DNA of 64,000 nucleotides, taken from assembly GCF_005049285.1 (NCBI RefSeq), contig NZ_SOSC01000001.1, positions 744,001 to 808,000 of the forward strand. Reading direction: 5' to 3'. The stretch comes from Halorientalis salina (lineage in GTDB: Archaea > Halobacteriota > Halobacteria > Halobacteriales > Haloarculaceae). This document shows positions 1-64,000 of this stretch, piece after piece (positions within the stretch are counted from its first letter, which is position 1; every line of letters begins with the position of its first letter). The notes below the pieces were generated by a model that was not told the origin of the DNA, ran no database searches, and saw nothing but the letters and a program-made list of their open reading frames with translations. Position numbers and translations under genes: made by a program.

Positions 1-288
1 GAGGCGGTCCCGGACCTCCGGCGCGTTACACCACAGCACATCTGGGCCGAGTTCGAACGAATCGAGCCATCGGGTGACGGTGCCGACGGAGTCTTCACTG
101 GCGCGCAGGGCGACGATGACGCGGGCCGGATCGACCCGTTCGAGCGTCGTGAGCACGCGCTCGGCAGCGAGGCTGGCGTGTTCACGCTCCGTGAGCGGCA
201 CGACGACGGCGGCGCTCTCCGTGGGCGCGTCGGGCACCCGGTCGGAGAACGCGTGGAGCGTCGCCACGCGCTCCTGGACGTATTCCAT
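1..288 (-). CDS. GT2-like glycosyltransferase (N-terminal part, runs off window)
   Basis: The first 96 codons of a minus-strand gene are present and the rest lies beyond base 1. The ATG is at 288 and the protein starts MEYVQERVATLHAF. Residues 25-60 (ESAAVVVPLTEREHA, then VLTTLERVDPARVIVALRA) look like the first beta-alpha-beta of a GT-A fold. I recognise the start as that of the haloarchaeal glycosyltransferases related to glucosyl-3-phosphoglycerate synthase; this is from memory of the family. The metal-binding DxD motif would be in the missing part, so the activity cannot be confirmed. The MFS gene lies 49 nt upstream on the same strand, so the two may be co-transcribed. Nothing else of the gene can be judged. 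Confidence 0.65.
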   Translation of the reverse strand, partial: MEYVQERVATLHAFSDRVPDAPTESAAVVVPLTEREHASLAAERVLTTLERVDPARVIVALRASEDSVGTVTRWLDSFELGPDVLWCNAPEVRDRL

Positions 289-337
289 CGGGCGTTCGTT
301 AGGCTGCTCCCCGAAAAAGTCCGCCGTTCTCGACCCG

Positions 338-1513
338 TCACGCCCGGGCGGCTGACGGGAACCAGCCAAGTCGGTGGACGGCCACGAGGACGACCACGAG
401 ACAGAGCAGGGCGGCGGCGAACGCCCGGAAGACGAGATCGAAGGCGAAGCCGGCGTCGGTCAGCGCGCCGACCGCGGAGCTACCGGTCGCCTGAACGATC
501 ATCATGCTCCCGCTGTAGGTGGCGTAGGCGCTGGCGCGGTGACGGTCCGGCAGCGACCCGAGCAGGAGCGTGTCGACCGCGGGAAAGACGCCGTGGATCA
601 CGTAGCCGACGAGGGCGCTGACGACCGCCAGCGCGAGCAGTCCCGACGTGATCGTCAACAGAAGGACCGCACCGCTAAAGCCCACCAGAATGGCGAAGAG
701 GTAGGGAGCGAGCGGCAGTCGGTCGGCGAGGTGACCGGAGACGAAGAACGCGGGGACACCGGCGGCGAAGACGACGGTCAGCAGGTTCCTGGCCATCGAT
801 TCGCCGACAGCCTTGGTCGTCGTGAGGTAGGTGACGTAGAAGTTGAACAGCCCGTTCCAGACGAAGCCGGCGAACCCGAGGACGGCGACGCCGGCCAGGA
901 TGATGGGGTACTGGTGGCGAACGGCCGCGAGCAGGTCGCGGTCGGCGGTGCCGGCCTTCGGGAGATCGGCGTTCCGACTCGCCAAGAAGAATCCCGCGGT
1001 CGCCAGCGCGGCGACGATCGCGATGCCCTGGAAGGTCGTCCGCCAGTCGCCGACGACGAGCGCGGCGGTCACGAACAGCGGCGCGCCCGCGGCTGCGAGT
1101 TGCGACGCCATGCCGTGGATGCCGAGGCGGCGGCCGACGCGGTCGGGGTAGAGTTCGCTGACGAGCGGGTTGGCCGCGATGAAGTACGCGCCGCTGGCCA
1201 GCCCCATCAGGAAGGCCCCGACCATGAGGACCGGGTTCGACTGCGCGGCGGCGGTAAAGAGCGCTGCGGCCGTGAGAATCCCACCGGTCGCGAGGACGAC
1301 GTGCTGTCGGGGCACTCTCGTCAGCAGGTAGCCGGTGGGAACCCGTGGCAGCGCGCTGCCGAGCCAGGCCAGCGTCGCCAGCAGTCCCAGCGTCGTCCCG
1401 CTGGCACCGAAGGCGCTCCGGAGCGGTTCCAGCAGGGGCGCGAAGACCACGCGGCCGAGGTTGACGAGGAAGACGAGCGAACACAGCGACCCGAAGACCT
1501 CTCGTCGATCCAC
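338..1513 (-). CDS. MFS transporter
   Basis: A 391-residue integral membrane protein with about 12 hydrophobic segments, the usual size and layout of a major facilitator superfamily carrier. The first helix (LCSLVFLVNLGRVVFAPLL) begins almost at the N-terminus. The loop after helix 2 contains LPRVPTGYLLTRVPRQ, matching the G-x-L-x-D-R-x-G-R style MFS loop, and a long polar loop splits the two six-helix halves near residue 190. Substrate unknown. The start is the first ATG and fits the helix-1 position. The gene precedes the glycosyltransferase at 288-1 by 49 nt. A long overlapping ORF on the opposite strand is a shadow of this gene, with R/E/G-rich translation and no recognisable fold. Confidence 0.9.
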   Translation of the reverse strand: MDRREVFGSLCSLVFLVNLGRVVFAPLLEPLRSAFGASGTTLGLLATLAWLGSALPRVPTGYLLTRVPRQHVVLATGGILTAAALFTAAAQSNPVLMVGAFLMGLASGAYFIAANPLVSELYPDRVGRRLGIHGMASQLAAAGAPLFVTAALVVGDWRTTFQGIAIVAALATAGFFLASRNADLPKAGTADRDLLAAVRHQYPIILAGVAVLGFAGFVWNGLFNFYVTYLTTTKAVGESMARNLLTVVFAAGVPAFFVSGHLADRLPLAPYLFAILVGFSGAVLLLTITSGLLALAVVSALVGYVIHGVFPAVDTLLLGSLPDRHRASAYATYSGSMMIVQATGSSAVGALTDAGFAFDLVFRAFAAALLCLVVVLVAVHRLGWFPSAARA

Positions 1514-1606
1514 GTCGACCCGTTCCCCCGCCGCCGAGTCAAACCTTCCGACACGCGATATCGAAATCCCGCTTCATCGAACACCTGTCAGACGCCCGGC
1601 ACGGAG

Positions 1607-1613
1607 TTTATAA
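1607..1613 (+). promoter_or_regulatory. TATA-like box of the small zinc-finger gene
   Basis: TTTATAA ends 24 nt before the ATG at 1637, the distance expected for a leaderless haloarchaeal transcript. The intervening sequence has no purine-rich ribosome binding site. Confidence 0.6.
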
Positions 1614-1636
1614 CCGGCCCGTGTGAACGGTCTGCT

Positions 1637-1807
1637 ATGGAATCCGTTCGCAAGGGAATGCGCTCCGGTGCTATCGAGAAGGACACCTACGAGCGGCTCA
1701 ACTGCGCGGAATGTGACACGGAACTCGGGACCAAAAACGACCCCGACGCGATGGGGACCGTCCGGTTCTGTCCCGAGTGCGGTCGCGAGTGGCAACGAAT
1801 CGGCTAG
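1637..1807 (+). CDS. Small zinc-finger protein, HVO_0758 family
   Basis: A 56-residue protein with two CxxC pairs, CAEC (residues about 23-26) and CPEC (about 46-49), which would bind one zinc ion. It closely matches my memory of the haloarchaeal HVO_0758-type zinc-finger micro-proteins: start MESVRKGMRSG, middle KDTYERLNC, end CPECGREW. Small proteins of this kind are linked in Haloferax to growth, biofilm and swarming traits, but the molecular target is not known. The start is fixed by a TATA box at 1607-1613 and the leaderless spacing. A much longer ORF in the same frame (from 374) only reads through the antisense of the MFS gene. The 3' end nearly touches the aldo/keto reductase, which is convergent. 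Confidence 0.85.
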   Translation: MESVRKGMRSGAIEKDTYERLNCAECDTELGTKNDPDAMGTVRFCPECGREWQRIG

Positions 1808-1808
1808 G

Positions 1809-2897
1809 TTACTCGAAGACGGTGTCGAACGCGTCGGCACCGAGCGGTTCGAAAGTGCCGGCATCGACGTTCTCCGCGACGTGGTCCGGCGACCCCATCC
1901 CGACGAGCGAACTCGTCACCCCCGGCGCGCTCCGGGCGAAGTTGATGGCGCGCTGTGCCCGGGTATCGCCGTCCAGTTTCGCTTCTACCTCGCCCGGCAT
2001 CTCCGCGGCGAGTTTCCCCTGCATGATCGAGGCGCTCGTGAACACGTCCAGGCCCGCGTCGTTAGCGAACCAGAGCGCGCTCTGTGGCCCCTCGGCCCCC
2101 TCGTGGGAGTCGACGGTGAAGGCGTCGGCCATGTAGATGTTGAATGGGAGTTGAATCGCGCGGAGGTGCGTCGAGTCGGTCCCTGCGCGGTCCGAGGCCG
2201 CACGGGCACGCGAGACGATCTCCGGGAGCGAGAGGTAGTTGTCGTGGTCCGACCCGACGCGGAAGCCCTCCCACGTCGCCACCCCGTAGTGGCGGATGTC
2301 GCCCTCGTCGGCTCGCTCCTCCAACCTGGTGAACGTCGCTTCGAGCTGGTCGTACACAGCGTCCCGGCTCTGCGTCCCCAGCTGCGTCTCGGGGTTGTGG
2401 ACGTAGTAGAGGTCGACGGTGTCGAGGTCGAGATTGGCGAGCGAGCGGTCGAGTTGGTCGTCGATGTAGTCGGGGGCGATACAGTGTTGTCCCATCGCCA
2501 GGTCGTCGCGGTCGACGATGCCGGGTTCGACGTACTCATCCCGAACGTACCGGCCGGGGTCGTCGGGTCGGTCGCCGTCGAAGCCGACGAAGCCGCCCTT
2601 GGTCGCGACGAGGACGGCCTCGCGGTCGACATCGGCGTCCGCGATCGCCTCGCCGACGACGCGTTCGCTGCGCTGGTTGCGGTAGTTGATGGCGGTGTCG
2701 ACGACGTTGACACCGGATTCGAGCGCCCGTACGATGGCGTCGTGGTACCCCTCGTCGGCGGCGTCGGTCGGGTTGCCGAGGTATGTGCCGACGCCGATCG
2801 AGGAGACGACGCAGTCGGAGAACGCCCGGAAGTAGGTGCGGGCGAACCGCTCGTGGTGTTCGTCGCGGTAGTCCCAGGTTGCCGCTCGGGTGGCCAT
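1809..2897 (-). CDS. Aldo/keto reductase
   Basis: A 362-residue NADPH-dependent oxidoreductase of the aldo/keto reductase superfamily. The classic features are visible: GVGTYLG near residue 35, NVVDTAINYRNQRSERVVGEA (the catalytic Asp-Tyr region) near residues 63-83, a conserved Lys in LVATKGGF, and the LYYVHNPE segment carrying the catalytic His. It is longer than the usual 320 residues because of a mid-protein loop. The substrate cannot be predicted. The start at 2897 (MATRAATWDY) is chosen because a TATA-like TTTTAC sits 24-29 nt upstream. The open frame continues upstream to 3371, but that part has non-coding character and runs under the APC gene. It is divergent from the APC permease. 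Confidence 0.9.
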   Translation of the reverse strand: MATRAATWDYRDEHHERFARTYFRAFSDCVVSSIGVGTYLGNPTDAADEGYHDAIVRALESGVNVVDTAINYRNQRSERVVGEAIADADVDREAVLVATKGGFVGFDGDRPDDPGRYVRDEYVEPGIVDRDDLAMGQHCIAPDYIDDQLDRSLANLDLDTVDLYYVHNPETQLGTQSRDAVYDQLEATFTRLEERADEGDIRHYGVATWEGFRVGSDHDNYLSLPEIVSRARAASDRAGTDSTHLRAIQLPFNIYMADAFTVDSHEGAEGPQSALWFANDAGLDVFTSASIMQGKLAAEMPGEVEAKLDGDTRAQRAINFARSAPGVTSSLVGMGSPDHVAENVDAGTFEPLGADAFDTVFE

Positions 2898-3066
2898 AGC
2901 CCTCGGTTGGAGTGCCGGCGGTAAAATCGGGGCGGTCGCAGGTCGGGACCCGACTCGGTTGCCTGTCGGTTCCCAGATCCTCGAAATTTCCACAACATTC
3001 ATTTTCGCGTCAGTAAGGATTAGCAGTACGGATGTCCTGGACACGTCGACGACAGGTAGGTGGCCG

Positions 3067-4521
3067 ATGAGCGGACAGCAAAACCGCTCGCCGGAGGCCG
3101 AACTCGGCCTTCTGGACGCGACGATGATCGGAATGGGGGCCATGATCGGGGCCGGTATCTTCGTCTTGACGGGACTGGCCGCCGAACTGGCCGGGCCGGC
3201 GGCGTTGCTCGTGTTCGTGCTCAACGGGGTCGTCACTGCCTTTACCGGCCTCTCGTACGCGGAACTGGCGTCGTCGATCCCCAAAAGCGGCGGCGGGTAC
3301 GCCTTCGTCCGGGAGATCTTCGACGACCTCCCGTCGTTCCTGATGGGGTGGATGCTCTGGTTCGCGTACATGATCGCCGGCGCGCTGTACGCGCTGGGGT
3401 TCGCGCCGAACTTCCTCGAACTGTTGCACGTCTACAAGCTGGTCCCCCCACCGGAAGCGGTGGGAGCGATCGCCCTGCCGGTCGTGGACGTCGGGATCCC
3501 GCCGGGCCTCGGGCTCGCGTTCGTGGCCGTCCTCTTGTTCGTGGCCGTCAACGCCGCCTCGACGGCGGCCAGCGGGAGCGTCGAGACGATCTTCACCATC
3601 ACGAAGGTCAGCATCCTCGTCGTCTTCGTTGGCTTCGGCGTCGCCTCGCCGATGTTCGCGAGTGCCGAGTTCCAGCCGCTCTTTACCGACGGGACGGGAC
3701 CGCTCGCGATCCTGCCGGCGATGGGCCTGACGTTCATCGCCTTCGAGGGGTACGACCTCATCACGACGGTCACCGAGGAAGTCGAGAACCCGCGCGAGAA
3801 CATCCCGAAGGCCATCTTCCTGAGCCTGGCCGCGACGCTCGTCGTCTACATCGCGGTGGTCACGGTTGCCATTGGGACGCTGGGCGCGCGGGGTCTGGCC
3901 GAAGCCGGCGAGGCCGGCATCGCGCAGGCGGCGACCGAGTTCATGCCGACCGGCCTGCCGGTCATTCAGAACGGCGGGGCGGTGATCGTCTTCGGTGCCG
4001 TCTTCTCGACGCTGACGGCGCTGAACGCCGTGGTCATCGCTTCCTCGCGCGTCGCGTTCTCGATGGGTCGGGAGGGGCAACTGCTCCCTAGTTTCGGCCG
4101 GATTCACCACCGCTACGGGACGCCCTTCGTGGCGATCCTCGCGAGCGCCGTCGTGATGCTCGGATCGGTGGCCCTCCCGACCCAGAGCGCCGGCAACATG
4201 TCCAGCCTCTTTTTCCTGCTTTCCTTCATCGTCGTCAACGCCGCGGTCATCAAACTGCGACGGGAACGCCCGGACATGAACCGACCCTACGAGATGCCGT
4301 ACTATCCGATCCCACCGCTGCTGGGCATCGGACTGAACCTGCTGTTGACGGTCGTGCTCGTGGTGTTCCTGGTGCAGACGGACCCGCTGGCGCTGGTGCT
4401 CAGCGTCGGCTGGATACTGCTCGGCGGCGTCGCGTACGTGGCCCTCAACCGGTTCCGCGCAGCCCGGGACATCGACAGCGACCCGACGCCGGCCGCTCCG
4501 GTCTCGGGGGAGGACGATTAA
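3067..4521 (+). CDS. APC-superfamily permease
   Basis: A 484-residue protein with 12 predicted membrane segments. The start of helix 1 (GMGAMIGAGIFVLTGLAAEL, residues about 20-39) carries the GxGxG-type unwound loop of the amino acid-polyamine-cation superfamily. Helix 6 contains AFEGYDLITT followed by the EEVENPREN(I)PKAI motif, another APC signature. It lacks the long cytosolic C-terminal domain found in KimA and the universal-stress domain found in many haloarchaeal cationic amino acid permeases. The stop is followed after 2 nt by the ATG of an RCK protein, so the pair is almost certainly one operon and the RCK protein probably gates or regulates this permease. Substrate is open: amino acid or potassium are both reasonable. 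The start follows a GGTAGGTGG purine run at 3055-3063. Confidence 0.88.
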   Translation: MSGQQNRSPEAELGLLDATMIGMGAMIGAGIFVLTGLAAELAGPAALLVFVLNGVVTAFTGLSYAELASSIPKSGGGYAFVREIFDDLPSFLMGWMLWFAYMIAGALYALGFAPNFLELLHVYKLVPPPEAVGAIALPVVDVGIPPGLGLAFVAVLLFVAVNAASTAASGSVETIFTITKVSILVVFVGFGVASPMFASAEFQPLFTDGTGPLAILPAMGLTFIAFEGYDLITTVTEEVENPRENIPKAIFLSLAATLVVYIAVVTVAIGTLGARGLAEAGEAGIAQAATEFMPTGLPVIQNGGAVIVFGAVFSTLTALNAVVIASSRVAFSMGREGQLLPSFGRIHHRYGTPFVAILASAVVMLGSVALPTQSAGNMSSLFFLLSFIVVNAAVIKLRRERPDMNRPYEMPYYPIPPLLGIGLNLLLTVVLVVFLVQTDPLALVLSVGWILLGGVAYVALNRFRAARDIDSDPTPAAPVSGEDD

Positions 4522-4523
4522 CC

Positions 4524-5177
4524 ATGACAAGCAATCTAGACGTGATCATCGCTGGCGGCGGACGAGTCGGCTTCCAAACAGCGTCCATCCTGGCCAACCG
4601 GGGTGACGACGTGACGATAATCGAACCCGACCCGGACACCGTCGAGGCGATCGCCGACGAGTGGGTCGCGACGGTCATCGAGGGTGACGCGACGAACCCC
4701 GACATCCTCGAACAGGCGGACGTCGCCGGTGCCGACGTCGTCGCCGGCCTCACCGCCCAGACGGGACTCAACCTCGGGGTCTGTATGGCGGCGACGGAGA
4801 TGAACCCGGGCGTCCGGACCGTCGCCCGCATCGAACAGGAGACGGGCGACGCCTACACGCGGTTCGTCGACGACGTGCTCTTCCCCGAGCGAGCCGGCGC
4901 ACAGGTGGCGGCCAACGAGATCACCGGGAACGACATCCGGACGCTGGCCGACGTGACCGGGACGCTCGACATCATGCAGATCCGCGTCGAGCAGGGCGCG
5001 CCCGCGGCCGGAAAAGCGCTCACGGAGGTCCGGTTCCCGGACGGGACGCTGATCATCTCCGACGACGATGGCGAGCGCGTCGCCCGCCCGGACACGACGC
5101 TCACCCCGGGCAAGAGCTACGTGGTCGCGGTCGAACCCGACGTGGTCGACGAAGTGCTGCAACTGATGCGCGGGTGA
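4524..5177 (+). CDS. TrkA/RCK domain protein (regulatory subunit)
   Basis: A 217-residue cytoplasmic protein with an N-terminal RCK_N Rossmann domain (VIIAGGGRVGFQTASIL, residues 5-21, with acidic IIEPD after beta-2 indicating NAD(H) preference) and a C-terminal RCK_C domain (residues about 137-217, ending GKSYVVAVEPDVVDEVL). This is the standard TrkA/KtrA-like architecture that assembles into gating rings under potassium channels and transporters; RCK_C domains can bind cyclic-di-AMP in bacteria. Its partner here is the APC permease 2 nt upstream rather than a TrkH-type channel. Convergent with the DHH phosphoesterase, with only 9 nt between the stops. Confidence 0.9.
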   Translation: MTSNLDVIIAGGGRVGFQTASILANRGDDVTIIEPDPDTVEAIADEWVATVIEGDATNPDILEQADVAGADVVAGLTAQTGLNLGVCMAATEMNPGVRTVARIEQETGDAYTRFVDDVLFPERAGAQVAANEITGNDIRTLADVTGTLDIMQIRVEQGAPAAGKALTEVRFPDGTLIISDDDGERVARPDTTLTPGKSYVVAVEPDVVDEVLQLMRG

Positions 5178-5186
5178 GAAGGAGCC

Positions 5187-6362
5187 TCAGAGATCGCCGG
5201 ACATCGCGTCGAACAGCCGATCCGTCAGTTCTGGCATGGTCATGCCGGCGGAGGGACCGATGCCTTCCATGTGTTCGAGGGAGATCTGACCGCCACCCAT
5301 CCGAGCGTGGCCGCCGGCTTCGGCCATCGGGATGTCCTCGACAGCGCCGCGGAGAGTCTTGCCCATGTGGACGCGGTCGTCGCGCGACCGCCCGGAGAGG
5401 TGGACCGTTCCCTCTTTCTCGCCGGCGACGACGACAGCGGTTACGCCTTCCAGTCGGAGGAGTTCGTCGGCGGCCTGCGGAATGGCGTCGGCGTTGTTCA
5501 CCGTGCCGACGTTCGAGAAGGCGAAGGCGGTGCGAACGTCGCGGTTTGTGATCGCACGGGCCTTGACCTCCAGGATCTCGGCGTCGACCTCGGGGTTCGC
5601 GATGCGGTCGAGCGCGTCCTGGTCGACCCCGTCGTAGAGGTAGCTGGCGGCCTCGAATTCGGCGGGTGAACAACCCTTCGTGAGGCTCTTGGTGTCAGAT
5701 TGGATGCCGTGAATGAGGCCCGTCGCCACGTCCGTCGGGAGGTCCCCGGCTCCGGCTTCCTCGTCCGGGTCGATCGTGTCCCAGCCCATCGACTGGGCGT
5801 ACTCGGCGAAAATGGTCGCACAGGCCCCGTTGTCGGTCCGAACGTCGGTGAATCTCCGACCCGTGCCGCCGCCGGGATGGTGGTCGATGACGGCCAGCGG
5901 CTCGACGCCATCGGCACCGGAAAAGCCCCGCGGCGTGTTGTGGTCGACGAGGACGACGTCCTCGGCGGCCAGTTCGCTGGCGTCGTCGAGGCGTTCGAAG
6001 TCCAGATCGAGAACGGTCTCGAACGCGCGGTTTTGCTGGTGACGGATCTGACCCGCGTAGTACATCGTCGCGTCGGTGTCGGCAGCGTCGGCGATGGCGT
6101 CGACCGCCAGGGCACACGACATCGCGTCCGGGTCCGGGTTGGGGTGCATCAGCACTGCGATCTCGTCTCGCGAGGCGAGAAGCCGCCTGAACCGATGGCC
6201 AGTGGAGCGGCGAAGCCGGAGGGCGAGCCAACCAGCGCCACTGACGACCACGGCGAGGACGACGACGGCCAGGACTCCGAGCAGCGGGTTCTCCAGGGCG
6301 AACGCCGCGGTAGTGTCGACGGCCGCACGTAAGTCGTCACCACCTGCGGCTACAAGTGGCAT
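5187..6362 (-). CDS. Membrane-tethered DHH/DHHA1 phosphoesterase
   Basis: About 391 residues: one N-terminal membrane helix (LLGVLAVVVLAVVVSGAGWL, about residues 26-45), then a DHH domain and a C-terminal DHHA1 domain. Metal ligands are visible in MHPNPDPDAMSCALA, VLVDHNTPRG and AVIDHHPGG. The DHHA1 substrate-binding GGHARMGGG motif lies near residue 365. Family activities include NrnA-type oligoribonuclease/pAp phosphatase and GdpP-type cyclic-di-AMP phosphodiesterase. The single helix without PAS or GGDEF domains is unlike bacterial GdpP. I start at ATG 6362 because TTCTTA around 6386-6391 is suitably placed as a TATA box; ATG 6404 would add 14 residues. Possibly the last gene of an operon with the epimerase-like gene upstream, 102 nt away. 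Confidence 0.88.
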   Translation of the reverse strand: MPLVAAGGDDLRAAVDTTAAFALENPLLGVLAVVVLAVVVSGAGWLALRLRRSTGHRFRRLLASRDEIAVLMHPNPDPDAMSCALAVDAIADAADTDATMYYAGQIRHQQNRAFETVLDLDFERLDDASELAAEDVVLVDHNTPRGFSGADGVEPLAVIDHHPGGGTGRRFTDVRTDNGACATIFAEYAQSMGWDTIDPDEEAGAGDLPTDVATGLIHGIQSDTKSLTKGCSPAEFEAASYLYDGVDQDALDRIANPEVDAEILEVKARAITNRDVRTAFAFSNVGTVNNADAIPQAADELLRLEGVTAVVVAGEKEGTVHLSGRSRDDRVHMGKTLRGAVEDIPMAEAGGHARMGGGQISLEHMEGIGPSAGMTMPELTDRLFDAMSGDL

Positions 6363-6464
6363 ACTCGAAACCTCTCTCCCCGCAGAGGTAAGAAGGTTCC
6401 CCATCTTCCCAAGACCGGCAACTCACCGCGAGAGGTTCCCTGGAGGTGTTTTCTCGCCGTTTCG

Positions 6465-7361
6465 TTACCGGTACTCGCCGGCGCAGTAGGCGTCGATGGC
6501 CGCGCGATACCCGCGCCGATACGTCGGGTATTCGAACTCGTAGCCGAATGCCTGGAGGCGGTCGTTCGAGCAGCGCTTGCTGGTCTGTATCCGCCGTCGA
6601 GCGGCCTCCGAGAGGTCGCCGTCGTCCAGCCGCTCGGCTTTCGTCCGCTTGGGCGGCTCGGGCACGCCACACTGCTCGGCAAGCCAGTCGGCGAACGCCC
6701 ACTTCGAGACCGGTTCGTCGTCGACGACCAGGACGGCCTCGTCGCGGGCGAGATCCTCCGCGAGCAGATACCGGACGGCTCCCGCGGCGTCGTCGCGGTG
6801 GATCATGTTCAAGAATCCCTCGGTCACTGGTCCGTCGACGTACCGAGTCAGCCGGTAGCGGTCGGGTCCGTACAGGCCGGCGAAACGCGCGACGGTCCCG
6901 TCGATCCCGTAGTCGGCGGCGACCTCGTGGGCGACCCGCTCTGCTTCTGCGAGTACTCGCGTCTTCTCGGTCGTCGGATCGAGCGGCGTTTCCTCGTCGA
7001 CCCAGTCGCCGCCGTGGTCGCCGTAGACGCCGGTACTGGACGTGTACACGAGCCGGTCCGGCGAGTCCTCGCGACCGCCGAACTGCTCGATCGCCGTTCG
7101 CAGGCCTTCGACGTAGACCTCGCGGGCGGCCTCGGCACCGCGACCGCCGGAACTGGCCGCGAAGACGACGGCGTCCGCGTCGGGGACCGACGCCAGTTCG
7201 GTGGCCTCGGTGATGTCCGCCTGGACCGACTCGAAGCCGGCCGACTCGATGGCATCGAGACCGTCCTGTGATCGCCTGACGCCGACGACCTCGTGGTCGT
7301 CGGCCAGCTGTCGCCCGAGTTCGAGTCCGACGTAGCCACAGCCGAGGATTGCGACGCGCAT
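6465..7361 (-). CDS. NAD(P)-dependent epimerase-like (extended SDR) protein
   Basis: 298 residues with an N-terminal Rossmann motif (ILGCGYVGLELGRQL, residues 4-18) and the SDR-e style segment LVYTSSTGVYGDHGG near residue 110. RFAGLYGPDRYRL near 175 and NMIHRDDAAGAV near 205 are typical of extended SDRs of the YeeZ type. I do not see the catalytic YxxxK lysine at the usual place, as in YeeZ-like members, so it may be a nucleotide-sugar binding protein of unknown chemistry. It starts 2 nt after the stop of the DUF5791 gene, so the two are co-translated. The N-terminal ATG abuts the Rossmann fold and is secure. Confidence 0.85.
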   Translation of the reverse strand: MRVAILGCGYVGLELGRQLADDHEVVGVRRSQDGLDAIESAGFESVQADITEATELASVPDADAVVFAASSGGRGAEAAREVYVEGLRTAIEQFGGREDSPDRLVYTSSTGVYGDHGGDWVDEETPLDPTTEKTRVLAEAERVAHEVAADYGIDGTVARFAGLYGPDRYRLTRYVDGPVTEGFLNMIHRDDAAGAVRYLLAEDLARDEAVLVVDDEPVSKWAFADWLAEQCGVPEPPKRTKAERLDDGDLSEAARRRIQTSKRCSNDRLQAFGYEFEYPTYRRGYRAAIDAYCAGEYR

Positions 7362-7363
7362 GA

Positions 7364-7792
7364 TTATCCTTTCTTGCTCTCGATGAACTGGTGGAGGACG
7401 GCGTACTCTCCCAGCGTCATCGGATAGCGACCCTCGACTTTCTGCTGGATCTCCTTTGCGTCCATCTGTGCGTTGATTCCCGACTGGATGGCCTCGACGT
7501 CGAGAACGGCCACGCTCATACCCATCATCAGGATGTCCCGTGCGTCGGCGGCGAGGAAGTCCGCGTCCGGTCGGTCGGGGTCGGTCGCGAGGATCGCTGC
7601 GGCCTCCTCCAGCGTGATTTCCGGGGACTCGCCAGCCAGGAGCGAATCGAGCGTCTCCTCGTCGACGTCCGTCGCGTCGGCGACTGCGTCGACGCCCTGG
7701 GTTTCGACGGTTTCGGCGAGGACCCGCTCGTAGGCCCTCCGCAGTTCCTCGGGATCCCGTTCGGCCGGCGATTCGAACTCGTCTCGTAACAT
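7364..7792 (-). CDS. DUF5791 family protein
   Basis: A 142-residue acidic soluble protein. I recognise the haloarchaeal DUF5791 family from the start MLRDEFESP, the TLEEAAAILA helix, RDILMMGMS, and the ending KEIQQKVEGRYPMTLGEYA. The segment DATDVDEETLDSLLAGESPEITLEEAAAIL reads like a helix-turn-helix-like helical bundle, but DNA binding is only a guess. The function of the family is unknown. The start at 7792 is preferred over a 9-codon extension to 7819, because the family begins with MLxDEF. It is followed after 2 nt by the epimerase-like gene and lies 34 nt downstream of the large secreted protein gene on the same strand. Confidence 0.8.
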   Translation of the reverse strand: MLRDEFESPAERDPEELRRAYERVLAETVETQGVDAVADATDVDEETLDSLLAGESPEITLEEAAAILATDPDRPDADFLAADARDILMMGMSVAVLDVEAIQSGINAQMDAKEIQQKVEGRYPMTLGEYAVLHQFIESKKG

Positions 7793-7826
7793 GCTCACCG
7801 ATTGGGCATCCCGGTACAAATCACTG

Positions 7827-10800
7827 TTACTCTGCGTCCCGTTCGGGCCACCTCGACGGAACGGGTCGCTCGCTCCCGTCCCCCTCGTCCATCTCGACGC
7901 CGTCCCAGTTCGACCAGCCGGCGGACCGCTCGTCCATGTTGCCGTCCTTGTCGCCGACGCCCTGCGCGCCGGGCGGGACGACGATCGCGACGGCCGTCCG
8001 GGCCGAAAAGGAGACGCGTTCGGCTCGACCGAACGCCTCGTCGGCCCCGTCGCCGTCGAAGTCCAGTCGAGCCACGGAACCGTCTCTGACGTAGGTAAGG
8101 GAGTTTCCAGGAGCGTCAGCCCCGCCGGTTTCGGCCCGGACGGCGAACCGGTCGTATCCGCCTTTGACCTCGACGTACCAGAGGTTCGTCGTCGCCCACC
8201 AGGGCGTTCCGATTGGAACGAGCGGCAGGCCGGCCGGCACGCGGTTCATCGACTTCCCGAGCCGGTTTTCGATCCGGTCCGCTGCCTCGTTCGTCCCGTT
8301 TTTCATCGCGGCTTTCACGCGGTCGTTCAGCTTCCCTGCCAGCTCCTGGCGCATGAGCGCGGCCGACTCGTTGACTTTCCCGTGGGCGATTCGCGTCTCC
8401 TTCGCACTCGTCGCCTGCATCGACTGCATCTGGAGGTTCGAACGGGCGATCGCACGCTTCGTCTCGTTGTCGTCGACCGCTTCCGTCGCGATCGCTACCG
8501 CAGCCGAGCCATTGGTCACGGCGAGTGCCTTCCCGGCCGTCGTGTCCCACTCGGCGAGTCCGTCCTCGATCGTCGCCAGTCGGTCCGACCGGCTCTCGCC
8601 GACGTTCGACTCCCTGAGCGCGTTGCGGAGGTACTGTTCCTCGACCACCTGGAGTTTGCCGTCGACTGCGGGCCGTAACTCCGCTCGCTGTGCCGTCAGG
8701 TTCCGCCCGAGGTCCCCCTCATCGGTCACGGCCGTTGCCGCGTCGAGTCCGTAGAGCGTCTGGGCAGCCGTCCGGAACCCGACCTTCTCCCCGAGGCCGA
8801 CGGCACCCAACAGCGTGTCCGTCAGATCCCCGTGTGGGTTCGTGAATACGTTCACGTTCCGCGCGGCCAGCGGGTAGACGCTCGTCTCGTCGGAGAGCGG
8901 TTCGACGTACTCGTCGCCGACTTCCGCCGTCGTCAGATACGGCGGCGAACCGTCGACGGCCGTGACTTCGACGCCGTCGATCCCCGCGTCGTCGGTCCGT
9001 CCGACCCCCTGGCGTTCGGTCAGCGCGTTCTCCACGAGGTCCTTCGAGGCACCGACCGTCTCCAGTACCGACGTGAGATTGTCCCGTCGCTCCCAGCGGT
9101 CGTCGCGTCGGTCCCGAAGCAACTCCCTGGTCTCCCTGACGTACGAACCGCGAGCCGCGACGCGGGCTTTCTGCCCGACCGTTCGGTACTCCCCGGAAGC
9201 CGAGATCAGTCCCAGCCGCTCGTCGGCGAGTTTCCGCCGGAGTTCGCCCGCGGGATTCGCCTGAAAGGTCCCGGCCCGTCCCCGCTGGACGGTCACCGAG
9301 GTGTTCCTGACCGATGATCTGAGGTCGACGATGTCCCCGATGGCCTGCCGCCGTAGGCCGTCCGGAACGTCCGCTTCGATCGCCGTCGGACTCGTATCGA
9401 GGTCGTTGTTGGCGGCGCGTTCGGCGAGTCCGTTCCAGCCGCCCCGTCCATCGACGACCTGCGAGTCCGCTCGGTCGTGGAGATTCGACAGATCGAGACC
9501 ACCGAACCGGCCGCCGTTCTCGATGTCAGTGATTGGCCGCTCCGGGGCGTACTCGCTGTGTGCGTGTCGCCCGACCAGTGCCATGTCGACCCTGAATCGG
9601 TTCGTTTCCGTCGCCGTAGTCGTCGTGGTGGCCTCTTCGGAGACCCAGTGGCACGTGGTCGTGACGTTCAGCCGAACCGTCCGTCCGGCGGAATCCACCA
9701 CGTGCCAGTTCGACCCCGTGTCCGGGACCGAGGCCGAAACCGTCTCGAACGCCGCGTTCCGGCCGGTTCCCGTCGAGCCGTTGAAAAACCAGAGCCCCTC
9801 CGGCCTGGTGTGCCTGCAGTTCACCGGGTCCCCGCTGATCTTCTCGACGTCGGCGACTGGCTTCACGTCGACGCTGTAGACCGACTGGAGGACGCTGGTG
9901 AGGTTCGAGCTGTCGGCCGCGTTGGCGAAGGCGCGGTCCGCCGTCTCGTTGACGCCGACGCGCATCTCCTCGCCGGGGTCCGGTACCTCGGAGCCCTGAG
10001 AGTAGCGTTCGATCCGCTGTGGGACGTTCGCACCCGGTGGCCCACTCGGAAAGACCCGATCGACCCACTTCCCCTCGACTGGCGACTCGGCCACGAGGTC
10101 CGAGAGTCCGACGTCGACCATCGCCTCGCTCAGGGCTCTGCGACCGGTCGCGTCGCTCCGGCCGAACGCAGTTCGCTGTTCACGAAGGAGCGCGCCGTTG
10201 GTCATCAGCGCGACGTGGCGGTTCGCGAGGACGTTCGTGATCGCCCCGCCACCGCTTCCGTACTGGGCGTAGCCCCGCGCCCAGGTCAGCGCGTACAGTC
10301 GACCCGTCAATCGCTGTGAGAGTCCCGGCTTGTCCAGTCCCCGATCCAGTCGCGTCTCGAACTCCTGTACCCCGTCGTGGAGTGCCATCACGGGCGTTCT
10401 GACGGTCAGGGTGGGACTCACCTGTTCCCGGCCGACGGTCCGGTTCCCGCGTCGGGCCGTGATCGTGACGTTCTCGACGTGTACCTCGAGTTTCGTCTCG
10501 TTGTCGCCGACGGGCTCGATGTGAACGCGCCGTTTCGCGTCCCGTAGTGCGCTCGCGTTCGGCGTCGGCGGCAGCGACGCCGTCGCAGTGACGCCCTGCT
10601 GTTCGATCTCGTGGTCGGCGAGTCGGTCGCGCGCCTGCAGGTAGATGCGGACCCGAAGCCAGTCCCGGAAGGTGTCGTCCTCGTCGAGGACGCGCCCGGC
10701 TGTGGTGTTCGATCGCGACAGCACCGGCTCGCGGGCGGCCGCATCGCCCGCCGTCACGACCGCAGTACGGAGTTCGGTCGTCGTCGAGGCCGTCGCTCTG

Positions 10801-10940
10801 TCCATCACCACGTCGACGGGCGGCTCGCTGGCGGGGCGGTCGGGCTGCATTCCCACTGTCAGCGCCGCACTCGCGACCAGGAGGACGATTCCGACGAGCG
10901 CGAACGGGACCCGGCCGCGCTCGTCGTCGGCCAGCCTCAC
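7827..10940 (-). CDS. Large secreted pilus-locus protein (DUF7286-like)
   Basis: About 1037 residues with one N-terminal hydrophobic helix (DERGRVPFALVGIVLLVASA, about residues 6-25) preceded by an RG-type basic-glycine turn. This is reminiscent of TadE/TadG-type pseudopilins or a signal anchor. The rest is hydrophilic, rich in N-x-S/T sequons, and probably faces outward. Apart from MV-rich segments there are no clear enzymatic motifs. It matches my memory of haloarchaeal DUF7286 proteins, which sit in the same pilus-like cluster. The start is the GTG at 10940, which overlaps the upstream stop (GTGA), rather than the GTG at 10949. It is the last gene of the T2SS-like run and the largest in the window. 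It could be the tip or adhesive subunit; this is inference from position. Confidence 0.75.
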   Translation of the reverse strand: MRLADDERGRVPFALVGIVLLVASAALTVGMQPDRPASEPPVDVVMDRATASTTTELRTAVVTAGDAAAREPVLSRSNTTAGRVLDEDDTFRDWLRVRIYLQARDRLADHEIEQQGVTATASLPPTPNASALRDAKRRVHIEPVGDNETKLEVHVENVTITARRGNRTVGREQVSPTLTVRTPVMALHDGVQEFETRLDRGLDKPGLSQRLTGRLYALTWARGYAQYGSGGGAITNVLANRHVALMTNGALLREQRTAFGRSDATGRRALSEAMVDVGLSDLVAESPVEGKWVDRVFPSGPPGANVPQRIERYSQGSEVPDPGEEMRVGVNETADRAFANAADSSNLTSVLQSVYSVDVKPVADVEKISGDPVNCRHTRPEGLWFFNGSTGTGRNAAFETVSASVPDTGSNWHVVDSAGRTVRLNVTTTCHWVSEEATTTTTATETNRFRVDMALVGRHAHSEYAPERPITDIENGGRFGGLDLSNLHDRADSQVVDGRGGWNGLAERAANNDLDTSPTAIEADVPDGLRRQAIGDIVDLRSSVRNTSVTVQRGRAGTFQANPAGELRRKLADERLGLISASGEYRTVGQKARVAARGSYVRETRELLRDRRDDRWERRDNLTSVLETVGASKDLVENALTERQGVGRTDDAGIDGVEVTAVDGSPPYLTTAEVGDEYVEPLSDETSVYPLAARNVNVFTNPHGDLTDTLLGAVGLGEKVGFRTAAQTLYGLDAATAVTDEGDLGRNLTAQRAELRPAVDGKLQVVEEQYLRNALRESNVGESRSDRLATIEDGLAEWDTTAGKALAVTNGSAAVAIATEAVDDNETKRAIARSNLQMQSMQATSAKETRIAHGKVNESAALMRQELAGKLNDRVKAAMKNGTNEAADRIENRLGKSMNRVPAGLPLVPIGTPWWATTNLWYVEVKGGYDRFAVRAETGGADAPGNSLTYVRDGSVARLDFDGDGADEAFGRAERVSFSARTAVAIVVPPGAQGVGDKDGNMDERSAGWSNWDGVEMDEGDGSERPVPSRWPERDAE

Positions 10941-11833
10941 GGGGACCACGTCCTGACGGTGATCCGGACGGTATCGACGGTGACGTTGGCCGCAGCGGCC
11001 TCCGGCGACTCGAAGCGCGTTCGCATGTCCGCCGCCAACCGCTCGCCGAGGGTGTCGGCCAGTCGAGCGTTCGCGGCCGTCGCGTCGTTCGCCAACGCCA
11101 GCGCGGTCACGTTCGTCCCGACGAGTCGACCGAACCGCTCGTAGCGATAGGTGACGAGTTGGGCGACCGGATAGTCCCCCAGCAGTGCCGTCCGGGTTTC
11201 GTCCGGCGGGAACGAGCCCTCGACAGTGCTGGTCGCGACGACTTCGCCCACGGCGCTCATGTTTCCAGTGGAGTTGGCCATAGCGCGCGCCCGGCCCCGC
11301 GTGGCCGGCATCCCGCTGTTCACTGTCAGGGTCGCTGCGTGCACGTCCGCCGACGGTGGTGGTGTCGGCCCGATTCGGACCGCTCCGCGGAGTAGCGCAC
11401 CGTCGTACGGTTCCCAGACGGCCCGAACTTGCGTGCGATGGTCGCGGGTTCGGATCGCGTTGCGCGTCGCGTCCGCGACCGCGCGCTCGAAGTCGTCCCT
11501 GGTGTGGGCCACCGGCACGCCGTTCATCGTGAGGTTCCCGACCGCGGCCGAGGCCAAGTGGCTCGCGAGGGTGCCGTGTGCGGTTCGCTGGAACTGTGGG
11601 CCGCCGGTTCGGGGGAAGGTCACGACCTCCGAACGGGCCTGCCGCGCGCCCGGAGCCAGCGTGTACCGAACGTCGGCAGTGCTCGTCGCCAGCACGTCAG
11701 CCGTCTCGTCGGCTCCATCGGCGTCTGCAGGTGGCAGCGACCCCATCGGAAGTGTCAGGGTCGCGACCGCTGCCCCAACCAACAGCAGGAACAGGGCCGC
11801 GTCGAGGACGGTACTGGTGGCTCGCCGCCTCAT
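10937..11833 (-). CDS. Secreted pilus-locus protein (DUF7284-like)
   Basis: 298 residues with a short basic N-terminus (MRRRATST) and one hydrophobic helix (VLDAALFLLLVGAAVATLTL), then a soluble domain with several N-x-S/T sites. The layout is that of a pseudopilin or TadE-like subunit exported to the cell surface. It overlaps the next gene by 4 nt (GTGA) and its own ATG overlaps the previous stop (ATGA), so expression is translationally coupled. The C-terminal VTVDTVRITVRTWSP looks like an edge strand. No enzymatic motif is visible. The family name is from memory of the conserved cluster; a structural minor-pilin role is inferred. Confidence 0.72.
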   Translation of the reverse strand: MRRRATSTVLDAALFLLLVGAAVATLTLPMGSLPPADADGADETADVLATSTADVRYTLAPGARQARSEVVTFPRTGGPQFQRTAHGTLASHLASAAVGNLTMNGVPVAHTRDDFERAVADATRNAIRTRDHRTQVRAVWEPYDGALLRGAVRIGPTPPPSADVHAATLTVNSGMPATRGRARAMANSTGNMSAVGEVVATSTVEGSFPPDETRTALLGDYPVAQLVTYRYERFGRLVGTNVTALALANDATAANARLADTLGERLAADMRTRFESPEAAAANVTVDTVRITVRTWSP

Positions 11834-12225
11834 CGCCAGACCCTCACCGTCAGTCGACCGGGCCGGACGCGTCCGGGAGCGATGCGGACGCTGACCCGTT
11901 CGCTCGCCTGCTGAGCTCGCTGCGGCGGCGCGGGGCCAGCATGCCAGCGATTATCCGTCGTTTCGAGCGTCGCGTTCAGGTGATACCCATTGGGGGCCGT
12001 CGCTGTCCGTGCGTCCGACAGTGCCCCCGGTTCGACGATCCCGCTCTCCCCCATCGACGATTCCAGGTGGTCGAGCGTCGGGCCGGCCACCCGCTGACGA
12101 TCTTGCCCCGGCAGCGTCCCGTCGAGGACACCCGCATAGACGGTGAGACCGGCACCCACTGCGAACACGGCGACGATGGCTGCCAGCGGTTCGACCTGTC
12201 CCCTACGTCCCGACCAGCGTGACAT
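11830..12225 (-). CDS. Pseudopilin-like protein with type III (prepilin) signal (DUF7285-like)
   Basis: 131 residues. The N-terminus, SGRRGQVEPLAAIVAVFAVG, looks like an archaeal class III signal peptide: basic residues, a glycine for PibD-type cleavage, Q at +1, then an unbroken hydrophobic helix. This is the clearest prepilin peptidase site in the locus and makes the protein a good candidate for a filament or pseudopilus subunit. The mature domain is short (about 100 residues) and ends in alternating strands (RVSVRIAPGRVRPGRLTVRVW). It overlaps its upstream neighbour by 23 nt and its downstream neighbour by 4 nt. Confidence 0.75.
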   Translation of the reverse strand: MSRWSGRRGQVEPLAAIVAVFAVGAGLTVYAGVLDGTLPGQDRQRVAGPTLDHLESSMGESGIVEPGALSDARTATAPNGYHLNATLETTDNRWHAGPAPPQRAQQASERVSVRIAPGRVRPGRLTVRVWR

Positions 12226-12673
12226 CGACGCCCTCCCAGGATATCCGCCGAACGATCAGTTTTCCGTCGATACGTTCCCACTGCCGCGTTCGGTTGCGTG
12301 CCGTTGCGGTCGCCGTCCGAAACTGCGAGGCGTTGGCGAAGGCCGTGGCCGGTGGCGTCCCGGTAAGTACGGGAGCCAGGGGAGAATCTTCCCGAACCGG
12401 TGTCACGGGGCCGTAGGCGAACGCTGCGTGCGCAGTGCCGCCGTCGTTCCGGAGCGCGACACGGTGTGGTCCGAGTTTGATCCCCGTCGCGTCCAGCGAG
12501 TGCTCGCCGGTCGCCTCGTGCGGACTCGACGCGACGGCGTCGACGGTGTTTGCTACCCCCGCTGCGTCAGGTGGGACCGTACTCGGCAGGGCGACCGCGA
12601 CACCGAGCGCGAGGGCGCTCGTCGTCGCGACCCCGATCCAGAGATACCAGGAATCGGCCGGTGCATCGAACAT
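12203..12673 (-). CDS. Secreted pilus-locus protein (DUF7283-like)
   Basis: 156 residues with one N-terminal hydrophobic helix (SWYLWIGVATTSALALGVAVAL, about residues 8-29) and an extracytoplasmic domain. Like its neighbours it looks like a small exported pseudopilin-type subunit. The end of the gene overlaps the next start by 23 nt, which suggests coupled translation. It follows the T2SS F gene by 42 nt. No recognisable catalytic motif. The family name is from memory of the conserved four-gene set in haloarchaeal genomes. Confidence 0.7.
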   Translation of the reverse strand: MFDAPADSWYLWIGVATTSALALGVAVALPSTVPPDAAGVANTVDAVASSPHEATGEHSLDATGIKLGPHRVALRNDGGTAHAAFAYGPVTPVREDSPLAPVLTGTPPATAFANASQFRTATATARNRTRQWERIDGKLIVRRISWEGVDVTLVGT

Positions 12674-12715
12674 GGCCGGCCCTGGCCGCGTTTCCGGACT
12701 TAAACTTCAGGCGTC

Positions 12716-14455
12716 TCAGAGGAGGAGACCCGCCGCGTAGAACGACGCCAGATACGTCGCGGTCGCAGCGACCAGCGCCCAGCCGACGCGATAGCCCACG
12801 AGCGCCCGGTCGAGTCCCCGCGAGAGGCCGGTCGAAAGCGTCGTGAGCAGGGCGGCAAGGACGAGCACGTAGATCCCAACGGCGAGACCGAGGCCCGCCG
12901 TTCCGGGTCCACCGGCCGTGGCCATGGTTTCACCCGCTCCGCTGCTCCCGGCGCTACTGCCACCCATCGTCATACCATCGGCCAGCGCAACGGTCGCGCC
13001 GGCGACCAGCGGCGCGAAGACCGCCGCTGTGTTCGCGAGCGTGCTGGTCACCTGTCCGATGCGATGGCGAGCGTCCCGTTCGACCGTCGCCAGTTCCTCC
13101 AGGTGGTCGGCCATCGCGACGATTGCACCGCCGGCCGGTCGCCCCTCGCGGGCGGCGAGTGAAAGCAGCGTCGCGGTACTCCTGGCACGAGAGCTCGGTA
13201 CCGTCGCCAGCGCCCCGTGCTCGCCGAGGAACGCCTCCCGAACGCCGACTTTCAGCTGTCGCTGTCGGTGCGCGGCGTCGGCCAGGACCTGCCCCGTCGC
13301 GTCGGTCACCTCCTCGGCGGCGGACTCGACGGCCGTCTCGACCGCCTGCCCCTCCTCGACGCGGCGGCCGACGTGGTACAGCGCGTCGGCCAGCCCGTCC
13401 TCGACAGCACGTACGCGGTCCCGGACCGCTTTGACGGGTCGATAGTGGACGACGAGTGCGGTCCCGGTCCCACAGCCGATGGCGGCCAAGGGTCCGGTCC
13501 AGATGCCGACCAGTACCGTTCCAGCGAAGCCACTCACCGCAGCCGTCACCGCACCTGCGACGACGGGCGGCCAGGCACGATCCGGGAGGTCGGGATGTGA
13601 GCGGTCGATACTCGGTGGCGGGAAGGTTACGGGGCGCCGGACGAGTAGCCAGACGCTGGCCGCGAGCAGGACGCCTGGCAGGAGGAGGTCGTAAAGGAGA
13701 ACGATTCCAGCCAGCGGGACCGAGACGCCGGTCATCCCGATGGCCGGGAGCAGTGCGACGAGCGCCAGCGGGAGCAGGACGCCGAACGCGTACAGCGCCG
13801 TCGCGGGCCCCTGGAGACTCGCCGCGAACCCGGCCATCTCGTCGCGAGCCCCGTCGAGCACCGCGTCCAGCCCGCGGTCGAGCGTCCGCTCGCGCTCGCC
13901 CCGCGGGGCCGTACCGGCCGACTCCACTAACAGGAGTGCACGCCGGAGCGCCGGGAACCACTCGTCCCACTCCACGGTAAAGCCCGTGAGTCCCGAACGC
14001 GGATTCCCGGCCGCTCGGCGGACGTGCTCCCGGAGACTCGCTGCCAGCGGCCCCCGTCCGGTTTCGGCGGCGAAGGCGGCCGCCGACTCCGTCGCGGGCG
14101 TGATCCGCATCCGGAGGACGGCCCGGCTGACCAGCGCCGGAGCCTCGCCGAGCGCCCGCGTGCGACGCGCCGTCGCGAGTACTCGGGGGGCAGTGTGGAC
14201 GGCGTGGACGAGCCCCAGCAGTGCAGCCACTCCACAGAGTCCGACGACCGGGACCAGCGCAGTCGGTACGAGGACGACGCCGACGACGACCAACGGGGAC
14301 CAGGCAAGCGCCGCACCGTAGCCGGCCCGGACGACCGTCTCGGGCATCGTCGCCGTTCCGAGAAACCCCAGCGCGCGGTCCAGTTCTTCGCTCGCCTCCA
14401 CGGGCCAGGGGTAGAGCCGAGCCAGTCCACGGACCGCGTGCTCGGTGGGATGCAT
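12716..14455 (-). CDS. Type II/IV secretion system F-family membrane protein (TadB/TadC-like)
   Basis: A 579-residue polytopic protein with two repeats of the T2SS-F/GspF fold. Each has a cytoplasmic helical bundle (about residues 95-215 and 335-455) followed by paired membrane helices, with further helices at both ends. Such a double-F protein replaces separate TadB and TadC and forms the inner-membrane platform of archaeal pili. It acts with the ATPase encoded immediately upstream. The stop and start overlap by one base (TGATG at 14457-14453), so ATPase and platform are made together. The start ATG at 14455 is chosen over the TTG one codon earlier. Confidence 0.88.
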   Translation of the reverse strand: MHPTEHAVRGLARLYPWPVEASEELDRALGFLGTATMPETVVRAGYGAALAWSPLVVVGVVLVPTALVPVVGLCGVAALLGLVHAVHTAPRVLATARRTRALGEAPALVSRAVLRMRITPATESAAAFAAETGRGPLAASLREHVRRAAGNPRSGLTGFTVEWDEWFPALRRALLLVESAGTAPRGERERTLDRGLDAVLDGARDEMAGFAASLQGPATALYAFGVLLPLALVALLPAIGMTGVSVPLAGIVLLYDLLLPGVLLAASVWLLVRRPVTFPPPSIDRSHPDLPDRAWPPVVAGAVTAAVSGFAGTVLVGIWTGPLAAIGCGTGTALVVHYRPVKAVRDRVRAVEDGLADALYHVGRRVEEGQAVETAVESAAEEVTDATGQVLADAAHRQRQLKVGVREAFLGEHGALATVPSSRARSTATLLSLAAREGRPAGGAIVAMADHLEELATVERDARHRIGQVTSTLANTAAVFAPLVAGATVALADGMTMGGSSAGSSGAGETMATAGGPGTAGLGLAVGIYVLVLAALLTTLSTGLSRGLDRALVGYRVGWALVAATATYLASFYAAGLLL

Positions 14456-16353
14456 CAACGCGCCTCCCGACGCCGCGCGTGGGCGTTACACACTGCTTCG
14501 GGGTCCGTCCGACCGGCCGTCGCGAGGTCGCCCAGCCACGACGCCCGATCGTCGAGTCGCTCGCGGACCGCGGCGTACCGTTCGCCAGACCTGGCGAGTC
14601 CGTCCACCAATCGGCTGTTCCCGCGAGCGATTCGACCCGTCGAGACGAGTTCGCCGTCGTCGAGTTCGAACAGCGGCTCGAAGCGCACGCCCTCGTCCCC
14701 GTACGTGACCTCCTCGATGGCTTTTACCCTGCGAGCCCGCCCTTCGGCCGACTGGTAGGGCTCGCAGGTCACGAGCAGATCCGTCGCGCCGAACGACGAG
14801 GGCGCGACGTCGAGGTCCGAGACGACGCGCTCGCGTACGTCCGCGCCGCCGTCGCCGTGGATCGTCCCGAGGACCGCGCTCCCGCTCGCGCCCACTCGCA
14901 TCGCCTCGTAGAGTACAGCGGCTTCCTCGCCGCGAACTTCGCCGAGGACCAGCGCTCCCTCGCCGAGTCTGAGCGCCGTCCGGAGCGCCTCGGACGGCGG
15001 GACGCCCGCCCCATCGTCGTCGGCCGCACGCAACAACTGGACGTCCCGGCCGGCCGTCTGGAGCCGTTCGACCGGGAGTTCCGGCGTGTCCTCGATGACC
15101 ACAGTTCGAGTATCGGCCGGGAGTTCCCACAGCAGCGCCCCCAGGAGCGTCGTCTTCCCGGCCCCGCGAGTTCCAGCCAGGAGCGTCGCCGCGTCGCGCT
15201 CGACGGCCAGGGAGAGCAAGGCAGCGGCCTCGGCCGGGAGCGTCCCGTTTTCCACGAGCGCCGGGAGTGTCCAGGCCTCCCGCTCGTGGGCGCGGAAGGC
15301 GAAGGCGATCCCCTCGCTGACGGGTTCGGTCACGCCAGCCACTCTGAGGCGGCGGTCGCCCACGGTCGCCGTCGCGTCGAGCGTCGGACTCGCCCGCGAG
15401 AACGCCCGTCCGTTCTCCCGGCGAAAGCGGGACGCCAGCGCCTCGACGCCCTCGGTCGTCACCCGGACGTTCGTCCGCATCGTCTCGCCGTCGACCCGCA
15501 CGCGCAACCGATTCGCGTCCGTCGGGGCTGTCGCGAACACGTCCGAGACGCGGTCGTCCGCGAAGAGATCGACCAGCACCCCATATCCCCGCGTGTGTTT
15601 CTGCAGGACCGCTTCCAGCGTCCGCACCTGGTCCTGGCCGTCGTCCACGACCCGCCTGACCGCCCGAGCCGGTGCGCGCTGTCCACCAGTGACCGCACCG
15701 CTGGCGAGTCGGTCGTAGGCGGCCGAAAGGGTCGCCGTGGCACGCTCGTCGAGTTCGTGTTCAACCGGTTCGAGGTGGTACAGTCGTCGTTCCGTCGTCG
15801 GCTGTTCGTAGACGCGCACGACCGCACCCGTGTCGAGTTCTCGTTGGGACTCGAACCGCGCGTCGGCCGGCGGCCGCACCCCGACCCGCGCCCGGCTGAT
15901 AACCGGGCCGACCGACGGCGCGAGTGCGCCCTCGTAGCTATCGGCCCGGGCGGCCAGTTCGGCCAGTCCAGTTTCGGCAGCGATGTCGGAGACGGGACCG
16001 GCGCGGCCGGTCGCCTCTCTGGCGGCACCGAGCGGGTCGCGACAAGCCCGCGTGGCCAGGTCCGAGTCACGGAACGCGACCGCGTCAGCGAACCGGCCCG
16101 CGGCGACGAGTAGGGCGGCCGCGTCGTTCTCGTAGGCCCGCTCCATGCCAGCGGACCGGGTACTCACGGCGTCGGCGTCGCGCTCGCGCAGTCGTTCGAC
16201 GACGGTGGCTCTGCAGTCGGGGTCGGTCGCCAGGTGCCCGCCGCCGGGACAGTCCGACGCGTCGACGACCAGCCGGTCACCCTCGAAGGCGGGGTCGCAC
16301 CCACACGCGTCGGTGGGTTCCGGGTCCGTGAACCGCTCGAAGAGCGTTCGCAT
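14455..16353 (-). CDS. Type II/IV secretion system ATPase (GspE/TadA/VirB11-like)
   Basis: A 632-residue assembly ATPase. Walker A is GTRGAGKTT (residues 394-402), the Asp-box region is VVIEDTPELPV (418-428), Walker B is GALVLGEVRG (466-475) and the His box is GTIHGDG (496-502). The first 50 residues carry cysteines at 17, 19, 35 and 47, a possible metal site. Residues about 60-350 are the N-terminal N2-like domains. It would power assembly or retraction of the pseudopilus from the inner face of the membrane. It is the only ATPase in the locus, so assembly and any retraction would share it. It lies 96 nt after the DUF7311 gene. Confidence 0.9.
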   Translation of the reverse strand: MRTLFERFTDPEPTDACGCDPAFEGDRLVVDASDCPGGGHLATDPDCRATVVERLRERDADAVSTRSAGMERAYENDAAALLVAAGRFADAVAFRDSDLATRACRDPLGAAREATGRAGPVSDIAAETGLAELAARADSYEGALAPSVGPVISRARVGVRPPADARFESQRELDTGAVVRVYEQPTTERRLYHLEPVEHELDERATATLSAAYDRLASGAVTGGQRAPARAVRRVVDDGQDQVRTLEAVLQKHTRGYGVLVDLFADDRVSDVFATAPTDANRLRVRVDGETMRTNVRVTTEGVEALASRFRRENGRAFSRASPTLDATATVGDRRLRVAGVTEPVSEGIAFAFRAHEREAWTLPALVENGTLPAEAAALLSLAVERDAATLLAGTRGAGKTTLLGALLWELPADTRTVVIEDTPELPVERLQTAGRDVQLLRAADDDGAGVPPSEALRTALRLGEGALVLGEVRGEEAAVLYEAMRVGASGSAVLGTIHGDGGADVRERVVSDLDVAPSSFGATDLLVTCEPYQSAEGRARRVKAIEEVTYGDEGVRFEPLFELDDGELVSTGRIARGNSRLVDGLARSGERYAAVRERLDDRASWLGDLATAGRTDPEAVCNAHARRREAR

Positions 16354-16449
16354 GGCCGGGGCTCGTCCCGTTCTCGTACTTGAACCTCGGGGTCGGTCAA
16401 GCCGGCGTCCAATCCGTGAAACGATGGGAAGGGGCGACGACCGAACTGG

Positions 16450-16941
16450 TCACTCGTCGCCCACTCGTCGAACGACGACCGCCGTCTCATCACCCCGTTC
16501 TATCAGAGCAACAGATAATCTATGGATCCCCGGCTCCCGGATGACCACGGAGCCGGTGTCACCGCCGGTGTCGCCAGCGACCGTTACGTCCGGGATTCGT
16601 CGTTCCTGCGGTTCGCGACCGGTGACCTGCCATGCCAGCACTGTGCTGTTTCGGTCGTCGACGTCGGACCAATCGGGACGGCCCCCGATAGCGACGTACT
16701 CGATTCCCGCGTCGGTCCACGACTGCGCCGGAACCCGGAGCGTCACGACGCGCCGCGCGCCCGCCGAGCCCGCAGGTGCTGCGCTTTCGCGAGCGTACAC
16801 GTCTTCGATTGCGGCCGCCAGCCCGTCGATTTCCCCCTCGACGCGGTGCTCGCTGCGGTCGGCGCGGGCAGTCTCCAGTGCCGGCAGCGTCACCGCCAGC
16901 AACGCCACCGCGAGCGCGACGGCCACGACGACCCGGAGCAT
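16450..16941 (-). CDS. Secreted or anchored pilus-locus protein (DUF7311-like)
   Basis: 163 residues: one N-terminal helix (VVVAVALAVALLAVTLPALE, residues 4-23) followed by an alpha/beta exported domain with a helical stalk (HRVEGEIDGLAAAIEDVYARE), an arrangement typical of pseudopilins and of TadE-like proteins. The start codon overlaps the stop of the coiled-coil gene (TAATG at 16943-16939). No prepilin peptidase glycine is obvious, so it may be a signal-anchored accessory protein. Function is inferred from location only. Confidence 0.7.
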   Translation of the reverse strand: MLRVVVAVALAVALLAVTLPALETARADRSEHRVEGEIDGLAAAIEDVYARESAAPAGSAGARRVVTLRVPAQSWTDAGIEYVAIGGRPDWSDVDDRNSTVLAWQVTGREPQERRIPDVTVAGDTGGDTGSVVIREPGIHRLSVALIERGDETAVVVRRVGDE

Positions 16942-17546
16942 TACAGCGACCCGGTCAGCCCCGCGAGGAAGCCACCGTCGTCGTCTGCCTCCGACTCGCT
17001 GTCGGCGGTTCGGCCGGCAGCCCGTCGCTGGGTTTGCGCTCGCTGCTGTGAGTCCACGTCGGGTGAACCACAGCCCGCTGTTGCCTCGTCCGGTGACCCG
17101 CGCTGCGGTGACCTGTCCGCGCCCTCGGTCCAGCGCGGTTTCCCGCTATCCCTCCGGGTGCCGCCAGCGGAATCGTCGCCGACCCCGCGGCCGCTCCTGC
17201 TCGCACCACGGTCGTCCGCGGGTCGCTCCCGTCTCCCATCGCTCTGTCGACCCGATTCATCGTCCAGTCGCTCTTCGAGTCGCTCGACCTTCGCGAGTGC
17301 GAGGTCCGCGCGTTGCTCCACGTCGCGATTGACCGAGCGAACGTTGCCGACGTACCCGCGGACGGCCTGCGTGCTGGCTTCGAGGTCGGCCAGCTGGGAC
17401 TCGATTCCGTCCAGACGGCTCTCGAGGTCGTCGATACGAGTCGCGAGGTCGGCGGCGTCGGCCAGCCCCGCGAGCTCCCGATCAGTTCCAGTCAGTGCCC
17501 GTTCGACCGCCCGGAGCCGCTCGTCCAGTGTCTCGGTGTCCGACAT
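16941..17546 (-). CDS. Coiled-coil protein, first gene of the pilus-like operon (DUF7310-like)
   Basis: 201 residues. Residues 4-110 form a long heptad-rich coiled coil (ERLRAVERALTGTDRELAG, then DDLESRLDGIESQLADLEAS and VEQRADLALAKVERLEERL). The C-terminal half is charged, disordered, rich in R, S, D and G, and ends in GGFLAGLTGSL. No signal peptide or membrane helix is seen, so it is likely cytoplasmic. The start at 17546 (MSDTETLDE) is chosen by the coiled-coil register and by a TATA-like box 25 nt upstream; an in-frame extension to 17591 exists. It faces the cetZ gene across a 77-nt divergent promoter region, so a cytoplasmic adaptor role between tubulin and pilus is possible but speculative. 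Confidence 0.72.
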   Translation of the reverse strand: MSDTETLDERLRAVERALTGTDRELAGLADAADLATRIDDLESRLDGIESQLADLEASTQAVRGYVGNVRSVNRDVEQRADLALAKVERLEERLDDESGRQSDGRRERPADDRGASRSGRGVGDDSAGGTRRDSGKPRWTEGADRSPQRGSPDEATAGCGSPDVDSQQRAQTQRRAAGRTADSESEADDDGGFLAGLTGSL

Positions 17547-17570
17547 ACGGACGGTGGCCCCGTCTCGGGT

Positions 17571-17577
17571 TAAGAAG
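17571..17577 (-). promoter_or_regulatory. TATA-like box of the pilus-like operon
   Basis: On the minus strand the sequence reads TTCTTAA, 25 nt before the ATG at 17546, consistent with a leaderless start of the long minus-strand operon. Confidence 0.45.
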
Positions 17578-17593
17578 CTTCGGCCACCCAACG

Positions 17594-17600
17594 TTAAATA
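17594..17600 (+). promoter_or_regulatory. TATA box of cetZ
   Basis: TTAAATA lies 24-30 nt before the cetZ ATG at 17624. There is no ribosome binding site between them, so cetZ is probably leaderless. The box is only 17 nt from the divergent TATA-like box, so a regulator bound here could affect both directions. Confidence 0.6.
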
Positions 17601-17623
17601 GCCGGTACCACCACGTACCGGAT

Positions 17624-18706
17624 ATGAAAGTCGTCCTGATTGGTGTCGGACAAGCAGGAGGGAAGATCACGCAGGCGCTGGCGGAGTTCGACTACGAACG
17701 CGGCTTCGAGGCGGTCAAAGGCGCGTTCGCGGTCAACACCGCCCGCACGGACCTGCAGAGTCTCGACATCGACACGATGCTCATCGGACAGGATCGGGTG
17801 AAGGGTCACGGCGTCGGCGGTGACAACGAACTCGGCGCGGAGATCATGGAAGACGAGGCCACCGAGGTGATGGACGAACTCGACGGCCGCGTCACCAGCA
17901 AATCCGACGCCGTCTTCGTCGTCGCCGGTCTCGGCGGCGGCACCGGCAGCGGCGGCGCTCCGATGCTCACCCGGCAGCTCCAGCGCATCTACGACATCCC
18001 CGTCTACGGCATCGGCGTCCTCCCCGGACGAGACGAAGGGGGAATCTACCAGGCCAACGCCGGCCGCTCGCTCAAGACGTTCGCCCGCGAGTCCGATTCG
18101 GTCCTCCTCATCGACAACGACGCCTGGAAGTCCTCCGGCGAGAGCTTAGAGGAAGGGTTCGACCAGATCAACGACCGCATCGCCGAACGTATCGGCCTGC
18201 TGTTGGCCGCCGGCGAGGTCATCGACGGCGTCGGCGAGTCGGTCGTCGACTCCAGCGAAATCATCAACACCCTCAAGAACGGCGGGATCGCCTCGCTGGG
18301 CTACGCCTCCGCGACGGCCGCCGAGGACGCCGAGGAGAACATCAACGTCATCACCTCCGCGACCCGCAAAGCCCTGATGACCGGGACTAGCCTCCCCCAG
18401 GCCGTCAAGGCCGACAAAGCCCTCCTCATCGTCGCCGGCCACCCCGACCGCATCGCCCGCAAAGGCGTCGAGCGCGCCCGCAAGTGGCTCGAAGAGGAGA
18501 CCGGCAGCCTCGAAGTCCGGGGCGGGGACTTCCCGCTCAACTCCGAACGTATCGCCACGCTCGTCCTCCTCGGTGGTGTGGAAGGCTCCCAGCGCATCGA
18601 CGAGTTCATGGACCGCGCCCGGGAGGCCGAGGAACAGCGCCAGGCCTCCGGCGGCGAGGACGCCGCCGCTGCCTTCGAGAACGACGATCTGGACGACCTT
18701 TTCTAG
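17624..18706 (+). CDS. cetZ: CetZ-family tubulin-like GTPase (CetZ2-like)
   Basis: 360 residues, a cytoskeletal GTPase of the archaeal CetZ family. N-terminal VLIGVGQAGGK (residues 4-14) and the tubulin signature GGGTGSG (104-110) bind GTP; GDNELGAE (66-73) and GVLPGRDEGGIYQANAGRSL (about 130-149) are CetZ hallmarks. The tail ends in an acidic FENDDLDDLF element shared with CetZ proteins. I judge it closer to CetZ2 than to CetZ1 from the VLIGVGQAGGK start, but the assignment of a subgroup needs a tree. CetZ1 controls cell shape and motility in Haloferax; CetZ2's role is less clear. It is divergent from the pilus-like operon. The start fits the TATA box at 17594. Confidence 0.92.
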   Translation: MKVVLIGVGQAGGKITQALAEFDYERGFEAVKGAFAVNTARTDLQSLDIDTMLIGQDRVKGHGVGGDNELGAEIMEDEATEVMDELDGRVTSKSDAVFVVAGLGGGTGSGGAPMLTRQLQRIYDIPVYGIGVLPGRDEGGIYQANAGRSLKTFARESDSVLLIDNDAWKSSGESLEEGFDQINDRIAERIGLLLAAGEVIDGVGESVVDSSEIINTLKNGGIASLGYASATAAEDAEENINVITSATRKALMTGTSLPQAVKADKALLIVAGHPDRIARKGVERARKWLEEETGSLEVRGGDFPLNSERIATLVLLGGVEGSQRIDEFMDRAREAEEQRQASGGEDAAAAFENDDLDDLF

Positions 18707-18713
18707 AACCCAC

Positions 18714-18750
18714 TTTTTTACGTCGGGGGGTCGCCAGCGGCGACCCCCCG
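18714..18750 (+). terminator. Oligo-T run and perfect 12-bp hairpin after cetZ
   Basis: Six T residues at 18714-18719, 8 nt after the cetZ stop, are the kind of signal that ends archaeal transcripts. They are followed by a perfect inverted repeat: CGGGGGGTCGCC (18724-18735), loop AGC, GGCGACCCCCCG (18739-18750). The T run comes before the hairpin rather than after it, so the hairpin is more likely a 3'-end stabiliser or extragenic palindrome than a bacterial-type terminator. Confidence 0.6.
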
Positions 18751-18956
18751 AAGCAAAAACCTGGACTAAAAAAGGCGCGCCCTCCGGGCGCGTGAACCGC
18801 GCTCGCTTCGCTCGCGCGGATGCTCGTCCCGGCAACGCATGCTTTTTCGAGTTACCGACAGTGATTCCTCGACCGGGACTAAATCGAGAGATCCCGGAAG
18901 TTGAACGTGTGGATCGAGCAGAAGGTTTTTCTCGGAAGACGGTCCTCCGCTTACCT
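18751..18956. other. Intergenic region with extragenic palindromic repeats
   Basis: No gene seen. It holds a 7-bp hairpin, CGCGCCC-TCC-GGGCGCG (18776-18792), followed at once by CGCTCGCTTCGCTCGCG (about 18800-18816), the GAGCGAAGCGAGCG type of repeat often found between haloarchaeal genes. A T-rich stretch GGTTTTTCTC at 18924-18933 may be the promoter of the LURP-one gene at 18957. Confidence 0.5.
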
Positions 18957-19559
18957 ATGTCCGAGCCCTCCACTGACGATCCGGCGTCGGGTGCCTACGA
19001 CATCTCGACGGTCGAGCTCGACGACGACCGCTACGAAGTCAAACAGTCAGCGATCCGGAACAAGTACGTCGTCCGCGACAGCGCCGGCGACGTCGTCCTC
19101 CGTGGGAAGCAGAAGATGTTCAAGATGAAAGAGGAGTTCCCGTTCGTCACTGGCGACGGCGAAGACGCGTTCAGCGTCAAAGCCGGCGGCATCATGGACG
19201 TCGCGGGGAACTACACCATCACGGACGCGGGCACCGGCGAGGAGGTCGTCGTCCTCGACGAGGACTTCTCGTTGTTCGTGGAGAACTGGACGGTTCGAGA
19301 CCCCGAAACGGGGGACGCCCTGGCGACCATTCAGTCGAAGAGCAAGCCCCTCTCGGCGCTCCGGCATCTGGTCTCCGTCGCGAATCTGATCCCGAACAAA
19401 TACGAGATATTCGACGCTGCCGGCGACCACGTCGGCGACATCGAGGGACAGTTCTCGCTACGGGACGCCTACACCGTCAGCATCGACGACGCCAGCGACA
19501 TCCCGAAAGAGGCAGTGATCGCCTCGGCGTGTATCCTCGACGCCCTCGAAAACCAGTGA
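18957..19559 (+). CDS. LURP-one-related (scramblase-fold) protein
   Basis: 200 residues, one compact beta-barrel domain of the LURP-one/Tubby-C superfamily. The visible pattern is RNKYVVRDSAGDVVLRGKQ, KMFKMKEEFPFVTGDGEDAF, then repeated units of the type TITDAGTGEEVVVLDEDF and NKYEIFDAAGDHVGDIEGQF. Family members are widespread in haloarchaea and plants; the biochemical role is unknown, with lipid or membrane interaction suspected. There is no signal peptide, so it is cytoplasmic. The start at ATG 18957 follows a T-rich promoter-like stretch; an in-frame extension back to 18573 runs through cetZ and is rejected. Confidence 0.85.
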   Translation: MSEPSTDDPASGAYDISTVELDDDRYEVKQSAIRNKYVVRDSAGDVVLRGKQKMFKMKEEFPFVTGDGEDAFSVKAGGIMDVAGNYTITDAGTGEEVVVLDEDFSLFVENWTVRDPETGDALATIQSKSKPLSALRHLVSVANLIPNKYEIFDAAGDHVGDIEGQFSLRDAYTVSIDDASDIPKEAVIASACILDALENQ

Positions 19560-19618
19560 ACAGGCATCTGGCCGAGCAGGGCGAACATTGAAACTCGCCG
19601 TTCGGCAATACACGCCTG

Positions 19619-20044
19619 ATGAAACAACCCGAACCGTCCGAGTGGAAAGAACGCGACAGCTACCGCAAACAGATCCTCGCCACGGAGGAAGAGATCGGTT
19701 TCGACGGGATTCCCGTGAGCGGAGCGAGCGGGAAGTCGCCGGAGGAACGAGATGAACGGAGTGAGTCGAGTGAGTTCGGCGGAAACCTCCTGCAAGTGGT
19801 CGAAATTCCACCCGGCGAACACGTCGAACCGCACTTTCACCGGGAGACCGAGGAAGTGTTCTACATCCAGCAGGCCGGTGGTACGCTCGTCGTCGACGGC
19901 ACGGAAGTAACGCCAGAGGAAGGCGAGGTCATCATCTGCGAACCGGGGGACGTCCACGAAGTGATCAACGACGCCGACCGAGTATTCAGGATTCTCGTGT
20001 TCAAGGTGAACCTGACCGACGACGACACAGTCTGGGAGTCGTGA
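19619..20044 (+). CDS. Cupin-domain protein with an in-frame repeat insertion
   Basis: 141 residues. A single cupin barrel (about residues 55-130) has metal-binding residues H72, H74, E78 and H113 in EHVEPHFHRETEEVFYIQQ and EPGDVHEVIND, plus the GGTLVVDGTEVTPEEGEV turn. Function unknown; such small cupins often bind a metal and a small ligand. Residues about 34-53 (SGASGKSPEERDERSESSEF) are unlike the rest: they are low-complexity, encoded by GAGCGGAGCGAGCGGG and CGGAGTGAGTCGAGTGAG repeats, and sit exactly before the first cupin strand. I think this is an inserted repeat element that left the frame intact. Confidence 0.85.
   Translation: MKQPEPSEWKERDSYRKQILATEEEIGFDGIPVSGASGKSPEERDERSESSEFGGNLLQVVEIPPGEHVEPHFHRETEEVFYIQQAGGTLVVDGTEVTPEEGEVIICEPGDVHEVINDADRVFRILVFKVNLTDDDTVWES
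19706..19780. repeat. GAGCGA-type repeat element inside the cupin gene
   Basis: Contains TTCCCG (19710-19715) pairing with CGGGAA (19729-19734) around GGAGCGAG, followed by CGGAGTGAGTCGAGTGAG (19757-19774). The same GAGCG-rich style occurs between genes at about 18800 and about 42105. It is an insertion-like segment of about 60 bp within an otherwise ordinary cupin coding sequence. Confidence 0.5.
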
Positions 20045-20096
20045 CTCGCTGGGATGGTTCGAAACAACTAATCAGCGGCCCTGAGAACCGTCGGCC

Positions 20097-20405
20097 ATGG
20101 CTGACGACGAGGAACCCGAGGGCGAGGAAGCCGAGGAAGAAGAACACCCCGTCGAACTCGGCGACGGCGAACCCGTCGAGGGCGCGCCGCTCGCCCGTGT
20201 CTCCGCGCGACTGATGTGGGGCGTCGAAAAAAGCGAGGTGCGCCGCCGCGAGGGCGAAACGGTCATCCGCACGCCGGAGGGGCCGCGCAAACTCGGCGAC
20301 GTCTTGGACGACGTGGACGTGCCGTACTTCGAGAAGCGCCAGGAGTTCGAGAACGCCGTCGAGGACGCCATCGGTACCGGCCCGATCCCGACCGCGGACG
20401 AGTAG
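20097..20405 (+). CDS. DUF5789 family protein
   Basis: 102 residues, very acidic N-terminus (ADDEEPEGEEAEEEEH), then the conserved core ELGDGEPVEGAPLARVSARL, MWGVEKSEVRRREGETVIR and TPEGPRKLGDVLDD, ending in TGPIPTADE. This matches my memory of the haloarchaeal DUF5789 family. It appears to be a small cytoplasmic domain with no catalytic motif. Function unknown. The gene stands alone: 52 nt after the cupin gene and 65 nt before the DUF302 gene, all on the plus strand. Confidence 0.78.
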   Translation: MADDEEPEGEEAEEEEHPVELGDGEPVEGAPLARVSARLMWGVEKSEVRRREGETVIRTPEGPRKLGDVLDDVDVPYFEKRQEFENAVEDAIGTGPIPTADE

Positions 20406-20470
20406 GGTATTGTTCGGTTCGAACATTCCTGCAGCAGGCTTTTCTCCCGGGGCCGTCTTCGTCAATACGA

Positions 20471-20917
20471 ATGACGCTCCCTATCGACCCCGCGAACCTC
20501 GACCCGGACGACTACGGTGAGAAACAGGCGATCCTGGAGATGGAGCACGAGGAAGCCATCGAACACACGCGAGAGGTGTTCAAAGATGCCGGCTTCGGCG
20601 TGGCCGTGGAGTTCTCGGTCTCGGAGATGCTCGCCGAGAAGATCGACGCGGACCGGGACCCCTACTACGTGCTCGGCGCGTGCAATCCCGAGGTCGCCGA
20701 CCGAGCGCTCGACGAGTGCATGGCGCTCGGGGGAATCATGCCCTGTAACGTCGTGGTCTGGGAGGAAGAACCCGGCCGCCAGCGCGTCTACCACCTCTCG
20801 ATCATGAAGGTCGCTCGCCTGCTCGGCATGGCCGAGGACGACGACGCCTGGCAGGACATCATCGACACGACCGGCGAGTACGTCGAGGAAGCGTTCGCGA
20901 ACCTCGACTCGGCCTAG
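20471..20917 (+). CDS. DUF302 domain protein
   Basis: 148 residues. The domain (about 20-120) has the DUF302 pattern: a helix EHEEAIEHTREVFKDAGFGV, then VEFSVSEMLAEKID, YYVLGACNPEVADRAL and MPCNVVVWEE. DUF302 proteins are small ferredoxin-like folds often found near redox or metal functions; no specific role can be given here. Start at ATG 20471 (MTLPIDPANL). The last 4 nt overlap the stop of the convergent small membrane protein gene, so the transcripts end in antisense overlap. Confidence 0.85.
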   Translation: MTLPIDPANLDPDDYGEKQAILEMEHEEAIEHTREVFKDAGFGVAVEFSVSEMLAEKIDADRDPYYVLGACNPEVADRALDECMALGGIMPCNVVVWEEEPGRQRVYHLSIMKVARLLGMAEDDDAWQDIIDTTGEYVEEAFANLDSA

Positions 20918-21159
20918 TTCCGTTCGCGGTCGTCGGTCCGCTCGTCCCCTTCCCCGGAGTTCTCCGCCGCGATTTGCGCTTCGAGTTCGTCGACGCGGTC
21001 GCGCAGATCGTCGATGTCCTCGTCGTCGGCACCGAGCAACGTGAGTCCACTGGCGACGCCGAGCAAGACCAGCAGCGGAATACCGAGCAGGAGGACGGCG
21101 ACGAGGAGGATAACGGCGAGTTCGAGCGCGCCGGGCACGACGAACAGGAGGACGGTCAT
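20914..21159 (-). CDS. Small membrane protein with C-terminal coiled coil
   Basis: 81 residues: hydrophobic N-terminal half with two membrane segments (VLLFVVPGALELAVILLVAV and LLLGIPLLVLLGVASGLTLL, roughly residues 3-45), then a charged heptad-type tail (DDEDIDDLRDRVDELEAQIA). Haloarchaeal preflagellin-like lengths are seen in such proteins, but no prepilin site is visible. Function unknown. The gene lies between NreA (upstream on the same strand, 47 nt) and the convergent DUF302 gene. The start MTVLLF is chosen because the in-frame extension to 21438 runs under nreA. Confidence 0.65.
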   Translation of the reverse strand: MTVLLFVVPGALELAVILLVAVLLLGIPLLVLLGVASGLTLLGADDEDIDDLRDRVDELEAQIAAENSGEGDERTDDRERN

Positions 21160-21206
21160 GCCTGGCAGTGAGGCGGGCCGGAAATAAATGTTCGCTGGCT
21201 TCGGCG

Positions 21207-22472
21207 CTACGTCCCGAAGTCCCCGAGTTGTGCCTGCAGTCCAGACACCATGCCGGACTTCCGGCGGAGTTCGGCAAGCGACACCGGGAAGTGCGGCGCG
21301 AGCTCCCGGATGGCGTCGTGGAAGCTCTCGGCCTCGCCGGTCTTGTCCTGCTCGAAGGCGTGCCGGATGCCTTCGCGGATCTGCCAGACGCCGACGGGTG
21401 CCCAGTACTCGGGGGAGGCGTAGCGGACGACCAGACACTTTGCCTGTAGGCCGCGCTCCTGGAGGTGTTCGAGGACGCCCAGCCGTGAAGCGTAGTACGC
21501 GCCGGAGGTCTCGTCGACGTACTCGGTGCGTCCTTCGTACCCCTCGCTGTCGGCGGCCATGTACATCTGCCCGTCGGGGTCCGGGTTCCAGATGCTCCCC
21601 GGCGCTTTGAGTTCGACCAACTCGAACTCCCAGTTCCCGGGGGCCATGATGACCCAGTAGGTGTTACCCATGTACTCGTTGACCCGGACCTCGGTCTGGT
21701 CGATGCTCGGGGCGTTCCGGATGGTCCCCCGGAGATACTGGCCCACGGTGTCGTCGACGGCGGTGATTGACCAGCGCGTCGGCACGAGCCGTCGGTTCTC
21801 GCCCTGACCGAGCGCGCCCGCGGAAAGAATCGTATTTATTTCGTACACGTCGAATCCCCGGCGGTAGAGGTAGGTCATCGCGCCCTGGGCCTGCCAGTCG
21901 TCGTCTTCGAGCGTCTTCTCGACGGCCCGGGGCACCGAGGGGTTCTCCGCCAGGGTCGCGTCGTTAGCGCGAGCGCGCGGCCCGCGCGGCGCGCCGATGT
22001 CGTCCATGTCCACGTCGAGGTCCGGCGTGTCGGTGAGGCCGATCTCCACGTCGACCGGGTCGTCGGCGATAGCGACCTCACGTTGGACGCCGACGAAGCC
22101 GTCCCACACGTCGTTGACGTCCACGCTGGCCGAGCGCGTGGAGTTGAGCAGCCCGGTCCGGCGCTGGAACACGTCGTCGATGGAGTAGCCCTGCTGGTAC
22201 CACTCGCCGCTGGTGACGTAGTCCGTCGGGTCGGTGTCGGGGCCGCCGACCGGCGAGAGCAGTCCCGTCGACACCTCGGGATAGTTCGATCGCCCGACGA
22301 AGATCGAGGGGGCGGTCGACCCGAAGATCGCGTCGCCCTGCACGCGCTCGTCGAGTTGCTGCTCGACGTCGTCTAAGTACTCCGTGATAGCGTAGGACTT
22401 CTCCTCGGCTAACCGCTGTAAATCGGCGGATTCGTCGCGCTGGAAGTCCTCGATGAAGTCGTCGAGCCGCAT
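21207..22472 (-). CDS. nreA: NreA-type DNA repair protein
   Basis: 421 residues, the archaeal NreA family, involved in DNA repair together with PCNA. Recognised from TAPSIFVGRSNYPEVSTGLLSPV (residues about 52-74), then GYSIDDVFQRRTGLLNSTRS and MGNTYWVIMAPGNWEFELVELKAPG. The C-terminus QAQLGDF has the Q-x-x-L-x-x-F shape of a PCNA-interacting (PIP) motif, although the final aromatic is replaced by G and T. There are no N-terminal zinc cysteines, which separates it from NreB. It is close to the TFB gene (70 nt downstream of it, same strand). The ATG at 22472 is the first in the frame and fits the family. Confidence 0.88.
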   Translation of the reverse strand: MRLDDFIEDFQRDESADLQRLAEEKSYAITEYLDDVEQQLDERVQGDAIFGSTAPSIFVGRSNYPEVSTGLLSPVGGPDTDPTDYVTSGEWYQQGYSIDDVFQRRTGLLNSTRSASVDVNDVWDGFVGVQREVAIADDPVDVEIGLTDTPDLDVDMDDIGAPRGPRARANDATLAENPSVPRAVEKTLEDDDWQAQGAMTYLYRRGFDVYEINTILSAGALGQGENRRLVPTRWSITAVDDTVGQYLRGTIRNAPSIDQTEVRVNEYMGNTYWVIMAPGNWEFELVELKAPGSIWNPDPDGQMYMAADSEGYEGRTEYVDETSGAYYASRLGVLEHLQERGLQAKCLVVRYASPEYWAPVGVWQIREGIRHAFEQDKTGEAESFHDAIRELAPHFPVSLAELRRKSGMVSGLQAQLGDFGT

Positions 22473-22542
22473 CTACCCGCGATTGGGACGGACGGGGTAT
22501 GAATCCTCCGTCGTGGCCGAGAAATCGCGAGTCGGCGCGGCC

Positions 22543-23511
22543 CTAACTGTGGATGCCCATCGCTTCGATCTGTTCCTGGTAGCGGTTCCGGATGGTGACT
22601 TCGGTCACCTGAGCCACGTCCGCGACTTCGCGCTGGGTCTTCTTCTCGTTACAGAGCAACGAGGCGGCGTAGATAGCGGCGGCGGCGTACCCGGTCGGGG
22701 ACTTCCCGGAGAGCAGTCCTTTCTCGGCGGTGGTTTCGATGATCTCGTTGGCTTTGGTCTGGACCTCCTCGGGGAGGTCGAGTTCCGAGCAGAAGCGGGG
22801 GACGTATTTTTTCGGATCGACGGGTTCCATCTCCAGGCCGAGTTCCTGGGAGATGTACCGATAGGTGCGACCGATCTCCTTGCGCTCGACGCGGGAGACC
22901 TCCGAGATCTCCTCTAAACTCCGCGGGATGCCTTCCTTCCGACAGGCCGCGTACAGGGCGCTGGTCGCGACCCCCTCGATGGAACGACCGCGAATGAGGT
23001 CGTCGCTGAGTGCCCGGCGATAGATGACCGAGGCGACCTCCCGGACGGCGCGCGGAACGCCCAGCGCCGAGGCCATGCGGTCGATCTCCGAGAGGGCGAA
23101 CTGGAGGTTGCGCTCGCCGGCGTCTTTCGTCCGGATGCGCTCTTGCCACTTCCGGAGTCGGTGCATCTGGCTCCGCTTCTTCGAGGAGATCGAGCGCCCG
23201 TAGGCGTCCTTGTCCTTCCAGTCGATGGTCGTGGTCAGTCCCTTGTCGTGCATCGTCTTGGTCGTCGGCGCGCCGACGCGGGACTTCTCCTGGCGCTCGC
23301 TGTGATTGAACGCCCGCCACTCCGGGCCCGGATCGATGTTGTCCTCCTCGACGACCAACCCGCAGTCGTCACAGATCAACTCCCCCCGATCGGCGTCCTT
23401 GACGAGTTCCGCCGAATCGCATTCCGGACAGACGCGAACCCCCTCCTGATCGCCGCCCCGTTCGGTCTCGGTCTCGCGTTCGCGCTCCCGTTGACGGGTG
23501 GACCGTGTCAT
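22543..23511 (-). CDS. tfb: Transcription initiation factor TFB
   Basis: 322 residues. An N-terminal zinc ribbon (CPEC and CDDC, about residues 28-52, with [22 protein letters not shown]) is followed by a B-finger/linker region and two cyclin-like repeats (about 130-220 and 225-315) ending in a helix-turn-helix ([21 protein letters not shown]) that contacts the BRE element. TFB recruits RNA polymerase to the TBP-TATA complex. Haloarchaea carry many TFBs; from memory the neighbour order tfb - rnhA - rosR - ppa resembles that around tfbG in Halobacterium, so this may be the TfbG-type copy. The intergenic region with rnhA is A+T-rich (23540-23575). Confidence 0.95.
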
Positions 23512-23635
23512 CGCGTTTTTATAGTAGTGATACCGCGCGTCTTAAGCTCTTAGGCAAATATTTTATGCTTCGGGCAATCGGGAACGATCCGCAGAAGCGG
23601 CCGGCCGACGCCGGTCGGGGCCGCCGGACCGAAAG

Positions 23636-23640
23636 TATAA
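23636..23640 (+). promoter_or_regulatory. TATA-like box of rnhA
   Basis: AAAGTATAAG (TATAA at 23636-23640) lies 26-31 nt before the rnhA ATG at 23667, consistent with leaderless transcription. Confidence 0.5.
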
Positions 23641-23666
23641 GCGGGGTCGTGGGCCAACCCCAGCCA

Positions 23667-24260
23667 ATGCCTGTCATCGAGTGCGACGCCGAGGCGGCCC
23701 GGGAGCGACTCGTCGACGCCGGCGTCGAGGTTTCGGAGGGGAACACGGACCACGAACGCTGGCGGGCCGACCACGGGGGAGCCACCGCTGTCGCGTACGA
23801 CGGAAAGGTCGTCGTCCAGGGGGAATCACCCGAGGCCATCGAGGCGTTGCTCCGCGACGGCGGCGGCCGCGCCCACGTCTACTTCGACGGCGCGTGTCGC
23901 GGAAACCCCGGGCCGGCGGCCATCGGCTGGGTCATCGTGACAGGGGACGGCATCGCCACCGAGGGGAGCAAGACGATCGGGCGGGCGACGAACAACCAGG
24001 CCGAGTACGAGGCCCTGATCCAGGCGCTGCGGGTCGCCAGCGAGTACGGGTTCGACACCGTCGAGATCCGCGGCGATTCGGAGCTGATCGTCAAACAGGT
24101 CCGCGGCGAGTACGACACGAACGACCCCGAACTCAGGGAGTACCGCGTGACCGTCCGCGAACTCCTTACCGAGTTCGACGACTGGTCGCTGACGCACGTA
24201 CCGCGGGAGATAAACGAGCGCGCCGACCAACTAGCCAACGACGCACTCGACGATGACTGA
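23667..24260 (+). CDS. rnhA: Ribonuclease HI with haloarchaeal N-terminal extension
   Basis: 197 residues. The catalytic RNase HI domain (about 69-197) has all four acidic residues: D74 in YFDGACRGNPG, E113 in NNQAEYEAL, D137 in IRGDSEL and D187 in RADQL. It cleaves the RNA strand of RNA-DNA hybrids. The first 66 residues are an additional domain characteristic of halophilic type 1 RNase H; a protein of this architecture has been characterised from Halobacterium. The start at 23667 (MPVIECDAEA) is supported by the TATA box. It overlaps the DUF7108 gene by 8 nt, so the two are co-translated. Confidence 0.93.
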   Translation: MPVIECDAEAARERLVDAGVEVSEGNTDHERWRADHGGATAVAYDGKVVVQGESPEAIEALLRDGGGRAHVYFDGACRGNPGPAAIGWVIVTGDGIATEGSKTIGRATNNQAEYEALIQALRVASEYGFDTVEIRGDSELIVKQVRGEYDTNDPELREYRVTVRELLTEFDDWSLTHVPREINERADQLANDALDDD

Positions 24261-24894
24261 GGCAAACAGCGACCACGACGACGAACGCGGCGGCGAGGAC
24301 CGACAGTCCGAGGAAAGGGCGACCGACGACGAAACAGCCGCGGACGTGCCGACCGAGGTAGTCGACGAAGCCGAACGACTGACCCGCCTCGCTCGCGAGG
24401 CCGTCGACGACAGCGAGGCCGAGGCCTACCGCGACCGGCGGGCGTCGTTGCTCGCGGACCACGGCTACAGGGTGCGGGTCCGCGAGGACGACTCGCGCGA
24501 TGTCCTCGTGCTCCATCCCCAGGAGTGGCTCGACGACGGCCTGGTACAGGTCGATCAGATCGATGACGTCGACCGGGGCATCGAACGACCGCTCTCCGGG
24601 CCAGGCGAGGCCGACGACTGGGCGGTCGTCGAGGAACACAACAGCGAAGTCGTCGCCGAAGTCGAGGCCGAATACGGGGCGGTCCACGGTCAAAACGCCG
24701 CGGTGTTCGCCGAGTTCATGAGTAACCACTACGCGCGGGCGGTGGAGTCGGCGACTGACGACGAAAAAGAAGAGTTCGTAACCGACTATTTCAGGCGGAA
24801 CGCGTGGCCCAGCGACGAGCAACGCGAAGCCATCGAACGGTCAGTCGAGATCACTATCGAGGTCGGCCGGTCGCTTACCGGTGCTGCTGAATGA
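24253..24894 (+). CDS. RnhA-operon protein (DUF7108-like)
   Basis: 213 residues. A long acidic disordered N-terminus (residues 1-35) is followed by a conserved helical domain (EAERLTRLAREAVDDSEAEA, DGLVQVDQIDDVDRGIERPL, FAEFMSNHYARAVESATDDE, TDYFRRNAWPSDEQREAIE). I recall this as the protein encoded beside rnhA in many haloarchaea. Function unknown; linkage suggests a role with RNase H or in nucleic acid metabolism. It starts within the last 8 nt of rnhA. Its last 20 nt overlap the convergent rosR gene in antisense. Confidence 0.78.
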   Translation: MTEANSDHDDERGGEDRQSEERATDDETAADVPTEVVDEAERLTRLAREAVDDSEAEAYRDRRASLLADHGYRVRVREDDSRDVLVLHPQEWLDDGLVQVDQIDDVDRGIERPLSGPGEADDWAVVEEHNSEVVAEVEAEYGAVHGQNAAVFAEFMSNHYARAVESATDDEKEEFVTDYFRRNAWPSDEQREAIERSVEITIEVGRSLTGAAE

Positions 24895-25234
24895 GCGACT
24901 CGATCTCGTCGGCGCGCTCGTCGTCCGTGACGAACTTCCCGAACACCCAGCCGAGCTGGTCGAGAACCGCGTCGTGACCCTTCTCGGTGAGGGCGTACTG
25001 GTTCGTCCGCTTGTCGAGTTCGCTTTTCTCGACTAAGTCCATCTCGACGAGGTCGTCGAGGTTCGGGTAGAGCCGACCGTGATTGACCTCCGAGTCGTAG
25101 TACGATTCGAGCTCGCGCTTGATCGCGAGGCCGTACCGGGGCTCCTCCGAGAGGATGGCGAGAATGTTCTGCTGGAAGGCGGTGAGTTCTCTTGCGACGT
25201 CCATTTTTCCGTCTACAGTTTGTGTCTCTGACAT
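24875..25234 (-). CDS. rosR: RosR, PadR-family winged-helix regulator
   Basis: 119 residues, a PadR-like winged helix. The DNA-binding part is TAFQQNILAILSEEPRYGLA (about residues 18-37) to YPNLDDLVEMDLVEKSELDK, with the wing RTNQYALTEKG. The C-terminal helix is the dimerisation part. It matches my memory of RosR of Halobacterium salinarum, which reorganises transcription in response to reactive oxygen species. The neighbours (rnhA, inorganic pyrophosphatase) also match that genome. The start MSETQTVDG is taken at 25234; MDVARELT at 25204 is an alternative. A perfect inverted repeat lies over its TATA box, so self-regulation is likely. Confidence 0.88.
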   Translation of the reverse strand: MSETQTVDGKMDVARELTAFQQNILAILSEEPRYGLAIKRELESYYDSEVNHGRLYPNLDDLVEMDLVEKSELDKRTNQYALTEKGHDAVLDQLGWVFGKFVTDDERADEIESLIQQHR

Positions 25235-25241
25235 ACTTAGC

Positions 25242-25262
25242 TAAATGTCATCAAGACATTTA
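25242..25262 (-). promoter_or_regulatory. Inverted-repeat operator over the rosR TATA box
   Basis: A perfect 8-bp inverted repeat, TAAATGTC (25242-25249), 5-nt spacer ATCAA, GACATTTA (25255-25262). On the minus strand the outer half merges into TTAAAT (25258-25263), which lies about 24-30 nt before the rosR ATG at 25234, where a TATA box belongs. A dimer bound here would block TBP. It is probably a RosR (or other dimeric regulator) site. Confidence 0.6.
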
Positions 25263-25547
25263 ACGCTTGTTAACTCAATTCGAGTTTCCGGGGATATTAT
25301 CCATGATAGAAGTCCTTGTTATCCATTCAAACACCTCGGAGACCATATACTTACCACGAGGTTTTGTAACTTAGTTCCCAGTCCTATTATATCTCATATA
25401 TTTGTTGGCCGGGTTTCGATCGCGGACCGATCGGGTTCGAGTGGGGAGACCTGTGGTCCGTCAGCGGGACGGGTGGGCGGTGGCCTTTGCCGGAGGTCTG
25501 ACCGGATTACGAAAGTACTTTTTGGCCTCCTGTCGCAGACGCGGGTG
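25263..25547. other. A+T-rich divergent region between rosR and ppa
   Basis: No gene recognised. The first 150 bases are markedly A+T-rich compared with the flanks (TATTATCC, TATATACTTACC, CTATTATATCTCATATATTTG). Several TATA-like stretches could serve the pyrophosphatase gene or an unlisted small RNA; AAAGTACTTTTT at 25512-25523 is the likely ppa promoter. No hairpin longer than 5 bp was found. Confidence 0.4.
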
Positions 25548-26081
25548 ATGACGAACCTCTGGGAAGACATGGAGACGGGTCCGAACCCGCCCGAAGAGAT
25601 CTACGCGGTCGTCGAGTGTCTCAAAGGCGAGCGTAACAAGTACGAATACGACAAGGACGTCCCCGGCGTCGTTCTGGACCGAGTGCTGCACTCGAACGTC
25701 CATTATCCGTCCGACTACGGGTTCCTCCCGCAGACCTACTACGACGACGAGGACCCCTTCGACGTGCTGGTGCTCGTCGAAGACCAGACGTTCCCCGGCT
25801 GCGTCATCGAGGCCCGTCCGGTCGCGATGATGAAGATGGACGACGACGGCGAGCAGGACGACAAGGTCATCGCCGTTCCGACCGAGGACCCCCGGTACGA
25901 TCACATCGAGGACCTCGAGGACATCCCACAGCAGACTCTGGACGAAATCGACGAGTTCTTCGCGACCTACAAGAACCTCGAAGCGGGCAAGGAAGTCGAG
26001 ACGCTGGGCTGGGAGGACAAGGCCGCAGCGAAAGACGCCATCGAGCACGCGATGGACCTCTACGAGGAGAACTTCGCCTAA
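25548..26081 (+). CDS. ppa: Inorganic pyrophosphatase (family I)
   Basis: 177 residues, soluble cytoplasmic enzyme that hydrolyses PPi to two Pi. Signature residues are visible: VVECLKGERNKYEYDKD (residues about 19-35), RVLHSNVHYPSDYGFLPQTY, the catalytic core DDEDPFDVLVLV (D-x-D-P-x-D) and MKMDDDGEQDDKVIAVPTED. The start ATG at 25548 (MTNLWEDMETG) follows a plausible TATA box. The frame stays open back to 25245, but that region is A+T-rich non-coding sequence. It follows rosR divergently. Confidence 0.96.
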   Translation: MTNLWEDMETGPNPPEEIYAVVECLKGERNKYEYDKDVPGVVLDRVLHSNVHYPSDYGFLPQTYYDDEDPFDVLVLVEDQTFPGCVIEARPVAMMKMDDDGEQDDKVIAVPTEDPRYDHIEDLEDIPQQTLDEIDEFFATYKNLEAGKEVETLGWEDKAAAKDAIEHAMDLYEENFA

Positions 26082-26140
26082 CTGGCCCGCGGACCGCCGC
26101 GATTTTTTCGCTCACCGCCGACCAACAGCCCCGGCGTCGG

Positions 26141-27373
26141 CTACGGTCGAGACGGGATCGGTGTTCGACCGCGCGATAGCTCCCGGAGTTCACCGAGCAG
26201 GACTTTCGGCAGTTGTCCCAGTAGCCAGGCAGTCGGGAGCGGATCCGACAGCGAGACGAAGGTGTGGTCCACGCGGAGGAAATCGGCCAGAAATGGGGCC
26301 ATCGCGCGGATGTTTCCGTCCGAGAACTGGTGGCTGAGCCACTCGAAGTCCTCGGAGGTGCGACGCTGGACCACGTCGGTCCGGTAGTCGCCGTCGTGGC
26401 CCACCCGCTCGCCGCGGAGCTGTCGGTAGTGCAACCACGGGAAATCGACGCCGCAGTTGATCGCGAACGGGAGCGACCCCCAGTAGCGGCCGTTCATCTC
26501 GATGAGAACGTACTCGCCGTCCGGTCGCTCCATGAACTCCACCTGTGCCGGGCCGGTCCAGTCGAAGACGTCGATCACGCGAGCCGCGTAGTCGAGCATC
26601 GCCGGGTCGTCGACGGCGGAAAGCAGGGCCGAACTCCCGCCGGAGGGCGGCACCGTCCGGAGGCGACGCTCCTGGAAGTGTGCGCGGACCTCGCCGTCGT
26701 CTGCCAGGACGACCGTCGTCGTCGTCTCGCCGGGAACGTACTCCTGGACGAGCGGCTGCCAGTCGTGGAGTTCGGGAGTCGACGAAAGCAGCGTTCGGTA
26801 GGTCTCGACGAGTTCCGACGGGGAGTTCGCGTAGTTCCGGTCGTCGACGAGGTGGGTCTGACACTGGCCCCGGTCGTCCCATCGCGTCTTGCTCCGCGGT
26901 TTCACCACGACCGGATACGAGAGGTCCGAGGCGATTCGCTCGACCTCGCTCAATCCGGACGGAGCCGCGGTCTCGGGGGTCGGAACGTCCAGCGATGACA
27001 CGCGCTCGAAGAGGCGCCCCTTGTCGAATACCTCCTGGAACGTGTCCCAGTCCTCGGCCGCGACGCGGGTCCCCGTCGATTCGATCTCGTCGCCGTGTTT
27101 CGAGAGGAGAGAGGTCATCGAGTCGGTCGGGCCGAACACGAACTCGTGGTCCCGCTCGTCCAGATACGAGAGCAGGTGGTCGATGAACGCCTGGTGATTC
27201 TCTCTGGGGTCGGGATGGACGAACCGCTCGTCGCTGAACCGCGAGAGCATCCCGAGTGTCGGCTCCGTGGGTCCACCCGCGACGACCGAAACGTCACGTC
27301 GCCCGAGCGATCGGACGATAGCGAGTCCGGTTTGGTTCTGGGTCGTCAACACGAGGACACTGCCAGTGGCCAT
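26141..27373 (-). CDS. ATP-grasp carboxylate-amine ligase-like protein
   Basis: 410 residues. Pre-ATP-grasp domain with VLVLTTQNQTGLAIVRSLGR (residues 6-25), then an ATP-grasp fold: nucleotide site YPVVVKPRSKTRWDDRG (about 152-168), VQEYVPGETTTTVVLADDG and the metal-binding EFMERPDGEYVLIEMNGRYWG (about 282-302). The family ligates a carboxylate to an amine or thiol via acyl-phosphate, often in cell-surface or peptide modification. Substrate unknown. There is no neighbour in the same operon. The start ATG at 27373 follows TATACTAA at 27400-27407 on the minus strand. Confidence 0.85.
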   Translation of the reverse strand: MATGSVLVLTTQNQTGLAIVRSLGRRDVSVVAGGPTEPTLGMLSRFSDERFVHPDPRENHQAFIDHLLSYLDERDHEFVFGPTDSMTSLLSKHGDEIESTGTRVAAEDWDTFQEVFDKGRLFERVSSLDVPTPETAAPSGLSEVERIASDLSYPVVVKPRSKTRWDDRGQCQTHLVDDRNYANSPSELVETYRTLLSSTPELHDWQPLVQEYVPGETTTTVVLADDGEVRAHFQERRLRTVPPSGGSSALLSAVDDPAMLDYAARVIDVFDWTGPAQVEFMERPDGEYVLIEMNGRYWGSLPFAINCGVDFPWLHYRQLRGERVGHDGDYRTDVVQRRTSEDFEWLSHQFSDGNIRAMAPFLADFLRVDHTFVSLSDPLPTAWLLGQLPKVLLGELRELSRGRTPIPSRP

Positions 27374-27399
27374 TACCCAGTCCCCAACGGGCCTTGGAA

Positions 27400-27407
27400 T
27401 TAGTATA
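27400..27407 (-). promoter_or_regulatory. TATA box of the ATP-grasp gene
   Basis: Minus-strand TATACTAA at 27407-27400 ends 27 nt before the ATG at 27373. No ribosome binding site lies between. Confidence 0.55.
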
Positions 27408-27705
27408 GGTAGCCTGCCCAGGGAAAGACGGGTCTTTCGTCGGAACCGCGTCTCGACACGACACCAGTAGGACAGTTATTCAACGGAGATGTCCGACGGA
27501 CCAGCACGTTCGTTCCGTTTCGAATCCGTTCACGGGCACCGATCAGCAGGGGAGATGACGGATACCGACCGTGGCCCGGAATCACCGCGCTCGTTCCGTC
27601 ACCCGACGGCAGACCGTCTATGTTCTGTGGTTATCCCGGCCACGCCCACCATGTGTTATGCTTATGAGTAATTATTTGGGCGTCCCGTCCGTATTCCATA
27701 CTACG
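27408..27705. other. Long divergent intergenic region
   Basis: No gene supported. It has A+T-richer segments, in particular TTATGCTTATGAGTAATTATTTGG (about 27657-27679), which resembles a promoter for the small ORF at 27706. Short ORFs here have no coding character. Confidence 0.35.
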
Positions 27706-27816
27706 ATGGCGACCGAACGACACACCGGCGGTCTGTTCCACGTGACGGTGGTGCCCGAGAACTTCGATCCCGACGCGGACGGGTCCCGGAGCGACGAGTG
27801 CGAGTCCGATACGTGA
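27706..27816 (+). CDS. Possible 36-residue protein
   Basis: A small open frame starting MATERHTGGLFHVTVV and ending in acidic residues, with a haloarchaeal-like composition. AATTATTTGG at 27670-27679 lies 27-36 nt upstream, a good TATA position for a leaderless start. I do not recognise it. It ends 82 nt before the alkaline-phosphatase-like gene, so it could be a leader to that transcript. It is short enough to be chance. Confidence 0.35.
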   Translation: MATERHTGGLFHVTVVPENFDPDADGSRSDECESDT

Positions 27817-27898
27817 CGTTTCTTGCCGGTATCAGGGACGAAGAGAGGCATCCACCGCGAAAAGAAGGTTCTTGTGCCCGGTCACGGTAACGGGTGGT

Positions 27899-29248
27899 AT
27901 GGGTCTGTTCGACCGGATTCGAGGCGACGATGGTCCCCGGGTCGCGTTCATCGGGATCGACGGGGTGCCGTACAGTATGCTCGCCGAGCATTTCGACGAG
28001 TTCGAGAACCTCGCGGCGATAGCCGAGGAGGGGAGTTCGGGGCCGATCGACAGCATCGTGCCGCCGGAGTCGTCGGCCTGTTGGCCGGCGCTGACGACCG
28101 GCGTCAACCCGGGCGAAACCGGCGTCTACGGGTTCCAGGACCGTGAAGTCGGCTCCTACGAGACGTACGTCCCGATGGGCCGTGACGTTCAGGCGACGCG
28201 CATCTGGAACCGCGTCCACGACGCCGACCGCCGCGCGACCGTCATGAACGTCCCCGTGACCTTCCCGCCACAGCGCGACGTCCAGCGCATGGTGTCCGGC
28301 TTCCTCTCGCCGAGCATCGACAAGGCAGCTTACCCTGACGAGTTCGCCGGCTACCTGGAAGGAATCGATTACAAGATCGACGTCAACGCGAAACTGGGCC
28401 ACGACGACGACAAGGCCGACTTCATCGAGGACGCCCACGAGACGCTCGACCGTCGCCACGAGGCCTTCACCGAGTACATCGAACAGGACGACTGGGACCT
28501 GTTTTTCGGCGTGTTCATGACCACCGACCGGGTCAACCACTTCCTGTTCAAGGACTACGAACACGACGGCGAGTACAAAGAGGAGTTCCTCGACTTTTAC
28601 CGCAAAGTCGACCAGTACATCGGCGAGATCCGCGAGAGCCTCCCCGACGACGTGACGCTCGTCGTCGCGTCCGACCACGGTTTCACGACGCTCCACCACG
28701 AGGTCCACTTCAACGAGTGGCTCGAACAGGAGGGCTGGCTCTCCTACCAGGACGACGACCACGAGGAACTGGGCGACATCGCCGAGGAGACGAAAGCCTA
28801 CTCGCTCATCCCCGGTCGCTTCTACATCAACAAGGAGGGACGGGAACCCCGCGGATCCGTTCCCGAAGACGAGTACGAGGACGTTCGCGACGAACTCCAG
28901 GCCGAACTCGAAGCGCTGGAAGGACCCGACGGGACGAAGGTCGCCGACCGCGTCGTCACCAGGGAGGACGCCTTCCGCGGCGACCACTCCGACATCGCCC
29001 CGGACCTGGTCGTCGTTCCGAACCACGGCTTCGACCTCAAGGCCGGCTTCAAGGGGAGCGACGAGGTGTTCGACGTCGGCCCCCGCAACGGGATGCACAG
29101 TTTCGACAACGCCTGTCTGTTCGTCGACGAGCCGGACGCCCGCATCGAGGACGCGGACCTCTACGACATCGCCCCGACGATGCTCGAACTGCTCGACGTC
29201 GACTACAACCGGTCCGAGTTCGACGGGTCGAGTCTGCTGACTTCCTGA
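27899..29248 (+). CDS. Alkaline phosphatase superfamily phosphohydrolase/phosphodiesterase
   Basis: 449 residues of the type I phosphodiesterase/nucleotide pyrophosphatase branch. Metal ligand D21 in GIDGVPYS, the nucleophile region WPALTTGVNPGETGVYGF (about 65-82), MTTDRVNHF and the C-terminal metal ligands in ASDHGFTTLHH and GMHSFDN are visible. It hydrolyses phosphoesters, phosphodiesters or related bonds; the substrate is open. There is no signal peptide, so it is probably cytoplasmic or associated with the inner face of the membrane. It stands alone, convergent with uspA. A paralogous enzyme is encoded at 37551-39095 near glycan genes. Confidence 0.88.
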   Translation: MGLFDRIRGDDGPRVAFIGIDGVPYSMLAEHFDEFENLAAIAEEGSSGPIDSIVPPESSACWPALTTGVNPGETGVYGFQDREVGSYETYVPMGRDVQATRIWNRVHDADRRATVMNVPVTFPPQRDVQRMVSGFLSPSIDKAAYPDEFAGYLEGIDYKIDVNAKLGHDDDKADFIEDAHETLDRRHEAFTEYIEQDDWDLFFGVFMTTDRVNHFLFKDYEHDGEYKEEFLDFYRKVDQYIGEIRESLPDDVTLVVASDHGFTTLHHEVHFNEWLEQEGWLSYQDDDHEELGDIAEETKAYSLIPGRFYINKEGREPRGSVPEDEYEDVRDELQAELEALEGPDGTKVADRVVTREDAFRGDHSDIAPDLVVVPNHGFDLKAGFKGSDEVFDVGPRNGMHSFDNACLFVDEPDARIEDADLYDIAPTMLELLDVDYNRSEFDGSSLLTS

Positions 29249-29275
29249 TCTCGGGACTGGTTTCCGCTACCCGGG

Positions 29276-29695
29276 CTACCGAACGACCGTCACCGGGACG
29301 GGCGATCGACGAAAGACCTTTTCGGCGACGTTTCCGACCATCAGCGAGTCGCTCAGAGTGCCGCCGTGACTCCCGAGGACGACCGTCTCGAAGTCCTCCG
29401 CCCGGTTGACGATCGCCCGGATCGGATTCCCCAGCTGGACCTCGGTATCGATCTCCCTGTCGGCGTCGGCCGCGATCTCACGGGCGCGCTCGAACACAGG
29501 GGCGGCCCGGTCCCGTGCCGCTTGCTCGACGTCGTCTTCGACGGCGATGGACGTCGCTCGGCCCCACATCGGTGATGGCTCGCCGACGACGCTCAGCACG
29601 GTGACTTCCGCGTCCGGATGCGCGTCGAGGGCGTATTCGAGGGCCGCTTCCGCCATCTCCGAGTCGTCCATCGGAACGAGAACGCGAGTGATCAT
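29276..29695 (-). CDS. Universal stress protein (UspA family)
   Basis: 139 residues, a single Usp fold: VLVPMDDSEMAEAALEYAL at the N-terminus and the nucleotide-binding loop GSHGGTLSDSLMVGNVAEKV near 109-128, with V-P-V-T-V-V at the end. The G-x2-G-x9-G-S/T pattern of ATP-binding UspA proteins is only partly kept, so ATP binding is uncertain. It may respond to stress or energy changes. Encoded 42 nt upstream of the PiT gene's stop codon, on the same strand. Confidence 0.88.
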   Translation of the reverse strand: MITRVLVPMDDSEMAEAALEYALDAHPDAEVTVLSVVGEPSPMWGRATSIAVEDDVEQAARDRAAPVFERAREIAADADREIDTEVQLGNPIRAIVNRAEDFETVVLGSHGGTLSDSLMVGNVAEKVFRRSPVPVTVVR

Positions 29696-29737
29696 AGCCG
29701 ATGCTACGCCGAGGATTCGGATAAAAACACGGCACCG

Positions 29738-30991
29738 CTAGAGGATAAGCGAAAAGAGGAGGTACGAGCCGACGACCGAGAGAATCGGCGTGAAGACCCA
29801 CAGGAAGACGATCCGTGCCGTGGCCGACGGATCGAACAGACTCTCTGCTGTGAGATCTTCGGGGTCCTCGTCGCCGATCTGCGGAACGGACGCGTCGCTC
29901 TCAGTGCGGGCCGCCTGGTGATCGGTGTCACCACTCGCGAGTTCGCCGACGGTCGGTCCCGCAGGAACGTCTTCCCCGGCCGTCGGCGTCGCGAGCGCCC
30001 CGGTCGTGGGTCCCTGTTCGTGTTCGTGCTCCGGGGTCGGCGTTGCGATCTCGGCGAGTGTGGCAGCGCGACTCGCCCGTCCCCAGCCGAGACCGATGAT
30101 GCAACAGGTCGTGCTGACCGCGAGACTGGCAGGGATGCCCAGTCGGGAGAGGACGGTGATGATGGTCGCACCGATTGTCGAGACGACGAGCGCGGCGAGA
30201 ATCGGCAGGTCGGTGATGTCGTTCCCGACCGTGGCGAGCGTCCGGCGCGCGATGGTGAACCCGCCGAGACCGATAGCAGCGACGGCCAGCAGTATCCCCT
30301 GTTCGATGGTGATCGAGCCGTTCCCCACGAGCGGCGCGACCGCGTTGGCCGCGTTCGATGCGCCCGCGCTGAATCCCATGTAGCAGGCGATGACCAACAC
30401 GAGCAGCGAGCCGACGACGTCCCGCCGCGACGCGTTCTCGTTGAATCGCGGGTACGGGGCCCGGCCTGAGCGGTCCAGTTCGACGAGTTGGGTCTGGAGC
30501 CGGCCGAACGAGAACCGGGCGTTGAGGTGGGGGTAGAGGTACCGTCCGATGACGGCCCCCGCGAAAAAGCCCAACAGCGGGGCGACGATCCACGCCGAGA
30601 CGATGGTGAACATCAGCGCCGAGTTCAGCGTGTCCGTCGCCAGGCCGAGGCCGACGATCGCACCGACGGACGTCATCGACGTGGAGGCAGGGACGCCGTA
30701 GAGGTTCGCGAGCATGAGGCCGAGGCCAGCGAAAAAGAGGACGCCGACGGCGGCTTCCGGCGTGAACTGCGCGGCCGGGACGATCCCGTCGCTCATGGTG
30801 TCGATGACGTTCCGGCCGACCGTCCACGCGCCCAGGAAGGCGAAGGCGGTGAACAGCCCCGCGGCCGTCGTCTTCGTGACGATGCGACTCCCGACGGCCG
30901 GACCGAACGCGACGCCAGTGGAGGACCCGCCGATGTTGTAGCCGACGAACGCTGCAACCAGGATGCCGACGACGACGAGTGCCGAGACCAT
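29738..30991 (-). CDS. Inorganic phosphate transporter, PiT family
   Basis: 417 residues with about 10-11 membrane helices and two PHO-4-like halves. The conserved elements are GYNIGGSSTGVAFGPAVGSR near the N-terminus, FSAGASNAANAVAPLVGNG (GASNxAN variant of the GANDxAN motif) near residue 215, and TVGNDITDLPILAA. A long acidic cytosolic loop with EHEHEQG (residues about 325-385) lies between the last helices. It imports phosphate using a cation gradient. The start ATG at 30991 (MVSALVVVGIL) is chosen; the frame is open further upstream only through non-coding sequence. Confidence 0.9.
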   Translation of the reverse strand: MVSALVVVGILVAAFVGYNIGGSSTGVAFGPAVGSRIVTKTTAAGLFTAFAFLGAWTVGRNVIDTMSDGIVPAAQFTPEAAVGVLFFAGLGLMLANLYGVPASTSMTSVGAIVGLGLATDTLNSALMFTIVSAWIVAPLLGFFAGAVIGRYLYPHLNARFSFGRLQTQLVELDRSGRAPYPRFNENASRRDVVGSLLVLVIACYMGFSAGASNAANAVAPLVGNGSITIEQGILLAVAAIGLGGFTIARRTLATVGNDITDLPILAALVVSTIGATIITVLSRLGIPASLAVSTTCCIIGLGWGRASRAATLAEIATPTPEHEHEQGPTTGALATPTAGEDVPAGPTVGELASGDTDHQAARTESDASVPQIGDEDPEDLTAESLFDPSATARIVFLWVFTPILSVVGSYLLFSLIL

Positions 30992-31185
30992 TTGAACGAA
31001 ACCCGGATCTGGGCGACGTGACCCCATACACCGCCGCAGCCCTTCGGTTTGTTGCTTCCACCACCTCCCCTGATACGGCATCTATTTCGGGAATAAAGAC
31101 TCCACAGAGTGCAGTTGGTGATACGCACTCGGCAATTATGTCAGACAACAGAGTTAATCTGCTCCGAAGCCTCTAGACGCTCGTT

Positions 31186-31425
31186 ATGCTAGGGGAGATA
31201 CGACGACTCAACCGAGAGACGCGCGTCCAATACGCTCTAATGTTCATCTTCGGGGCGCTGTGTATCGGCGTCGCGTTCGCACCGCTCGAGGAAACCATCC
31301 GCATCACGGCCGTCGGGACCCTGTTCGGGTTCACCGCGGGGCTCTGGGTCTCACACCTCGTCCAGGTGCTGCGACGCGCCGCTGACGCGAACCGCGCCGA
31401 CGTCGGGGGAGTGACCGGACAGTGA
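31186..31425 (+). CDS. Small membrane protein, two helices
   Basis: 79 residues with two hydrophobic segments (YALMFIFGALCIGVAFAPLE and IRITAVGTLFGFTAGLWVSH). The N-terminal part is basic (RRLNRETR). The stop overlaps the GTG of the next gene (GTGA), so the two are co-translated and probably act together. I do not recognise the family. Confidence 0.65.
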   Translation: MLGEIRRLNRETRVQYALMFIFGALCIGVAFAPLEETIRITAVGTLFGFTAGLWVSHLVQVLRRAADANRADVGGVTGQ

Positions 31426-32357
31426 GCCCGCGAGAACGAACTGGGGAGCGGTCGGACGCCACCCCGGAAACGGAGGTCGAGTCGACGTTCCTCGACGGTA
31501 TCGAGTTCCTCACTGGCAGAGACCCCAATCTCGGGTCCTTTCTCCTCGTCGTCGGGATCGTGACCTGCGTGTTCATCGCGCTGTTCCAGTTCACGCTCCC
31601 GCCCCCTGTCTCCCACCTGCTGACGGCCGGTGTCGTCTTCGTTACCGTTCTCAGCGCCGTCTTCGGGTCGGTTCTCGACGGCCTGGGCTTCTTCGAGCGG
31701 GAGACCACGACCACCACGGACGAGCCCGCCGACCGTCAGTCGGCCGCCAGACCGTGGGTCCCCGCCGAGCGACCGTCCGCACCCCTGCCGCCGGTGATCA
31801 ACTTCGACGCCGAACTGCGAGCCTACGCCGACATGTACGACGGGGACCTCCCGGTCGAGTTCGGCCCGTTCATCAGCGACTATCTCCGCCTGAAAACCAA
31901 CACGGACAACCGTGCGACCATCGCCAGCGACCTCCGTGCCGACCTCAATCCGATCGGCACGCTCTTCGAGGCGGGATCCGAGGGCGATGAACTCTACGAA
32001 GAGATCTCCGACCGTCTCTTCCGATATATCAGCTCGAAGGGGACGCATCTCACGCTGAACCGTGTCACGTTCTCCGATAAGGACGGCACGGAGGCCGACG
32101 TCACGGCACTCAGAAACCAGCTCGCGAACGTCGAACTCGACATCACCAACGAGGGTGAGCCAGCGGAAGCAGCGGCCATCGTCACGCTGTACGACGAGGA
32201 CGATGCGGCGATCCTCAGTCGCACCTGCGAGGCCGGCCTCGTCCGCCCGGGTGCCACGAAAGTCATCTCCGCCGAGATCTTCGTTCCCTCGGACGCCGAA
32301 CGCGCCGGCGCGACCGTCGGCGTCTCCGGTCCCGGGCGGGCCGTGGCGGGCGCCTGA
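31422..32357 (+). CDS. Membrane-anchored protein of unknown function
   Basis: 311 residues with two hydrophobic segments (LGSFLLVVGIVTCVFIALFQ and LLTAGVVFVTVLSAVFGSVL, about residues 40-85), a Thr/Pro-rich linker and a cytoplasmic or external domain that begins INFDAELRAYADMYDG and ends in beta-rich sequence (LANVELDITNEGEPAEAAAI). The start is the GTG at 31422, which overlaps the preceding stop. The C-terminal part resembles an immunoglobulin-like or ligand-binding fold but has no decisive motif. It may pair with the small two-helix protein upstream. Confidence 0.7.
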   Translation: MSPRERTGERSDATPETEVESTFLDGIEFLTGRDPNLGSFLLVVGIVTCVFIALFQFTLPPPVSHLLTAGVVFVTVLSAVFGSVLDGLGFFERETTTTTDEPADRQSAARPWVPAERPSAPLPPVINFDAELRAYADMYDGDLPVEFGPFISDYLRLKTNTDNRATIASDLRADLNPIGTLFEAGSEGDELYEEISDRLFRYISSKGTHLTLNRVTFSDKDGTEADVTALRNQLANVELDITNEGEPAEAAAIVTLYDEDDAAILSRTCEAGLVRPGATKVISAEIFVPSDAERAGATVGVSGPGRAVAGA

Positions 32358-32479
32358 GCGCTGCGCTGCCGGTTGCAGACCGGCACGTAGCCAGCCGTTC
32401 GCTGTTCTCCCCGGGGGACGCGAGTCGTCTGCCGGGCGTCTGACGGGTTGTTTTGTGGACTGGTCACGTACCCCCGGGC

Positions 32480-33364
32480 ATGACCAGTCTGACGGACGTG
32501 TACGAACACGGCGTCGGCGCGGTTGCCAGCCGTCGACGGCGGTATCTCGGGCTGGCACTGTTCGGCGTCGGCGCGCTCATGGTCGTGACGGGGATCGTCC
32601 TCGGGACGACCGGCGTGGGCGAACAGTTCGGCCTCGCCGTCTTCGAGGCCCGCGAACTCGCCGGCGTCCTCGCCGGTCTCGGAGTCCCGGCCGCCTTCCT
32701 CGGGAGTTTCACGCTGCTCCCCTCCAGCCGGCGGACCCAGGCCGCGGCGCTCATCGGCGGCAGTCTCTCCGTCTTCGGCGTCGTACTCTTCCGGGAGGCC
32801 TACCCGTACCAGTGGGTCGGGGCGACCGGCAGCACGGACCTCACGCTCCCGGTCGTGGTGGTGTACTTCGTGGGTACCATCACGACGTTCTGGTGTCTGT
32901 TCCTGGCCGTCGCCAACGTCAAACGGCGCAACGATCCCGGCGGCACGGTCACGATGGAGGTGACCGAGGAAGGAACGACCCGAGTCCTCGAAGTGTCGGG
33001 GTCCGTCCCCGGTTTCGGCAGTGTCGGCCTGTTCGGGACCGATCCCGAAGGTGAGGTCGAGACCCAGACCAACCACGACGACGAGGATGTACTGTACGAC
33101 CGCCGAGACACGGCCGGGCCCGCACAGCCGACCAGTGACGGCGGCGCGGCGACCCAGTCAGTCGACGGTGACGGGCCAGTCGAACCGGTCCCCCAGGAAG
33201 TCGTCGACGCCGTCGAAACGCGCGGTCAGCCGGACCCGTACTGCGGCAACTGCGAACACTTCCAGTACGTCCGCGTCGGCGGCGAGATCAAACCCGGGTG
33301 TACGCTCCACGAGGAAGTCATGGACGACATGGAGTCCTGCGAGAACTGGGCGGCCAACAACTGA
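32480..33364 (+). CDS. Membrane protein with C-terminal Cys cluster (DUF7139-like)
   Basis: 294 residues. About four membrane helices between residues 20 and 150 (LGLALFGVGALMVVTGIVLG; LAGVLAGLGVPAAFLGSFTL; ALIGGSLSVFGVVLF; VVVVYFVGTITTFWCLFLAV) precede a soluble C-terminal domain ending in CGNCEHFQY, CTLHEEVMDDMESCENW. Four cysteines (CxxC, then C and C) could bind zinc or an iron-sulfur cluster. It matches my memory of a haloarchaeal DUF7139 family. The start is set by ATG 32480. The upstream 122-nt gap holds no gene. Confidence 0.72.
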   Translation: MTSLTDVYEHGVGAVASRRRRYLGLALFGVGALMVVTGIVLGTTGVGEQFGLAVFEARELAGVLAGLGVPAAFLGSFTLLPSSRRTQAAALIGGSLSVFGVVLFREAYPYQWVGATGSTDLTLPVVVVYFVGTITTFWCLFLAVANVKRRNDPGGTVTMEVTEEGTTRVLEVSGSVPGFGSVGLFGTDPEGEVETQTNHDDEDVLYDRRDTAGPAQPTSDGGAATQSVDGDGPVEPVPQEVVDAVETRGQPDPYCGNCEHFQYVRVGGEIKPGCTLHEEVMDDMESCENWAANN

Positions 33365-33367
33365 TAC

Positions 33368-33472
33368 TCACTCGATTTTCGTCCACTTCGATTCCACGTC
33401 GCGGTTCGCGCCGACCAGCCCGGAGACGAACTCCTCTAGCGACTGGCCGACCAGTTCCGAGAGTTGTGCCAT
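33368..33472 (-). CDS. Possible 34-residue protein with a ribosome binding site
   Basis: Starts MAQLSELVGQSLEEFVSGLV and ends KWTKIE. An AGGTGA sequence (33478-33483 on the plus coordinates, minus strand) lies 5 nt before the ATG, a good Shine-Dalgarno site, rare in this window where most genes are leaderless. The start of an amphipathic helix is evident. The gene may be real or a truncated remnant of a longer protein. It is convergent with the DUF7139-like gene, 3 nt after its stop. Confidence 0.4.
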   Translation of the reverse strand: MAQLSELVGQSLEEFVSGLVGANRDVESKWTKIE

Positions 33473-33569
33473 CTGATTCACCTGTCAGTGACAATCGAAG
33501 GCATCGCCATAGTGGTTGGCCACCCCAACGGGACCAGCCCGCGTCGGTTCCCGGCCGCATCCGACGGAA

Positions 33570-33576
33570 TTTTATT
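33570..33576 (+). promoter_or_regulatory. TATA box of tfs
   Basis: TTTTATT lies 27-33 nt before the tfs ATG at 33604, the leaderless distance; no ribosome binding site lies between them. Confidence 0.6.
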
Positions 33577-33603
33577 GGGGCTTCCGTAAGGGTGCCTACT
33601 ACA

Positions 33604-33927
33604 ATGCAGTTCTGTGACGAATGCGGTTCGATGATGAAAACCGACGACGGCATGTGGGTCTGTGGGAGCTGCGGCCACGAGACGCCACGAGACGAAGCCA
33701 CCGAATCCGGGATGACGTCGACCCAATCCCAGGAGGAAAGCGAGGTCATCGACACCTCGGAGGTCGACGCCGAGGACATGGGGCCGACGACCAACGCTCG
33801 CTGTCCGGAGTGTGACAACGACCGCGCGTTCTGGGAGATGAAACAGATCCGCGCCGCAGACGAGAGCGAGACGCGCTTTTTCACCTGCACCGAGTGCGAG
33901 CACAAGTGGCGCGAGGACGACCACTGA
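33604..33927 (+). CDS. tfs: Transcription factor S (TFS)
   Basis: 107 residues with an N-terminal zinc ribbon (CDEC and CGSC, residues 4-22) and a C-terminal zinc ribbon (CPEC and CTEC, about 68-98) that contains the catalytic acidic hairpin region (IRAADESETRFF). TFS promotes RNA cleavage by backtracked archaeal RNA polymerase, as TFIIS does. The linker between the ribbons is acidic, as in haloarchaea. The start ATG is 27 nt from the TATA box. It stands next to a protein of unknown function that follows after 6 nt. Confidence 0.93.
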   Translation: MQFCDECGSMMKTDDGMWVCGSCGHETPRDEATESGMTSTQSQEESEVIDTSEVDAEDMGPTTNARCPECDNDRAFWEMKQIRAADESETRFFTCTECEHKWREDDH

Positions 33928-33933
33928 CGACGG

Positions 33934-34557
33934 ATGGCCGACGATAGCGGCCAGGGGATGCCCGTCGTCCCGGCGACCGAACGCGAGGGCTGGGTTCGGA
34001 CGGAAGCCAGCACCGAGACCGTCTTCCGGCTCCCGGCCGCCGAAGTCGTCGGACACACGCTCGTCTACGAGGACGAGGACCTCCGGGCGAGCGTTCGAGC
34101 GGCGACCGACGGGAGCCTCGACCGGATGTGGCGCTTCTTTTTCGCGACTCGGATGTCCTTTTCGCCGCCGCTACCGCCTGCCGTCGGGCCGATGGCCGTC
34201 TTCTCGACGGTCCGTTCGAAGGCCGAATCCGAGTTCGCGACGATCCTGCGCGAGCGTGGCTTCCGCGACGTGGAGTCGGGCACTCGCCAGCGCGTCCGGG
34301 TCAACACCGGCGACCGCGCCCGCCTGCGTGCGTTCAGTGCGACGCTCGACACGCCGCTCCCGGACGGGACCACGGGCGAGTTACCGATCGACGGCTGGCT
34401 CGCCCTCTGGACGACCGACGGCGAGTTCCGCCTCGCCGGCGGCGCGTACCCCGCCCGGCCGCTCGAGGAGTTCCTCGATATCGACCTGCCGGACGTTGCG
34501 ACCACCCCCAGCGAGTTCCGGGCGGACCTGCTTTCGCTCGTCCGGTCCGTCGAGTGA
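33934..34557 (+). CDS. Conserved-looking protein of unknown function, downstream of tfs
   Basis: 207 residues, soluble. The visible features are PATEREGWVRTEASTETVFRL, a helical segment MWRFFFATRMSFSPPLPPAV, and a beta-rich C-terminal half with GWLALWTTDGEFRLAGGAYPARPLEE. No membrane helix, no recognisable catalytic motif. It lies 6 nt after tfs and is likely on the same transcript. It converges with the gene at 34559, with 1 nt between stops. Confidence 0.65.
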   Translation: MADDSGQGMPVVPATEREGWVRTEASTETVFRLPAAEVVGHTLVYEDEDLRASVRAATDGSLDRMWRFFFATRMSFSPPLPPAVGPMAVFSTVRSKAESEFATILRERGFRDVESGTRQRVRVNTGDRARLRAFSATLDTPLPDGTTGELPIDGWLALWTTDGEFRLAGGAYPARPLEEFLDIDLPDVATTPSEFRADLLSLVRSVE

Positions 34558-34558
34558 C

Positions 34559-34963
34559 TCAGGCCGCCCGCCGAACTCGAACCTGTCGAACGTGCTGTCG
34601 CAGGCGTCGGGGCATCGCTTTCATGAGTCCCCACCCGTCGACTTCGGTCCGACCGTCGGCCAGCCGTTTGCTGAGCCAGCCGGGTTCGGCGTTCGCGCCG
34701 AGCATGGCGATCCGGGCCCCCGCGACGTAGACGGGGGCGGTGATCCCGCCCGCGGCGAGCGTCTCGTCGAGTTTTCGGAGCGTCTCCCCTTCGGTCCGGA
34801 CGATCCGGACTGCCGCCCGGAGGGACTCGACGACGATCTCGACCTGCCCGGTGATCGACGTGAGCTGTAGCGTCGCGCCGTCGAGCGAAACGAGGAGGTT
34901 GGCCGCCATCTCGACTGGGCCAGACGCGACGCCGGTGAGCAGTTGATCGACGGTCCTGAACAT
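34559..34963 (-). CDS. Protein of unknown function, helical
   Basis: 134 residues, mostly helical (VEIVVESLRAAVRIVRTEGE, LRKLDETLAAGG), with a basic tail (MPRRLRQHVRQVRVRR) unusual for a haloarchaeal protein and suggestive of nucleic acid or membrane contact. There is a GARIAMLGANAEPGWLSKRL segment in the middle. Not recognised. It may form an operon with the TrmI gene 21 nt further upstream on the same strand, since that gene ends at 34985. Confidence 0.55.
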   Translation of the reverse strand: MFRTVDQLLTGVASGPVEMAANLLVSLDGATLQLTSITGQVEIVVESLRAAVRIVRTEGETLRKLDETLAAGGITAPVYVAGARIAMLGANAEPGWLSKRLADGRTEVDGWGLMKAMPRRLRQHVRQVRVRRAA

Positions 34964-34984
34964 GGCAGAGAGGTTCAGCTCGGA

Positions 34985-35713
34985 TTATTCTAGCCGCGCG
35001 AACGTCAGATAGCCAGTGTGGCCGACGCCCGCCGTCGACGGGCGGGAGCCCCGGTCGTCGAAGTCCATCTCGCGCTGGATGGTCTCCAGCGATTCGACGT
35101 CCGAGAGGCCGGCCTCGCGGGCGGCCGCGACGATTTCTCGGGTCTGCTCGACGAACGGCGAGTAGACGGCGACGAACCCCCCCTTCGCGAGCAGGTCGGG
35201 CGCGCGAGCGACAACGGTCGCCGCGTCCTCGGTGTCGAGCGTCAGTACGTCGAACGACTCCCCCGTGAGGGCGTCGAGTTCGGCGGTCACGTCGCCGACC
35301 CGCACGTCGACGCGGTCGTCGACGCCCGCCAGCGTCATGTTCTCGCGGGCGACCTCGGCGAAGTCGGCGTCGCGCTCGTAGGTCACCACGTCCGCGCCCG
35401 CACGGCCGAGGTACGCCGAGAGGACCCCCGTCCCGGTGCCAGCGTCGAGCACCCGATCGCCGCCCGAAACTCCGGTATGGCCCATCACGAGGCCGATGTC
35501 TCTGGGCATCATCGGCGCACCGGTGCGCTCGAAGTGGGCGAAGCAGTCGGGACCGCGCAGTTCCCGGACGGTGAAGGCCTCGTCCAAGTGCGTCGTGACG
35601 ACCTCCCCCGCCGCGGCGTCCTCGGGGACCTCCAGCACACCGAGGTCGGTCTCTAGAGTTTCGCCTCGTTCGAGGAGGTACTCGCGGTCGTCGCGAACCA
35701 GGAGGACTGCCAC
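34985..35713 (-). CDS. trmI: tRNA (adenine-N1)-methyltransferase, TrmI family
   Basis: 242 residues. SAM-binding motif I is DAGTGTGVLSAYLGRAGADV (about residues 90-109), followed by VTYERDADFAEVARENMTLA and motif IV region LDTEDAA and VAVYSPFVEQT. The N-terminal beta barrel (VRDDREYLLERGETLETDLG) and RDIGLVMGHTGV are typical of archaeal TrmI, which methylates A57/A58 of the T-loop of tRNA. The start is the GTG at 35713, one base after the NAC stop (TAA at 35717-35715), giving overlapping coupling; the frame is open into NAC but that is out of register for the family. Confidence 0.9.
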   Translation of the reverse strand: MAVLLVRDDREYLLERGETLETDLGVLEVPEDAAAGEVVTTHLDEAFTVRELRGPDCFAHFERTGAPMMPRDIGLVMGHTGVSGGDRVLDAGTGTGVLSAYLGRAGADVVTYERDADFAEVARENMTLAGVDDRVDVRVGDVTAELDALTGESFDVLTLDTEDAATVVARAPDLLAKGGFVAVYSPFVEQTREIVAAAREAGLSDVESLETIQREMDFDDRGSRPSTAGVGHTGYLTFARLE

Positions 35714-35714
35714 G

Positions 35715-36104
35715 TTACTCCAGGTCGGCGATTGCCGCCGCGAGGTCGCCGTCGTTCGCGACCAGCGCGTCGAGGGCGTCCTCCTCGGAGACCCCGGCGC
35801 GCTGGGCGACGATCTCGATGTCGGCGCTGGGGATGCCCCCGTCGTCGCCGTCGTCACCGTCGCCGCTCTCGATTTCGCCGGCCGAGTCGCCCTCACCGCG
35901 GGCCCGGCTCTCGGGCGAGCCGATGACCTGGTAGGTCGCCTGGCCCTGGGCGTCCATCTTCTGGACTTCCGCGTCGGTGAAGACGAGTTCCTCGTCGGGT
36001 GTGCGAATGACGACCTCCTCGGCGTCGATCTCGGTCAGGTCGATCCCGAACTGGTCCATCATCTGTTGCATCTTCCGCGGGTCGAATCCGCCGCCTCCGA
36101 ACAT
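35715..36104 (-). CDS. nac: Nascent polypeptide-associated complex (alpha-NAC) homologue
   Basis: 129 residues. A NAC domain ([21 protein letters not shown], then [28 protein letters not shown]) is followed by an acidic linker rich in D, G and E and a C-terminal UBA-type helical domain ([37 protein letters not shown], described by position 93-129). NAC binds nascent chains at the ribosome. Directly upstream of the trmI gene, with the two stop/start regions overlapping, which gives translational coupling. Family length and architecture are normal. Confidence 0.92.
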
Positions 36105-36148
36105 ACCCGTTCGGTCGCGGTCCGGACAAAAAACCCCACCGGTTCCCC

Positions 36149-37489
36149 CTACCCACTGTCCTCTCGTGACGAGTGCTCCTCGTCGCTCCCACCGGTCAGG
36201 CGGTCGAACACCAGCAACCCGACCCCGCCGCCGAACGCACCGAGACTGAGCAGGGCGACCAGCAGGTGCCACTCGGAGACCCAGAACGGGAGCGGGTAGC
36301 CCGACCGGAGCAGCGTCAACAGCGGCGTCAACACCGGAACCCCCGACTCGGATTCGAGGTCGACGTCACCCTGCTCGGGGTTGTACACCTGGCCGCCGAC
36401 GGTCTCGCCCTCTGGGAGGCGTTCGGCCTCGTAGGGGATGTACTCGAAGGTGGTGCTCCAGACGACGCTGCCGTTTTCGTCGATCTCGACGACGCGTTTG
36501 TTCCGGGAGTCGGTGACGAGCGTGTTCCCGTTCGCCAGTCGGTCGGCGTCCCGGGGCCACTTGAACGCCAGGCCGTTGGCCTCGTTGACGCCCCAGGCGA
36601 CGAACCACTCGCCGTCCGAACCGTTCCGGTGGAGTTCGACGATCCGGTCGTTCCCGCTGTCGGCGACCAGGATCGCGTTCTCCGCGAGCCACTGCGGGTT
36701 GTGCTGTTTGTCGAAGAGCCCGGAATCACCGCATCTGATGTCCCCGTCGCCGTCGGTGTCCTCCAGCCCTGGACAGTCGTCGTCGTCCGCGTCCGTGCGG
36801 TCCTCGTTGATCACGTCGACGACGCCCTCGCCGCGTTCGACGACGACGATCTGGTTCGCGTTCCGAACGCTGACCAGGTAGCGGTCGTCACCGAGGTTGT
36901 CCACGTCGTTGATGTGGAGCCAGTCCGTTCTGGTGGGGTCCTCCGGCGCGTCGTAGAAGGAACTGGCCCGCCACTCCCAGGTTTCGGTGCCGTTCCGGTC
37001 GACCGTGTAGATCCGTTCGTGCTCCATGTCCGAGACGAGGAACTCGCCGGAGGGCAGGCGTTCGACGTCGTGTGTCTCGCTGTTTCCGCGTGTCCGAACC
37101 GGATAGCTGTACTCGAAGGTGACCGGGTCCTCGGCGTCCGGGTCGAGGATGCGGAACCCCGTGTGGGTACACGGCGACGCGTAGGGGCCACAGTCGGTGT
37201 AGCCGCTGTCCATGAACCCGGCCATGACGGTGTCGTTTTCGAGACCGGTCACGTCGAAGTAGCTGTCGGCGTCCGCGATCTCCCAGACCTGCTGGCCGCG
37301 CTGATCGACGCGCTGGACGCTCCCGTGTTCGTGATAGCCCAGGCCGCCGCCCTGGATGCCGACCAGCGTCGCGGTCTCGTTTTCCGTGGTGACTTCCTGG
37401 GACGGTGCCATCGCCCCGCTTGCGGCGACGAGCGCCAGGCCGACGACGGCGACCGCGACCAGGACGACGCCGAGTCTATCGCGTTCCAT
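36149..37489 (-). CDS. Membrane-anchored arylsulfotransferase-like beta-propeller protein
   Basis: 446 residues. A signal-anchor helix ([18 protein letters not shown], residues 7-24), a repeat-rich exported domain, and a C-terminal helix ([20 protein letters not shown]) before a short charged tail. Repeats such as [55 protein letters not shown] and [20 protein letters not shown] have the NHL/propeller look of bacterial and haloarchaeal arylsulfotransferase (ASST-type) proteins. Catalytic His and Arg residues cannot be placed with confidence, so sulfotransfer is only a possibility. It lies 61 nt from the AP-superfamily gene on the same strand. Start ATG 37489 begins the signal anchor. Confidence 0.7.
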
Positions 37490-37550
37490 CTGGCCGAGGT
37501 GACCATTCGCAAGCAGTAAAACGCTCCGCTCTAGCGGGTCTCGGGACCCG

Positions 37551-39095
37551 TCACTCCATGTACCCGAGTTGCTGGAGCCGTTCGGTGACGGCGTCCGACC
37601 CACGGTCCCCGTCGGCCTCGTCTAGCGTAATCGGGTCGCGTCGGTCCCACGACCGGTCGTCGTCGAAAACGGGCAACACCTCGCCCCGCATGTCACTGGG
37701 CACGTCGCATCCGCTCGCGGCCAGCAGCGTCGGTGCCATGTCCAGGATGCTGATCCGGTCGAGTTCGCCCCGATCCGCGAAATCCGGGCCGCTGGTCAGG
37801 AAGATGCCGTGGGGCGTGTTCTCGGCCGCCCAGCGGTCCGGCCCGGTCTGGATCTCGCCGCCGCCGATGCCGTCGTTGACGTGGACGCCCGGCCGCTGGT
37901 CGACGACGACCTCCGGGGCCGAGTCGACGTACGGCCCGTTGTACACGTCTTCGCCCCTGTGGACGGCTGTAAACAGCGGCCCTTGCTCGTCGGAAACCTC
38001 TCGGAGGTCGGCCATCAGTTGCTCCCGGACCGACTCGACGTCGAAGCGCGGGTTGATGTAGACCGGTCCCTGCCCGCTCGCGAGGACTTTGGACTGTTCT
38101 ACGTCGATGGCTTCGAGTTTCCGGTTGCGCTTGACGCCTTCCCGCTGTGGGACCAGTTGCTGGATGCGCTCGGGAACGACGTTCGCGAGCACGTCGACGA
38201 CGCCCGCGCGTTTGGCGACCTGCAGCAGTCGCTCGCGGTCGAGCCCAAGCGTCTGGAGTACGTCCTCGACGGTCCGGCCGCGGACCTGATACCCGTTCTC
38301 GGCCAGCCACTCGTTGATGTAGAACTCCGTCGTCGTCGGCGCGCTCCCGTGGTCGGACATTAGCACGAGGTTCGTGTCCTCCATCCCGTCGAGACGCCCG
38401 AGCCACTCGTCGACCAGTTCCCAGGCGCGACGGGTCGGCTCCTCGTCCCAGAAGAAGTGGTGGAGAACGTTGAGATAAAAGAGCGTGACGTGGACGAAAT
38501 CCAGGTCGCGTTCCTCCATGAGGGTGGTGGCAGCCTCGAACCGGGCGTCCAGCAGGTCGAGGATGGCGTCGACTTCGGCCCCGCGCTCGTCGTTCGAGGA
38601 GAGCAGCGGTTCGGGGTGGACGCGGTAGTCGAACCGGTCTTCGAGTTCGTCGGCGAGGGACTCGGGCGAGGTGTAGCCCGAACTGATCGACCGGTACTCG
38701 CCCTCGACGGCGTCGGGACCGCCGGCGACGACGACCCCGTCGATCTCCCGCGGGGGGTACATCGTCGGCATGTTCACGACGCCGGCCGACTGGCCCTCGT
38801 CGTTGAGGTAGTCCCACAGTTCGGCGGTCTCGAAATTCCCGCCGTTCATCACGTCGATCCGCCCCTCCGCCAGGTCGACCCGCTCGAACCAGAAGACGCC
38901 GAGGCCGCCGGGGTCCTTCCCCGCGGAGTAACACTTCCAGTTGGGGAAGGTAACGGGGGGGAGACAGCTCCGCGTTTCGGCCCACGAGGAGTGCTCGCGG
39001 AGCGCGGCGAGGTTGGGGAGCGTGCCGTCTTCGATCCACGGGTCGAGGAGCCGCCAGCTCGCGCCGTCGAGGCCGACGACGAATGTCCGCGTCAT
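37551..39095 (-). CDS. Alkaline phosphatase superfamily protein
   Basis: 514 residues. The first metal ligand is D10 in GLDGASWRLLD, the nucleophile region follows in PPVTFPNWKCYSAGKDPGGL (about residues 46-65), and the later ligands are in LMSDHGSAPTTTEFYINEW. The sequence resembles the cytoplasmic nucleotide-pyrophosphatase/phosphodiesterase branch used on sugar- or lipid-phosphates. It is a distant paralogue of the protein at 27899-29248 (same D-G start and DHG ligand pattern). Next to it are an arylsulfotransferase-like gene and, divergently, a GT2 gene, which places it in a cell-surface glycan locus. Confidence 0.86.
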   Translation of the reverse strand: MTRTFVVGLDGASWRLLDPWIEDGTLPNLAALREHSSWAETRSCLPPVTFPNWKCYSAGKDPGGLGVFWFERVDLAEGRIDVMNGGNFETAELWDYLNDEGQSAGVVNMPTMYPPREIDGVVVAGGPDAVEGEYRSISSGYTSPESLADELEDRFDYRVHPEPLLSSNDERGAEVDAILDLLDARFEAATTLMEERDLDFVHVTLFYLNVLHHFFWDEEPTRRAWELVDEWLGRLDGMEDTNLVLMSDHGSAPTTTEFYINEWLAENGYQVRGRTVEDVLQTLGLDRERLLQVAKRAGVVDVLANVVPERIQQLVPQREGVKRNRKLEAIDVEQSKVLASGQGPVYINPRFDVESVREQLMADLREVSDEQGPLFTAVHRGEDVYNGPYVDSAPEVVVDQRPGVHVNDGIGGGEIQTGPDRWAAENTPHGIFLTSGPDFADRGELDRISILDMAPTLLAASGCDVPSDMRGEVLPVFDDDRSWDRRDPITLDEADGDRGSDAVTERLQQLGYME

Positions 39096-39201
39096 ACCCC
39101 AAGCGAGACGAGGGCCGTACTAGTTCCTTTCGTCCGACGGGTTCGCCGGCAACCCTCGCCCGAACGACACATCTAAGTAAACCGGAAATACGACTCTACC
39201 T

Positions 39202-39876
39202 GTGCGCACCGTCGCAGTCATTCCCGCCTATCACGAAGCCTCCACCATCGGGCCGGTCATCGACGGGACCCAGCAGTACGTCGACGAGGTCGTCGTCGTC
39301 GACGACGGGTCGACCGACGGGACCGCGGCCGTCGCACGCGACCACGGCGCGACGGTCATCAAACACGTTTTCAACACCGGCGTCGGTGGGGCCGTCAGGA
39401 CCGGCTACCGCTACGCCATCCGCCACGAGTTCGACTTCATCGTCCAGGTCGACGCCGACGGCCAACACGACCCCGAGAAGATCCCCGAGTTGCTCGACGC
39501 CGCCGCGGACGCCGACATGGTGATCGGGAGTCGGTATCTCAACGAGAGCATCCAGGACTACCCGCTCATTCGCCGAATGGGGATCCGGTTTTTCACCGAA
39601 CTGGTCAACCGCCTGGGCGGCGTCGACATCACCGACGTGACGAGCGGCTTCCGCGTCTATCGCGTCTCGGCGCTCGAAGAGATCCTCCACCGCTCGGACA
39701 GCCACTGGGCCGTCGAGCAGACGCTGGAAGCCGCCCGTCAGCAACACCGGATCACCGAGGTGTCGACCACGATGCCCGTCCGGGACGAGGGCGAATCCCA
39801 GTTCTCGATCCGGACGCTCGCGCTCTATCCGATCCGAATGACCGACGTCATCCTCCGCGTGCTCGTCTTTCGATAA
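39202..39876 (+). CDS. Glycosyltransferase family 2 (DPM-like)
   Basis: 224 residues, GT-A fold. VAVIPAYHEASTIGPVIDG at the N-terminus, VVVDDGSTDGTAAVA (nucleotide-binding), QVDADGQHDPEKIPEL with the D-x-D-type metal motif and the region DVTSGFRVYRVSALEE are as in dolichol-phosphate-mannose synthases. No membrane helix, so it works at the cytosolic face, transferring a sugar from a nucleotide to a lipid phosphate. The start is a GTG. The gene is followed after 2 nt by a DUF2304 gene, a conserved pair in haloarchaea. Confidence 0.9.
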   Translation: MRTVAVIPAYHEASTIGPVIDGTQQYVDEVVVVDDGSTDGTAAVARDHGATVIKHVFNTGVGGAVRTGYRYAIRHEFDFIVQVDADGQHDPEKIPELLDAAADADMVIGSRYLNESIQDYPLIRRMGIRFFTELVNRLGGVDITDVTSGFRVYRVSALEEILHRSDSHWAVEQTLEAARQQHRITEVSTTMPVRDEGESQFSIRTLALYPIRMTDVILRVLVFR

Positions 39877-39878
39877 CC

Positions 39879-40241
39879 ATGGCCTCCTCCTTTACGCTCG
39901 TCAACCTCGTTGCACTGCTCGTCGGACTCGGCTTCCTGTTCAACGGGTACGTCATCGTCAGGCGCGGCCGGGAGGACATCGCGCTGTTCGTCATGTCCCT
40001 GGTCGTCGGCACCGGCCTCATCTTCGTCGCCCTCTTTCAGAACTCCTTTCAGATCGTCGCGACGGTGCTCGGCCTCGAACTGAAGGCGCGAGCCATCCTC
40101 GTCATGTCGAACCTGACGCTGTTCGTCGTCGTCACGTACCTGTTCAACCGGATCGGCAAGCTCTACGACCGGCTCTCGCGCGTCAACGAGGAACTCAGCC
40201 TCCTCAAACAACAGCTCGAGGACGAGCCGGATGAGCGATAA
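39879..40241 (+). CDS. DUF2304 membrane protein
   Basis: 120 residues: three membrane segments (LVNLVALLVGLGFLFNGYVI; IALFVMSLVVGTGLIFVAL; VMSNLTLFVVVTYLF) and a C-terminal coiled-coil tail (KLYDRLSRVNEELSLLKQQL). Known only as DUF2304; it is often encoded next to a GT2 glycosyltransferase, as here, and may anchor it to the membrane or help move its lipid product. It overlaps the following gene by 11 nt. Confidence 0.88.
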   Translation: MASSFTLVNLVALLVGLGFLFNGYVIVRRGREDIALFVMSLVVGTGLIFVALFQNSFQIVATVLGLELKARAILVMSNLTLFVVVTYLFNRIGKLYDRLSRVNEELSLLKQQLEDEPDER

Positions 40242-41064
40242 AGCCGTCCTCTCCATCGATTTCGAGCTGTTCTCCCAGACGCCGGCCTACCGGAGCGCCG
40301 CGGGCGAGACCGATCGCGACGGCGTCGGCCTCGCCGGGGGCGAGTTTCTCCTGAATCGGCTGGCCGACCACGACGCGTCGGCCACCTGTTTCGTCGTCTC
40401 CTCGGTCGCCGAAGCGTATCCGGAGGCCGTCGAGGCACTGGCGGCGGCCGGCCACGAGATCGGATCACACACGCACACGCACAGGCTCCTCACGGACCTC
40501 GACGCCGATGATCGCCGCGAAGAGATGGAGCGGTCGCGAACGGTACTGGAAGACGTCACCGGGAACACAGTCTCGGGCTTTCGTGCGCCGGCGTTCGACA
40601 TCGCCTCTGACCACTTCGACGCGCTGGCGGCGACAGGCTACGCCTACGATTCGAGCGTCGTCGCCAGCCGGCGGATTCCGGGCTGGTACGGCGGTGAGTA
40701 CGACCTCACGCGGCCGGCACCGGCGAGCGAAGTTCGCGCGGACGCGCCGGCCGGACTCGCGGAACTCCCGGTGAGCGTCATGCCGGGCCTGCGACTCCCA
40801 CTGACGGGCACCTGGCTCCGGTTTTTCGGCCCGCGCTACACGATCCTGGGGATGAAACTGCTCGCGCGGCGCGGGATCGCACCCGTGCTCTACGTCCATC
40901 CCTGGGAGTTCGTCGACCTGCCCGAGGTCGAGGGCGTGCCGGCGCGCGTCTACTGGCGGACCGGCGACTGGATGCGCCGCGCCGTCGAGCGAATTCTGGC
41001 CCAGCCCTTCGAGTTCGTGACCGCTCGCGACGTGGTCGAGGACGCCGATACCGGGGTCGAGTGA
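40231..41064 (+). CDS. Polysaccharide deacetylase family protein
   Basis: 277 residues, a NodB-type (CE4) fold. Motif 1 is LSIDFEL (about residues 7-13), motif 2 is HEIGSHTHTHRL (about 75-86), motif 3 is RAPAFDIASD, and VHPWEF near the end corresponds to the last motif. The His pair after HEIGSH and the D in DFE are metal ligands. It removes acetyl groups from amino sugars, or acts on related glycans. No signal peptide is seen, so it may act on cytosolic lipid-linked sugars. It overlaps DUF2304 and is followed after 1 nt by a flippase-like gene, so all four are one operon. Confidence 0.9.
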   Translation: MSDKAVLSIDFELFSQTPAYRSAAGETDRDGVGLAGGEFLLNRLADHDASATCFVVSSVAEAYPEAVEALAAAGHEIGSHTHTHRLLTDLDADDRREEMERSRTVLEDVTGNTVSGFRAPAFDIASDHFDALAATGYAYDSSVVASRRIPGWYGGEYDLTRPAPASEVRADAPAGLAELPVSVMPGLRLPLTGTWLRFFGPRYTILGMKLLARRGIAPVLYVHPWEFVDLPEVEGVPARVYWRTGDWMRRAVERILAQPFEFVTARDVVEDADTGVE

Positions 41065-41065
41065 G

Positions 41066-42097
41066 ATGGCGCGCACGTCGCTTTCGCTCCGCGGAGTCGC
41101 CGTCACGGCGGCGAAGGTCGCCATCGCCGTCGCCGCCTTCGCCTGGCTCGTCGGGCAGATCGACGTCGAGCGCGCACTCGGCGCGCTCGGCGGCCTCCAA
41201 CCCGGTCCCATCGCGGCGCTGTTCGCCGTGAGCATCGCCGGGCTGTTCGCTCGCTTCTACACCTGGCAGGTCACCATCGCTCCGGTACAGCGCGTCTCCG
41301 TCCGGACGGCCGGGAGCATCGCGCTCATCGTGAACTTCGTCAACCAGTTGCTCCCCTCGCGGCTATCGGGGCGACTCGCCGCGCCGTTCGTCCTGCGAAG
41401 CCAGACTGGGATGGCCTACACGGACGCAGCGGCCGTCTCAGGCGTTCACACCGGCATCTACGCGCTCCTGTACGGACTCGTGTCGCTCGTCGGTGTCGCG
41501 GCGAGTTACGGACAGCTCCCCTTCGGTCTCGTCGTCGTCGTCGGCCTCTCGACCGGGCTCTACCTCGCCGCCGGCGTGTTCGTCCTGGCGGTCGGTACGA
41601 ACCTGCAGTTCCTCGACCCGCTTCTGGCCGTCCTGACTCGGGTCGTCGCCAGGGTGCCGCGAGTCGGGGAGCGCGCAGCCGAGCGAATCCGGGACCTGTC
41701 GTCGGGGACCGACGCTTCGGCGGCGACGTTCCGGGACCTCGCGACGAATCCTCGGGTGTGGCTCGGCTACGCGGCCGGCTGGGCAGTCACGCTGGTGCTG
41801 GCCCCCGGCGTTCGGGTTTTCCTGCTACTCGCGAGTTTCGGCGTGGCCTTCGAGCCCGTCGTCCTGCTCCCGCTCTATCTCGTGACGGCCTACAGCGTGA
41901 CGCTGCTCCCGCTGACGCCCGGCGGCATCGGCGTCACGGAGGCGACCGCAACCGCCGTGTTCGTCGCGCTGGGCGTCCCCGCCGAGGTCATCGTGCCGAT
42001 CGTCCTCGTCGACCGCGTGTTCGGGATCTACCTGCCAGCAGTCATGGGCTGGTACCCGTCGACGCGGCTCGACCTCGCCGCGATGTCGGTGGACTAG
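41066..42097 (+). CDS. Lysylphosphatidylglycerol-synthase-type membrane protein (AglD/flippase-like)
   Basis: 343 residues with seven to eight membrane helices and the UPF0104 signature region ARFYTWQVTIAP (residues about 72-83) and VNFVNQLLPSRLSGRLAAPF (about 92-111). C-terminal YSVTLLPLTPGGIGVTEATA is the conserved PGGIG(V)TE motif. Similar proteins include the membrane part of haloarchaeal AglD and lipid flippases. It lies directly after the deacetylase gene and probably moves a lipid-linked sugar. Convergent with the first GT39-like gene, 39 nt apart. Confidence 0.86.
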   Translation: MARTSLSLRGVAVTAAKVAIAVAAFAWLVGQIDVERALGALGGLQPGPIAALFAVSIAGLFARFYTWQVTIAPVQRVSVRTAGSIALIVNFVNQLLPSRLSGRLAAPFVLRSQTGMAYTDAAAVSGVHTGIYALLYGLVSLVGVAASYGQLPFGLVVVVGLSTGLYLAAGVFVLAVGTNLQFLDPLLAVLTRVVARVPRVGERAAERIRDLSSGTDASAATFRDLATNPRVWLGYAAGWAVTLVLAPGVRVFLLLASFGVAFEPVVLLPLYLVTAYSVTLLPLTPGGIGVTEATATAVFVALGVPAEVIVPIVLVDRVFGIYLPAVMGWYPSTRLDLAAMSVD

Positions 42098-42136
42098 CGG
42101 TCGGCGAGCGAGCGAAGCCCTGAGCAACGCGCGCCC

Positions 42137-43915
42137 TCAGAACGGCACCCGCCGGGGCTGGCGACAGTCCCCGGTCCGTTCCAGAATGACAGTGTACTGG
42201 TTTGGGGTGAGTTCCTGCTCGTCGGCGAACTGATCGACGTGGGGCGTGATCCCGTGCCCGAGCAGATCAGTGACCGATCCCGGCGTCGGGCGCTGCGGGA
42301 CGAAGTTCGGGGGACGCGGGCCGAACTCGGCGGCGATCTCGTAGTTGCGCTCCTCCTCGAGTAGCGACCGGATGTAGGCCGCCTGAACGTCGCCGTTGCG
42401 GTAGTACGTGTCGTTTTTGAGATAGAGGAGGTCTCGGTATCCCAGTTGGATGTACTCCGGACAGGGATCAAGCGTCTCCTCGCCGTACGGGTGGCTGACA
42501 GCCATGCCGTGGGGGATCGCCGTGTCCTGCATGTTGACGCGGTAGAGTTCCATCGTCGCGTTGTCGGCGGCGTTCTCGGTCAGCCAGGACTCGGCCTCGT
42601 CGCGGGGCATCGACGCGAACCCGGCGACGCCGACGCCCGCGTAGATCCCGCTCGTTACGACGAGCAGGGCGATGACTGGTCCGCCGATCGACGGTCGTCG
42701 GTCACGGAGTCGGGCGAGTGTTCCACCGAGTAACAGGGCCAGGAGCGGAAACGTCGGCAGGAGGTGATGTACGCGGAAGTCGTGCCACTGCGAGAACATG
42801 ACGACGTTCGCGACGAGGGCGACAAGCACCAGGGCGGTTCCGTCGAAGTCCGGGCCGCGTCGCCGGAGGTGGGCCGCGCTGGCGACGACGCCGGTCACTG
42901 CCGCCGCGAACAGCGGCAGGCTCAGACCAGTGAAGTACTGCCGGAGAAACCACCACCAGATGGGGGCGTCCGGTCCCGTCGGGTGGGACATGCGCGACGC
43001 CGAGCCGCCGAAGATCCGCCCCCATAGCAGATCGAATTCCCCCACGAGCGCGGTCGGAAAGCCCAGGACGATCGCGGCGAAGCCGAGCAGCGCACCGCTG
43101 CCGAGGAGGGCCGGCGCGAAGAGCGCCTCCGTCCAGTCGTCACCGGCGTTCCGGGCTCGAAGGAAGTGACCGACGCCGATCAGCAGGATGATCGGTGCCG
43201 CCGTGAGTTTGAACGCGATGGCGACGCCGCCGAAGAGGCTCCCCGCGAGGAACAACGCGCCGTCGCCGGTCTGAACGTACCTGAGAACGAGGTAGAGCGC
43301 GAGCAACACGAAAAACAGCGCCGGCATGTCCTCGCCGCCCTCGTGGGCGATGGTGAGGAAGCCGAACGTGACGGTCAGCAGGACGGCCGAGAGCCGACCG
43401 GCCGTCCGGCCGTAGGTCGCGACGCCCAGGCGATAGGTGAGGTACACACAGCCGACCGCGAACAGGACGTTGAACAGCCGGACGAGGCCGAGGCTCCAGG
43501 TCCACACCCATCGGGGCGTTGCCTCCCAGGACGGGTAGAAGCCGAACTCCCAGCTCGGTCGGACGAACGCCTCGAACAGGTCGAGCTGTCCGGTCAGGAA
43601 CGCAACGATCGCCACTGGGAGGACGGCCAGGCCGAAGAGATAGAAGGTCGCGCCGAACGGGACGCGCCCCCAGACGACGCCTTCCCTGAGCGACTCGTAG
43701 CTCGGCTCGGAGATGACGTGGCCGTAGGCGACCAGCGAGTCCATGAGCCGGCTGTGCTCGTCGCGGGTCGCGAAGTTGGGGATGCGATGCCAGAACCAGA
43801 AGCCCGAGAGGACCGTCGCAGCAAGGAGGATGAATTTGAGGTACGGGTCCGTCCTGAGATCGTCCGCGAACTGTCCGACCCCCTGTGCGACCAGGCTACG
43901 GATGCGGCCTCCCAT
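42137..43915 (-). CDS. GT39-like membrane glycosyltransferase, copy A
   Basis: 592 residues with about 11-12 helices. The first loop FWFWHRIPNFATRDEHSRLMD (described by position about 40-60) contains the acidic DE pair used for catalysis in ArnT/PMT-type glycosyltransferases. An AHEGGEDMPALFF region and a C-terminal extracytoplasmic domain ending EFGPRPPNFVPQRPTPGSV are shared with the gene upstream. Such enzymes transfer sugars from lipid phosphate to an acceptor on the outer face. A close paralogue (43973-45802) lies 57 nt further on, evidently a tandem duplication. Substrates unknown. Confidence 0.85.
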   Translation of the reverse strand: MGGRIRSLVAQGVGQFADDLRTDPYLKFILLAATVLSGFWFWHRIPNFATRDEHSRLMDSLVAYGHVISEPSYESLREGVVWGRVPFGATFYLFGLAVLPVAIVAFLTGQLDLFEAFVRPSWEFGFYPSWEATPRWVWTWSLGLVRLFNVLFAVGCVYLTYRLGVATYGRTAGRLSAVLLTVTFGFLTIAHEGGEDMPALFFVLLALYLVLRYVQTGDGALFLAGSLFGGVAIAFKLTAAPIILLIGVGHFLRARNAGDDWTEALFAPALLGSGALLGFAAIVLGFPTALVGEFDLLWGRIFGGSASRMSHPTGPDAPIWWWFLRQYFTGLSLPLFAAAVTGVVASAAHLRRRGPDFDGTALVLVALVANVVMFSQWHDFRVHHLLPTFPLLALLLGGTLARLRDRRPSIGGPVIALLVVTSGIYAGVGVAGFASMPRDEAESWLTENAADNATMELYRVNMQDTAIPHGMAVSHPYGEETLDPCPEYIQLGYRDLLYLKNDTYYRNGDVQAAYIRSLLEEERNYEIAAEFGPRPPNFVPQRPTPGSVTDLLGHGITPHVDQFADEQELTPNQYTVILERTGDCRQPRRVPF

Positions 43916-43972
43916 TGGTGTCAGGTCAGCCAGGTGTCGTAAAAAACAACCGTTGTTCGGAAGCGCCGGGCG

Positions 43973-45802
43973 CTACCACGGCGGCGTTCGCGACTCGTCA
44001 CACGGGCCCTCGTGTTCCATGATGAGCGTGTACTGGTTCACCGTGAGTTCCTGTTCGTCGCCGTACTGGTCGCTGTGCGGGTTGATACCGAGGGCGACGA
44101 GGTCGGCGAGCGACCCGGGCGTCGGCCGTTGGGGGACGTAGTTCGGGGGCCGGGGGCCGAACTCGGCGGCAACCTCGTAGTTGTACTCCCCGTCCAGGAG
44201 CGCCCGGACGTACCGGGCTCGCGCGTCCACGTTCGAGTCCACGTCGTACCCCCGCTGGTCGTCGGGCACGTCCCTGAGATAGAGCAGGTCCTTGTAGGTG
44301 AGTTGGATGTAGTCGGGACAACGCTCGACGTCGGTTTCGTTCGGGTCGGCCCAGATCGGGTTGAGCGCCATCCAGTGGGGGACCGCGATCTCCTGGAAGC
44401 CGTGGAAATACCCCTCCATCGTGTCCGACCGGTCCGCGTGTTCGTTGAGCCACGTTCTCGCCTCGTCCCGGGGAAGGGTGGCGTAGCCGGCGGTGCCCGC
44501 GCCGGCGTAGAGCGCAGTCGTGAGGAGGAGCGCGGCGAGTACCGGGGCGGCGACCGACGGCCGACGGTCGCGGAACCGTTCGAGCGCACCGGCGGTCAAC
44601 AGCGCGACGAGCGGGAACGTCGGCAGGAGGTGGTGAACCCGGAAGTCGTGCCAGGTCGCGTACAGGAGGAGATACAGCCCGAGACACCCCAGCAAGAGCG
44701 CGGTACCGCTGAAGGCTCTGGTCGATCCTCGATCGTCACTTGCCCGCAACGTGCGTAGATGGAGGGCGCTCGCGAGTACGCCCGCGATGCCGGCGAGCAA
44801 GAGCGGAATCCCGAGCCCGCTGACGTACGTCCGGAGGAACCACCACCACGTCGGGGCCGTCGGACCGACAGCGAGCCCGGTTCGCTGACTGGTGTGGCCG
44901 AACAGCCGGCCAACTACGGGCTCGACGTGCCCGACGAGCAGGGTCGGGAACCCGACGGCGAGCGCGACGGCCCCGACCCCGGCACCCGAAAGCAACAGTC
45001 GCGGTCGCCAGAGGGCCCGACGCAGGGGCGTCGATTCGGCCCGTGCTCGAAGCAGAACGGCGAGGCCGACGACGAGCACGATCGGTGCCGCCGTGAGTTT
45101 GAACGCCAGCGCCACGCCGCCAGCCGCGCTCGCCCAGAGAAACAGGTCACGCCGTCCGGTCTCGACGTATCGGATCAGCAGGGTGAGCGCGAGCAACAGG
45201 AAAAAGACCGCCGGCATGTCCTCGCCGCCCTCGTGGGCGAGTTTGACGAAACCGAACGTGAGCGTCAGCAACACGGCCGCGAGCCGACCCGTGGCCCGGT
45301 CCCGGAGGTCGACCCCGATCCGGTAGGTGCAATAGACCGAGGCGACGGCGAACACGACGTTCGTGAGCCGGGCGAACGCGAGGCTCCACGTCCAGATCCA
45401 CTTGGGCGTCGCCTGCCAGACCGGGTAGTACCCGTACTCGCTGCTCGGGAAATGGATGGCCTCGATGGCACTGAGGTCTCCGGTGATCGCCGCTGCCAGA
45501 ACGACCGGGAGCAGCGCGAGCGCGTAGACGTAGAACGTCGCGCCGAACGGTTCCCGACCCCACGCGACGCCCTGGCGGAGGCTCTCGATACTCGGGTCTT
45601 CGAGCACGGAGCTGTAGGCGACGAGCGGGTCGAGGAGGCGGTCCCGTTCGTCCCACGTCGCGAAGTTCGGGAGCCCGTGCCAGAACCAGAAGCTACAGAG
45701 AACAAGTGCGAGGCCGAGGACGTAGACGAGATACGGGTCCGTGCGGAGGTCCGAGCGGAGTTGCCGGAACGCGTTCGCGAGCGGTCGCGGAGGGACCTGC
45801 AT
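43973..45802 (-). CDS. GT39-like membrane glycosyltransferase, copy B
   Basis: 609 residues with about 11-12 helices. It matches copy A in order and in motifs: FWFWHGLPNFATWDERDRLLD, REPFGATFYVYALALLPVVL, AHEGGEDMPAVFF, FKLTAAPIVLVVGLAVLLRA and the C-terminal segment EFGPRPPNYVPQRPTPGSLA. The DE pair in the first loop is kept as D-E-R. The start ATG at 45802 (MQVPPRPLANAF) is chosen over the in-frame upstream ATG at 45865. The two copies differ most in the loops, so acceptors may differ. Confidence 0.85.
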   Translation of the reverse strand: MQVPPRPLANAFRQLRSDLRTDPYLVYVLGLALVLCSFWFWHGLPNFATWDERDRLLDPLVAYSSVLEDPSIESLRQGVAWGREPFGATFYVYALALLPVVLAAAITGDLSAIEAIHFPSSEYGYYPVWQATPKWIWTWSLAFARLTNVVFAVASVYCTYRIGVDLRDRATGRLAAVLLTLTFGFVKLAHEGGEDMPAVFFLLLALTLLIRYVETGRRDLFLWASAAGGVALAFKLTAAPIVLVVGLAVLLRARAESTPLRRALWRPRLLLSGAGVGAVALAVGFPTLLVGHVEPVVGRLFGHTSQRTGLAVGPTAPTWWWFLRTYVSGLGIPLLLAGIAGVLASALHLRTLRASDDRGSTRAFSGTALLLGCLGLYLLLYATWHDFRVHHLLPTFPLVALLTAGALERFRDRRPSVAAPVLAALLLTTALYAGAGTAGYATLPRDEARTWLNEHADRSDTMEGYFHGFQEIAVPHWMALNPIWADPNETDVERCPDYIQLTYKDLLYLRDVPDDQRGYDVDSNVDARARYVRALLDGEYNYEVAAEFGPRPPNYVPQRPTPGSLADLVALGINPHSDQYGDEQELTVNQYTLIMEHEGPCDESRTPPW

Positions 45803-45880
45803 CGGTCCCGGATACGAAACGACTGCAGTTAAACTGACGTTTTTCGACCAGCCGCAGTACCCCACCGACGGGTCGTCCTG

Positions 45881-46363
45881 TCACTCGGCGTTCGCGTCTG
45901 CTGTGGCCCCGTCTCGGACGAACACGGCCATCCCGGTGTCGAAATCAGCCATTCCCTGTCCCGAGAGTTCGGCCCGCCCGACCGCGAGCAGCGGGCCGTC
46001 GTCGTGGACGACCAGCACCTCGTCGCCCGGTCTGATCGCGTCGTCGGCCGACTGGACGAACTTCGCGAAGGCGTTGCGTCCCTCCCGGACGTAGGGTTCG
46101 CTCTCGTCGCCCAGGACGACACGGTGTCGGGGGGCGTTGAGCCCCGCCTGGAGTCGGCGGCCGCCCGCGGTGCCGAGTCTGAACCGCCCGTCGACGCCGT
46201 AGGTGACGAGTCGCCCGGCGTCGGCGACCACCTGGTCCGGGCGACCCGACGTGCTGCGATACACCGTAAGGTCCTCGTCGTCGGGAAAGAGCGTCGAGCC
46301 GGCCCCAGCGCCGAACTGGTAGTCGGCGACCCGCTGGAGCATCCGGCGCTCGTCGGTCTGCAT
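45881..46363 (-). CDS. PUA-domain protein
   Basis: 160 residues. The N-terminal region MQTDERRMLQRVADYQFGAG is followed by a PUA fold at the C-terminus (EPYVREGRNAFAKFVQSADD, IRPGDEVLVVHDDGPLLAVG, the typical G-D-x-V-x-V turn). Resembles C-terminal domains of archaeosine tRNA-ribosyltransferase-like proteins, so it may bind RNA. No catalytic motif is seen. The start at 46363 is chosen because upstream codons (46364-46432) are unlike the rest. Convergence with no other gene; it follows copy B by 78 nt on the same strand. Confidence 0.78.
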   Translation of the reverse strand: MQTDERRMLQRVADYQFGAGAGSTLFPDDEDLTVYRSTSGRPDQVVADAGRLVTYGVDGRFRLGTAGGRRLQAGLNAPRHRVVLGDESEPYVREGRNAFAKFVQSADDAIRPGDEVLVVHDDGPLLAVGRAELSGQGMADFDTGMAVFVRDGATADANAE

Positions 46364-46493
46364 GGCTGACCCGAGCGGACCCACCGACAAAACACCTTCC
46401 ACCCACCGGTCCGTGTTGCTGACTGTTACCACGAACCAATAGATGCAGTATCAATCATAAACGATCATGCCACAGGCAGGCAGTTTGGATGGA

Positions 46494-46499
46494 TTTATA
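46494..46499 (+). promoter_or_regulatory. TATA box of the small membrane protein gene
   Basis: TTTATA lies 28-33 nt before the ATG at 46527 with no ribosome binding site between them. Confidence 0.6.
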
Positions 46500-46526
46500 C
46501 CAGATTACGGCGTAACCCGTGATAAT

Positions 46527-46709
46527 ATGCTATCAAGCACAGCCAAGATCGCAGTCGGTGTGGTGCTGCTGGTCGTCAGCAGCGCGCTGATTCTCGGGGC
46601 GGGCCTGCAGGGGAGTCCGGTTCCGGTGGCGGCCGCAGCCGTCGCCTCGCTCGGCCTGGCCGCCGGGTCGCTGCTGGTGGGCACCTCCGAGGGCGGACGT
46701 CCCGTTTAG
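46527..46709 (+). CDS. Small two-helix membrane protein
   Basis: 60 residues: two hydrophobic helices (IAVGVVLLVVSSALILGAGL and VAAAAVASLGLAAGSLLVG) joined by a short loop (QGSPVP). No signal for export beyond the helices. Not recognised. The leaderless TATA box at 46494 fixes the start. The stop overlaps the convergent NYN-domain gene by 4 nt. Confidence 0.6.
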   Translation: MLSSTAKIAVGVVLLVVSSALILGAGLQGSPVPVAAAAVASLGLAAGSLLVGTSEGGRPV

Positions 46710-47203
46710 AGCAGGAACGTCTCTTTCTCGGCGCTCAGATCCCTGAACTCGTCGGCAGCGGCGACGAGTTCCTCGGCGGTCGACTCCTCGAAGGCCATCA
46801 CTTCGACCTTGCAGCCCTCGTGTTTCAGGTGGCGACAGAGCCGCGAGAAGTCGCCGTCGCCGGTACAGAGAATAACCGTGTCGACGTGGTCGGCCAGTGA
46901 CACCGCGTCCAGGCTCATTCCCACGTCCCAGTCGGCCTTCTTCGAGCCGTCGCCGAAGGTCTTGATCTCCTTGGTCTTGGCTTCGAAGCCGATGTCGACG
47001 AGCGCCTCGAAGAAACTCTCCTCGTCTTCGGCGTTGGCGCGGATGACGTAAGCGATCGCACGGGTCAGTTCGCGGCCACGGACTCCCTCTTCCAGGAGGG
47101 AGGCGTAGTCGATGTTTCGCGTGTAGAGACTCCGGGCGGTGTGGTAGAGGTTCTGCGCGTCGGCGAGCATCGCCACGCGCTGCCCGGGGTGAACGTCCGT
47201 CAT
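46706..47203 (-). CDS. NYN-domain (LabA/DUF88-type) putative RNase
   Basis: 165 residues, PIN-like fold. The first acidic residue and Asn lie in VAMLADAQNLYHTARSLYTR (D15, N18), then KADWDVGMSLDAV, VDTVILCTGDGDFSRLCRHL with the conserved D pair, and ends with helix EELVAAADEFRDLSAEKETFLL. NYN domains are metal-dependent ribonucleases in bacteria and archaea. A regulatory RNA target is likely but not known. The start ATG 47203 is the first in frame. The gene ends opposite the small membrane protein. Confidence 0.88.
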   Translation of the reverse strand: MTDVHPGQRVAMLADAQNLYHTARSLYTRNIDYASLLEEGVRGRELTRAIAYVIRANAEDEESFFEALVDIGFEAKTKEIKTFGDGSKKADWDVGMSLDAVSLADHVDTVILCTGDGDFSRLCRHLKHEGCKVEVMAFEESTAEELVAAADEFRDLSAEKETFLL

Positions 47204-47387
47204 GCTCGCTTTTTGCAGACGGTGTGTGATATGGTTTTGTGTCTGCCCGCTCGCCAGGGGTCCGGTTCACGTCAGCCTTCGTCTCCCTGGTCTGTGTCGG
47301 AACCATCTTTTCGCCGAGAGACGCTCGAACCAAACGTAATACGGGGAAAACGTTTTTTCGCTTGTGGTTCGGTTTCTCTACGAGCAG

Positions 47388-48827
47388 ATGGAGGACCCCC
47401 CGCCGATCGAAGTGTTGCTCGACCACGCACAGGACAAGGTCGTGTTGCTCGACGGGGAGGGTCGATTCAAATACGCCAACGGAGCTGTCGAGCGAATCCT
47501 CGGCTACGAACCCGCCGATCTGATCGGTGAGAACGCCTTCGAGTACATCCACCCCGACGACGTGGACGAGGCCGAAACCGCCTTCGAACGGACGATCACG
47601 AGCGAGACCTTCACCGAGACGATGGTCGAGTACCGCTTTCGGGCCGAGGACGGCTCGTGGGTGTGGCTCGAAAGTCAGATGTCGAACCTTACCGACGAAG
47701 ACCTCGACGGCTACGTGGTCAGCTCGCGGGACATCTCGGACCGCGTCACCGCCGAACGCTCGCAGGCGGTGGCGGCGAGGCGACTCAGGGAACTGGCGGC
47801 GACGACCGACGACGTTCTCTGGATGTTCGACAGCGACTGGACCGAACTCCTGTTCGTGAACCACGCCTACGAAGCGGTCTACGGCCTCCCCATCGAGGAG
47901 ATCGAGTCCGATCCACGGGCGTTCGTCGACGCCGTCCACCCCGACGACGTGCCGCTGGTCGAAGAGGCGATGGCCCGTCTCTCCGACGGCAGGTCCGTGG
48001 ACATAGAGTACCGGGTCAACCCTGCGGAGGACTACGACGTGTGGGTGTGGGTGCAGGCGATCCCCGTCGTCGAGGACAGCGAGGGACGGAGTCCCTCGGG
48101 CAATCGGTCACAGACCGATGGCGGCGAGGTGGTCCGCATCACCGGCTTCACCCGGGACATCACCGACCGTCGACAGCGCGAGCGCCAGCTCTACGTGATG
48201 GACAACCTCCTGCGTCACAACCTCCGCAACGACCTCACGACCATCACGTGCAACGCAGAACTCATCGAACAGCAGGTGCCCGAAGTGGCCGAGCAGACGG
48301 CGACCATCCGCCGGACGAGCGCGAGTCTCCTCGCCAGTGCCGAGAAAGAGCGCAAGATCATCGATCTGCTGACGACGGAGGCGACCCACCAGCGGGTCGA
48401 GATCGACGCCGCCGTGGAGACCGCGGCGGAGATCGTCGAGGATCGGTTTCCGGCAGTGTCGATCGAGCTGCCTCGTCTCGAGCCGGCGACTGTGGTTGCA
48501 GTGGCCGGTATCGAGGCGGCGATCCTCGAGTTGATCGAGAACGCTGTACAGCACAGCGAGTGCGAAGGGCCGACGGTCCGGGTGACAGCCCGCCGAAACG
48601 GCCAGCAGGTCGTGGTGCGGATCGAGGACGAGGCACCGCCGATCCCGGAGGTCGAAGCGCGGGTGTTGACCGGTGAGCACGAAATGAACGCCGTGTACCA
48701 CAGCTCGGGGCTCGGCTTGTGGCTGGTCTACTGGGTCGTCGAACTATCGGACGGCGAGATCACGGTGACATCGGCGGGCGACCGGGGCAATCGTATCGAG
48801 ATCGAACTGCCACGCGGCCACGGGTGA
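47388..48827 (+). CDS. Two-PAS sensor histidine kinase
   Basis: 479 residues without a membrane helix, so a cytoplasmic sensor. PAS1 lies at about 8-118 and PAS2 at about 138-260; each is followed by a PAC-type motif (SSRDISDRV and GFTRDITDRR). The phospho-acceptor is H277 in LLRHNLRNDL, typical of haloarchaeal kinases. HATPase motifs follow: N box LELIENAVQHSE, and HSSGLGLWLVYW at about 449-460. No receiver domain or partner regulator is beside it. Residues about 231-246 (SEGRSPSGNRSQTDGG) lie in PAS2's loop and are encoded by two tandem hairpins, apparently an inserted element. The ATG at 47388 is preferred to the GTG at 47364, because a T-rich promoter-like run (47353-47358) suits leaderless use. 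Confidence 0.9.
   Translation: MEDPPPIEVLLDHAQDKVVLLDGEGRFKYANGAVERILGYEPADLIGENAFEYIHPDDVDEAETAFERTITSETFTETMVEYRFRAEDGSWVWLESQMSNLTDEDLDGYVVSSRDISDRVTAERSQAVAARRLRELAATTDDVLWMFDSDWTELLFVNHAYEAVYGLPIEEIESDPRAFVDAVHPDDVPLVEEAMARLSDGRSVDIEYRVNPAEDYDVWVWVQAIPVVEDSEGRSPSGNRSQTDGGEVVRITGFTRDITDRRQRERQLYVMDNLLRHNLRNDLTTITCNAELIEQQVPEVAEQTATIRRTSASLLASAEKERKIIDLLTTEATHQRVEIDAAVETAAEIVEDRFPAVSIELPRLEPATVVAVAGIEAAILELIENAVQHSECEGPTVRVTARRNGQQVVVRIEDEAPPIPEVEARVLTGEHEMNAVYHSSGLGLWLVYWVVELSDGEITVTSAGDRGNRIEIELPRGHG
48081..48119. repeat. Two tandem 7-bp hairpins inside the histidine kinase gene
   Basis: Perfect inverted repeats: GAGGGAC-GGA-GTCCCTC (48081-48097) and ATCGGTC-ACA-GACCGAT (48103-48119), each with a 3-nt loop, separated by GGGCA. 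They encode the hydrophilic stretch before the last strand of the second PAS domain and keep the frame. Such adjacent perfect palindromes are rare in coding DNA and look like a short inserted element. Confidence 0.6.
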
Positions 48828-48873
48828 GGGGAGTCGGCCGCCGGAACAGCCACGCCGATCTGTCGTCGGAACG

Positions 48874-48878
48874 TATAA
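48874..48878 (+). promoter_or_regulatory. TATA-like box upstream of the dap operon
   Basis: ACGTATAAGT (TATAA at 48874-48878) lies 25-30 nt before the small ORF at 48904. No comparable box is seen within 60 nt of dapA, so this may be the promoter of the whole operon with a leader of about 190 nt. Confidence 0.5.
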
Positions 48879-48903
48879 GTTCTCCCGTGTTGGCTATTCG
48901 GAT

Positions 48904-49002
48904 ATGAACCGGGCCACACGCGGACGTACCGGGCGGCGTGACAGCCGTCGGTGTGGCGCGGATCGCTTTTTCTCGAAACCGAAACCGACCGACGACGAGT
49001 GA
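48904..49002 (+). CDS. Possible 32-residue leader protein before dapA
   Basis: An ATG 26 nt after the TATA-like box opens a frame of 32 residues: basic first part (MNRATRGRTGRRDSRR) then RFFSKPKPTDDE. Its composition differs from the acidic proteins around it. It is followed by 93 nt with no gene, then dapA. Two lysines in a short leader ahead of a lysine operon invite the idea of translational control, but this is speculation. Unrecognised, and could be non-coding. Confidence 0.35.
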   Translation: MNRATRGRTGRRDSRRCGADRFFSKPKPTDDE

Positions 49003-49095
49003 CTCACGGCGGGCGTAGCGCCCTCGTCGCGGGTCGGTTTCGGCGGTATCGGCAGACCACCACGCTCAAATCACAGCCACACCCAACCAACAGCA

Positions 49096-50016
49096 ATGAC
49101 ACACGACACCTACACCGGCGTGTTCCCCGCGATGACCACGCCGTTCCACGAGGACGAGAGCATCGACTTCGAAACGCTACAGGACCACGCCCGATACCTC
49201 GAATCGGCGGGCGTCGACGGCCTGGTTCCGATGGGCACGACCGGGGAGAGCGCCACCGTCTCCCACGACGAACACATCGAGGTCATCGAGGCGGTCGTCG
49301 AAGCGGTCGACGACGTGCCGGTGATCGCCGGCTCGGGCAGCAACAACACGCGCGAAGCGATCGAACTCTCGCGGCGCTCGGTCGAGGCGGGCGCGGACGG
49401 CCTGCTCCTGATCTCACCCTACTACAACAAGCCCGAACCTGCGGGGATGGAGACCCACTTCCGACGGATCGCCGACGAGTTCGACGTGCCTCAGATCATC
49501 TACAACGTCCCCTCCCGGACGGGGCGGAACATCGCCGTCGAGACCGCCGTGAACCTCGCCGAACACGAGAACATCGTCGGCTACAAGGCCGCAAGCGGCG
49601 ACATGAACCGCATCACTGAGGTCATCGAACGGACGCGGGAGGAGAACTTCTCGGTGCTGTCGGGCGACGACGCGATGACGCTCCCAATCATCGCCACCGG
49701 CGGGACCGGCTGTATCAGCGTCTCCGCGAACATCGAACCCGAGCGGACCTGTGCGATGGTCGGCGCGGCCGTCTCGGGCGATTACGAGCGCGCCCGGACC
49801 TACCACCACGAACTCGGGCCGCTGTTCCGCGCACTGTTCATGGTCTCGAACCCCATCCCGATCAAGGAGGCCATGGAGATCCGCGGTCACTACGACTCCG
49901 GCCGGATGCGCTCGCCGCTCTCCCGGATGGACGAGGCGGACCTGGAGCGTCTGCGCGAAGTGCTGGCCGACCTCGACGACGGTCAGGTGCCGGAAGTCGC
50001 GGAGGCCAGCGAATGA
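49096..50016 (+). CDS. dapA: 4-hydroxy-tetrahydrodipicolinate synthase
   Basis: 306 residues, a TIM-barrel aldolase that condenses pyruvate with aspartate semialdehyde, the first committed step of DAP/lysine synthesis. The active site is intact: GTTGES (residues 47-52) binds pyruvate, Y136 in YNVPSRTGRN and the Schiff-base K164 in VGYKAASGD are present. The first gene of the operon dapA-dapB-dapD-lysA-dapF-dapE. Its stop overlaps dapB's ATG (ATGA). Start ATG 49096 (MTHDTYTGVFPAM) is the natural beginning of the barrel. The gene may be transcribed from the TATA box at 48874. Confidence 0.94.
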   Translation: MTHDTYTGVFPAMTTPFHEDESIDFETLQDHARYLESAGVDGLVPMGTTGESATVSHDEHIEVIEAVVEAVDDVPVIAGSGSNNTREAIELSRRSVEAGADGLLLISPYYNKPEPAGMETHFRRIADEFDVPQIIYNVPSRTGRNIAVETAVNLAEHENIVGYKAASGDMNRITEVIERTREENFSVLSGDDAMTLPIIATGGTGCISVSANIEPERTCAMVGAAVSGDYERARTYHHELGPLFRALFMVSNPIPIKEAMEIRGHYDSGRMRSPLSRMDEADLERLREVLADLDDGQVPEVAEASE

Positions 50017-50774
50017 CGACCGTCGCAGTCAACGGCGCGACGGGCCGGATGGGTCGGACCGTGATCGAGACGGCGGCCGACCGCGACGACGTCGACGCCG
50101 TCGTCGGATTCGACGTGGCCGACGCCGACGAGGTGCAGGGCGTCCCGATCCTCGACGCGGAGAACGTCGCCGAGGGACTCGCCGAATACGATCCCGACGT
50201 CGTGATCGACTTCACGATTCCGGAGGCGACACTCGCGCTGGCCGACGCCTGCGTCGAGGCCGGCGTCGGGATGGTCGTTGGAACGACCGGCTTCTCCGAC
50301 GACGGGTTCGACCGGCTACAGGCGGCCAGTGAATCGGTCCCACTGTTGAAGGCGACCAACTTCGCACGCGGCGTCCACGCGCTCCTCCGGGCCATCGGCG
50401 AGGCGCTGGAGGCTGTCCCGGAGTACGACCTGGAACTGATGGAGACCCATCACAACGGGAAGGTCGACGCGCCCTCGGGGACCGCCAAGACCATCCTCGA
50501 CACCGTCCAGGACCACCGCGACGTGGAACCGGTGTACGGCCGCGAGGGGCACGCCCCGCGAGAAGACGACGAAATCGGCGTGTTCGCGCGCCGAGCGGGC
50601 GACATCCGCGGCGAGCACGAACTCATCGCGGCGGGCAACGACGAGGTGCTGTCGCTCTCTCACCACGCCGAGGACCGGGGCGTGTTCGCGGCGGGGGCGC
50701 TCGACGCGGCCGACTGGCTCGCGGGCCGGGACGCCGAGTGGTACGAATTCGGTGACGTTATCGACGCGGAGTAA
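50013..50774 (+). CDS. dapB: 4-hydroxy-tetrahydrodipicolinate reductase
   Basis: 253 residues. N-terminal NAD(P)-binding motif AVNGATGRMGRTVIE (residues 4-18) and the catalytic/substrate region ETHHNGKVDAPSGTAKT (about 147-163), including the conserved His and Lys residues, identify DapB. It reduces the product of DapA. It starts inside the dapA stop codon (ATGA), so translation is coupled. The dapD gene follows after 12 nt. Length is close to the bacterial family. Confidence 0.94.
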   Translation: MTTVAVNGATGRMGRTVIETAADRDDVDAVVGFDVADADEVQGVPILDAENVAEGLAEYDPDVVIDFTIPEATLALADACVEAGVGMVVGTTGFSDDGFDRLQAASESVPLLKATNFARGVHALLRAIGEALEAVPEYDLELMETHHNGKVDAPSGTAKTILDTVQDHRDVEPVYGREGHAPREDDEIGVFARRAGDIRGEHELIAAGNDEVLSLSHHAEDRGVFAAGALDAADWLAGRDAEWYEFGDVIDAE

Positions 50775-50786
50775 GGACGCGAACAC

Positions 50787-51635
50787 ATGAGTCTGCAATC
50801 CGACATCGAGGCGCTGTGGAACCGCTACGACGAGGGACTGACCGCCGCCGACGCCACCGCCGACGACCTGGGCGTCCTCGACGCCTTCCTCGAATCACTG
50901 GAACAGGGAATCGTCCGCGCCGCCGAACCCGACGGCTCGGGCGACTCGGTCCGAGAGCGCTGGACGGTCAACGAGTGGGTCAAACACGGTATCCTGCTCA
51001 ACTTCGGCCTGCGCGATATCGAGGCCCGGACCCACGGCGGCGTCGACTACCACGACGTCCTGCCGCTCCGGGAGACCGCCGACATCGGCGAGCGCGGCTC
51101 CCGGAACACGCCCGACGGGACCGTCATCCGACGCGGTGCCTACGTGGGCAGCGACGCGATCATGATGAGCCCGTCGTTCGTGAACATCGGCGCGTACGTC
51201 GACGACGGCACGCTGGTCGACTCCTGTGACACGGTCGGCTCCTGCGCGCAGATCGGCGAGAACGTCAAACTCGGCGCGAACACGCTGGTCGGCGGCGTCC
51301 TCGAACCGGTCGAGGACAACCCCGTCATCATCGAAGACGGCGTGTCGCTCGGGGCCGGGACTCGCGTCACCTCCGGGTTCGTCGTCGGCGAGAACAGCGT
51401 CGTCGGCGAGAACACGCTGCTGACGCCGCGCATTCCGGTGTACGACCTCGTCGAGGATCAGGTGCTGTACGGCGAACTGCCGGCCGAGCGCCGGGCGTTC
51501 GCCCGCTACGTCGAGTCCTCGGTCAGCGACAACGACCTCATCCCCGGGGCGGCCTACAAGCCCGCCGTGGTCGCGACGGACATCGAGACGGAAACCCTCG
51601 AGGGGACCGAGCGCGAGGACGCACTTCGAGAATGA
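50787..51635 (+). CDS. dapD: Tetrahydrodipicolinate N-succinyltransferase
   Basis: 282 residues. The C-terminal two thirds show a left-handed beta-helix of hexapeptide repeats (VIRRGAYVGSDAIMMSPSFV, VNIGAYVDDGTLVDSCDTVG, GENVKLGANTLVGGVLEPVE). It transfers succinyl from succinyl-CoA to tetrahydrodipicolinate, so this organism uses the succinylase branch. Pairs with dapE. It overlaps lysA by 4 nt (ATGA). The N-terminal helical part (LQSDIEALWNRYDEGL) is normal for DapD. Confidence 0.93.
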   Translation: MSLQSDIEALWNRYDEGLTAADATADDLGVLDAFLESLEQGIVRAAEPDGSGDSVRERWTVNEWVKHGILLNFGLRDIEARTHGGVDYHDVLPLRETADIGERGSRNTPDGTVIRRGAYVGSDAIMMSPSFVNIGAYVDDGTLVDSCDTVGSCAQIGENVKLGANTLVGGVLEPVEDNPVIIEDGVSLGAGTRVTSGFVVGENSVVGENTLLTPRIPVYDLVEDQVLYGELPAERRAFARYVESSVSDNDLIPGAAYKPAVVATDIETETLEGTEREDALRE

Positions 51636-52879
51636 CGACTGGACCCGCAGTCCGCCGGCTCTCCGCGTGGGACGCCGAGCGACTGCGCGGCCTCGCCGAC
51701 GAGTACGAGACGCCACTGTACGTCGTCGATCTGGAGCGGGTACGGGAGAACGCGCGGCGGTTGCAGGCCGCCTTCACCGACGAGGAGATCAGCTACGCGG
51801 TCAAGGCCAACACGACCCGGGCGGTGCTCGACACCGTTCGGGAGACGGGCCTCGGTGCGGAGTGTGCCTCTGCTGGCGAACTCCAGCGGGCCATCGACGC
51901 GGGCTTCGCTCCCGAGGACGTTCGATACACCGCTGTCAATCCGCCGGACCGTGACCTCGACCACGTCGTCGAAATCGCCGCGGACAACGACGTCGTCGTC
52001 ACGGTCGATTCGGCCGACACCTTAGAGCGCGTCGCCGACCGGGGCTTCGACGGGCGGCTCTGCATCCGCGTGCTCCCCGGCGTCGGGGCGGGCCATCACG
52101 AGAAGGTCTCGACGGGCGCGGCACCGAAGTTCGGCGTGCCCTACGACCGGGTCGCCGACCTCGCAGCGGACGCGGTCGACCGCGGCATGGACCTCGTGGG
52201 ACTCCACGCTCACGCCGGGAGCGGCATCTCCGCCGAGGACATGGACGCCCATCGGGAACTGGTCTCGCGGATGGGCGACCTCGCGCGGGACGTCGTCGAC
52301 GACGTGACCGACCTGGCGTTCGTCAACGTCGGGGGCGGCCTCGGCGTGCCCTACCGCGAGGACGAACCGCCGCTCGACCTCGATTCGGTGGCCGAGGCCA
52401 CCCGTGCGGCGCTCGGCGACGTGGACGCACAGTTGGGAATCGAACCGGGCCGGTACGTCGTCGCCGACGCGGGCGTGTTGCTCGCGACGGTCAACACCGT
52501 CAAGGAGACGGCCGAAACGACGGTCGTCGGCGTCGACGCGGGGATGACGACACTTATCCGTCCGGCGATGTATAATTCGTATCACGAGATACGCTCGCTC
52601 GCACCCGAAGCGGCCGACAGGAAGACGGTACCGGCGATGGTCGCCGGGCCGATCTGTGAGACCGCCGACGTGCTCGGACGGGACCGTCAGTTGCCGGCCC
52701 CCGAACGCGACGACGTGCTGGCGGTCGGGAACGCCGGGGCGTACGGCTACGAGATGAGCAGCCAGTACAACTCCCGGCCGCGGCCGGCGGTCGTCGCCGT
52801 CGACGGACGGGAGTCGTCGATCGCGGTTCGGCGCGAGGAGCTCGCGGACGTAACCAGACTAGAACCATGGTCGGAGTAG
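51632..52879 (+). CDS. lysA: Diaminopimelate decarboxylase
   Basis: 415 residues, PLP enzyme of the alanine-racemase fold family that turns meso-DAP into L-lysine. The Schiff-base lysine is K58 in YAVKANTTRAVLDT, the PLP phosphate-binding glycines are in NVGGGLGVPY (about 229-238), and the C-terminal barrel has EPGRYVVADAG and CETADVLG with the active-site Cys. The first base of the start overlaps the dapD stop. The end overlaps dapF by 13 nt, so lysA and dapF are tightly coupled. Confidence 0.94.
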   Translation: MTTGPAVRRLSAWDAERLRGLADEYETPLYVVDLERVRENARRLQAAFTDEEISYAVKANTTRAVLDTVRETGLGAECASAGELQRAIDAGFAPEDVRYTAVNPPDRDLDHVVEIAADNDVVVTVDSADTLERVADRGFDGRLCIRVLPGVGAGHHEKVSTGAAPKFGVPYDRVADLAADAVDRGMDLVGLHAHAGSGISAEDMDAHRELVSRMGDLARDVVDDVTDLAFVNVGGGLGVPYREDEPPLDLDSVAEATRAALGDVDAQLGIEPGRYVVADAGVLLATVNTVKETAETTVVGVDAGMTTLIRPAMYNSYHEIRSLAPEAADRKTVPAMVAGPICETADVLGRDRQLPAPERDDVLAVGNAGAYGYEMSSQYNSRPRPAVVAVDGRESSIAVRREELADVTRLEPWSE

Positions 52880-53778
52880 AGAAATACCACGGGACGGGCA
52901 ACGACTTCATCATCGTCGACGCGGACGAGGAGGTGCCGGACCGGCGGGCGTTCGCCGCGGACCTCTGTGACCGCGAGACGGGACTGACACACCCCGACGC
53001 GCTGAAGACGGGTGCCGACGGCGTCCTCTTTCTCGCGCTGGAAGACGAGTACTCGCCGCCACGGGTCGTGATGACGCTGGTCCAGCCGGACGGCAGCGTC
53101 GCGGCCATGTGTGGCAACGGGGCCCGCTGTGCGGCCAAGTGGGTCGCCGAGCGGACCGACGCCGACGAGGTCATGATCGACACCCAGGCGGGGACGCGTC
53201 GCGCCGAGATCACCGATCAGGGAGTCACCATCGAGATGGGGAAGCCCGCCTTCGAACCCGAGGCAGTCCCCGTCGATAGCGACGACCCGCTGATCGAGGC
53301 GGCGGTCGAGGGGCTGACGGTCACCGCGGTCAACACGGGCGTCCCCCACGCGGTGGCGTTCGTCGACGACGTGACAACGGTCGACGTCGGTGCCGTCGCA
53401 CCGGCGGTTCGCGACGCCGAGATCTTCCCGGAGGGAGCGAACGTGAACTTCGCCTCCGAACGGTCCGACGGTGGGGCCACCGCCGTCCACGGCTTCGATC
53501 AGCGTACCTTCGAACGCGGCGTCGAGGCCGAGACCGACTCGTGTGGCACCGGGGCAGTGGCGATCACTGCAGCCGCAGAACGGCTCGACAAGGTCGAGGT
53601 GGGCGAGCGCATCCCCGTCCACCCGCCTGGCGGACGGCTGGTCGTCCAGTTGACCGAGGACGACGCGCTGCTCCAGGGGCCGGTCGAGCGCGAGTACGCC
53701 GGCCACGCCGCGTTGCCCGGTTCACAGCCGGTCGAGACCGACAGCGACGTGGACGCCGACGCGACCGGGGACGACTGA
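52867..53778 (+). CDS. dapF: Diaminopimelate epimerase
   Basis: 303 residues. The two catalytic cysteines are visible: C82 in MCGNGARCAA and C226 in TDSCGTGAVA; the substrate loop GTGNDFIIVD is at the N-terminus. It makes meso-DAP from LL-DAP for LysA. The start ATG (52867) lies inside the last codons of lysA and the stop shares a base with dapE (TGATG at 53776-53780). The C-terminal tail of about 30 residues (acidic, ETDSDVDADATGDD) extends beyond bacterial DapF and is typical halophile decoration. Confidence 0.94.
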   Translation: MVGVEKYHGTGNDFIIVDADEEVPDRRAFAADLCDRETGLTHPDALKTGADGVLFLALEDEYSPPRVVMTLVQPDGSVAAMCGNGARCAAKWVAERTDADEVMIDTQAGTRRAEITDQGVTIEMGKPAFEPEAVPVDSDDPLIEAAVEGLTVTAVNTGVPHAVAFVDDVTTVDVGAVAPAVRDAEIFPEGANVNFASERSDGGATAVHGFDQRTFERGVEAETDSCGTGAVAITAAAERLDKVEVGERIPVHPPGGRLVVQLTEDDALLQGPVEREYAGHAALPGSQPVETDSDVDADATGDD

Positions 53779-54902
53779 TGGCCTTCGACGCGCTTTCCTT
53801 CCACGAAACCGCGGTCCAGACGCCTTCCCACGAGAACGTCTCGGAGATGCGGGAGTTCCTGGTCGAGACGCTCGAAGCGGAGGGGACGGCCCCCACCGTC
53901 GACGACGCCGGGAACACGCTCGCGACTCGCGAGGGCGACGCGTCGGGGCCGCACATCGTTTTGAACACCCACATTGACACGGTGCCACCGCACGTTCCCT
54001 TCGAACGGCGAGCGACGCCACCAGGCGTCGCTGACGGGTCGAGCGGGCAACGGCCGCGAGACGGCGACGTCGTCCGGGGGCGAGGGTCCTGCGACGCGAA
54101 GGGGCCGCTGGCCGCGTTGCTGACCGCGTTCTTCGAGGCCGACATCGAGGCCGGGCGGCTCACGCTGGCAGTCACCCCCGACGAGGAAGTGTACTCGACG
54201 GGAGCCGCGGCGCTCGATCTGGAAGCCGATGGGTTCATCGTGGGCGAGCCGACGGGCCTCGACGTCTGCAACGCGGCGAAGGGACGGTTCGAGGGGACAG
54301 TGACAATCGAAGGCGTCGCCGCTCACGCCGCGGAACCGGGGAGCGGTGCCAGCGCCATACGGGCGGCATCGCCGGTATTGCAGGCTATCGAGTCCTACGA
54401 CGAGACCGTCGGGCCGCCCGAACACGACTCGCTGGGGCGGCCGACGCTCGAACCGACGGTCATCGATGGCGGCGAGGCGACGAACCAGATCCCTGCGGAG
54501 TGCCGGATTACGATCGACCGGCGGAGCGTTCCCCCGGAGACCCAGCAGGGCTTTCGTGAGCAACTGGAAGCCCATCTCCAGTCCTGGCTGCCCGATTCGC
54601 TGTCACTCTCGTTCGAATACACCGAGCGCGAGACGCCGTTTCTGGAAGCGTTCGCGACGCCCGCCGACAGCGAACTCGTCAACACGATGCAAGCGGCGGG
54701 AGCCGGCGAGGTTCGACCGTTCGGGGCGGCAACAGAAGCGTCCTACTTCGCCGAGGACGCCCCGACAGTCGTGTTCGGACCGGGCGTACTGGCCGACAAT
54801 GACGGTGCCGTCGCCCACGCCGAACGCGAGTACGTCCGTCGCTCGGACGTCGAGCGTGCGGGCGAGATCGTCACGGCCGCAGTCGAGGACCTGCTCGGGT
54901 AG
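53778..54902 (+). CDS. dapE: Succinyl-diaminopimelate desuccinylase (with in-frame insertion)
   Basis: 374 residues, M20-type zinc metallopeptidase fold. Metal ligands are H65 and D67 in NTHIDTVP and D106 in GSCDAKGPLAAL, with E-E in TPDEEVYS. It removes succinate from succinyl-DAP, the last step before DapF/LysA. Residues 78-94 (17 residues, RATPPGVADGSSGQRPR) split the segment that normally reads from HVPFER straight to DGDVVRGRG; they are encoded by a perfect 9-bp hairpin plus GAGCGGGC-type sequence and look inserted. The active site is intact, so the enzyme is probably functional. The last gene of the operon. The frame starts at ATG 53778; an earlier open frame runs under dapF. Confidence 0.92.
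   Translation: MAFDALSFHETAVQTPSHENVSEMREFLVETLEAEGTAPTVDDAGNTLATREGDASGPHIVLNTHIDTVPPHVPFERRATPPGVADGSSGQRPRDGDVVRGRGSCDAKGPLAALLTAFFEADIEAGRLTLAVTPDEEVYSTGAAALDLEADGFIVGEPTGLDVCNAAKGRFEGTVTIEGVAAHAAEPGSGASAIRAASPVLQAIESYDETVGPPEHDSLGRPTLEPTVIDGGEATNQIPAECRITIDRRSVPPETQQGFREQLEAHLQSWLPDSLSLSFEYTERETPFLEAFATPADSELVNTMQAAGAGEVRPFGAATEASYFAEDAPTVVFGPGVLADNDGAVAHAEREYVRRSDVERAGEIVTAAVEDLLG
54011..54032. repeat. Perfect 9-bp hairpin inside dapE
   Basis: AGCGACGCC (54011-54019), loop ACCA, GGCGTCGCT (54024-54032). The 7-mer ACGGCGA occurs just before it (54005-54011) and again at 54061-54067, bracketing the apparent insert. It lies within residues 78-94, a segment that looks foreign to the DapE family. 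Confidence 0.55.
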
Positions 54903-55029
54903 CCTCGGTCGCGAGATCCCGGCCGTCCCCGACGACTGTTTCCAGGATTGATAGCGCCCAGCAGACGGTCGGCAGACGCCCGTCAGACGCGGCGAAAACG
55001 CTTTTGACGGAGATACGAGAGTATCGACT

Positions 55030-55503
55030 ATGGCAACGGCACGTAGGCGGCGATTCGACGTGGAAGCGCTCGGACGGGCGGGTGCGCTCGTGGCGATCTG
55101 TACGCTCGTCCTGACGGCGAGTTTCGTGGGACTCGTCGCGTTACTCTCCGGACAGGCACCGGGCGTCAGCGGCCGACTCCCGCTGTACGTCCTCGGCATG
55201 GCAACTGCCTTCGTGGGCACGATACTGCTGTTCGAGGCACAGGGAATCGACGGGCGAACGATCATCGCGACGGCCGGCAGCGTCGCGCTCGGGACGTTCA
55301 TCTTCCTGACGCTCGGCGGTGAGGGCATCGTGCACGTCGTCCGGAACCCCGGGCAGGTCGTCGCGTCGCAACTGCTCTTTTACTTCCTCGCGGCCGGCAT
55401 GATCGGCACCGGCCTGGGCTACTGGGGCATCCAGCACTGGCACGAACTGGCGATCGCAAAGCCCGGCTCGACGAGTGCGAAATCGAGCCGGTTCCGCCGA
55501 TAG
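55030..55503 (+). CDS. Four-helix membrane protein of unknown function
   Basis: 157 residues with four hydrophobic segments (ALVAICTLVLTASFVGLVAL; LPLYVLGMATAFVGTILLF; TIIATAGSVALGTFIFLTL; QLLFYFLAAGMIGTGLGYW). A short basic N-terminus (ATARRRRFDVEALGR) and a basic C-terminus (SAKSSRFRR) point inward. The family is not recognised; sequence and length suggest a small haloarchaeal inner-membrane protein. The last 14 codons include a 9-bp inverted repeat (55463-55491). The stop touches that of the convergent HTH gene. Confidence 0.7.
   Translation: MATARRRRFDVEALGRAGALVAICTLVLTASFVGLVALLSGQAPGVSGRLPLYVLGMATAFVGTILLFEAQGIDGRTIIATAGSVALGTFIFLTLGGEGIVHVVRNPGQVVASQLLFYFLAAGMIGTGLGYWGIQHWHELAIAKPGSTSAKSSRFRR
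55463..55491. terminator. Inverted repeat at the shared 3' end of convergent genes
   Basis: CCGGCTCGA (55463-55471), 11-nt loop, TCGAGCCGG (55483-55491). It lies in the last codons of the membrane protein gene, just before the abutting convergent gene. It could be a bidirectional transcription end or an inserted palindrome that encodes the last residues. Confidence 0.4.
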
Positions 55504-56154
55504 TCAGCCCAACAGCGCGTTCAGAAGTCGGGATTCGACTTTTCTGAGGATCTCGCCGACGGTGCCGGGGGCGACGTCGACCTCGTCGGCGACGTCGTCG
55601 TAGGTGACTTTCCGCGGCGTGTCGTAGTACCCCATCTCGACGGCGATCTCGGCGACCTCACGCTGGCGGTCGGTGAGTCGCGTCAGGAGACGCTCGTTTT
55701 CCGGGGCGTAGTCGCCCAGTTTTTCGAGTTCGACCGTGATCCCCTCCGGAACCGCGGCCAGGGCCTGTCGGATCTGTTCCTCGTCACCGACCGTCGTCAG
55801 CCGGATGCTTCCGTCGCCGACGAACTCGATGGGGAAGTCGGGGACGACCTCGAATTTCTGGGGGATCTCCAGCAGCCCCTCCAGCATCTCGTTTGCCTCG
55901 ACGTGCGCGTAGGTGATGATGCGGTCCTGCATCGGGGAGATCTGGTAAGTAATGAGTTCGGGCATGTGCTCGGCGGCGAAATCGATGACCTCCCGATCGC
56001 CGCTCAGTTCGTACATCGTCGTCACCGTGCCGTCGTCGAGCAGTTGCATCTGGAGGATGCGCTCGTTCTCGACGCCCGGTGCCTGCTGGATACGCCGCTC
56101 GATGGGGTGAAACCAGCCCCGTTCCGGCGTCAGTCGTCCCTCGACGTATCGCAT
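55504..56154 (-). CDS. Bat-type helix-turn-helix regulator (HTH_10)
   Basis: 216 residues. N-terminal sensor-like domain (MRYVEGRLTPERGWFHPIER, EVIDFAAEHMPELITYQISP) and C-terminal HTH_10 domain: LTRLTDRQREVAEIAVEMGY, then YDTPRKVTYDDVADEVDVAP and GTVGEILRKVESRLL. This family includes the bacterio-opsin activator Bat and many haloarchaeal regulators. The ligand is not evident. The start at 56154 (MRYVEG) matches the usual family beginning. It is convergent with the membrane protein and lies upstream of no clear operon partner; purB follows 57 nt further on the same strand. Confidence 0.86.
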   Translation of the reverse strand: MRYVEGRLTPERGWFHPIERRIQQAPGVENERILQMQLLDDGTVTTMYELSGDREVIDFAAEHMPELITYQISPMQDRIITYAHVEANEMLEGLLEIPQKFEVVPDFPIEFVGDGSIRLTTVGDEEQIRQALAAVPEGITVELEKLGDYAPENERLLTRLTDRQREVAEIAVEMGYYDTPRKVTYDDVADEVDVAPGTVGEILRKVESRLLNALLG

Positions 56155-56211
56155 TTGCCGGGTTATGACACCCACCTCGCATAGGTGTTTACATCCGACA
56201 GGTCCCAGCCC

Positions 56212-57603
56212 TCACTCCTCGGTCGATTCCTCGACCAGTTCGCTCGCGACACCCACGTATCCCGCCGGCGTCAGGGCGTGGAGTTGCTCACGCACGTCCT
56301 CGCTCACGTCCAGGTCGTCGAACAGGTCGCGGAAGTCCTCGATGGTGACCCGTTGCCCACGTGTGAGGTCTTTGACCTGCTCGTAGGCGTCGTCGTGCCC
56401 TTCCCGACGGAGGATCGTCTGGACCGCCTCGCCGATGATCTCCGGCGTGTCCGCCAGGTCGTCGCGCATGACCTGCTCGTTGGGCACGACCTTTCCGAGC
56501 CCGTTCTGGCACTTCCCGTACCCGATGAGACAGTGGGAGAGCGCTGCCCCCATGTTGCGCTTGACCGTCGAATCAGAGAGGTCCCGCTGGAGACGCGACT
56601 TCGTCACGTAGTCGCCCAGGAAGGTCAGATCGGAGTTGGCCTTCGAGAGGTTCCCCTCGCTGTTCTCGAAGTCGATGGGATTGACCTTGTGGGGCATCGT
56701 CGACGACCCCGTCTCCCCTTCGACGGTCTCCTGACCCAGATACCGATCCGAGACGTACAGCCACATGTCCAGATTCAGATCGAGCAGGACGTTGTTGGCG
56801 CCGCGGAGCGCGTCGAACAGCTCCGCGAGATCGTCACAGGGGTTGACCTGCGTCGTGAGCGGGGCGTGTTCGAGGCCGAGTCGGTCGACGAACCCAGCGG
56901 CGAACGCCTGCCAGTCCACGTCGGGGTAGGCGGCGTGATGGGCGGCGTAGGTTCCCGAGGCACCCGCGAGCTTGCCTTCGATACCGCCGAGGGCATCAGC
57001 GATTCGGCCGAGTGCACGCCCCAACCGAGCGGCGTAAACGGCCAGTTCCTTCCCGAAGGTGGTGGGTGTCGCGGGCTGGCCGTGGGTGCGCGCGAGCATC
57101 GGGAGGTCGCGGTGGTTCTGGGCCATCTCGGTCAGCGAGTCCCGCAGTTCGCGGAGTTCGGGAACGACCACTTCGGCGACGGCGGGTTTGACCAGCAGCC
57201 GGTAGGCGAGGTTGTTCACGTCCTCGCTGGTGAGTCCGAAGTGGATCCACTGGCCGGCGTCCAGCCCCTCGGGGAGGTGCTCGCGAACGAAGTACTCGAT
57301 GGCCTTGACGTCGTGATTGGTCGCCGAGTACTCCTTCCAGCCCTGGGTTTCGAGCTGTTTGACGATCTCGGCGTCGTCGATGTCGAACGCCTCGTACAGG
57401 CTCCGGAGGTGGTCGCGCTGACCGTCGTCGATGGTCAGCGGGGTCGCGTCGAGGTCGGCGAGGGCGATCAGATACTCGACCTCGACCTGCGTGCGTGCTC
57501 GCATGAGGGCGCGCTCGCTCGCGTAGGGAACCAGCGGTTCCGTGTAGCGGGCGTAGCGCCCGTCGAGGGGCGAGACTGCGTCGACTGTCTCTCGGGTGGT
57601 CAT
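56212..57603 (-). CDS. purB: Adenylosuccinate lyase
   Basis: 463 residues, fumarase/aspartase superfamily. The catalytic His/Ser regions are in ARTHGQPATPTTFGKEL (about 155-171) and the signature loop GSSTMPHKVNPIDFE (about 282-296) is intact. It splits succinylo-AICAR and adenylosuccinate in purine synthesis. The purN-purH fusion is encoded 2 kb away on the other strand. The start ATG 57603 follows a short intergenic gap from the small protein gene. Normal family length. Confidence 0.95.
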   Translation of the reverse strand: MTTRETVDAVSPLDGRYARYTEPLVPYASERALMRARTQVEVEYLIALADLDATPLTIDDGQRDHLRSLYEAFDIDDAEIVKQLETQGWKEYSATNHDVKAIEYFVREHLPEGLDAGQWIHFGLTSEDVNNLAYRLLVKPAVAEVVVPELRELRDSLTEMAQNHRDLPMLARTHGQPATPTTFGKELAVYAARLGRALGRIADALGGIEGKLAGASGTYAAHHAAYPDVDWQAFAAGFVDRLGLEHAPLTTQVNPCDDLAELFDALRGANNVLLDLNLDMWLYVSDRYLGQETVEGETGSSTMPHKVNPIDFENSEGNLSKANSDLTFLGDYVTKSRLQRDLSDSTVKRNMGAALSHCLIGYGKCQNGLGKVVPNEQVMRDDLADTPEIIGEAVQTILRREGHDDAYEQVKDLTRGQRVTIEDFRDLFDDLDVSEDVREQLHALTPAGYVGVASELVEESTEE

Positions 57604-57657
57604 ACTGCTCGGTGGGTGACAGCGGCTAAAAGGAATGTCGAAGCCCCGCGAGCGGAT

Positions 57658-57852
57658 TCAGCGCAGTCGGCGGTAGACGCGCAGGAGTGCCGAGACGGCG
57701 AACCCGAGCCCCGGGACCCGACGCGACAGGGCCGCGGCACCGAGCAGCATCGCGCCGCTCTTCGGGCGACCGCGAGCGAACTCCATGGCCGCGTCGACGA
57801 TCGTCGAGATAATTCCGATATCTGAGACGGTCTTCCGGTTGAGGTGGACCAT
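57658..57852 (-). CDS. Small protein of unknown function
   Basis: 64 residues starting MVHLNRKTVSDIGIISTIVD, with a moderately hydrophobic helix in the middle (GAMLLGAAALSRRVPGLGFA) and a basic end (LLRVYRRLR). Similar small haloarchaeal proteins exist with one amphipathic helix, but I cannot name the family. Longer in-frame upstream codons lie antisense to the carboxylase gene and have no coding character. It lies between purB and the carboxylase on the same strand, 54 nt before purB. Confidence 0.5.
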   Translation of the reverse strand: MVHLNRKTVSDIGIISTIVDAAMEFARGRPKSGAMLLGAAALSRRVPGLGFAVSALLRVYRRLR

Positions 57853-57882
57853 ACGAAACGGAGACTCCCACCACGGAAGGGA

Positions 57883-57909
57883 CCACGGCCTGCGCTTGCA
57901 GGGCCGTGG
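57883..57909 (-). terminator. Hairpin downstream of the carboxylase gene
   Basis: CCACGGCC (57883-57890) pairs with GGCCGTGG (57902-57909); the inner TGC-GCTT-GCA continues the stem with one bulged G at 57901. It lies 5 nt after the carboxylase stop on the minus strand. No long T run follows, so it may be a stabilising hairpin or an extragenic palindrome. Confidence 0.45.
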
Positions 57910-57914
57910 AAGGC

Positions 57915-59504
57915 TCAGATCGGGTTGATAGAGTGCTTTTTTGGCGGCCAGTCGTCGGCGTGGTCCTCGGCCCGTTCCAGCGCACGGACGATCCGCCCGC
58001 GCGTCTCGTCGGGTTCGATCACCTCGTCGACGCCGACGTGTTCGGTGGCGCGGATGGCGTTGGTTCGGTCGGTGAACTCCGCGATCATCGCTTCGCGTGC
58101 GGCTTCGGGGTCGTCCGCCTCCTGGATCTTCCGGCGGTAGGCGATGTCGACGGCCCCCTCGATACCCATCGCGGCGAGTTCGGCCGTCGGCCAGACGACG
58201 GTGAGGTCGTTGTCCGTCGAGCGGCCGCCGCCCATGGCGACGTAGCCGAAGCCGTAGCCCCGCCGGAGGACGACGTTGCACTTCGGGACGGTCGCGCGGT
58301 TCAACTCGAAGGGGAGTTTCGCGCAGTGACGGGCGATGCCGTCCTGTTCGGAGTCCGGCCCGGGGAGGATACCCGGGACGTCGACGAGCGTGACGATCGG
58401 CAGGCCGAACGCGTCGCACATCGAGACGAAGTGCGAGGCCTTGTCCGAGGCGGCGGTGTCGATCGTCCCGGCTTTGCTCCGTGGGTTGTTGGCGACGACG
58501 CCGACCGGCCGCCCCGCCATCCGGGCGAATCCAGTGACGATGTTGCGGCCGTAGGTCGGCTTCAACTCGAAAAAGGAATCCCGATCGACGATCCCGGTAA
58601 CGATCTCGTAGATGTCGTAGCCCTTGGTCCTGTCGGCCGGCATCACCTCGGTGAGTCCGTCGACCGCGGCGTCGCTCGGCGGGTCCCAGTCCTCGACGGT
58701 CGGCGGCGAGGCCTCGGCGTTGCGGGGGAGATACGAGAGGAAGGACTCGATGGCGTCCAGGCAGTCCTCGTCGCTCTCGCAGGCCAGATCGGCCATCCCG
58801 GTTTCGGTGGTCTGGACCCCCGCACCGCCCAGTTCCTGTTTGGTCATGTCGACGCCGAGTGCGGCCTCGACGAGTGAGGGACCGGCCACGCCCATGGTCG
58901 ACGTGCCCTCGACCATCGGGACGAAATCCGAGAGCGCGGCGAAGTTGGTCGCGGCCGCAAATCCCGGCCCCATCATCGCCGATACCTGGGGAACCCAGCC
59001 GGACATCGTTTCCTGCTTGTTGGCGAAGCCGGCGTCGCCACGCGCGAACGGTCGTGCGTCGAGACCCTCCTGAATCCGGTGGCCGCCGCCGTCGTGGAGC
59101 ATCACCAGCGGGTAGCCCCGCTCTAAGGCCAGGTCGGAGACGCGGTCCATCTTCCGGCCGCCGGTGTGGCCGATCGATCCGCCCTTGACGGTGAAGTCCG
59201 TCGCGATGAGTGCCACGGGTCGCCCGTCCACGTCGCCGATACCGGTGACGACGCCGTCCGCCGGGGCGTCCTCGCGTTCCCAGTCGACGGTTTCGGGCGT
59301 CGTCGGTGCTGGCGAGGCCAACTGGCCGAGTTCGTCGAACGTGCCCTCGTCACAGAGGTAGTCGATACGCTCGCGGGCCGTCAGCTTCCCCGCCTCGTGC
59401 TGGCTGGCGACCGCTGCCTCCCGCCCCGCGTCGGCGACCGCCGCCTTAGCCGCCCGGACCTGCTCGATGAGGTCCTCGATGTCCCGGTCGTCACGCGCCG
59501 TCAT
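57915..59504 (-). CDS. Acyl-CoA carboxylase, carboxyltransferase beta subunit
   Basis: 529 residues of the propionyl/methylmalonyl/acetyl-CoA carboxylase beta family. The biotin-dependent carboxyltransferase fold is evident from TARERIDYLCDEGTFDELG (about 42-60), TDFTVKGGSIGHTGGRKMDR, GGGHRIQEG and SEQDGIARHCAKLPFEL plus GRSTDNDLTVVWPTAELAAM. It transfers CO2 from carboxybiotin to an acyl-CoA. The biotin carboxylase and carrier are not in the window. The start ATG at 59504 (MTARDDRDIED) is chosen; a TTG at 59543 would add 13 residues. A small ORF overlaps the start. Confidence 0.93.
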   Translation of the reverse strand: MTARDDRDIEDLIEQVRAAKAAVADAGREAAVASQHEAGKLTARERIDYLCDEGTFDELGQLASPAPTTPETVDWEREDAPADGVVTGIGDVDGRPVALIATDFTVKGGSIGHTGGRKMDRVSDLALERGYPLVMLHDGGGHRIQEGLDARPFARGDAGFANKQETMSGWVPQVSAMMGPGFAAATNFAALSDFVPMVEGTSTMGVAGPSLVEAALGVDMTKQELGGAGVQTTETGMADLACESDEDCLDAIESFLSYLPRNAEASPPTVEDWDPPSDAAVDGLTEVMPADRTKGYDIYEIVTGIVDRDSFFELKPTYGRNIVTGFARMAGRPVGVVANNPRSKAGTIDTAASDKASHFVSMCDAFGLPIVTLVDVPGILPGPDSEQDGIARHCAKLPFELNRATVPKCNVVLRRGYGFGYVAMGGGRSTDNDLTVVWPTAELAAMGIEGAVDIAYRRKIQEADDPEAAREAMIAEFTDRTNAIRATEHVGVDEVIEPDETRGRIVRALERAEDHADDWPPKKHSINPI

Positions 59505-59547
59505 CGACCGATCGCCCCCTCTCGGCCGCGTCAGTACTGTCAACCAT
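59491..59547 (-). CDS. Possible 18-residue upstream ORF overlapping the carboxylase start
   Basis: ATG at 59547 starts MVDSTDAAERGRSVDDGA and stops at 59491, within the first codons of the carboxylase. On the minus strand ATTTTATG (59579-59572) lies about 25 nt upstream, the TATA distance for a leaderless transcript, so this ORF may be the first thing translated. Whether it is real is open; it could regulate the carboxylase by coupling. Confidence 0.3.
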   Translation of the reverse strand: MVDSTDAAERGRSVDDGA

Positions 59548-59825
59548 ACCCAATCCCAGAATTACACGAGTCATAAAATCACCGAATCGCATAACGCTGT
59601 TAACCTGTGGTGGCAGATACCGAAACAATGATAATGTTTTGTGCAAGACACACCGCTGGGGCGACCGCATACCCCATCGAGCACTCCCCTCTCTCATTTC
59701 CCGTCTTTCTCCCCCACACCACGTTTCCGAGAAACCGGAGAGCTACGGCACTGCTATCGTGCAATGGAGATGGGGTCCCCGGCCGATTCGCAACGCATTT
59801 GCGGCCGGCCACCGCCCCTCCGGGT
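59548..59825. other. Divergent region between the carboxylase and purN-purH
   Basis: No gene supported. It carries the minus-strand TATA-like ATTTTATG at 59572-59579 and a plus-strand A+T-rich stretch ATGATAATGTTTTGTG (about 59627-59642), which could be a distal promoter for the purine gene 185 nt further on. Just upstream of the ATG at 59826, GCATTTGCGG is a weak TATA candidate. Confidence 0.35.
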
Positions 59826-61439
59826 ATGAAGGTAGCGGGACTGGCCAGCAACCGCGGTCGCAATCTCATGAACGTCCACGACCTGGCACCCGGCGGGGCC
59901 GAACTCGCCGTCGTCCTCACGAACTCCGAGGACGCACCGGTCGTCGAAAAAGCCGAGAAACGGGGAATTCCCGCCGAAACCGTCGTCCAGGGCGACGACG
60001 AAAGTCGTCGCGAACACGAAGAACGGGTCGTCGAGGCCCTGTCCGACTACGACTTCGACCTCGTCTGTCTCGACGGGTACATGCGCGTGGTCTCGGAGAC
60101 GTTCCTCGATCCGATGCCAACGACGCTGAACGTTCACCCCTCGCTGCTGCCCGCCTTCCCCGGGATGGACGCCTGGGGCGACGCCCTGGAGTACGGCGTC
60201 GACGTGGTCGGCTGTACCGTCCACGCCGTCACGAACGCCGTCGCCGAGGACGGCTCGCTCATCGAGGCGGAGGTCGACGGCGGCCCCGTCGTCACCCAGG
60301 AGCCGATCCCGGTCTACGAAGGGGACACGAAAGAAGACCTGCAAGATCGCGTGCTCCATCAGGGCGAAATGAAAGCGTACCCGCGAGCAGTCCGCTGGTT
60401 CGCGGAAGGTCGCGTCGACATCGACTGGGAGGCAAACCAGGTCCACGTCGAGGGCGACGATGGCGGCGACCTGCCCCAGCGACGCGTGACGAGCGAGGAC
60501 CGCCATGCAGACCTCAGATACGGGGAAAACCCCCATCAGGACGCCGCACTCTACGCCGACGTGACCTGCGAAGAGGCCAGCGTTGTGCAGGCCCCCGAGG
60601 TCAACGACGCCGAGAAGGGAATGGGGTACAACAACTACAACGACGCCGACGCCGCCCTCAACCTGATCAAGGAGTTCGACGAGCCGGCCGCGGCAGTCAT
60701 CAAGCACACCAACCCTGCAGGCTGTGCGGTGGCCGACACGGTCGCCGAGGCCTACGCCGACGCGCTCTCGACTGACGCAAAGAGCGCGTTCGGCGGTATC
60801 GTCGCCCTCAATCGCGAGTGCGACGCGGCGACGGCCGAGCAGATCATCGAGTCCTACAAGGAAGTCGTGGTCGCACCGGGCTACACCGACGACGCCCTCG
60901 ACGTGCTCGGCGAGAAGGAAAAGCTCCGGGTGCTCGACATCGAGGGGTCCTTCGAGCCGACTGAACCGGTGACCGAGAAGGACCTCGTCGGCGGGACGCT
61001 CGTCCAGGAGCGCGACCAGCAGGCCCCGGCCCGCGAGGACCTGGAGGTCGTCACCGAGCGCGAACCGACCGACGAGCAACTGGAGGCGATGCAGTTCGCC
61101 TGGCAGACGATCAAACACGTCAAGTCCAACGCCATCGTGTTCGCGAAAGGAACCGAGACCGTGGGCGTCGGTGCCGGGCAGGTCTCACGGGTCGACGCCG
61201 TCGAGATCGCGAAGATGAAAGCCGAGAAGGACGCCGAGGGCAAGTCCGCAGAGGGCGCGGTCATGGCCTCGGACGCCTTCTTCCCGTTCCCGGACGGCAT
61301 CGAGGCCGCCGCGGAAGCCGGCATCGAGGCCGTCGTCCAGCCCGGCGGGTCGGTCAACGACGAGGACGTCATCGAGGCCGCGGACGAACACGACATGGCG
61401 ATGGTCTTTACGGGCAGTCGCGCGTTCCGACACGACTGA
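59826..61439 (+). CDS. purH: PurN-PurH fusion: GAR transformylase plus AICAR transformylase, without IMP cyclohydrolase
   Basis: 537 residues. Residues 1-200 form a PurN-like formyltransferase domain (VAGLASNRGRNLMN, the active-site region LNVHPSLLPAFPGMDAWGDA and GCTVHAVTNAVAEDG). Residues about 225-537 are the AICAR formyltransferase part of PurH (LRYGENPHQDAALYAD, AAAVIKHTNPAGCAVADT, KSAFGGIVALNRE, SDAFFPFPDG, QPGGSVNDEDV). The IMP cyclohydrolase domain that comes first in bacterial PurH is absent; the fused PurN takes its place. IMP ring closure must be done elsewhere, for example by a PurO-type enzyme. This fusion is known in haloarchaea. The ATG at 59826 begins the PurN motif; upstream in-frame codons are not PurN-like. 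Confidence 0.93.
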   Translation: MKVAGLASNRGRNLMNVHDLAPGGAELAVVLTNSEDAPVVEKAEKRGIPAETVVQGDDESRREHEERVVEALSDYDFDLVCLDGYMRVVSETFLDPMPTTLNVHPSLLPAFPGMDAWGDALEYGVDVVGCTVHAVTNAVAEDGSLIEAEVDGGPVVTQEPIPVYEGDTKEDLQDRVLHQGEMKAYPRAVRWFAEGRVDIDWEANQVHVEGDDGGDLPQRRVTSEDRHADLRYGENPHQDAALYADVTCEEASVVQAPEVNDAEKGMGYNNYNDADAALNLIKEFDEPAAAVIKHTNPAGCAVADTVAEAYADALSTDAKSAFGGIVALNRECDAATAEQIIESYKEVVVAPGYTDDALDVLGEKEKLRVLDIEGSFEPTEPVTEKDLVGGTLVQERDQQAPAREDLEVVTEREPTDEQLEAMQFAWQTIKHVKSNAIVFAKGTETVGVGAGQVSRVDAVEIAKMKAEKDAEGKSAEGAVMASDAFFPFPDGIEAAAEAGIEAVVQPGGSVNDEDVIEAADEHDMAMVFTGSRAFRHD

Positions 61440-61477
61440 CCGCTGATCGCCACACGGCACCCAGTTTCGGCCATTGA

Positions 61478-61483
61478 TTTTAT
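61478..61483 (+). promoter_or_regulatory. TATA-like box of the small membrane protein gene
   Basis: GATTTTATCC (TTTTAT at 61478-61483) lies 29-35 nt before the ATG at 61513, a leaderless layout. Confidence 0.5.
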
Positions 61484-61512
61484 CCGAAGAGGCTCGGTAC
61501 AAACGGGGTGCT

Positions 61513-61737
61513 ATGGAGGAAGCACTCGAAGTCTTCGAGGTCGCCGAGGAGTTCGGACTCGATGGCATCGTCTCGTGGGTGCTTCGCGCCGTCGGCCTCC
61601 TGCTGGTCCTCACCGGACTCGGTCTGTGGCTACTGACCGATTCCGGCCTGCTGCTACTCCCGGCCGGCCTGATGGTCGTGGGTGTGGTCATGCTGGTCGC
61701 AACGGAGTTGCTGTTCGCGATCGCCGAACTCGTGTGA
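61513..61737 (+). CDS. Small two-helix membrane protein
   Basis: 74 residues: acidic amphipathic N-terminus (EEALEVFEVAEEFGLDGIVS), then two helices (VLRAVGLLLVLTGLGLWLLT and LLLLPAGLMVVGVVMLVATE). No motif that I can name. The TATA box supports the start at 61513, rather than the in-frame ATT/ATG further upstream. It follows purN-purH by 73 nt on the same strand. Confidence 0.6.
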   Translation: MEEALEVFEVAEEFGLDGIVSWVLRAVGLLLVLTGLGLWLLTDSGLLLLPAGLMVVGVVMLVATELLFAIAELV

Positions 61738-61803
61738 GGGCGTCACACAGCCATCGTTTCTTGCGTGCCAACTGATTTGAACCAGCCGACTGTACGGTCA
61801 GAT

Positions 61804-62541
61804 ATGGTACTCTCGAAGCTCACCGGTCGCCTGCCCGACTCGCTCCGCGACCGCCTGCCGGGTCGTCCCGACGGGCTACCGAATCCGCCGTCAGTGGGAA
61901 CACCGGACGTACCGGTCGACGTGCCCGACGTGCGACCCGACGCCGACGCGTTACCGGGCGTCGACGACGCTGACGGCGACAAACTGACGCTCGGGTTGAC
62001 AGTCGTGACGCTGGCGGGACTCGGCCTGGCGACGGCCGGCGTCGTCGGTCGACTCGTCCTCGATAAACTGCGGAGCCGAGGGGCGGAGGCAGACCGAGCG
62101 GAGACGCCGGACGAGCCAGGGGTGACCGACGTGACGGACGAGCGCGTAGAAACAGCCACCGAGGGTGACGTGGCAGCGACGACGGACACGGAAGATCTTG
62201 ACGCGGCGGACGTGGCAACTGCCGACGAAACGGACGACGTGGACGTCGAAACGGTGATCGCCGAACCCGAGGACTCGCCACCGGAACCCGACGGAACGGT
62301 CGAGACGCCGCTGGCTGACGAGGAGCCGAAAGGAGAACCCGACGACGAGTCCGCGACCCCGGAGGAATCAGTGACTGGGGATACGCCCTCGACGCGAACG
62401 ACGCCGCTGGGTGCGCGGGCCTCGGAGACGAGCGACGAACCGTCGGAACCGCCCCGAATCGCGCCGCTCGTCGGCATGGTCGCGCTGGTCGGGATGAAGT
62501 TCGTCGTCGAGAGACTCGGCGGCGACGCGGTCGAGGCGTAG
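61804..62541 (+). CDS. Acidic protein with one or two membrane helices
   Basis: 245 residues. An N-terminal proline-rich part (RLPDSLRDRLPGRPDGLPNP), one hydrophobic segment (LTLGLTVVTLAGLGLATAGV, about residues 66-85), a long disordered region rich in D, E and T (about 100-220), and a C-terminal hydrophobic stretch (IAPLVGMVALVGMKFVVERL). Composition suggests a membrane-tethered, disordered linker protein. Not recognised. The ATG at 61804 is chosen; an in-frame GTG 13 codons upstream is possible. Confidence 0.6.
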   Translation: MVLSKLTGRLPDSLRDRLPGRPDGLPNPPSVGTPDVPVDVPDVRPDADALPGVDDADGDKLTLGLTVVTLAGLGLATAGVVGRLVLDKLRSRGAEADRAETPDEPGVTDVTDERVETATEGDVAATTDTEDLDAADVATADETDDVDVETVIAEPEDSPPEPDGTVETPLADEEPKGEPDDESATPEESVTGDTPSTRTTPLGARASETSDEPSEPPRIAPLVGMVALVGMKFVVERLGGDAVEA

Positions 62542-62576
62542 TCGACCGGTGCGTTCCGCCGACCGTATGGAGAGTA

Positions 62577-63104
62577 TTAGCATTCCATGACGAGAAACTC
62601 CATAGAGTACGTGACGCCCCTGTATTCGACGTAGGTCCGTTCTGCGTACCCGATTTTCGCCTCGATCTCGTCGGACGTCGAGAGCATGGCTTCGTTGCTC
62701 ACCCTCGCAAGCTCGCTTCCGTCCTGACGGTTCTCATTCCGGGACTCCGCATGAGCATCGGCGGCCTGCCTGAGCGCCGCGGCCAGATGTTCGTTTTCGA
62801 GGAGTCCGTCGTTCGCCGCATCGAGCACGGTTTCAGTTGCCGGATCCGTCTCGGGAAGCGATACCCACAAAACGCCACGCGCTGGGCAGTCAGTTCCGTA
62901 CGGAAAACCGTCCGAGCGCTGTGAGTCATCGCGAGCCGAGGAGCGAGTGCCCGGTGCCCCCGTCGTTGTAGGCGACCGAGAATCCGAGCTACCGGTTGCT
63001 GGCTCCACTGTTGTTGGAGTTCGCTCGTCTGTGAGACAGCCAGACGCCCCGATCAGCGTGACACAGATCGTCGAACAGAGGGTGCGCCGGTTCACGGTAT
63101 CCAC
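62577..63104 (-). CDS. Tat-exported lipoprotein of unknown function
   Basis: 175 residues. The N-terminus VNRRTLCSTICVTLIGASGC has a twin-arginine region followed by a hydrophobic stretch and a lipobox (GASGC), the usual haloarchaeal Tat lipoprotein signal. After a Thr/Ser/Pro-rich linker the mature domain (about residues 65-175) has no known motif (LWVSLPETDPATETVLDAAN, AKIGYAERTYVEYRGVTYSM). The A+T content is higher than in the neighbours and codon use looks less constrained, so recent transfer is possible. Confidence 0.68.
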   Translation of the reverse strand: MDTVNRRTLCSTICVTLIGASGCLTDERTPTTVEPATGSSDSRSPTTTGAPGTRSSARDDSQRSDGFPYGTDCPARGVLWVSLPETDPATETVLDAANDGLLENEHLAAALRQAADAHAESRNENRQDGSELARVSNEAMLSTSDEIEAKIGYAERTYVEYRGVTYSMEFLVMEC

Positions 63105-63286
63105 TCTCGACGTGTGACGAAAGTGCTTTGTGGAGACGAATGTTTGCTCGCGCTATATTTCGGCCGCTGTTTCGAAACCGACCGAGAACTCGAACAGCGA
63201 TCGGTTGCGTGTGGCAACCGACCGAGAGTGAGAGTGGTGTTGGGGATCCGCTGTGGTGTTGGGGGGTTCTGCTCCGGAACCGGCGG
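63105..63286. other. Intergenic region, no gene seen
   Basis: Contains an A+T-richer patch (TGTTTGCTCGCGCTATATTTCGG, near 63143-63165) and a G/T-rich run (GTGGTGTTGGGGATC). No open frame of note and no hairpin longer than 5 bp. Confidence 0.3.
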
Positions 63287-64000
63287 TCAGTTGTAGGCCG
63301 AGTGGCCGGTGAGTTCCTTCCCGACGATGAGCTTCTGGATCTCGGTGGTGCCGTCCGGGATGGACATCACGCGAGCGTCCCGGAAGTACCGCTCCAGTCG
63401 GTTCTCGGTCTTGAGCCCCTCGCCGCCGTGGATCTGGAGCGCGTCGGAGGTCGCCTCGACGGCCTTCTCGGCGGTGTAGCCCTTCGCCATCGAGGACATG
63501 AGGCGGGCGTCCGAGGAACCGCGTTCGAGCGCTTCGAGGGCGCGCCGGGAGAGCTGGCGCGAGGTTTCGAGGTTCACCCGGATGTCGTAGAGCAGTTCCT
63601 GGACGAGCTGGTGTTCGGCGATCGGTTTGCCGAAGGTCTCCCGTTCGGTGACGTACTCGATGGCCTCGTCGAAGGCGGCCTGCATGATGCCGACCGACAT
63701 GTACGACATGCCGGTCCGCATAAAGGAGAACGTCGCGTTCAGGGCCTTCTGCTCGAAGAACAGCTCCGCGACCGATTCGGGGAACGGCACCACGTCGGTG
63801 ATGTGATTACCCTCCCGCAGGGCGTTCCCGATGATCGTCGAGAGCTTGTTCTCCTCGGGGACGCGTACACCGTCCAGATACATTCGGCCGTTGTTGACCG
63901 CCTTCCAGCCGAGTTTGTTCAGGGTCTCGGCCTCGTAGTCGGAGTACTCGCGGTCGACCAGGAACATGTCCTGTGCGCCGCTGTCCTCGTCCTCGGCGAC
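63287..64000 (-). CDS. Acyl-CoA dehydrogenase, C-terminal part (runs off window)
   Basis: 238 codons of the middle and C-terminal domains are present; the start lies beyond base 64000. The flavin-dependent dehydrogenase signatures are MQAAFDEAIEYVTERETFGK (residues about 124-143 of the visible part), the helix LEALERGSSDARLMSSMAKG, LQIHGGEGLKTENRLERYFR and DGTTEIQKLIVGKELTGHSA at the end. The catalytic Glu for alpha-proton removal is likely the one in GGEGLKTE. It oxidises acyl-CoA to the enoyl-CoA. The gene's neighbours beyond the edge are unknown. Confidence 0.92.
   Translation of the reverse strand, partial: VAEDEDSGAQDMFLVDREYSDYEAETLNKLGWKAVNNGRMYLDGVRVPEENKLSTIIGNALREGNHITDVVPFPESVAELFFEQKALNATFSFMRTGMSYMSVGIMQAAFDEAIEYVTERETFGKPIAEHQLVQELLYDIRVNLETSRQLSRRALEALERGSSDARLMSSMAKGYTAEKAVEATSDALQIHGGEGLKTENRLERYFRDARVMSIPDGTTEIQKLIVGKELTGHSAYN

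Follow-up and report, generated by a model that had tools for sequence, protein, structure and literature searches.

The window, a 64,000 nt stretch of the Halorientalis salina genome, carries a gene of the tubulin superfamily that faces a minus-strand block of exactly eight genes (17546 down to 7827), as delimited by the ORF table and a Pfam scan (Table 1). Outward from the junction, the gene order is DUF7310, DUF7311, ATPase, TadC, DUF7283, DUF7285, DUF7284 and DUF7286. An earlier note on this DNA had described an eight-gene minus-strand operon facing a CetZ gene, with 77 nt between the two starts; the ORFs and Pfam matches agree with it almost exactly, and the 77 nt lie between the two ATGs. 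The conserved block runs past DUF7286 into DUF5791, which lies downstream of the operon in most of the loci compared, and then into an epimerase-like gene.

Table 1. Features of the cetZ2 locus and its minus-strand neighbours in the window.
Feature	Coordinates	Strand	Evidence
cetZ2, tubulin-superfamily GTPase, 360 aa	17624..18706	+	Pfam CetZ_C 2.7e-68, Tubulin 1.4e-33
Divergent promoter region, 77 nt	17547..17623	.	Two back-to-back TATA/BRE-like cores
DUF7310, cytoplasmic coiled coil, 201 aa	16941..17546	-	Pfam DUF7310 1.2e-31
DUF7311, membrane-anchored exported protein	16450..16941	-	Pfam DUF7311 2.4e-41
Pilus assembly ATPase, TadA/VirB11 type, pilB2-like	14455..16353	-	T2SSE 4.3e-20
TadC/PilC-type membrane platform, pilC2-like	12716..14455	-	T2SSF 0.006, below curated cut-off
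DUF7283, anchored exported protein without class III signal	12203..12673	-	Pfam 8.9e-55
DUF7285, pilin-like, class III signal RRG^QVEP	11830..12225	-	Pfam 5.5e-37
DUF7284, pilin-like, class III-like signal RRA^TSTVLD	10937..11833	-	Pfam 2.2e-92
DUF7286, 1040-aa pilin-like surface protein, class III signal RG^RVPFA	7827..10949	-	Pfam 1.8e-298
DUF5791, predicted regulator, conserved downstream neighbour, taken as arCOG04674	7364..7819	-	Pfam 2.5e-49
NAD-dependent sugar epimerase/dehydratase-like gene, taken as arCOG03095	6465..7361	-	Weak NCBIfam oxidoreductase matches and synteny

The best PDB chain for the CetZ protein is 4b45, CetZ2 of H. volcanii (5e-148), compared with 1e-101 for CetZ1 (4b46). 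By this similarity it is closer to CetZ2 than to CetZ1 and is assigned to the CetZ2 subfamily. The genome has four CetZ-like places, with the cetZ2 of the window among them. To our knowledge, CetZ2 has no known function.

Components of the pilus-like system

The ATPase carries the Walker A (GTRGAGKT), acidic (VVIED) and His (TIH) boxes of a VirB11/PilB-type enzyme. It matches TIGR03819 of NCBIfam (TadA family) at 1.7e-37, below the cut-off of that model, and its nearest solved relatives in the PDB comparison are 2oap, CpaF and FlaI. The protein encoded next to it has seven hydrophobic segments, its two halves align collinearly but weakly (hhalign E 0.095), and it is taken as a polytopic TadC/PilC-type platform from its adjacency to the ATPase, the assignment being weak by sequence alone. 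Three of the five exported proteins are pilin-like and carry archaeal class III signals. The signal is present in 119 of 125 homologues of DUF7285, 116 of 130 of DUF7286 and 87 of 122 of DUF7284, and is not conserved at the N-termini of DUF7283 or DUF7311 homologues. The AF2 model of DUF7311, of fair confidence (pLDDT 82.9), consists of a 53-residue N-terminal helix and beta strands, a pilin-like outline, and comparison of the model with PDB folds gave no significant match. The model of DUF7286 is poor (pLDDT 62) and matched no PDB fold at E ≤ 0.001. Chance coiled-coil matches aside, the NCBIfam scan gave no name for the small proteins of the operon.

A prepilin peptidase is encoded on contig C18 of the same genome (Arc_PepC_II, 1.6e-7, over the cut-off), and Pilin_N matches occur at eight places elsewhere in the genome, seven of them over the cut-off. 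The earlier description of a pilus-like operon holds, and the domains and class III signals make it a type IV pilus-like assembly operon. The locus might instead encode a type II-like secretion machine whose pseudopilus exports DUF7286, of 1040 aa, or other proteins, rather than an extended pilus: the operon has no PilA-type major pilin, DUF7286 is by far its largest component, and no filament of the system has been observed. The missing major pilin and filament also count against the pilus-system reading. Homology points to TadA/TadC and FlaI-type systems, however, and with a prepilin signal on DUF7286 itself and stand-alone Pilin_N genes in the genome, this alternative is unlikely.

Gene content and order fit the published description of the pilB2/C2 regulon, and the operon is apparently this system, of subclade 4F. 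In the sample of Brown and Duggin (2023), which covered 22 and then 41 species, cetZ2 adjoins the pilB2/C2 regulon in most of the Haloferacales and Halobacteriales studied, and genes of arCOG04674 and arCOG03095 lie near these loci (PMC9856176); the likeness extends to the order, which is the same here. Haloferax volcanii is one species with cetZ2 and a linked regulon of this kind (PMC9856176), and DUF7310 is present in it as well. For subclade 4F pili of Halobacteria, Makarova (2016) described an intracellular coiled-coil protein (arCOG07564), presumed to be regulatory, and an FtsZ-family gene in the context (PMC4858521). That system and the window share a VirB11-type ATPase, TadC, predicted pilins, an S-layer-like protein, the coiled coil and the FtsZ-family gene. 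From its description and position we infer that arCOG07564 is DUF7310, which supplies the intracellular coiled-coil component of the pilB2/C2 system in the window. The label arCOG01818 for the ATPase comes from the literature. The subclade name is uncertain, since H. volcanii PilB2 was put in subclade 4C by one paper.

In Halobacterium, co-transcription at the pil-2 locus (PilB2 OE1347R, arCOG01818) spans seven ORFs, prepilins are predicted there in a number of exactly three, and pilB2 expression rises 8.5-fold when Hbt. salinarum cells are adherent (Losensky 2015, PMC4292770). This locus shares PilB2/PilC2 and the three prepilins with the window, and is restricted to haloarchaea by the blastn search of that paper. 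It differs in that pilC2 of Hbt. salinarum carries an internal in-frame stop; its function is unproven, and CetZ is absent from the discussion in that paper. We read the operon of the window as a pilus system because of its domains, its class III signals and the prepilin peptidase and Pilin_N genes of the genome, and because Halobacterium pil-2 is co-transcribed, has three prepilins and responds to adhesion. The pil-2-type system is often broken or dispensable, given the pilC2 stop, an insertion in pilB2 of strain NRC-1 (PMC4292770) and an interrupted ATPase in five of the loci examined here.

Loci of this kind are known and have been described before in relatives. The novelty seen in it by the earlier note does not hold, as the cetZ2–pilB2/C2 adjacency and the halobacterial coiled-coil protein were both published before (PMC9856176, PMC4858521). 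Its remark that neither the appendage nor the link has an established function does stand: no function was found in the literature for the pilus or for its link with cetZ2. The additions made here are a tight co-occurrence of DUF7310 and the ATPase, a linkage that appears old and has seldom been broken, and a conserved compact junction.

The divergent junction

A TATA-like element (TTAAAT) lies at 17593–17598 on the plus strand, and a TTAA element at about 17570–17575 on the minus strand. The two are 17 nt apart, as had been noted, and each is ~27 nt from its own start codon. A distance of about 27 nt from TATA element to start codon is expected for haloarchaeal leaderless transcripts, and the junction is predicted to consist of two leaderless promoters that abut each other. 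In 35 non-redundant loci, conserved elements occupy −37 to −26 relative to either start, in support of this compact layout. Of the 89 loci in which the gap could be measured, 58 have 74–85 nt, a clustering that is partly built in, since the in-frame start nearest to a 77 nt gap was chosen, and that describes cetZ2–DUF7310 loci alone rather than a genome-wide set of divergent pairs. Halorussus and Haloferax loci fall outside this range, with longer gaps or unclear starts.

In several lineages, cetZ2 genes without adjoining pilus genes keep the same core, CAACGTTGATTAG, and the cetZ2 promoter therefore does not need the pilus. The proposal of joint regulation is weakened: the core promoters do abut, but cetZ2 has an unchanged core where the pilus genes do not adjoin it. 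The spacing of the TATA-like elements was also considered as evidence of joint regulation and was rejected as insufficient on the same ground.

Occurrence and linkage across Halobacteria

The occurrence of the three genes was compared over 391 Halobacteria genomes, with presence thresholds set by eye (DUF7310 E < 1e-8, ATPase 1e-100, CetZ2 1e-105). The ATPase is present in 280, DUF7310 in 288 and cetZ2 in 316. DUF7310 and the ATPase are found together in 277 genomes and are both missing from 100, leaving 14 discordant (3 + 11), counts that are not independent in related genomes; because of this relatedness and the thresholds, Fisher p-values on the co-occurrence should not be read at face value. 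Among the 11 genomes with DUF7310 only, one has its ATPase split into two ORFs and three end at contig edges. The Natrialbaceae (111 genomes) have DUF7310 in 64 and the ATPase in 64, with discordance in incomplete genomes only. By comparison, cetZ2 occurs without either gene in 56 genomes, and both genes occur without cetZ2 in 25; in two genera (g6 and g7), five genomes that have neither DUF7310 nor the ATPase keep cetZ2. DUF7310 tracks the ATPase, not cetZ2, and cetZ2 varies independently. With the ATPase in 280/391 genomes, the pilus system found beside cetZ2 is among the most widespread unstudied haloarchaeal machines.

All 102 of the examined loci that hold both DUF7310 and cetZ2 have them as divergent neighbours, and these loci span seven GTDB families. 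The junction is more than a chance arrangement and is conserved well beyond a single lineage; the earlier note had named adjacency in this lineage alone as grounds for refuting its reading, and the loci do not show such a restriction. The ATPase is also present in 96 of these loci and lies elsewhere in the genome for five of the other six; DUF7310 stays beside cetZ2 with the ATPase elsewhere in five genomes of two families, which gives a hint of some tie between DUF7310 and CetZ2. Among the 150 best places listed for each gene, 85 genomes have both DUF7310 and cetZ2, adjacent in 49 and always divergent when so, a proportion of those best places and not a class-wide frequency. As read from the tables, the two are adjacent in 13 of the 59 Natrialbaceae genomes that have both.

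A tree of 142 ATPases (FastTree only) largely follows families and needs four linkage changes, compared with 42.5 for shuffled labels, adjacency being scored on the fetched loci rather than on every genome. All four are forced by well-supported branches. Most simply, the genes were linked at the base and later separated in a Natrialbaceae-type clade, in Halovenus-like and Haloarcula-like genomes and in one more genome without cetZ2; with the root placed only at the midpoint (support 75), gains are also possible. Since the changes are few and all loci are divergent, the linkage looks ancestral and not like a recent mobile element. The divergent linkage appears old, probably inherited from a common ancestor, and its halves are separable.

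Brown and Duggin suggested a mobile-element-like distribution of the regulon, with flanking genes that are the same with and without it (PMC9856176). Theirs is a mobile, recent regulon, whereas in the 391 genomes the linkage looks ancestral, with some four separations, and the coiled coil tracks the ATPase. Some of our data do suggest movement of a regulon gained beside cetZ2. Four genomes hold second, Natrialbaceae-type copies. At the linked locus of the Natrialbaceae genus g71, the ATPase shares 65–68% with that of the window, compared with 50–58% in the rest of the family, and the corresponding values for cetZ2 (g71 with g76) are 69–73% and 58–68%, with 70–73% for g71 by itself; the two genes look as if they had moved together, making block transfer probable. 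Gain of a mobile element is nevertheless very unlikely as the general explanation, considering the family-like ATPase tree with its four changes and the recurrence of the same divergent junction, with a similar gap, in seven families.

The linkage may also be purely historical, with two independent genes on a compact divergent promoter region whose separation is rarely useful. The gap cluster of 74–85 nt is about twice a leaderless core promoter, unlinked cetZ2 keeps its core, and both parts persist once separated in Haloarcula-like and Halovenus lineages. In expression, cetZ2 of H. volcanii falls at biofilm onset (PMC7749143), whereas pilB2 of Hbt. salinarum rises on adhesion (PMC4292770), although these two results differ in species and conditions. 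Four changes over seven families would be a long retention for a neutral pair, and the possible block transfer also speaks against this reading. We give this history a substantial chance, somewhat short of even.

DUF7310, CetZ2 and the pilus machine

No paper mentioning DUF7310 was found in a literature search. Across 152 homologues, the protein is built of a coiled coil, in which ALRGYVGNVRxVN is a motif, joined through an acidic linker to an amphipathic motif at the C-terminus. DUF7310 has no hydrophobic segment. The C-terminal motif (GLLxRLRxxL type) is present in 139 of the 152 homologues and in 49 of 1495 linker 14-mers, a descriptive comparison, as the search pattern was drawn up after viewing the sequences. 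ArlC/D/E (FlaCDE) of the archaellum offer a parallel for a cytoplasmic coiled-coil adaptor, by analogy only; the Pfam match of DUF7310 to FlaC_arch is weak (0.13), and no sequence match is significant.

The probable explanation is a haloarchaeal type IV pilus-like system of which DUF7310 is a cytoplasmic part, with cetZ2 as an ancestral, separable neighbour whose coupling to the system is optional. The ATPase would drive the TadC platform, which would assemble the pilin-like proteins; the prepilin peptidase probably processes DUF7285, DUF7284 and DUF7286, and DUF7311 and DUF7283 would be anchored accessory proteins. As a cytoplasmic component of the machine, DUF7310 would probably dock by its C-terminal amphipathic helix on the membrane, the platform or the ATPase. 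The ancestral divergent neighbour, cetZ2, would share a minimal promoter region with the operon, and any coupling (shared expression, or positioning of the machine by CetZ2) would be optional. Most likely, then, the coiled coil belongs to the pilus machine, whereas CetZ2 is a partner that the machine can do without, or no more than a neighbour.

The earlier note had proposed that the coiled coil could bridge CetZ and the appendage. This idea is weakened by the occurrence data, in which DUF7310 follows the ATPase into genomes without cetZ2 and is absent from those with cetZ2 alone, and a coiled coil serving primarily as a CetZ partner was rejected on the phylogenetic profile. It may yet hold, because of the five genomes in which DUF7310 stays by cetZ2 with the ATPase elsewhere. 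Brown and Duggin suggested a scaffold role (PMC9856176). In a fuller form of the bridge idea, CetZ2 polymers would place or gate the pilus machine and DUF7310 would be the adaptor between filament and ATPase. The five genomes, the ancestral divergent linkage in seven families and the apparent co-movement in g71 are consistent with such a scaffold, and so is the type IV system, of a different kind, that adjoins cetZ in Thermococcales (PMC9856176). We consider it rather doubtful, however, given that 25 genomes have the ATPase and DUF7310 without cetZ2, that the CetZ2 tail (NDDLDDLF) is conserved with or without adjoining pilus genes and the C-terminal motif of DUF7310 is likewise unchanged between linked and unlinked loci, and that single-gene deletion of cetZ2 in H. 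volcanii gave only mild shape effects, at an early biofilm stage (PMC10606840). Coupling at two levels, in which CetZ2 and the pilus form one functional unit through DUF7310 and through interlocked leaderless promoters with two pre-initiation complexes competing for ~76 nt, is improbable.

With DUF7310 as a machine component and cetZ2 as a separable neighbour, the comparison predicts that DUF7310 is essential to the pilus, that CetZ2 is dispensable for it, and that the divergent promoters show interference or coupling. If CetZ2 does affect the pilus, this would directly link a tubulin-family cytoskeleton to a type IV filament. The Thermococcales likewise have a CetZ/FtsZ-family gene beside type IV pilus genes, at a clade 1 locus that differs in its ATPase clade and pilins (PMC9856176, PMC4858521).

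Neighbours of the pilus operon and cetZ2

In Halorussus-like genomes (fetched loci L014, 5144-21075, and L017) the pilus operon is in two pieces. The piece opposite cetZ2 consists of TadC-ATPase-DUF7311-DUF7310, while DUF7283-7285-7284-7286 lie on the cetZ2 strand, about 6.6 kb downstream of that gene. Genes other than cetZ2, identified by eye, neighbour the operon in two further groups: mre11/rad50-like genes are opposite the complete operon in Haloarcula-like genomes (L081, L086, L129), and a HerA-like ATPase gene adjoins DUF7310 in the Natrialbaceae-type clade (L130, L108, L181, L216). The second pilus systems of genomes G058, G161, G300 and G141 are Natrialbaceae-type copies.

Published neighbours of cetZ2 include a type I phosphodiesterase-like gene. 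The window carries two genes of this type (see table), and at locus L113 a gene resembling them directly adjoins cetZ2.

Further features of the window
Feature	Position	Remark
Pilus ATPase gene	14455-16353 (-)	
TFIIB-family general transcription factor gene	22543-23511	~4 kb from cetZ2
Type I phosphodiesterase gene	27872-29248	PF01663
Type I phosphodiesterase gene	37551-39095	PF01663

Interrupted genes and sequence motifs of the pilus ATPase

A frameshift or stop breaks the pilus ATPase gene at five loci (L017, L092, L171, L214 and L220), at differing positions. Halobacterium strains have a stop in pilC2 and an insertion in pilB2 (PMC4292770). The pilus system seems prone to decay, the alternative for the broken ATPase genes being sequence errors.

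The first 50 residues of the window's ATPase contain a CxC...C...C cysteine pattern (ACGCDPAF...DCPGG...DCRAT), which, judged from the sequence, is a possible candidate metal site.

Relatives of DUF7286 beyond Halobacteria

The C-terminal half of DUF7286 has relatives in the same phylum outside Halobacteria (genomes G408, G414, G423, G555 and others), and they are present too in Methanosarcina acetivorans, one of the control genomes.
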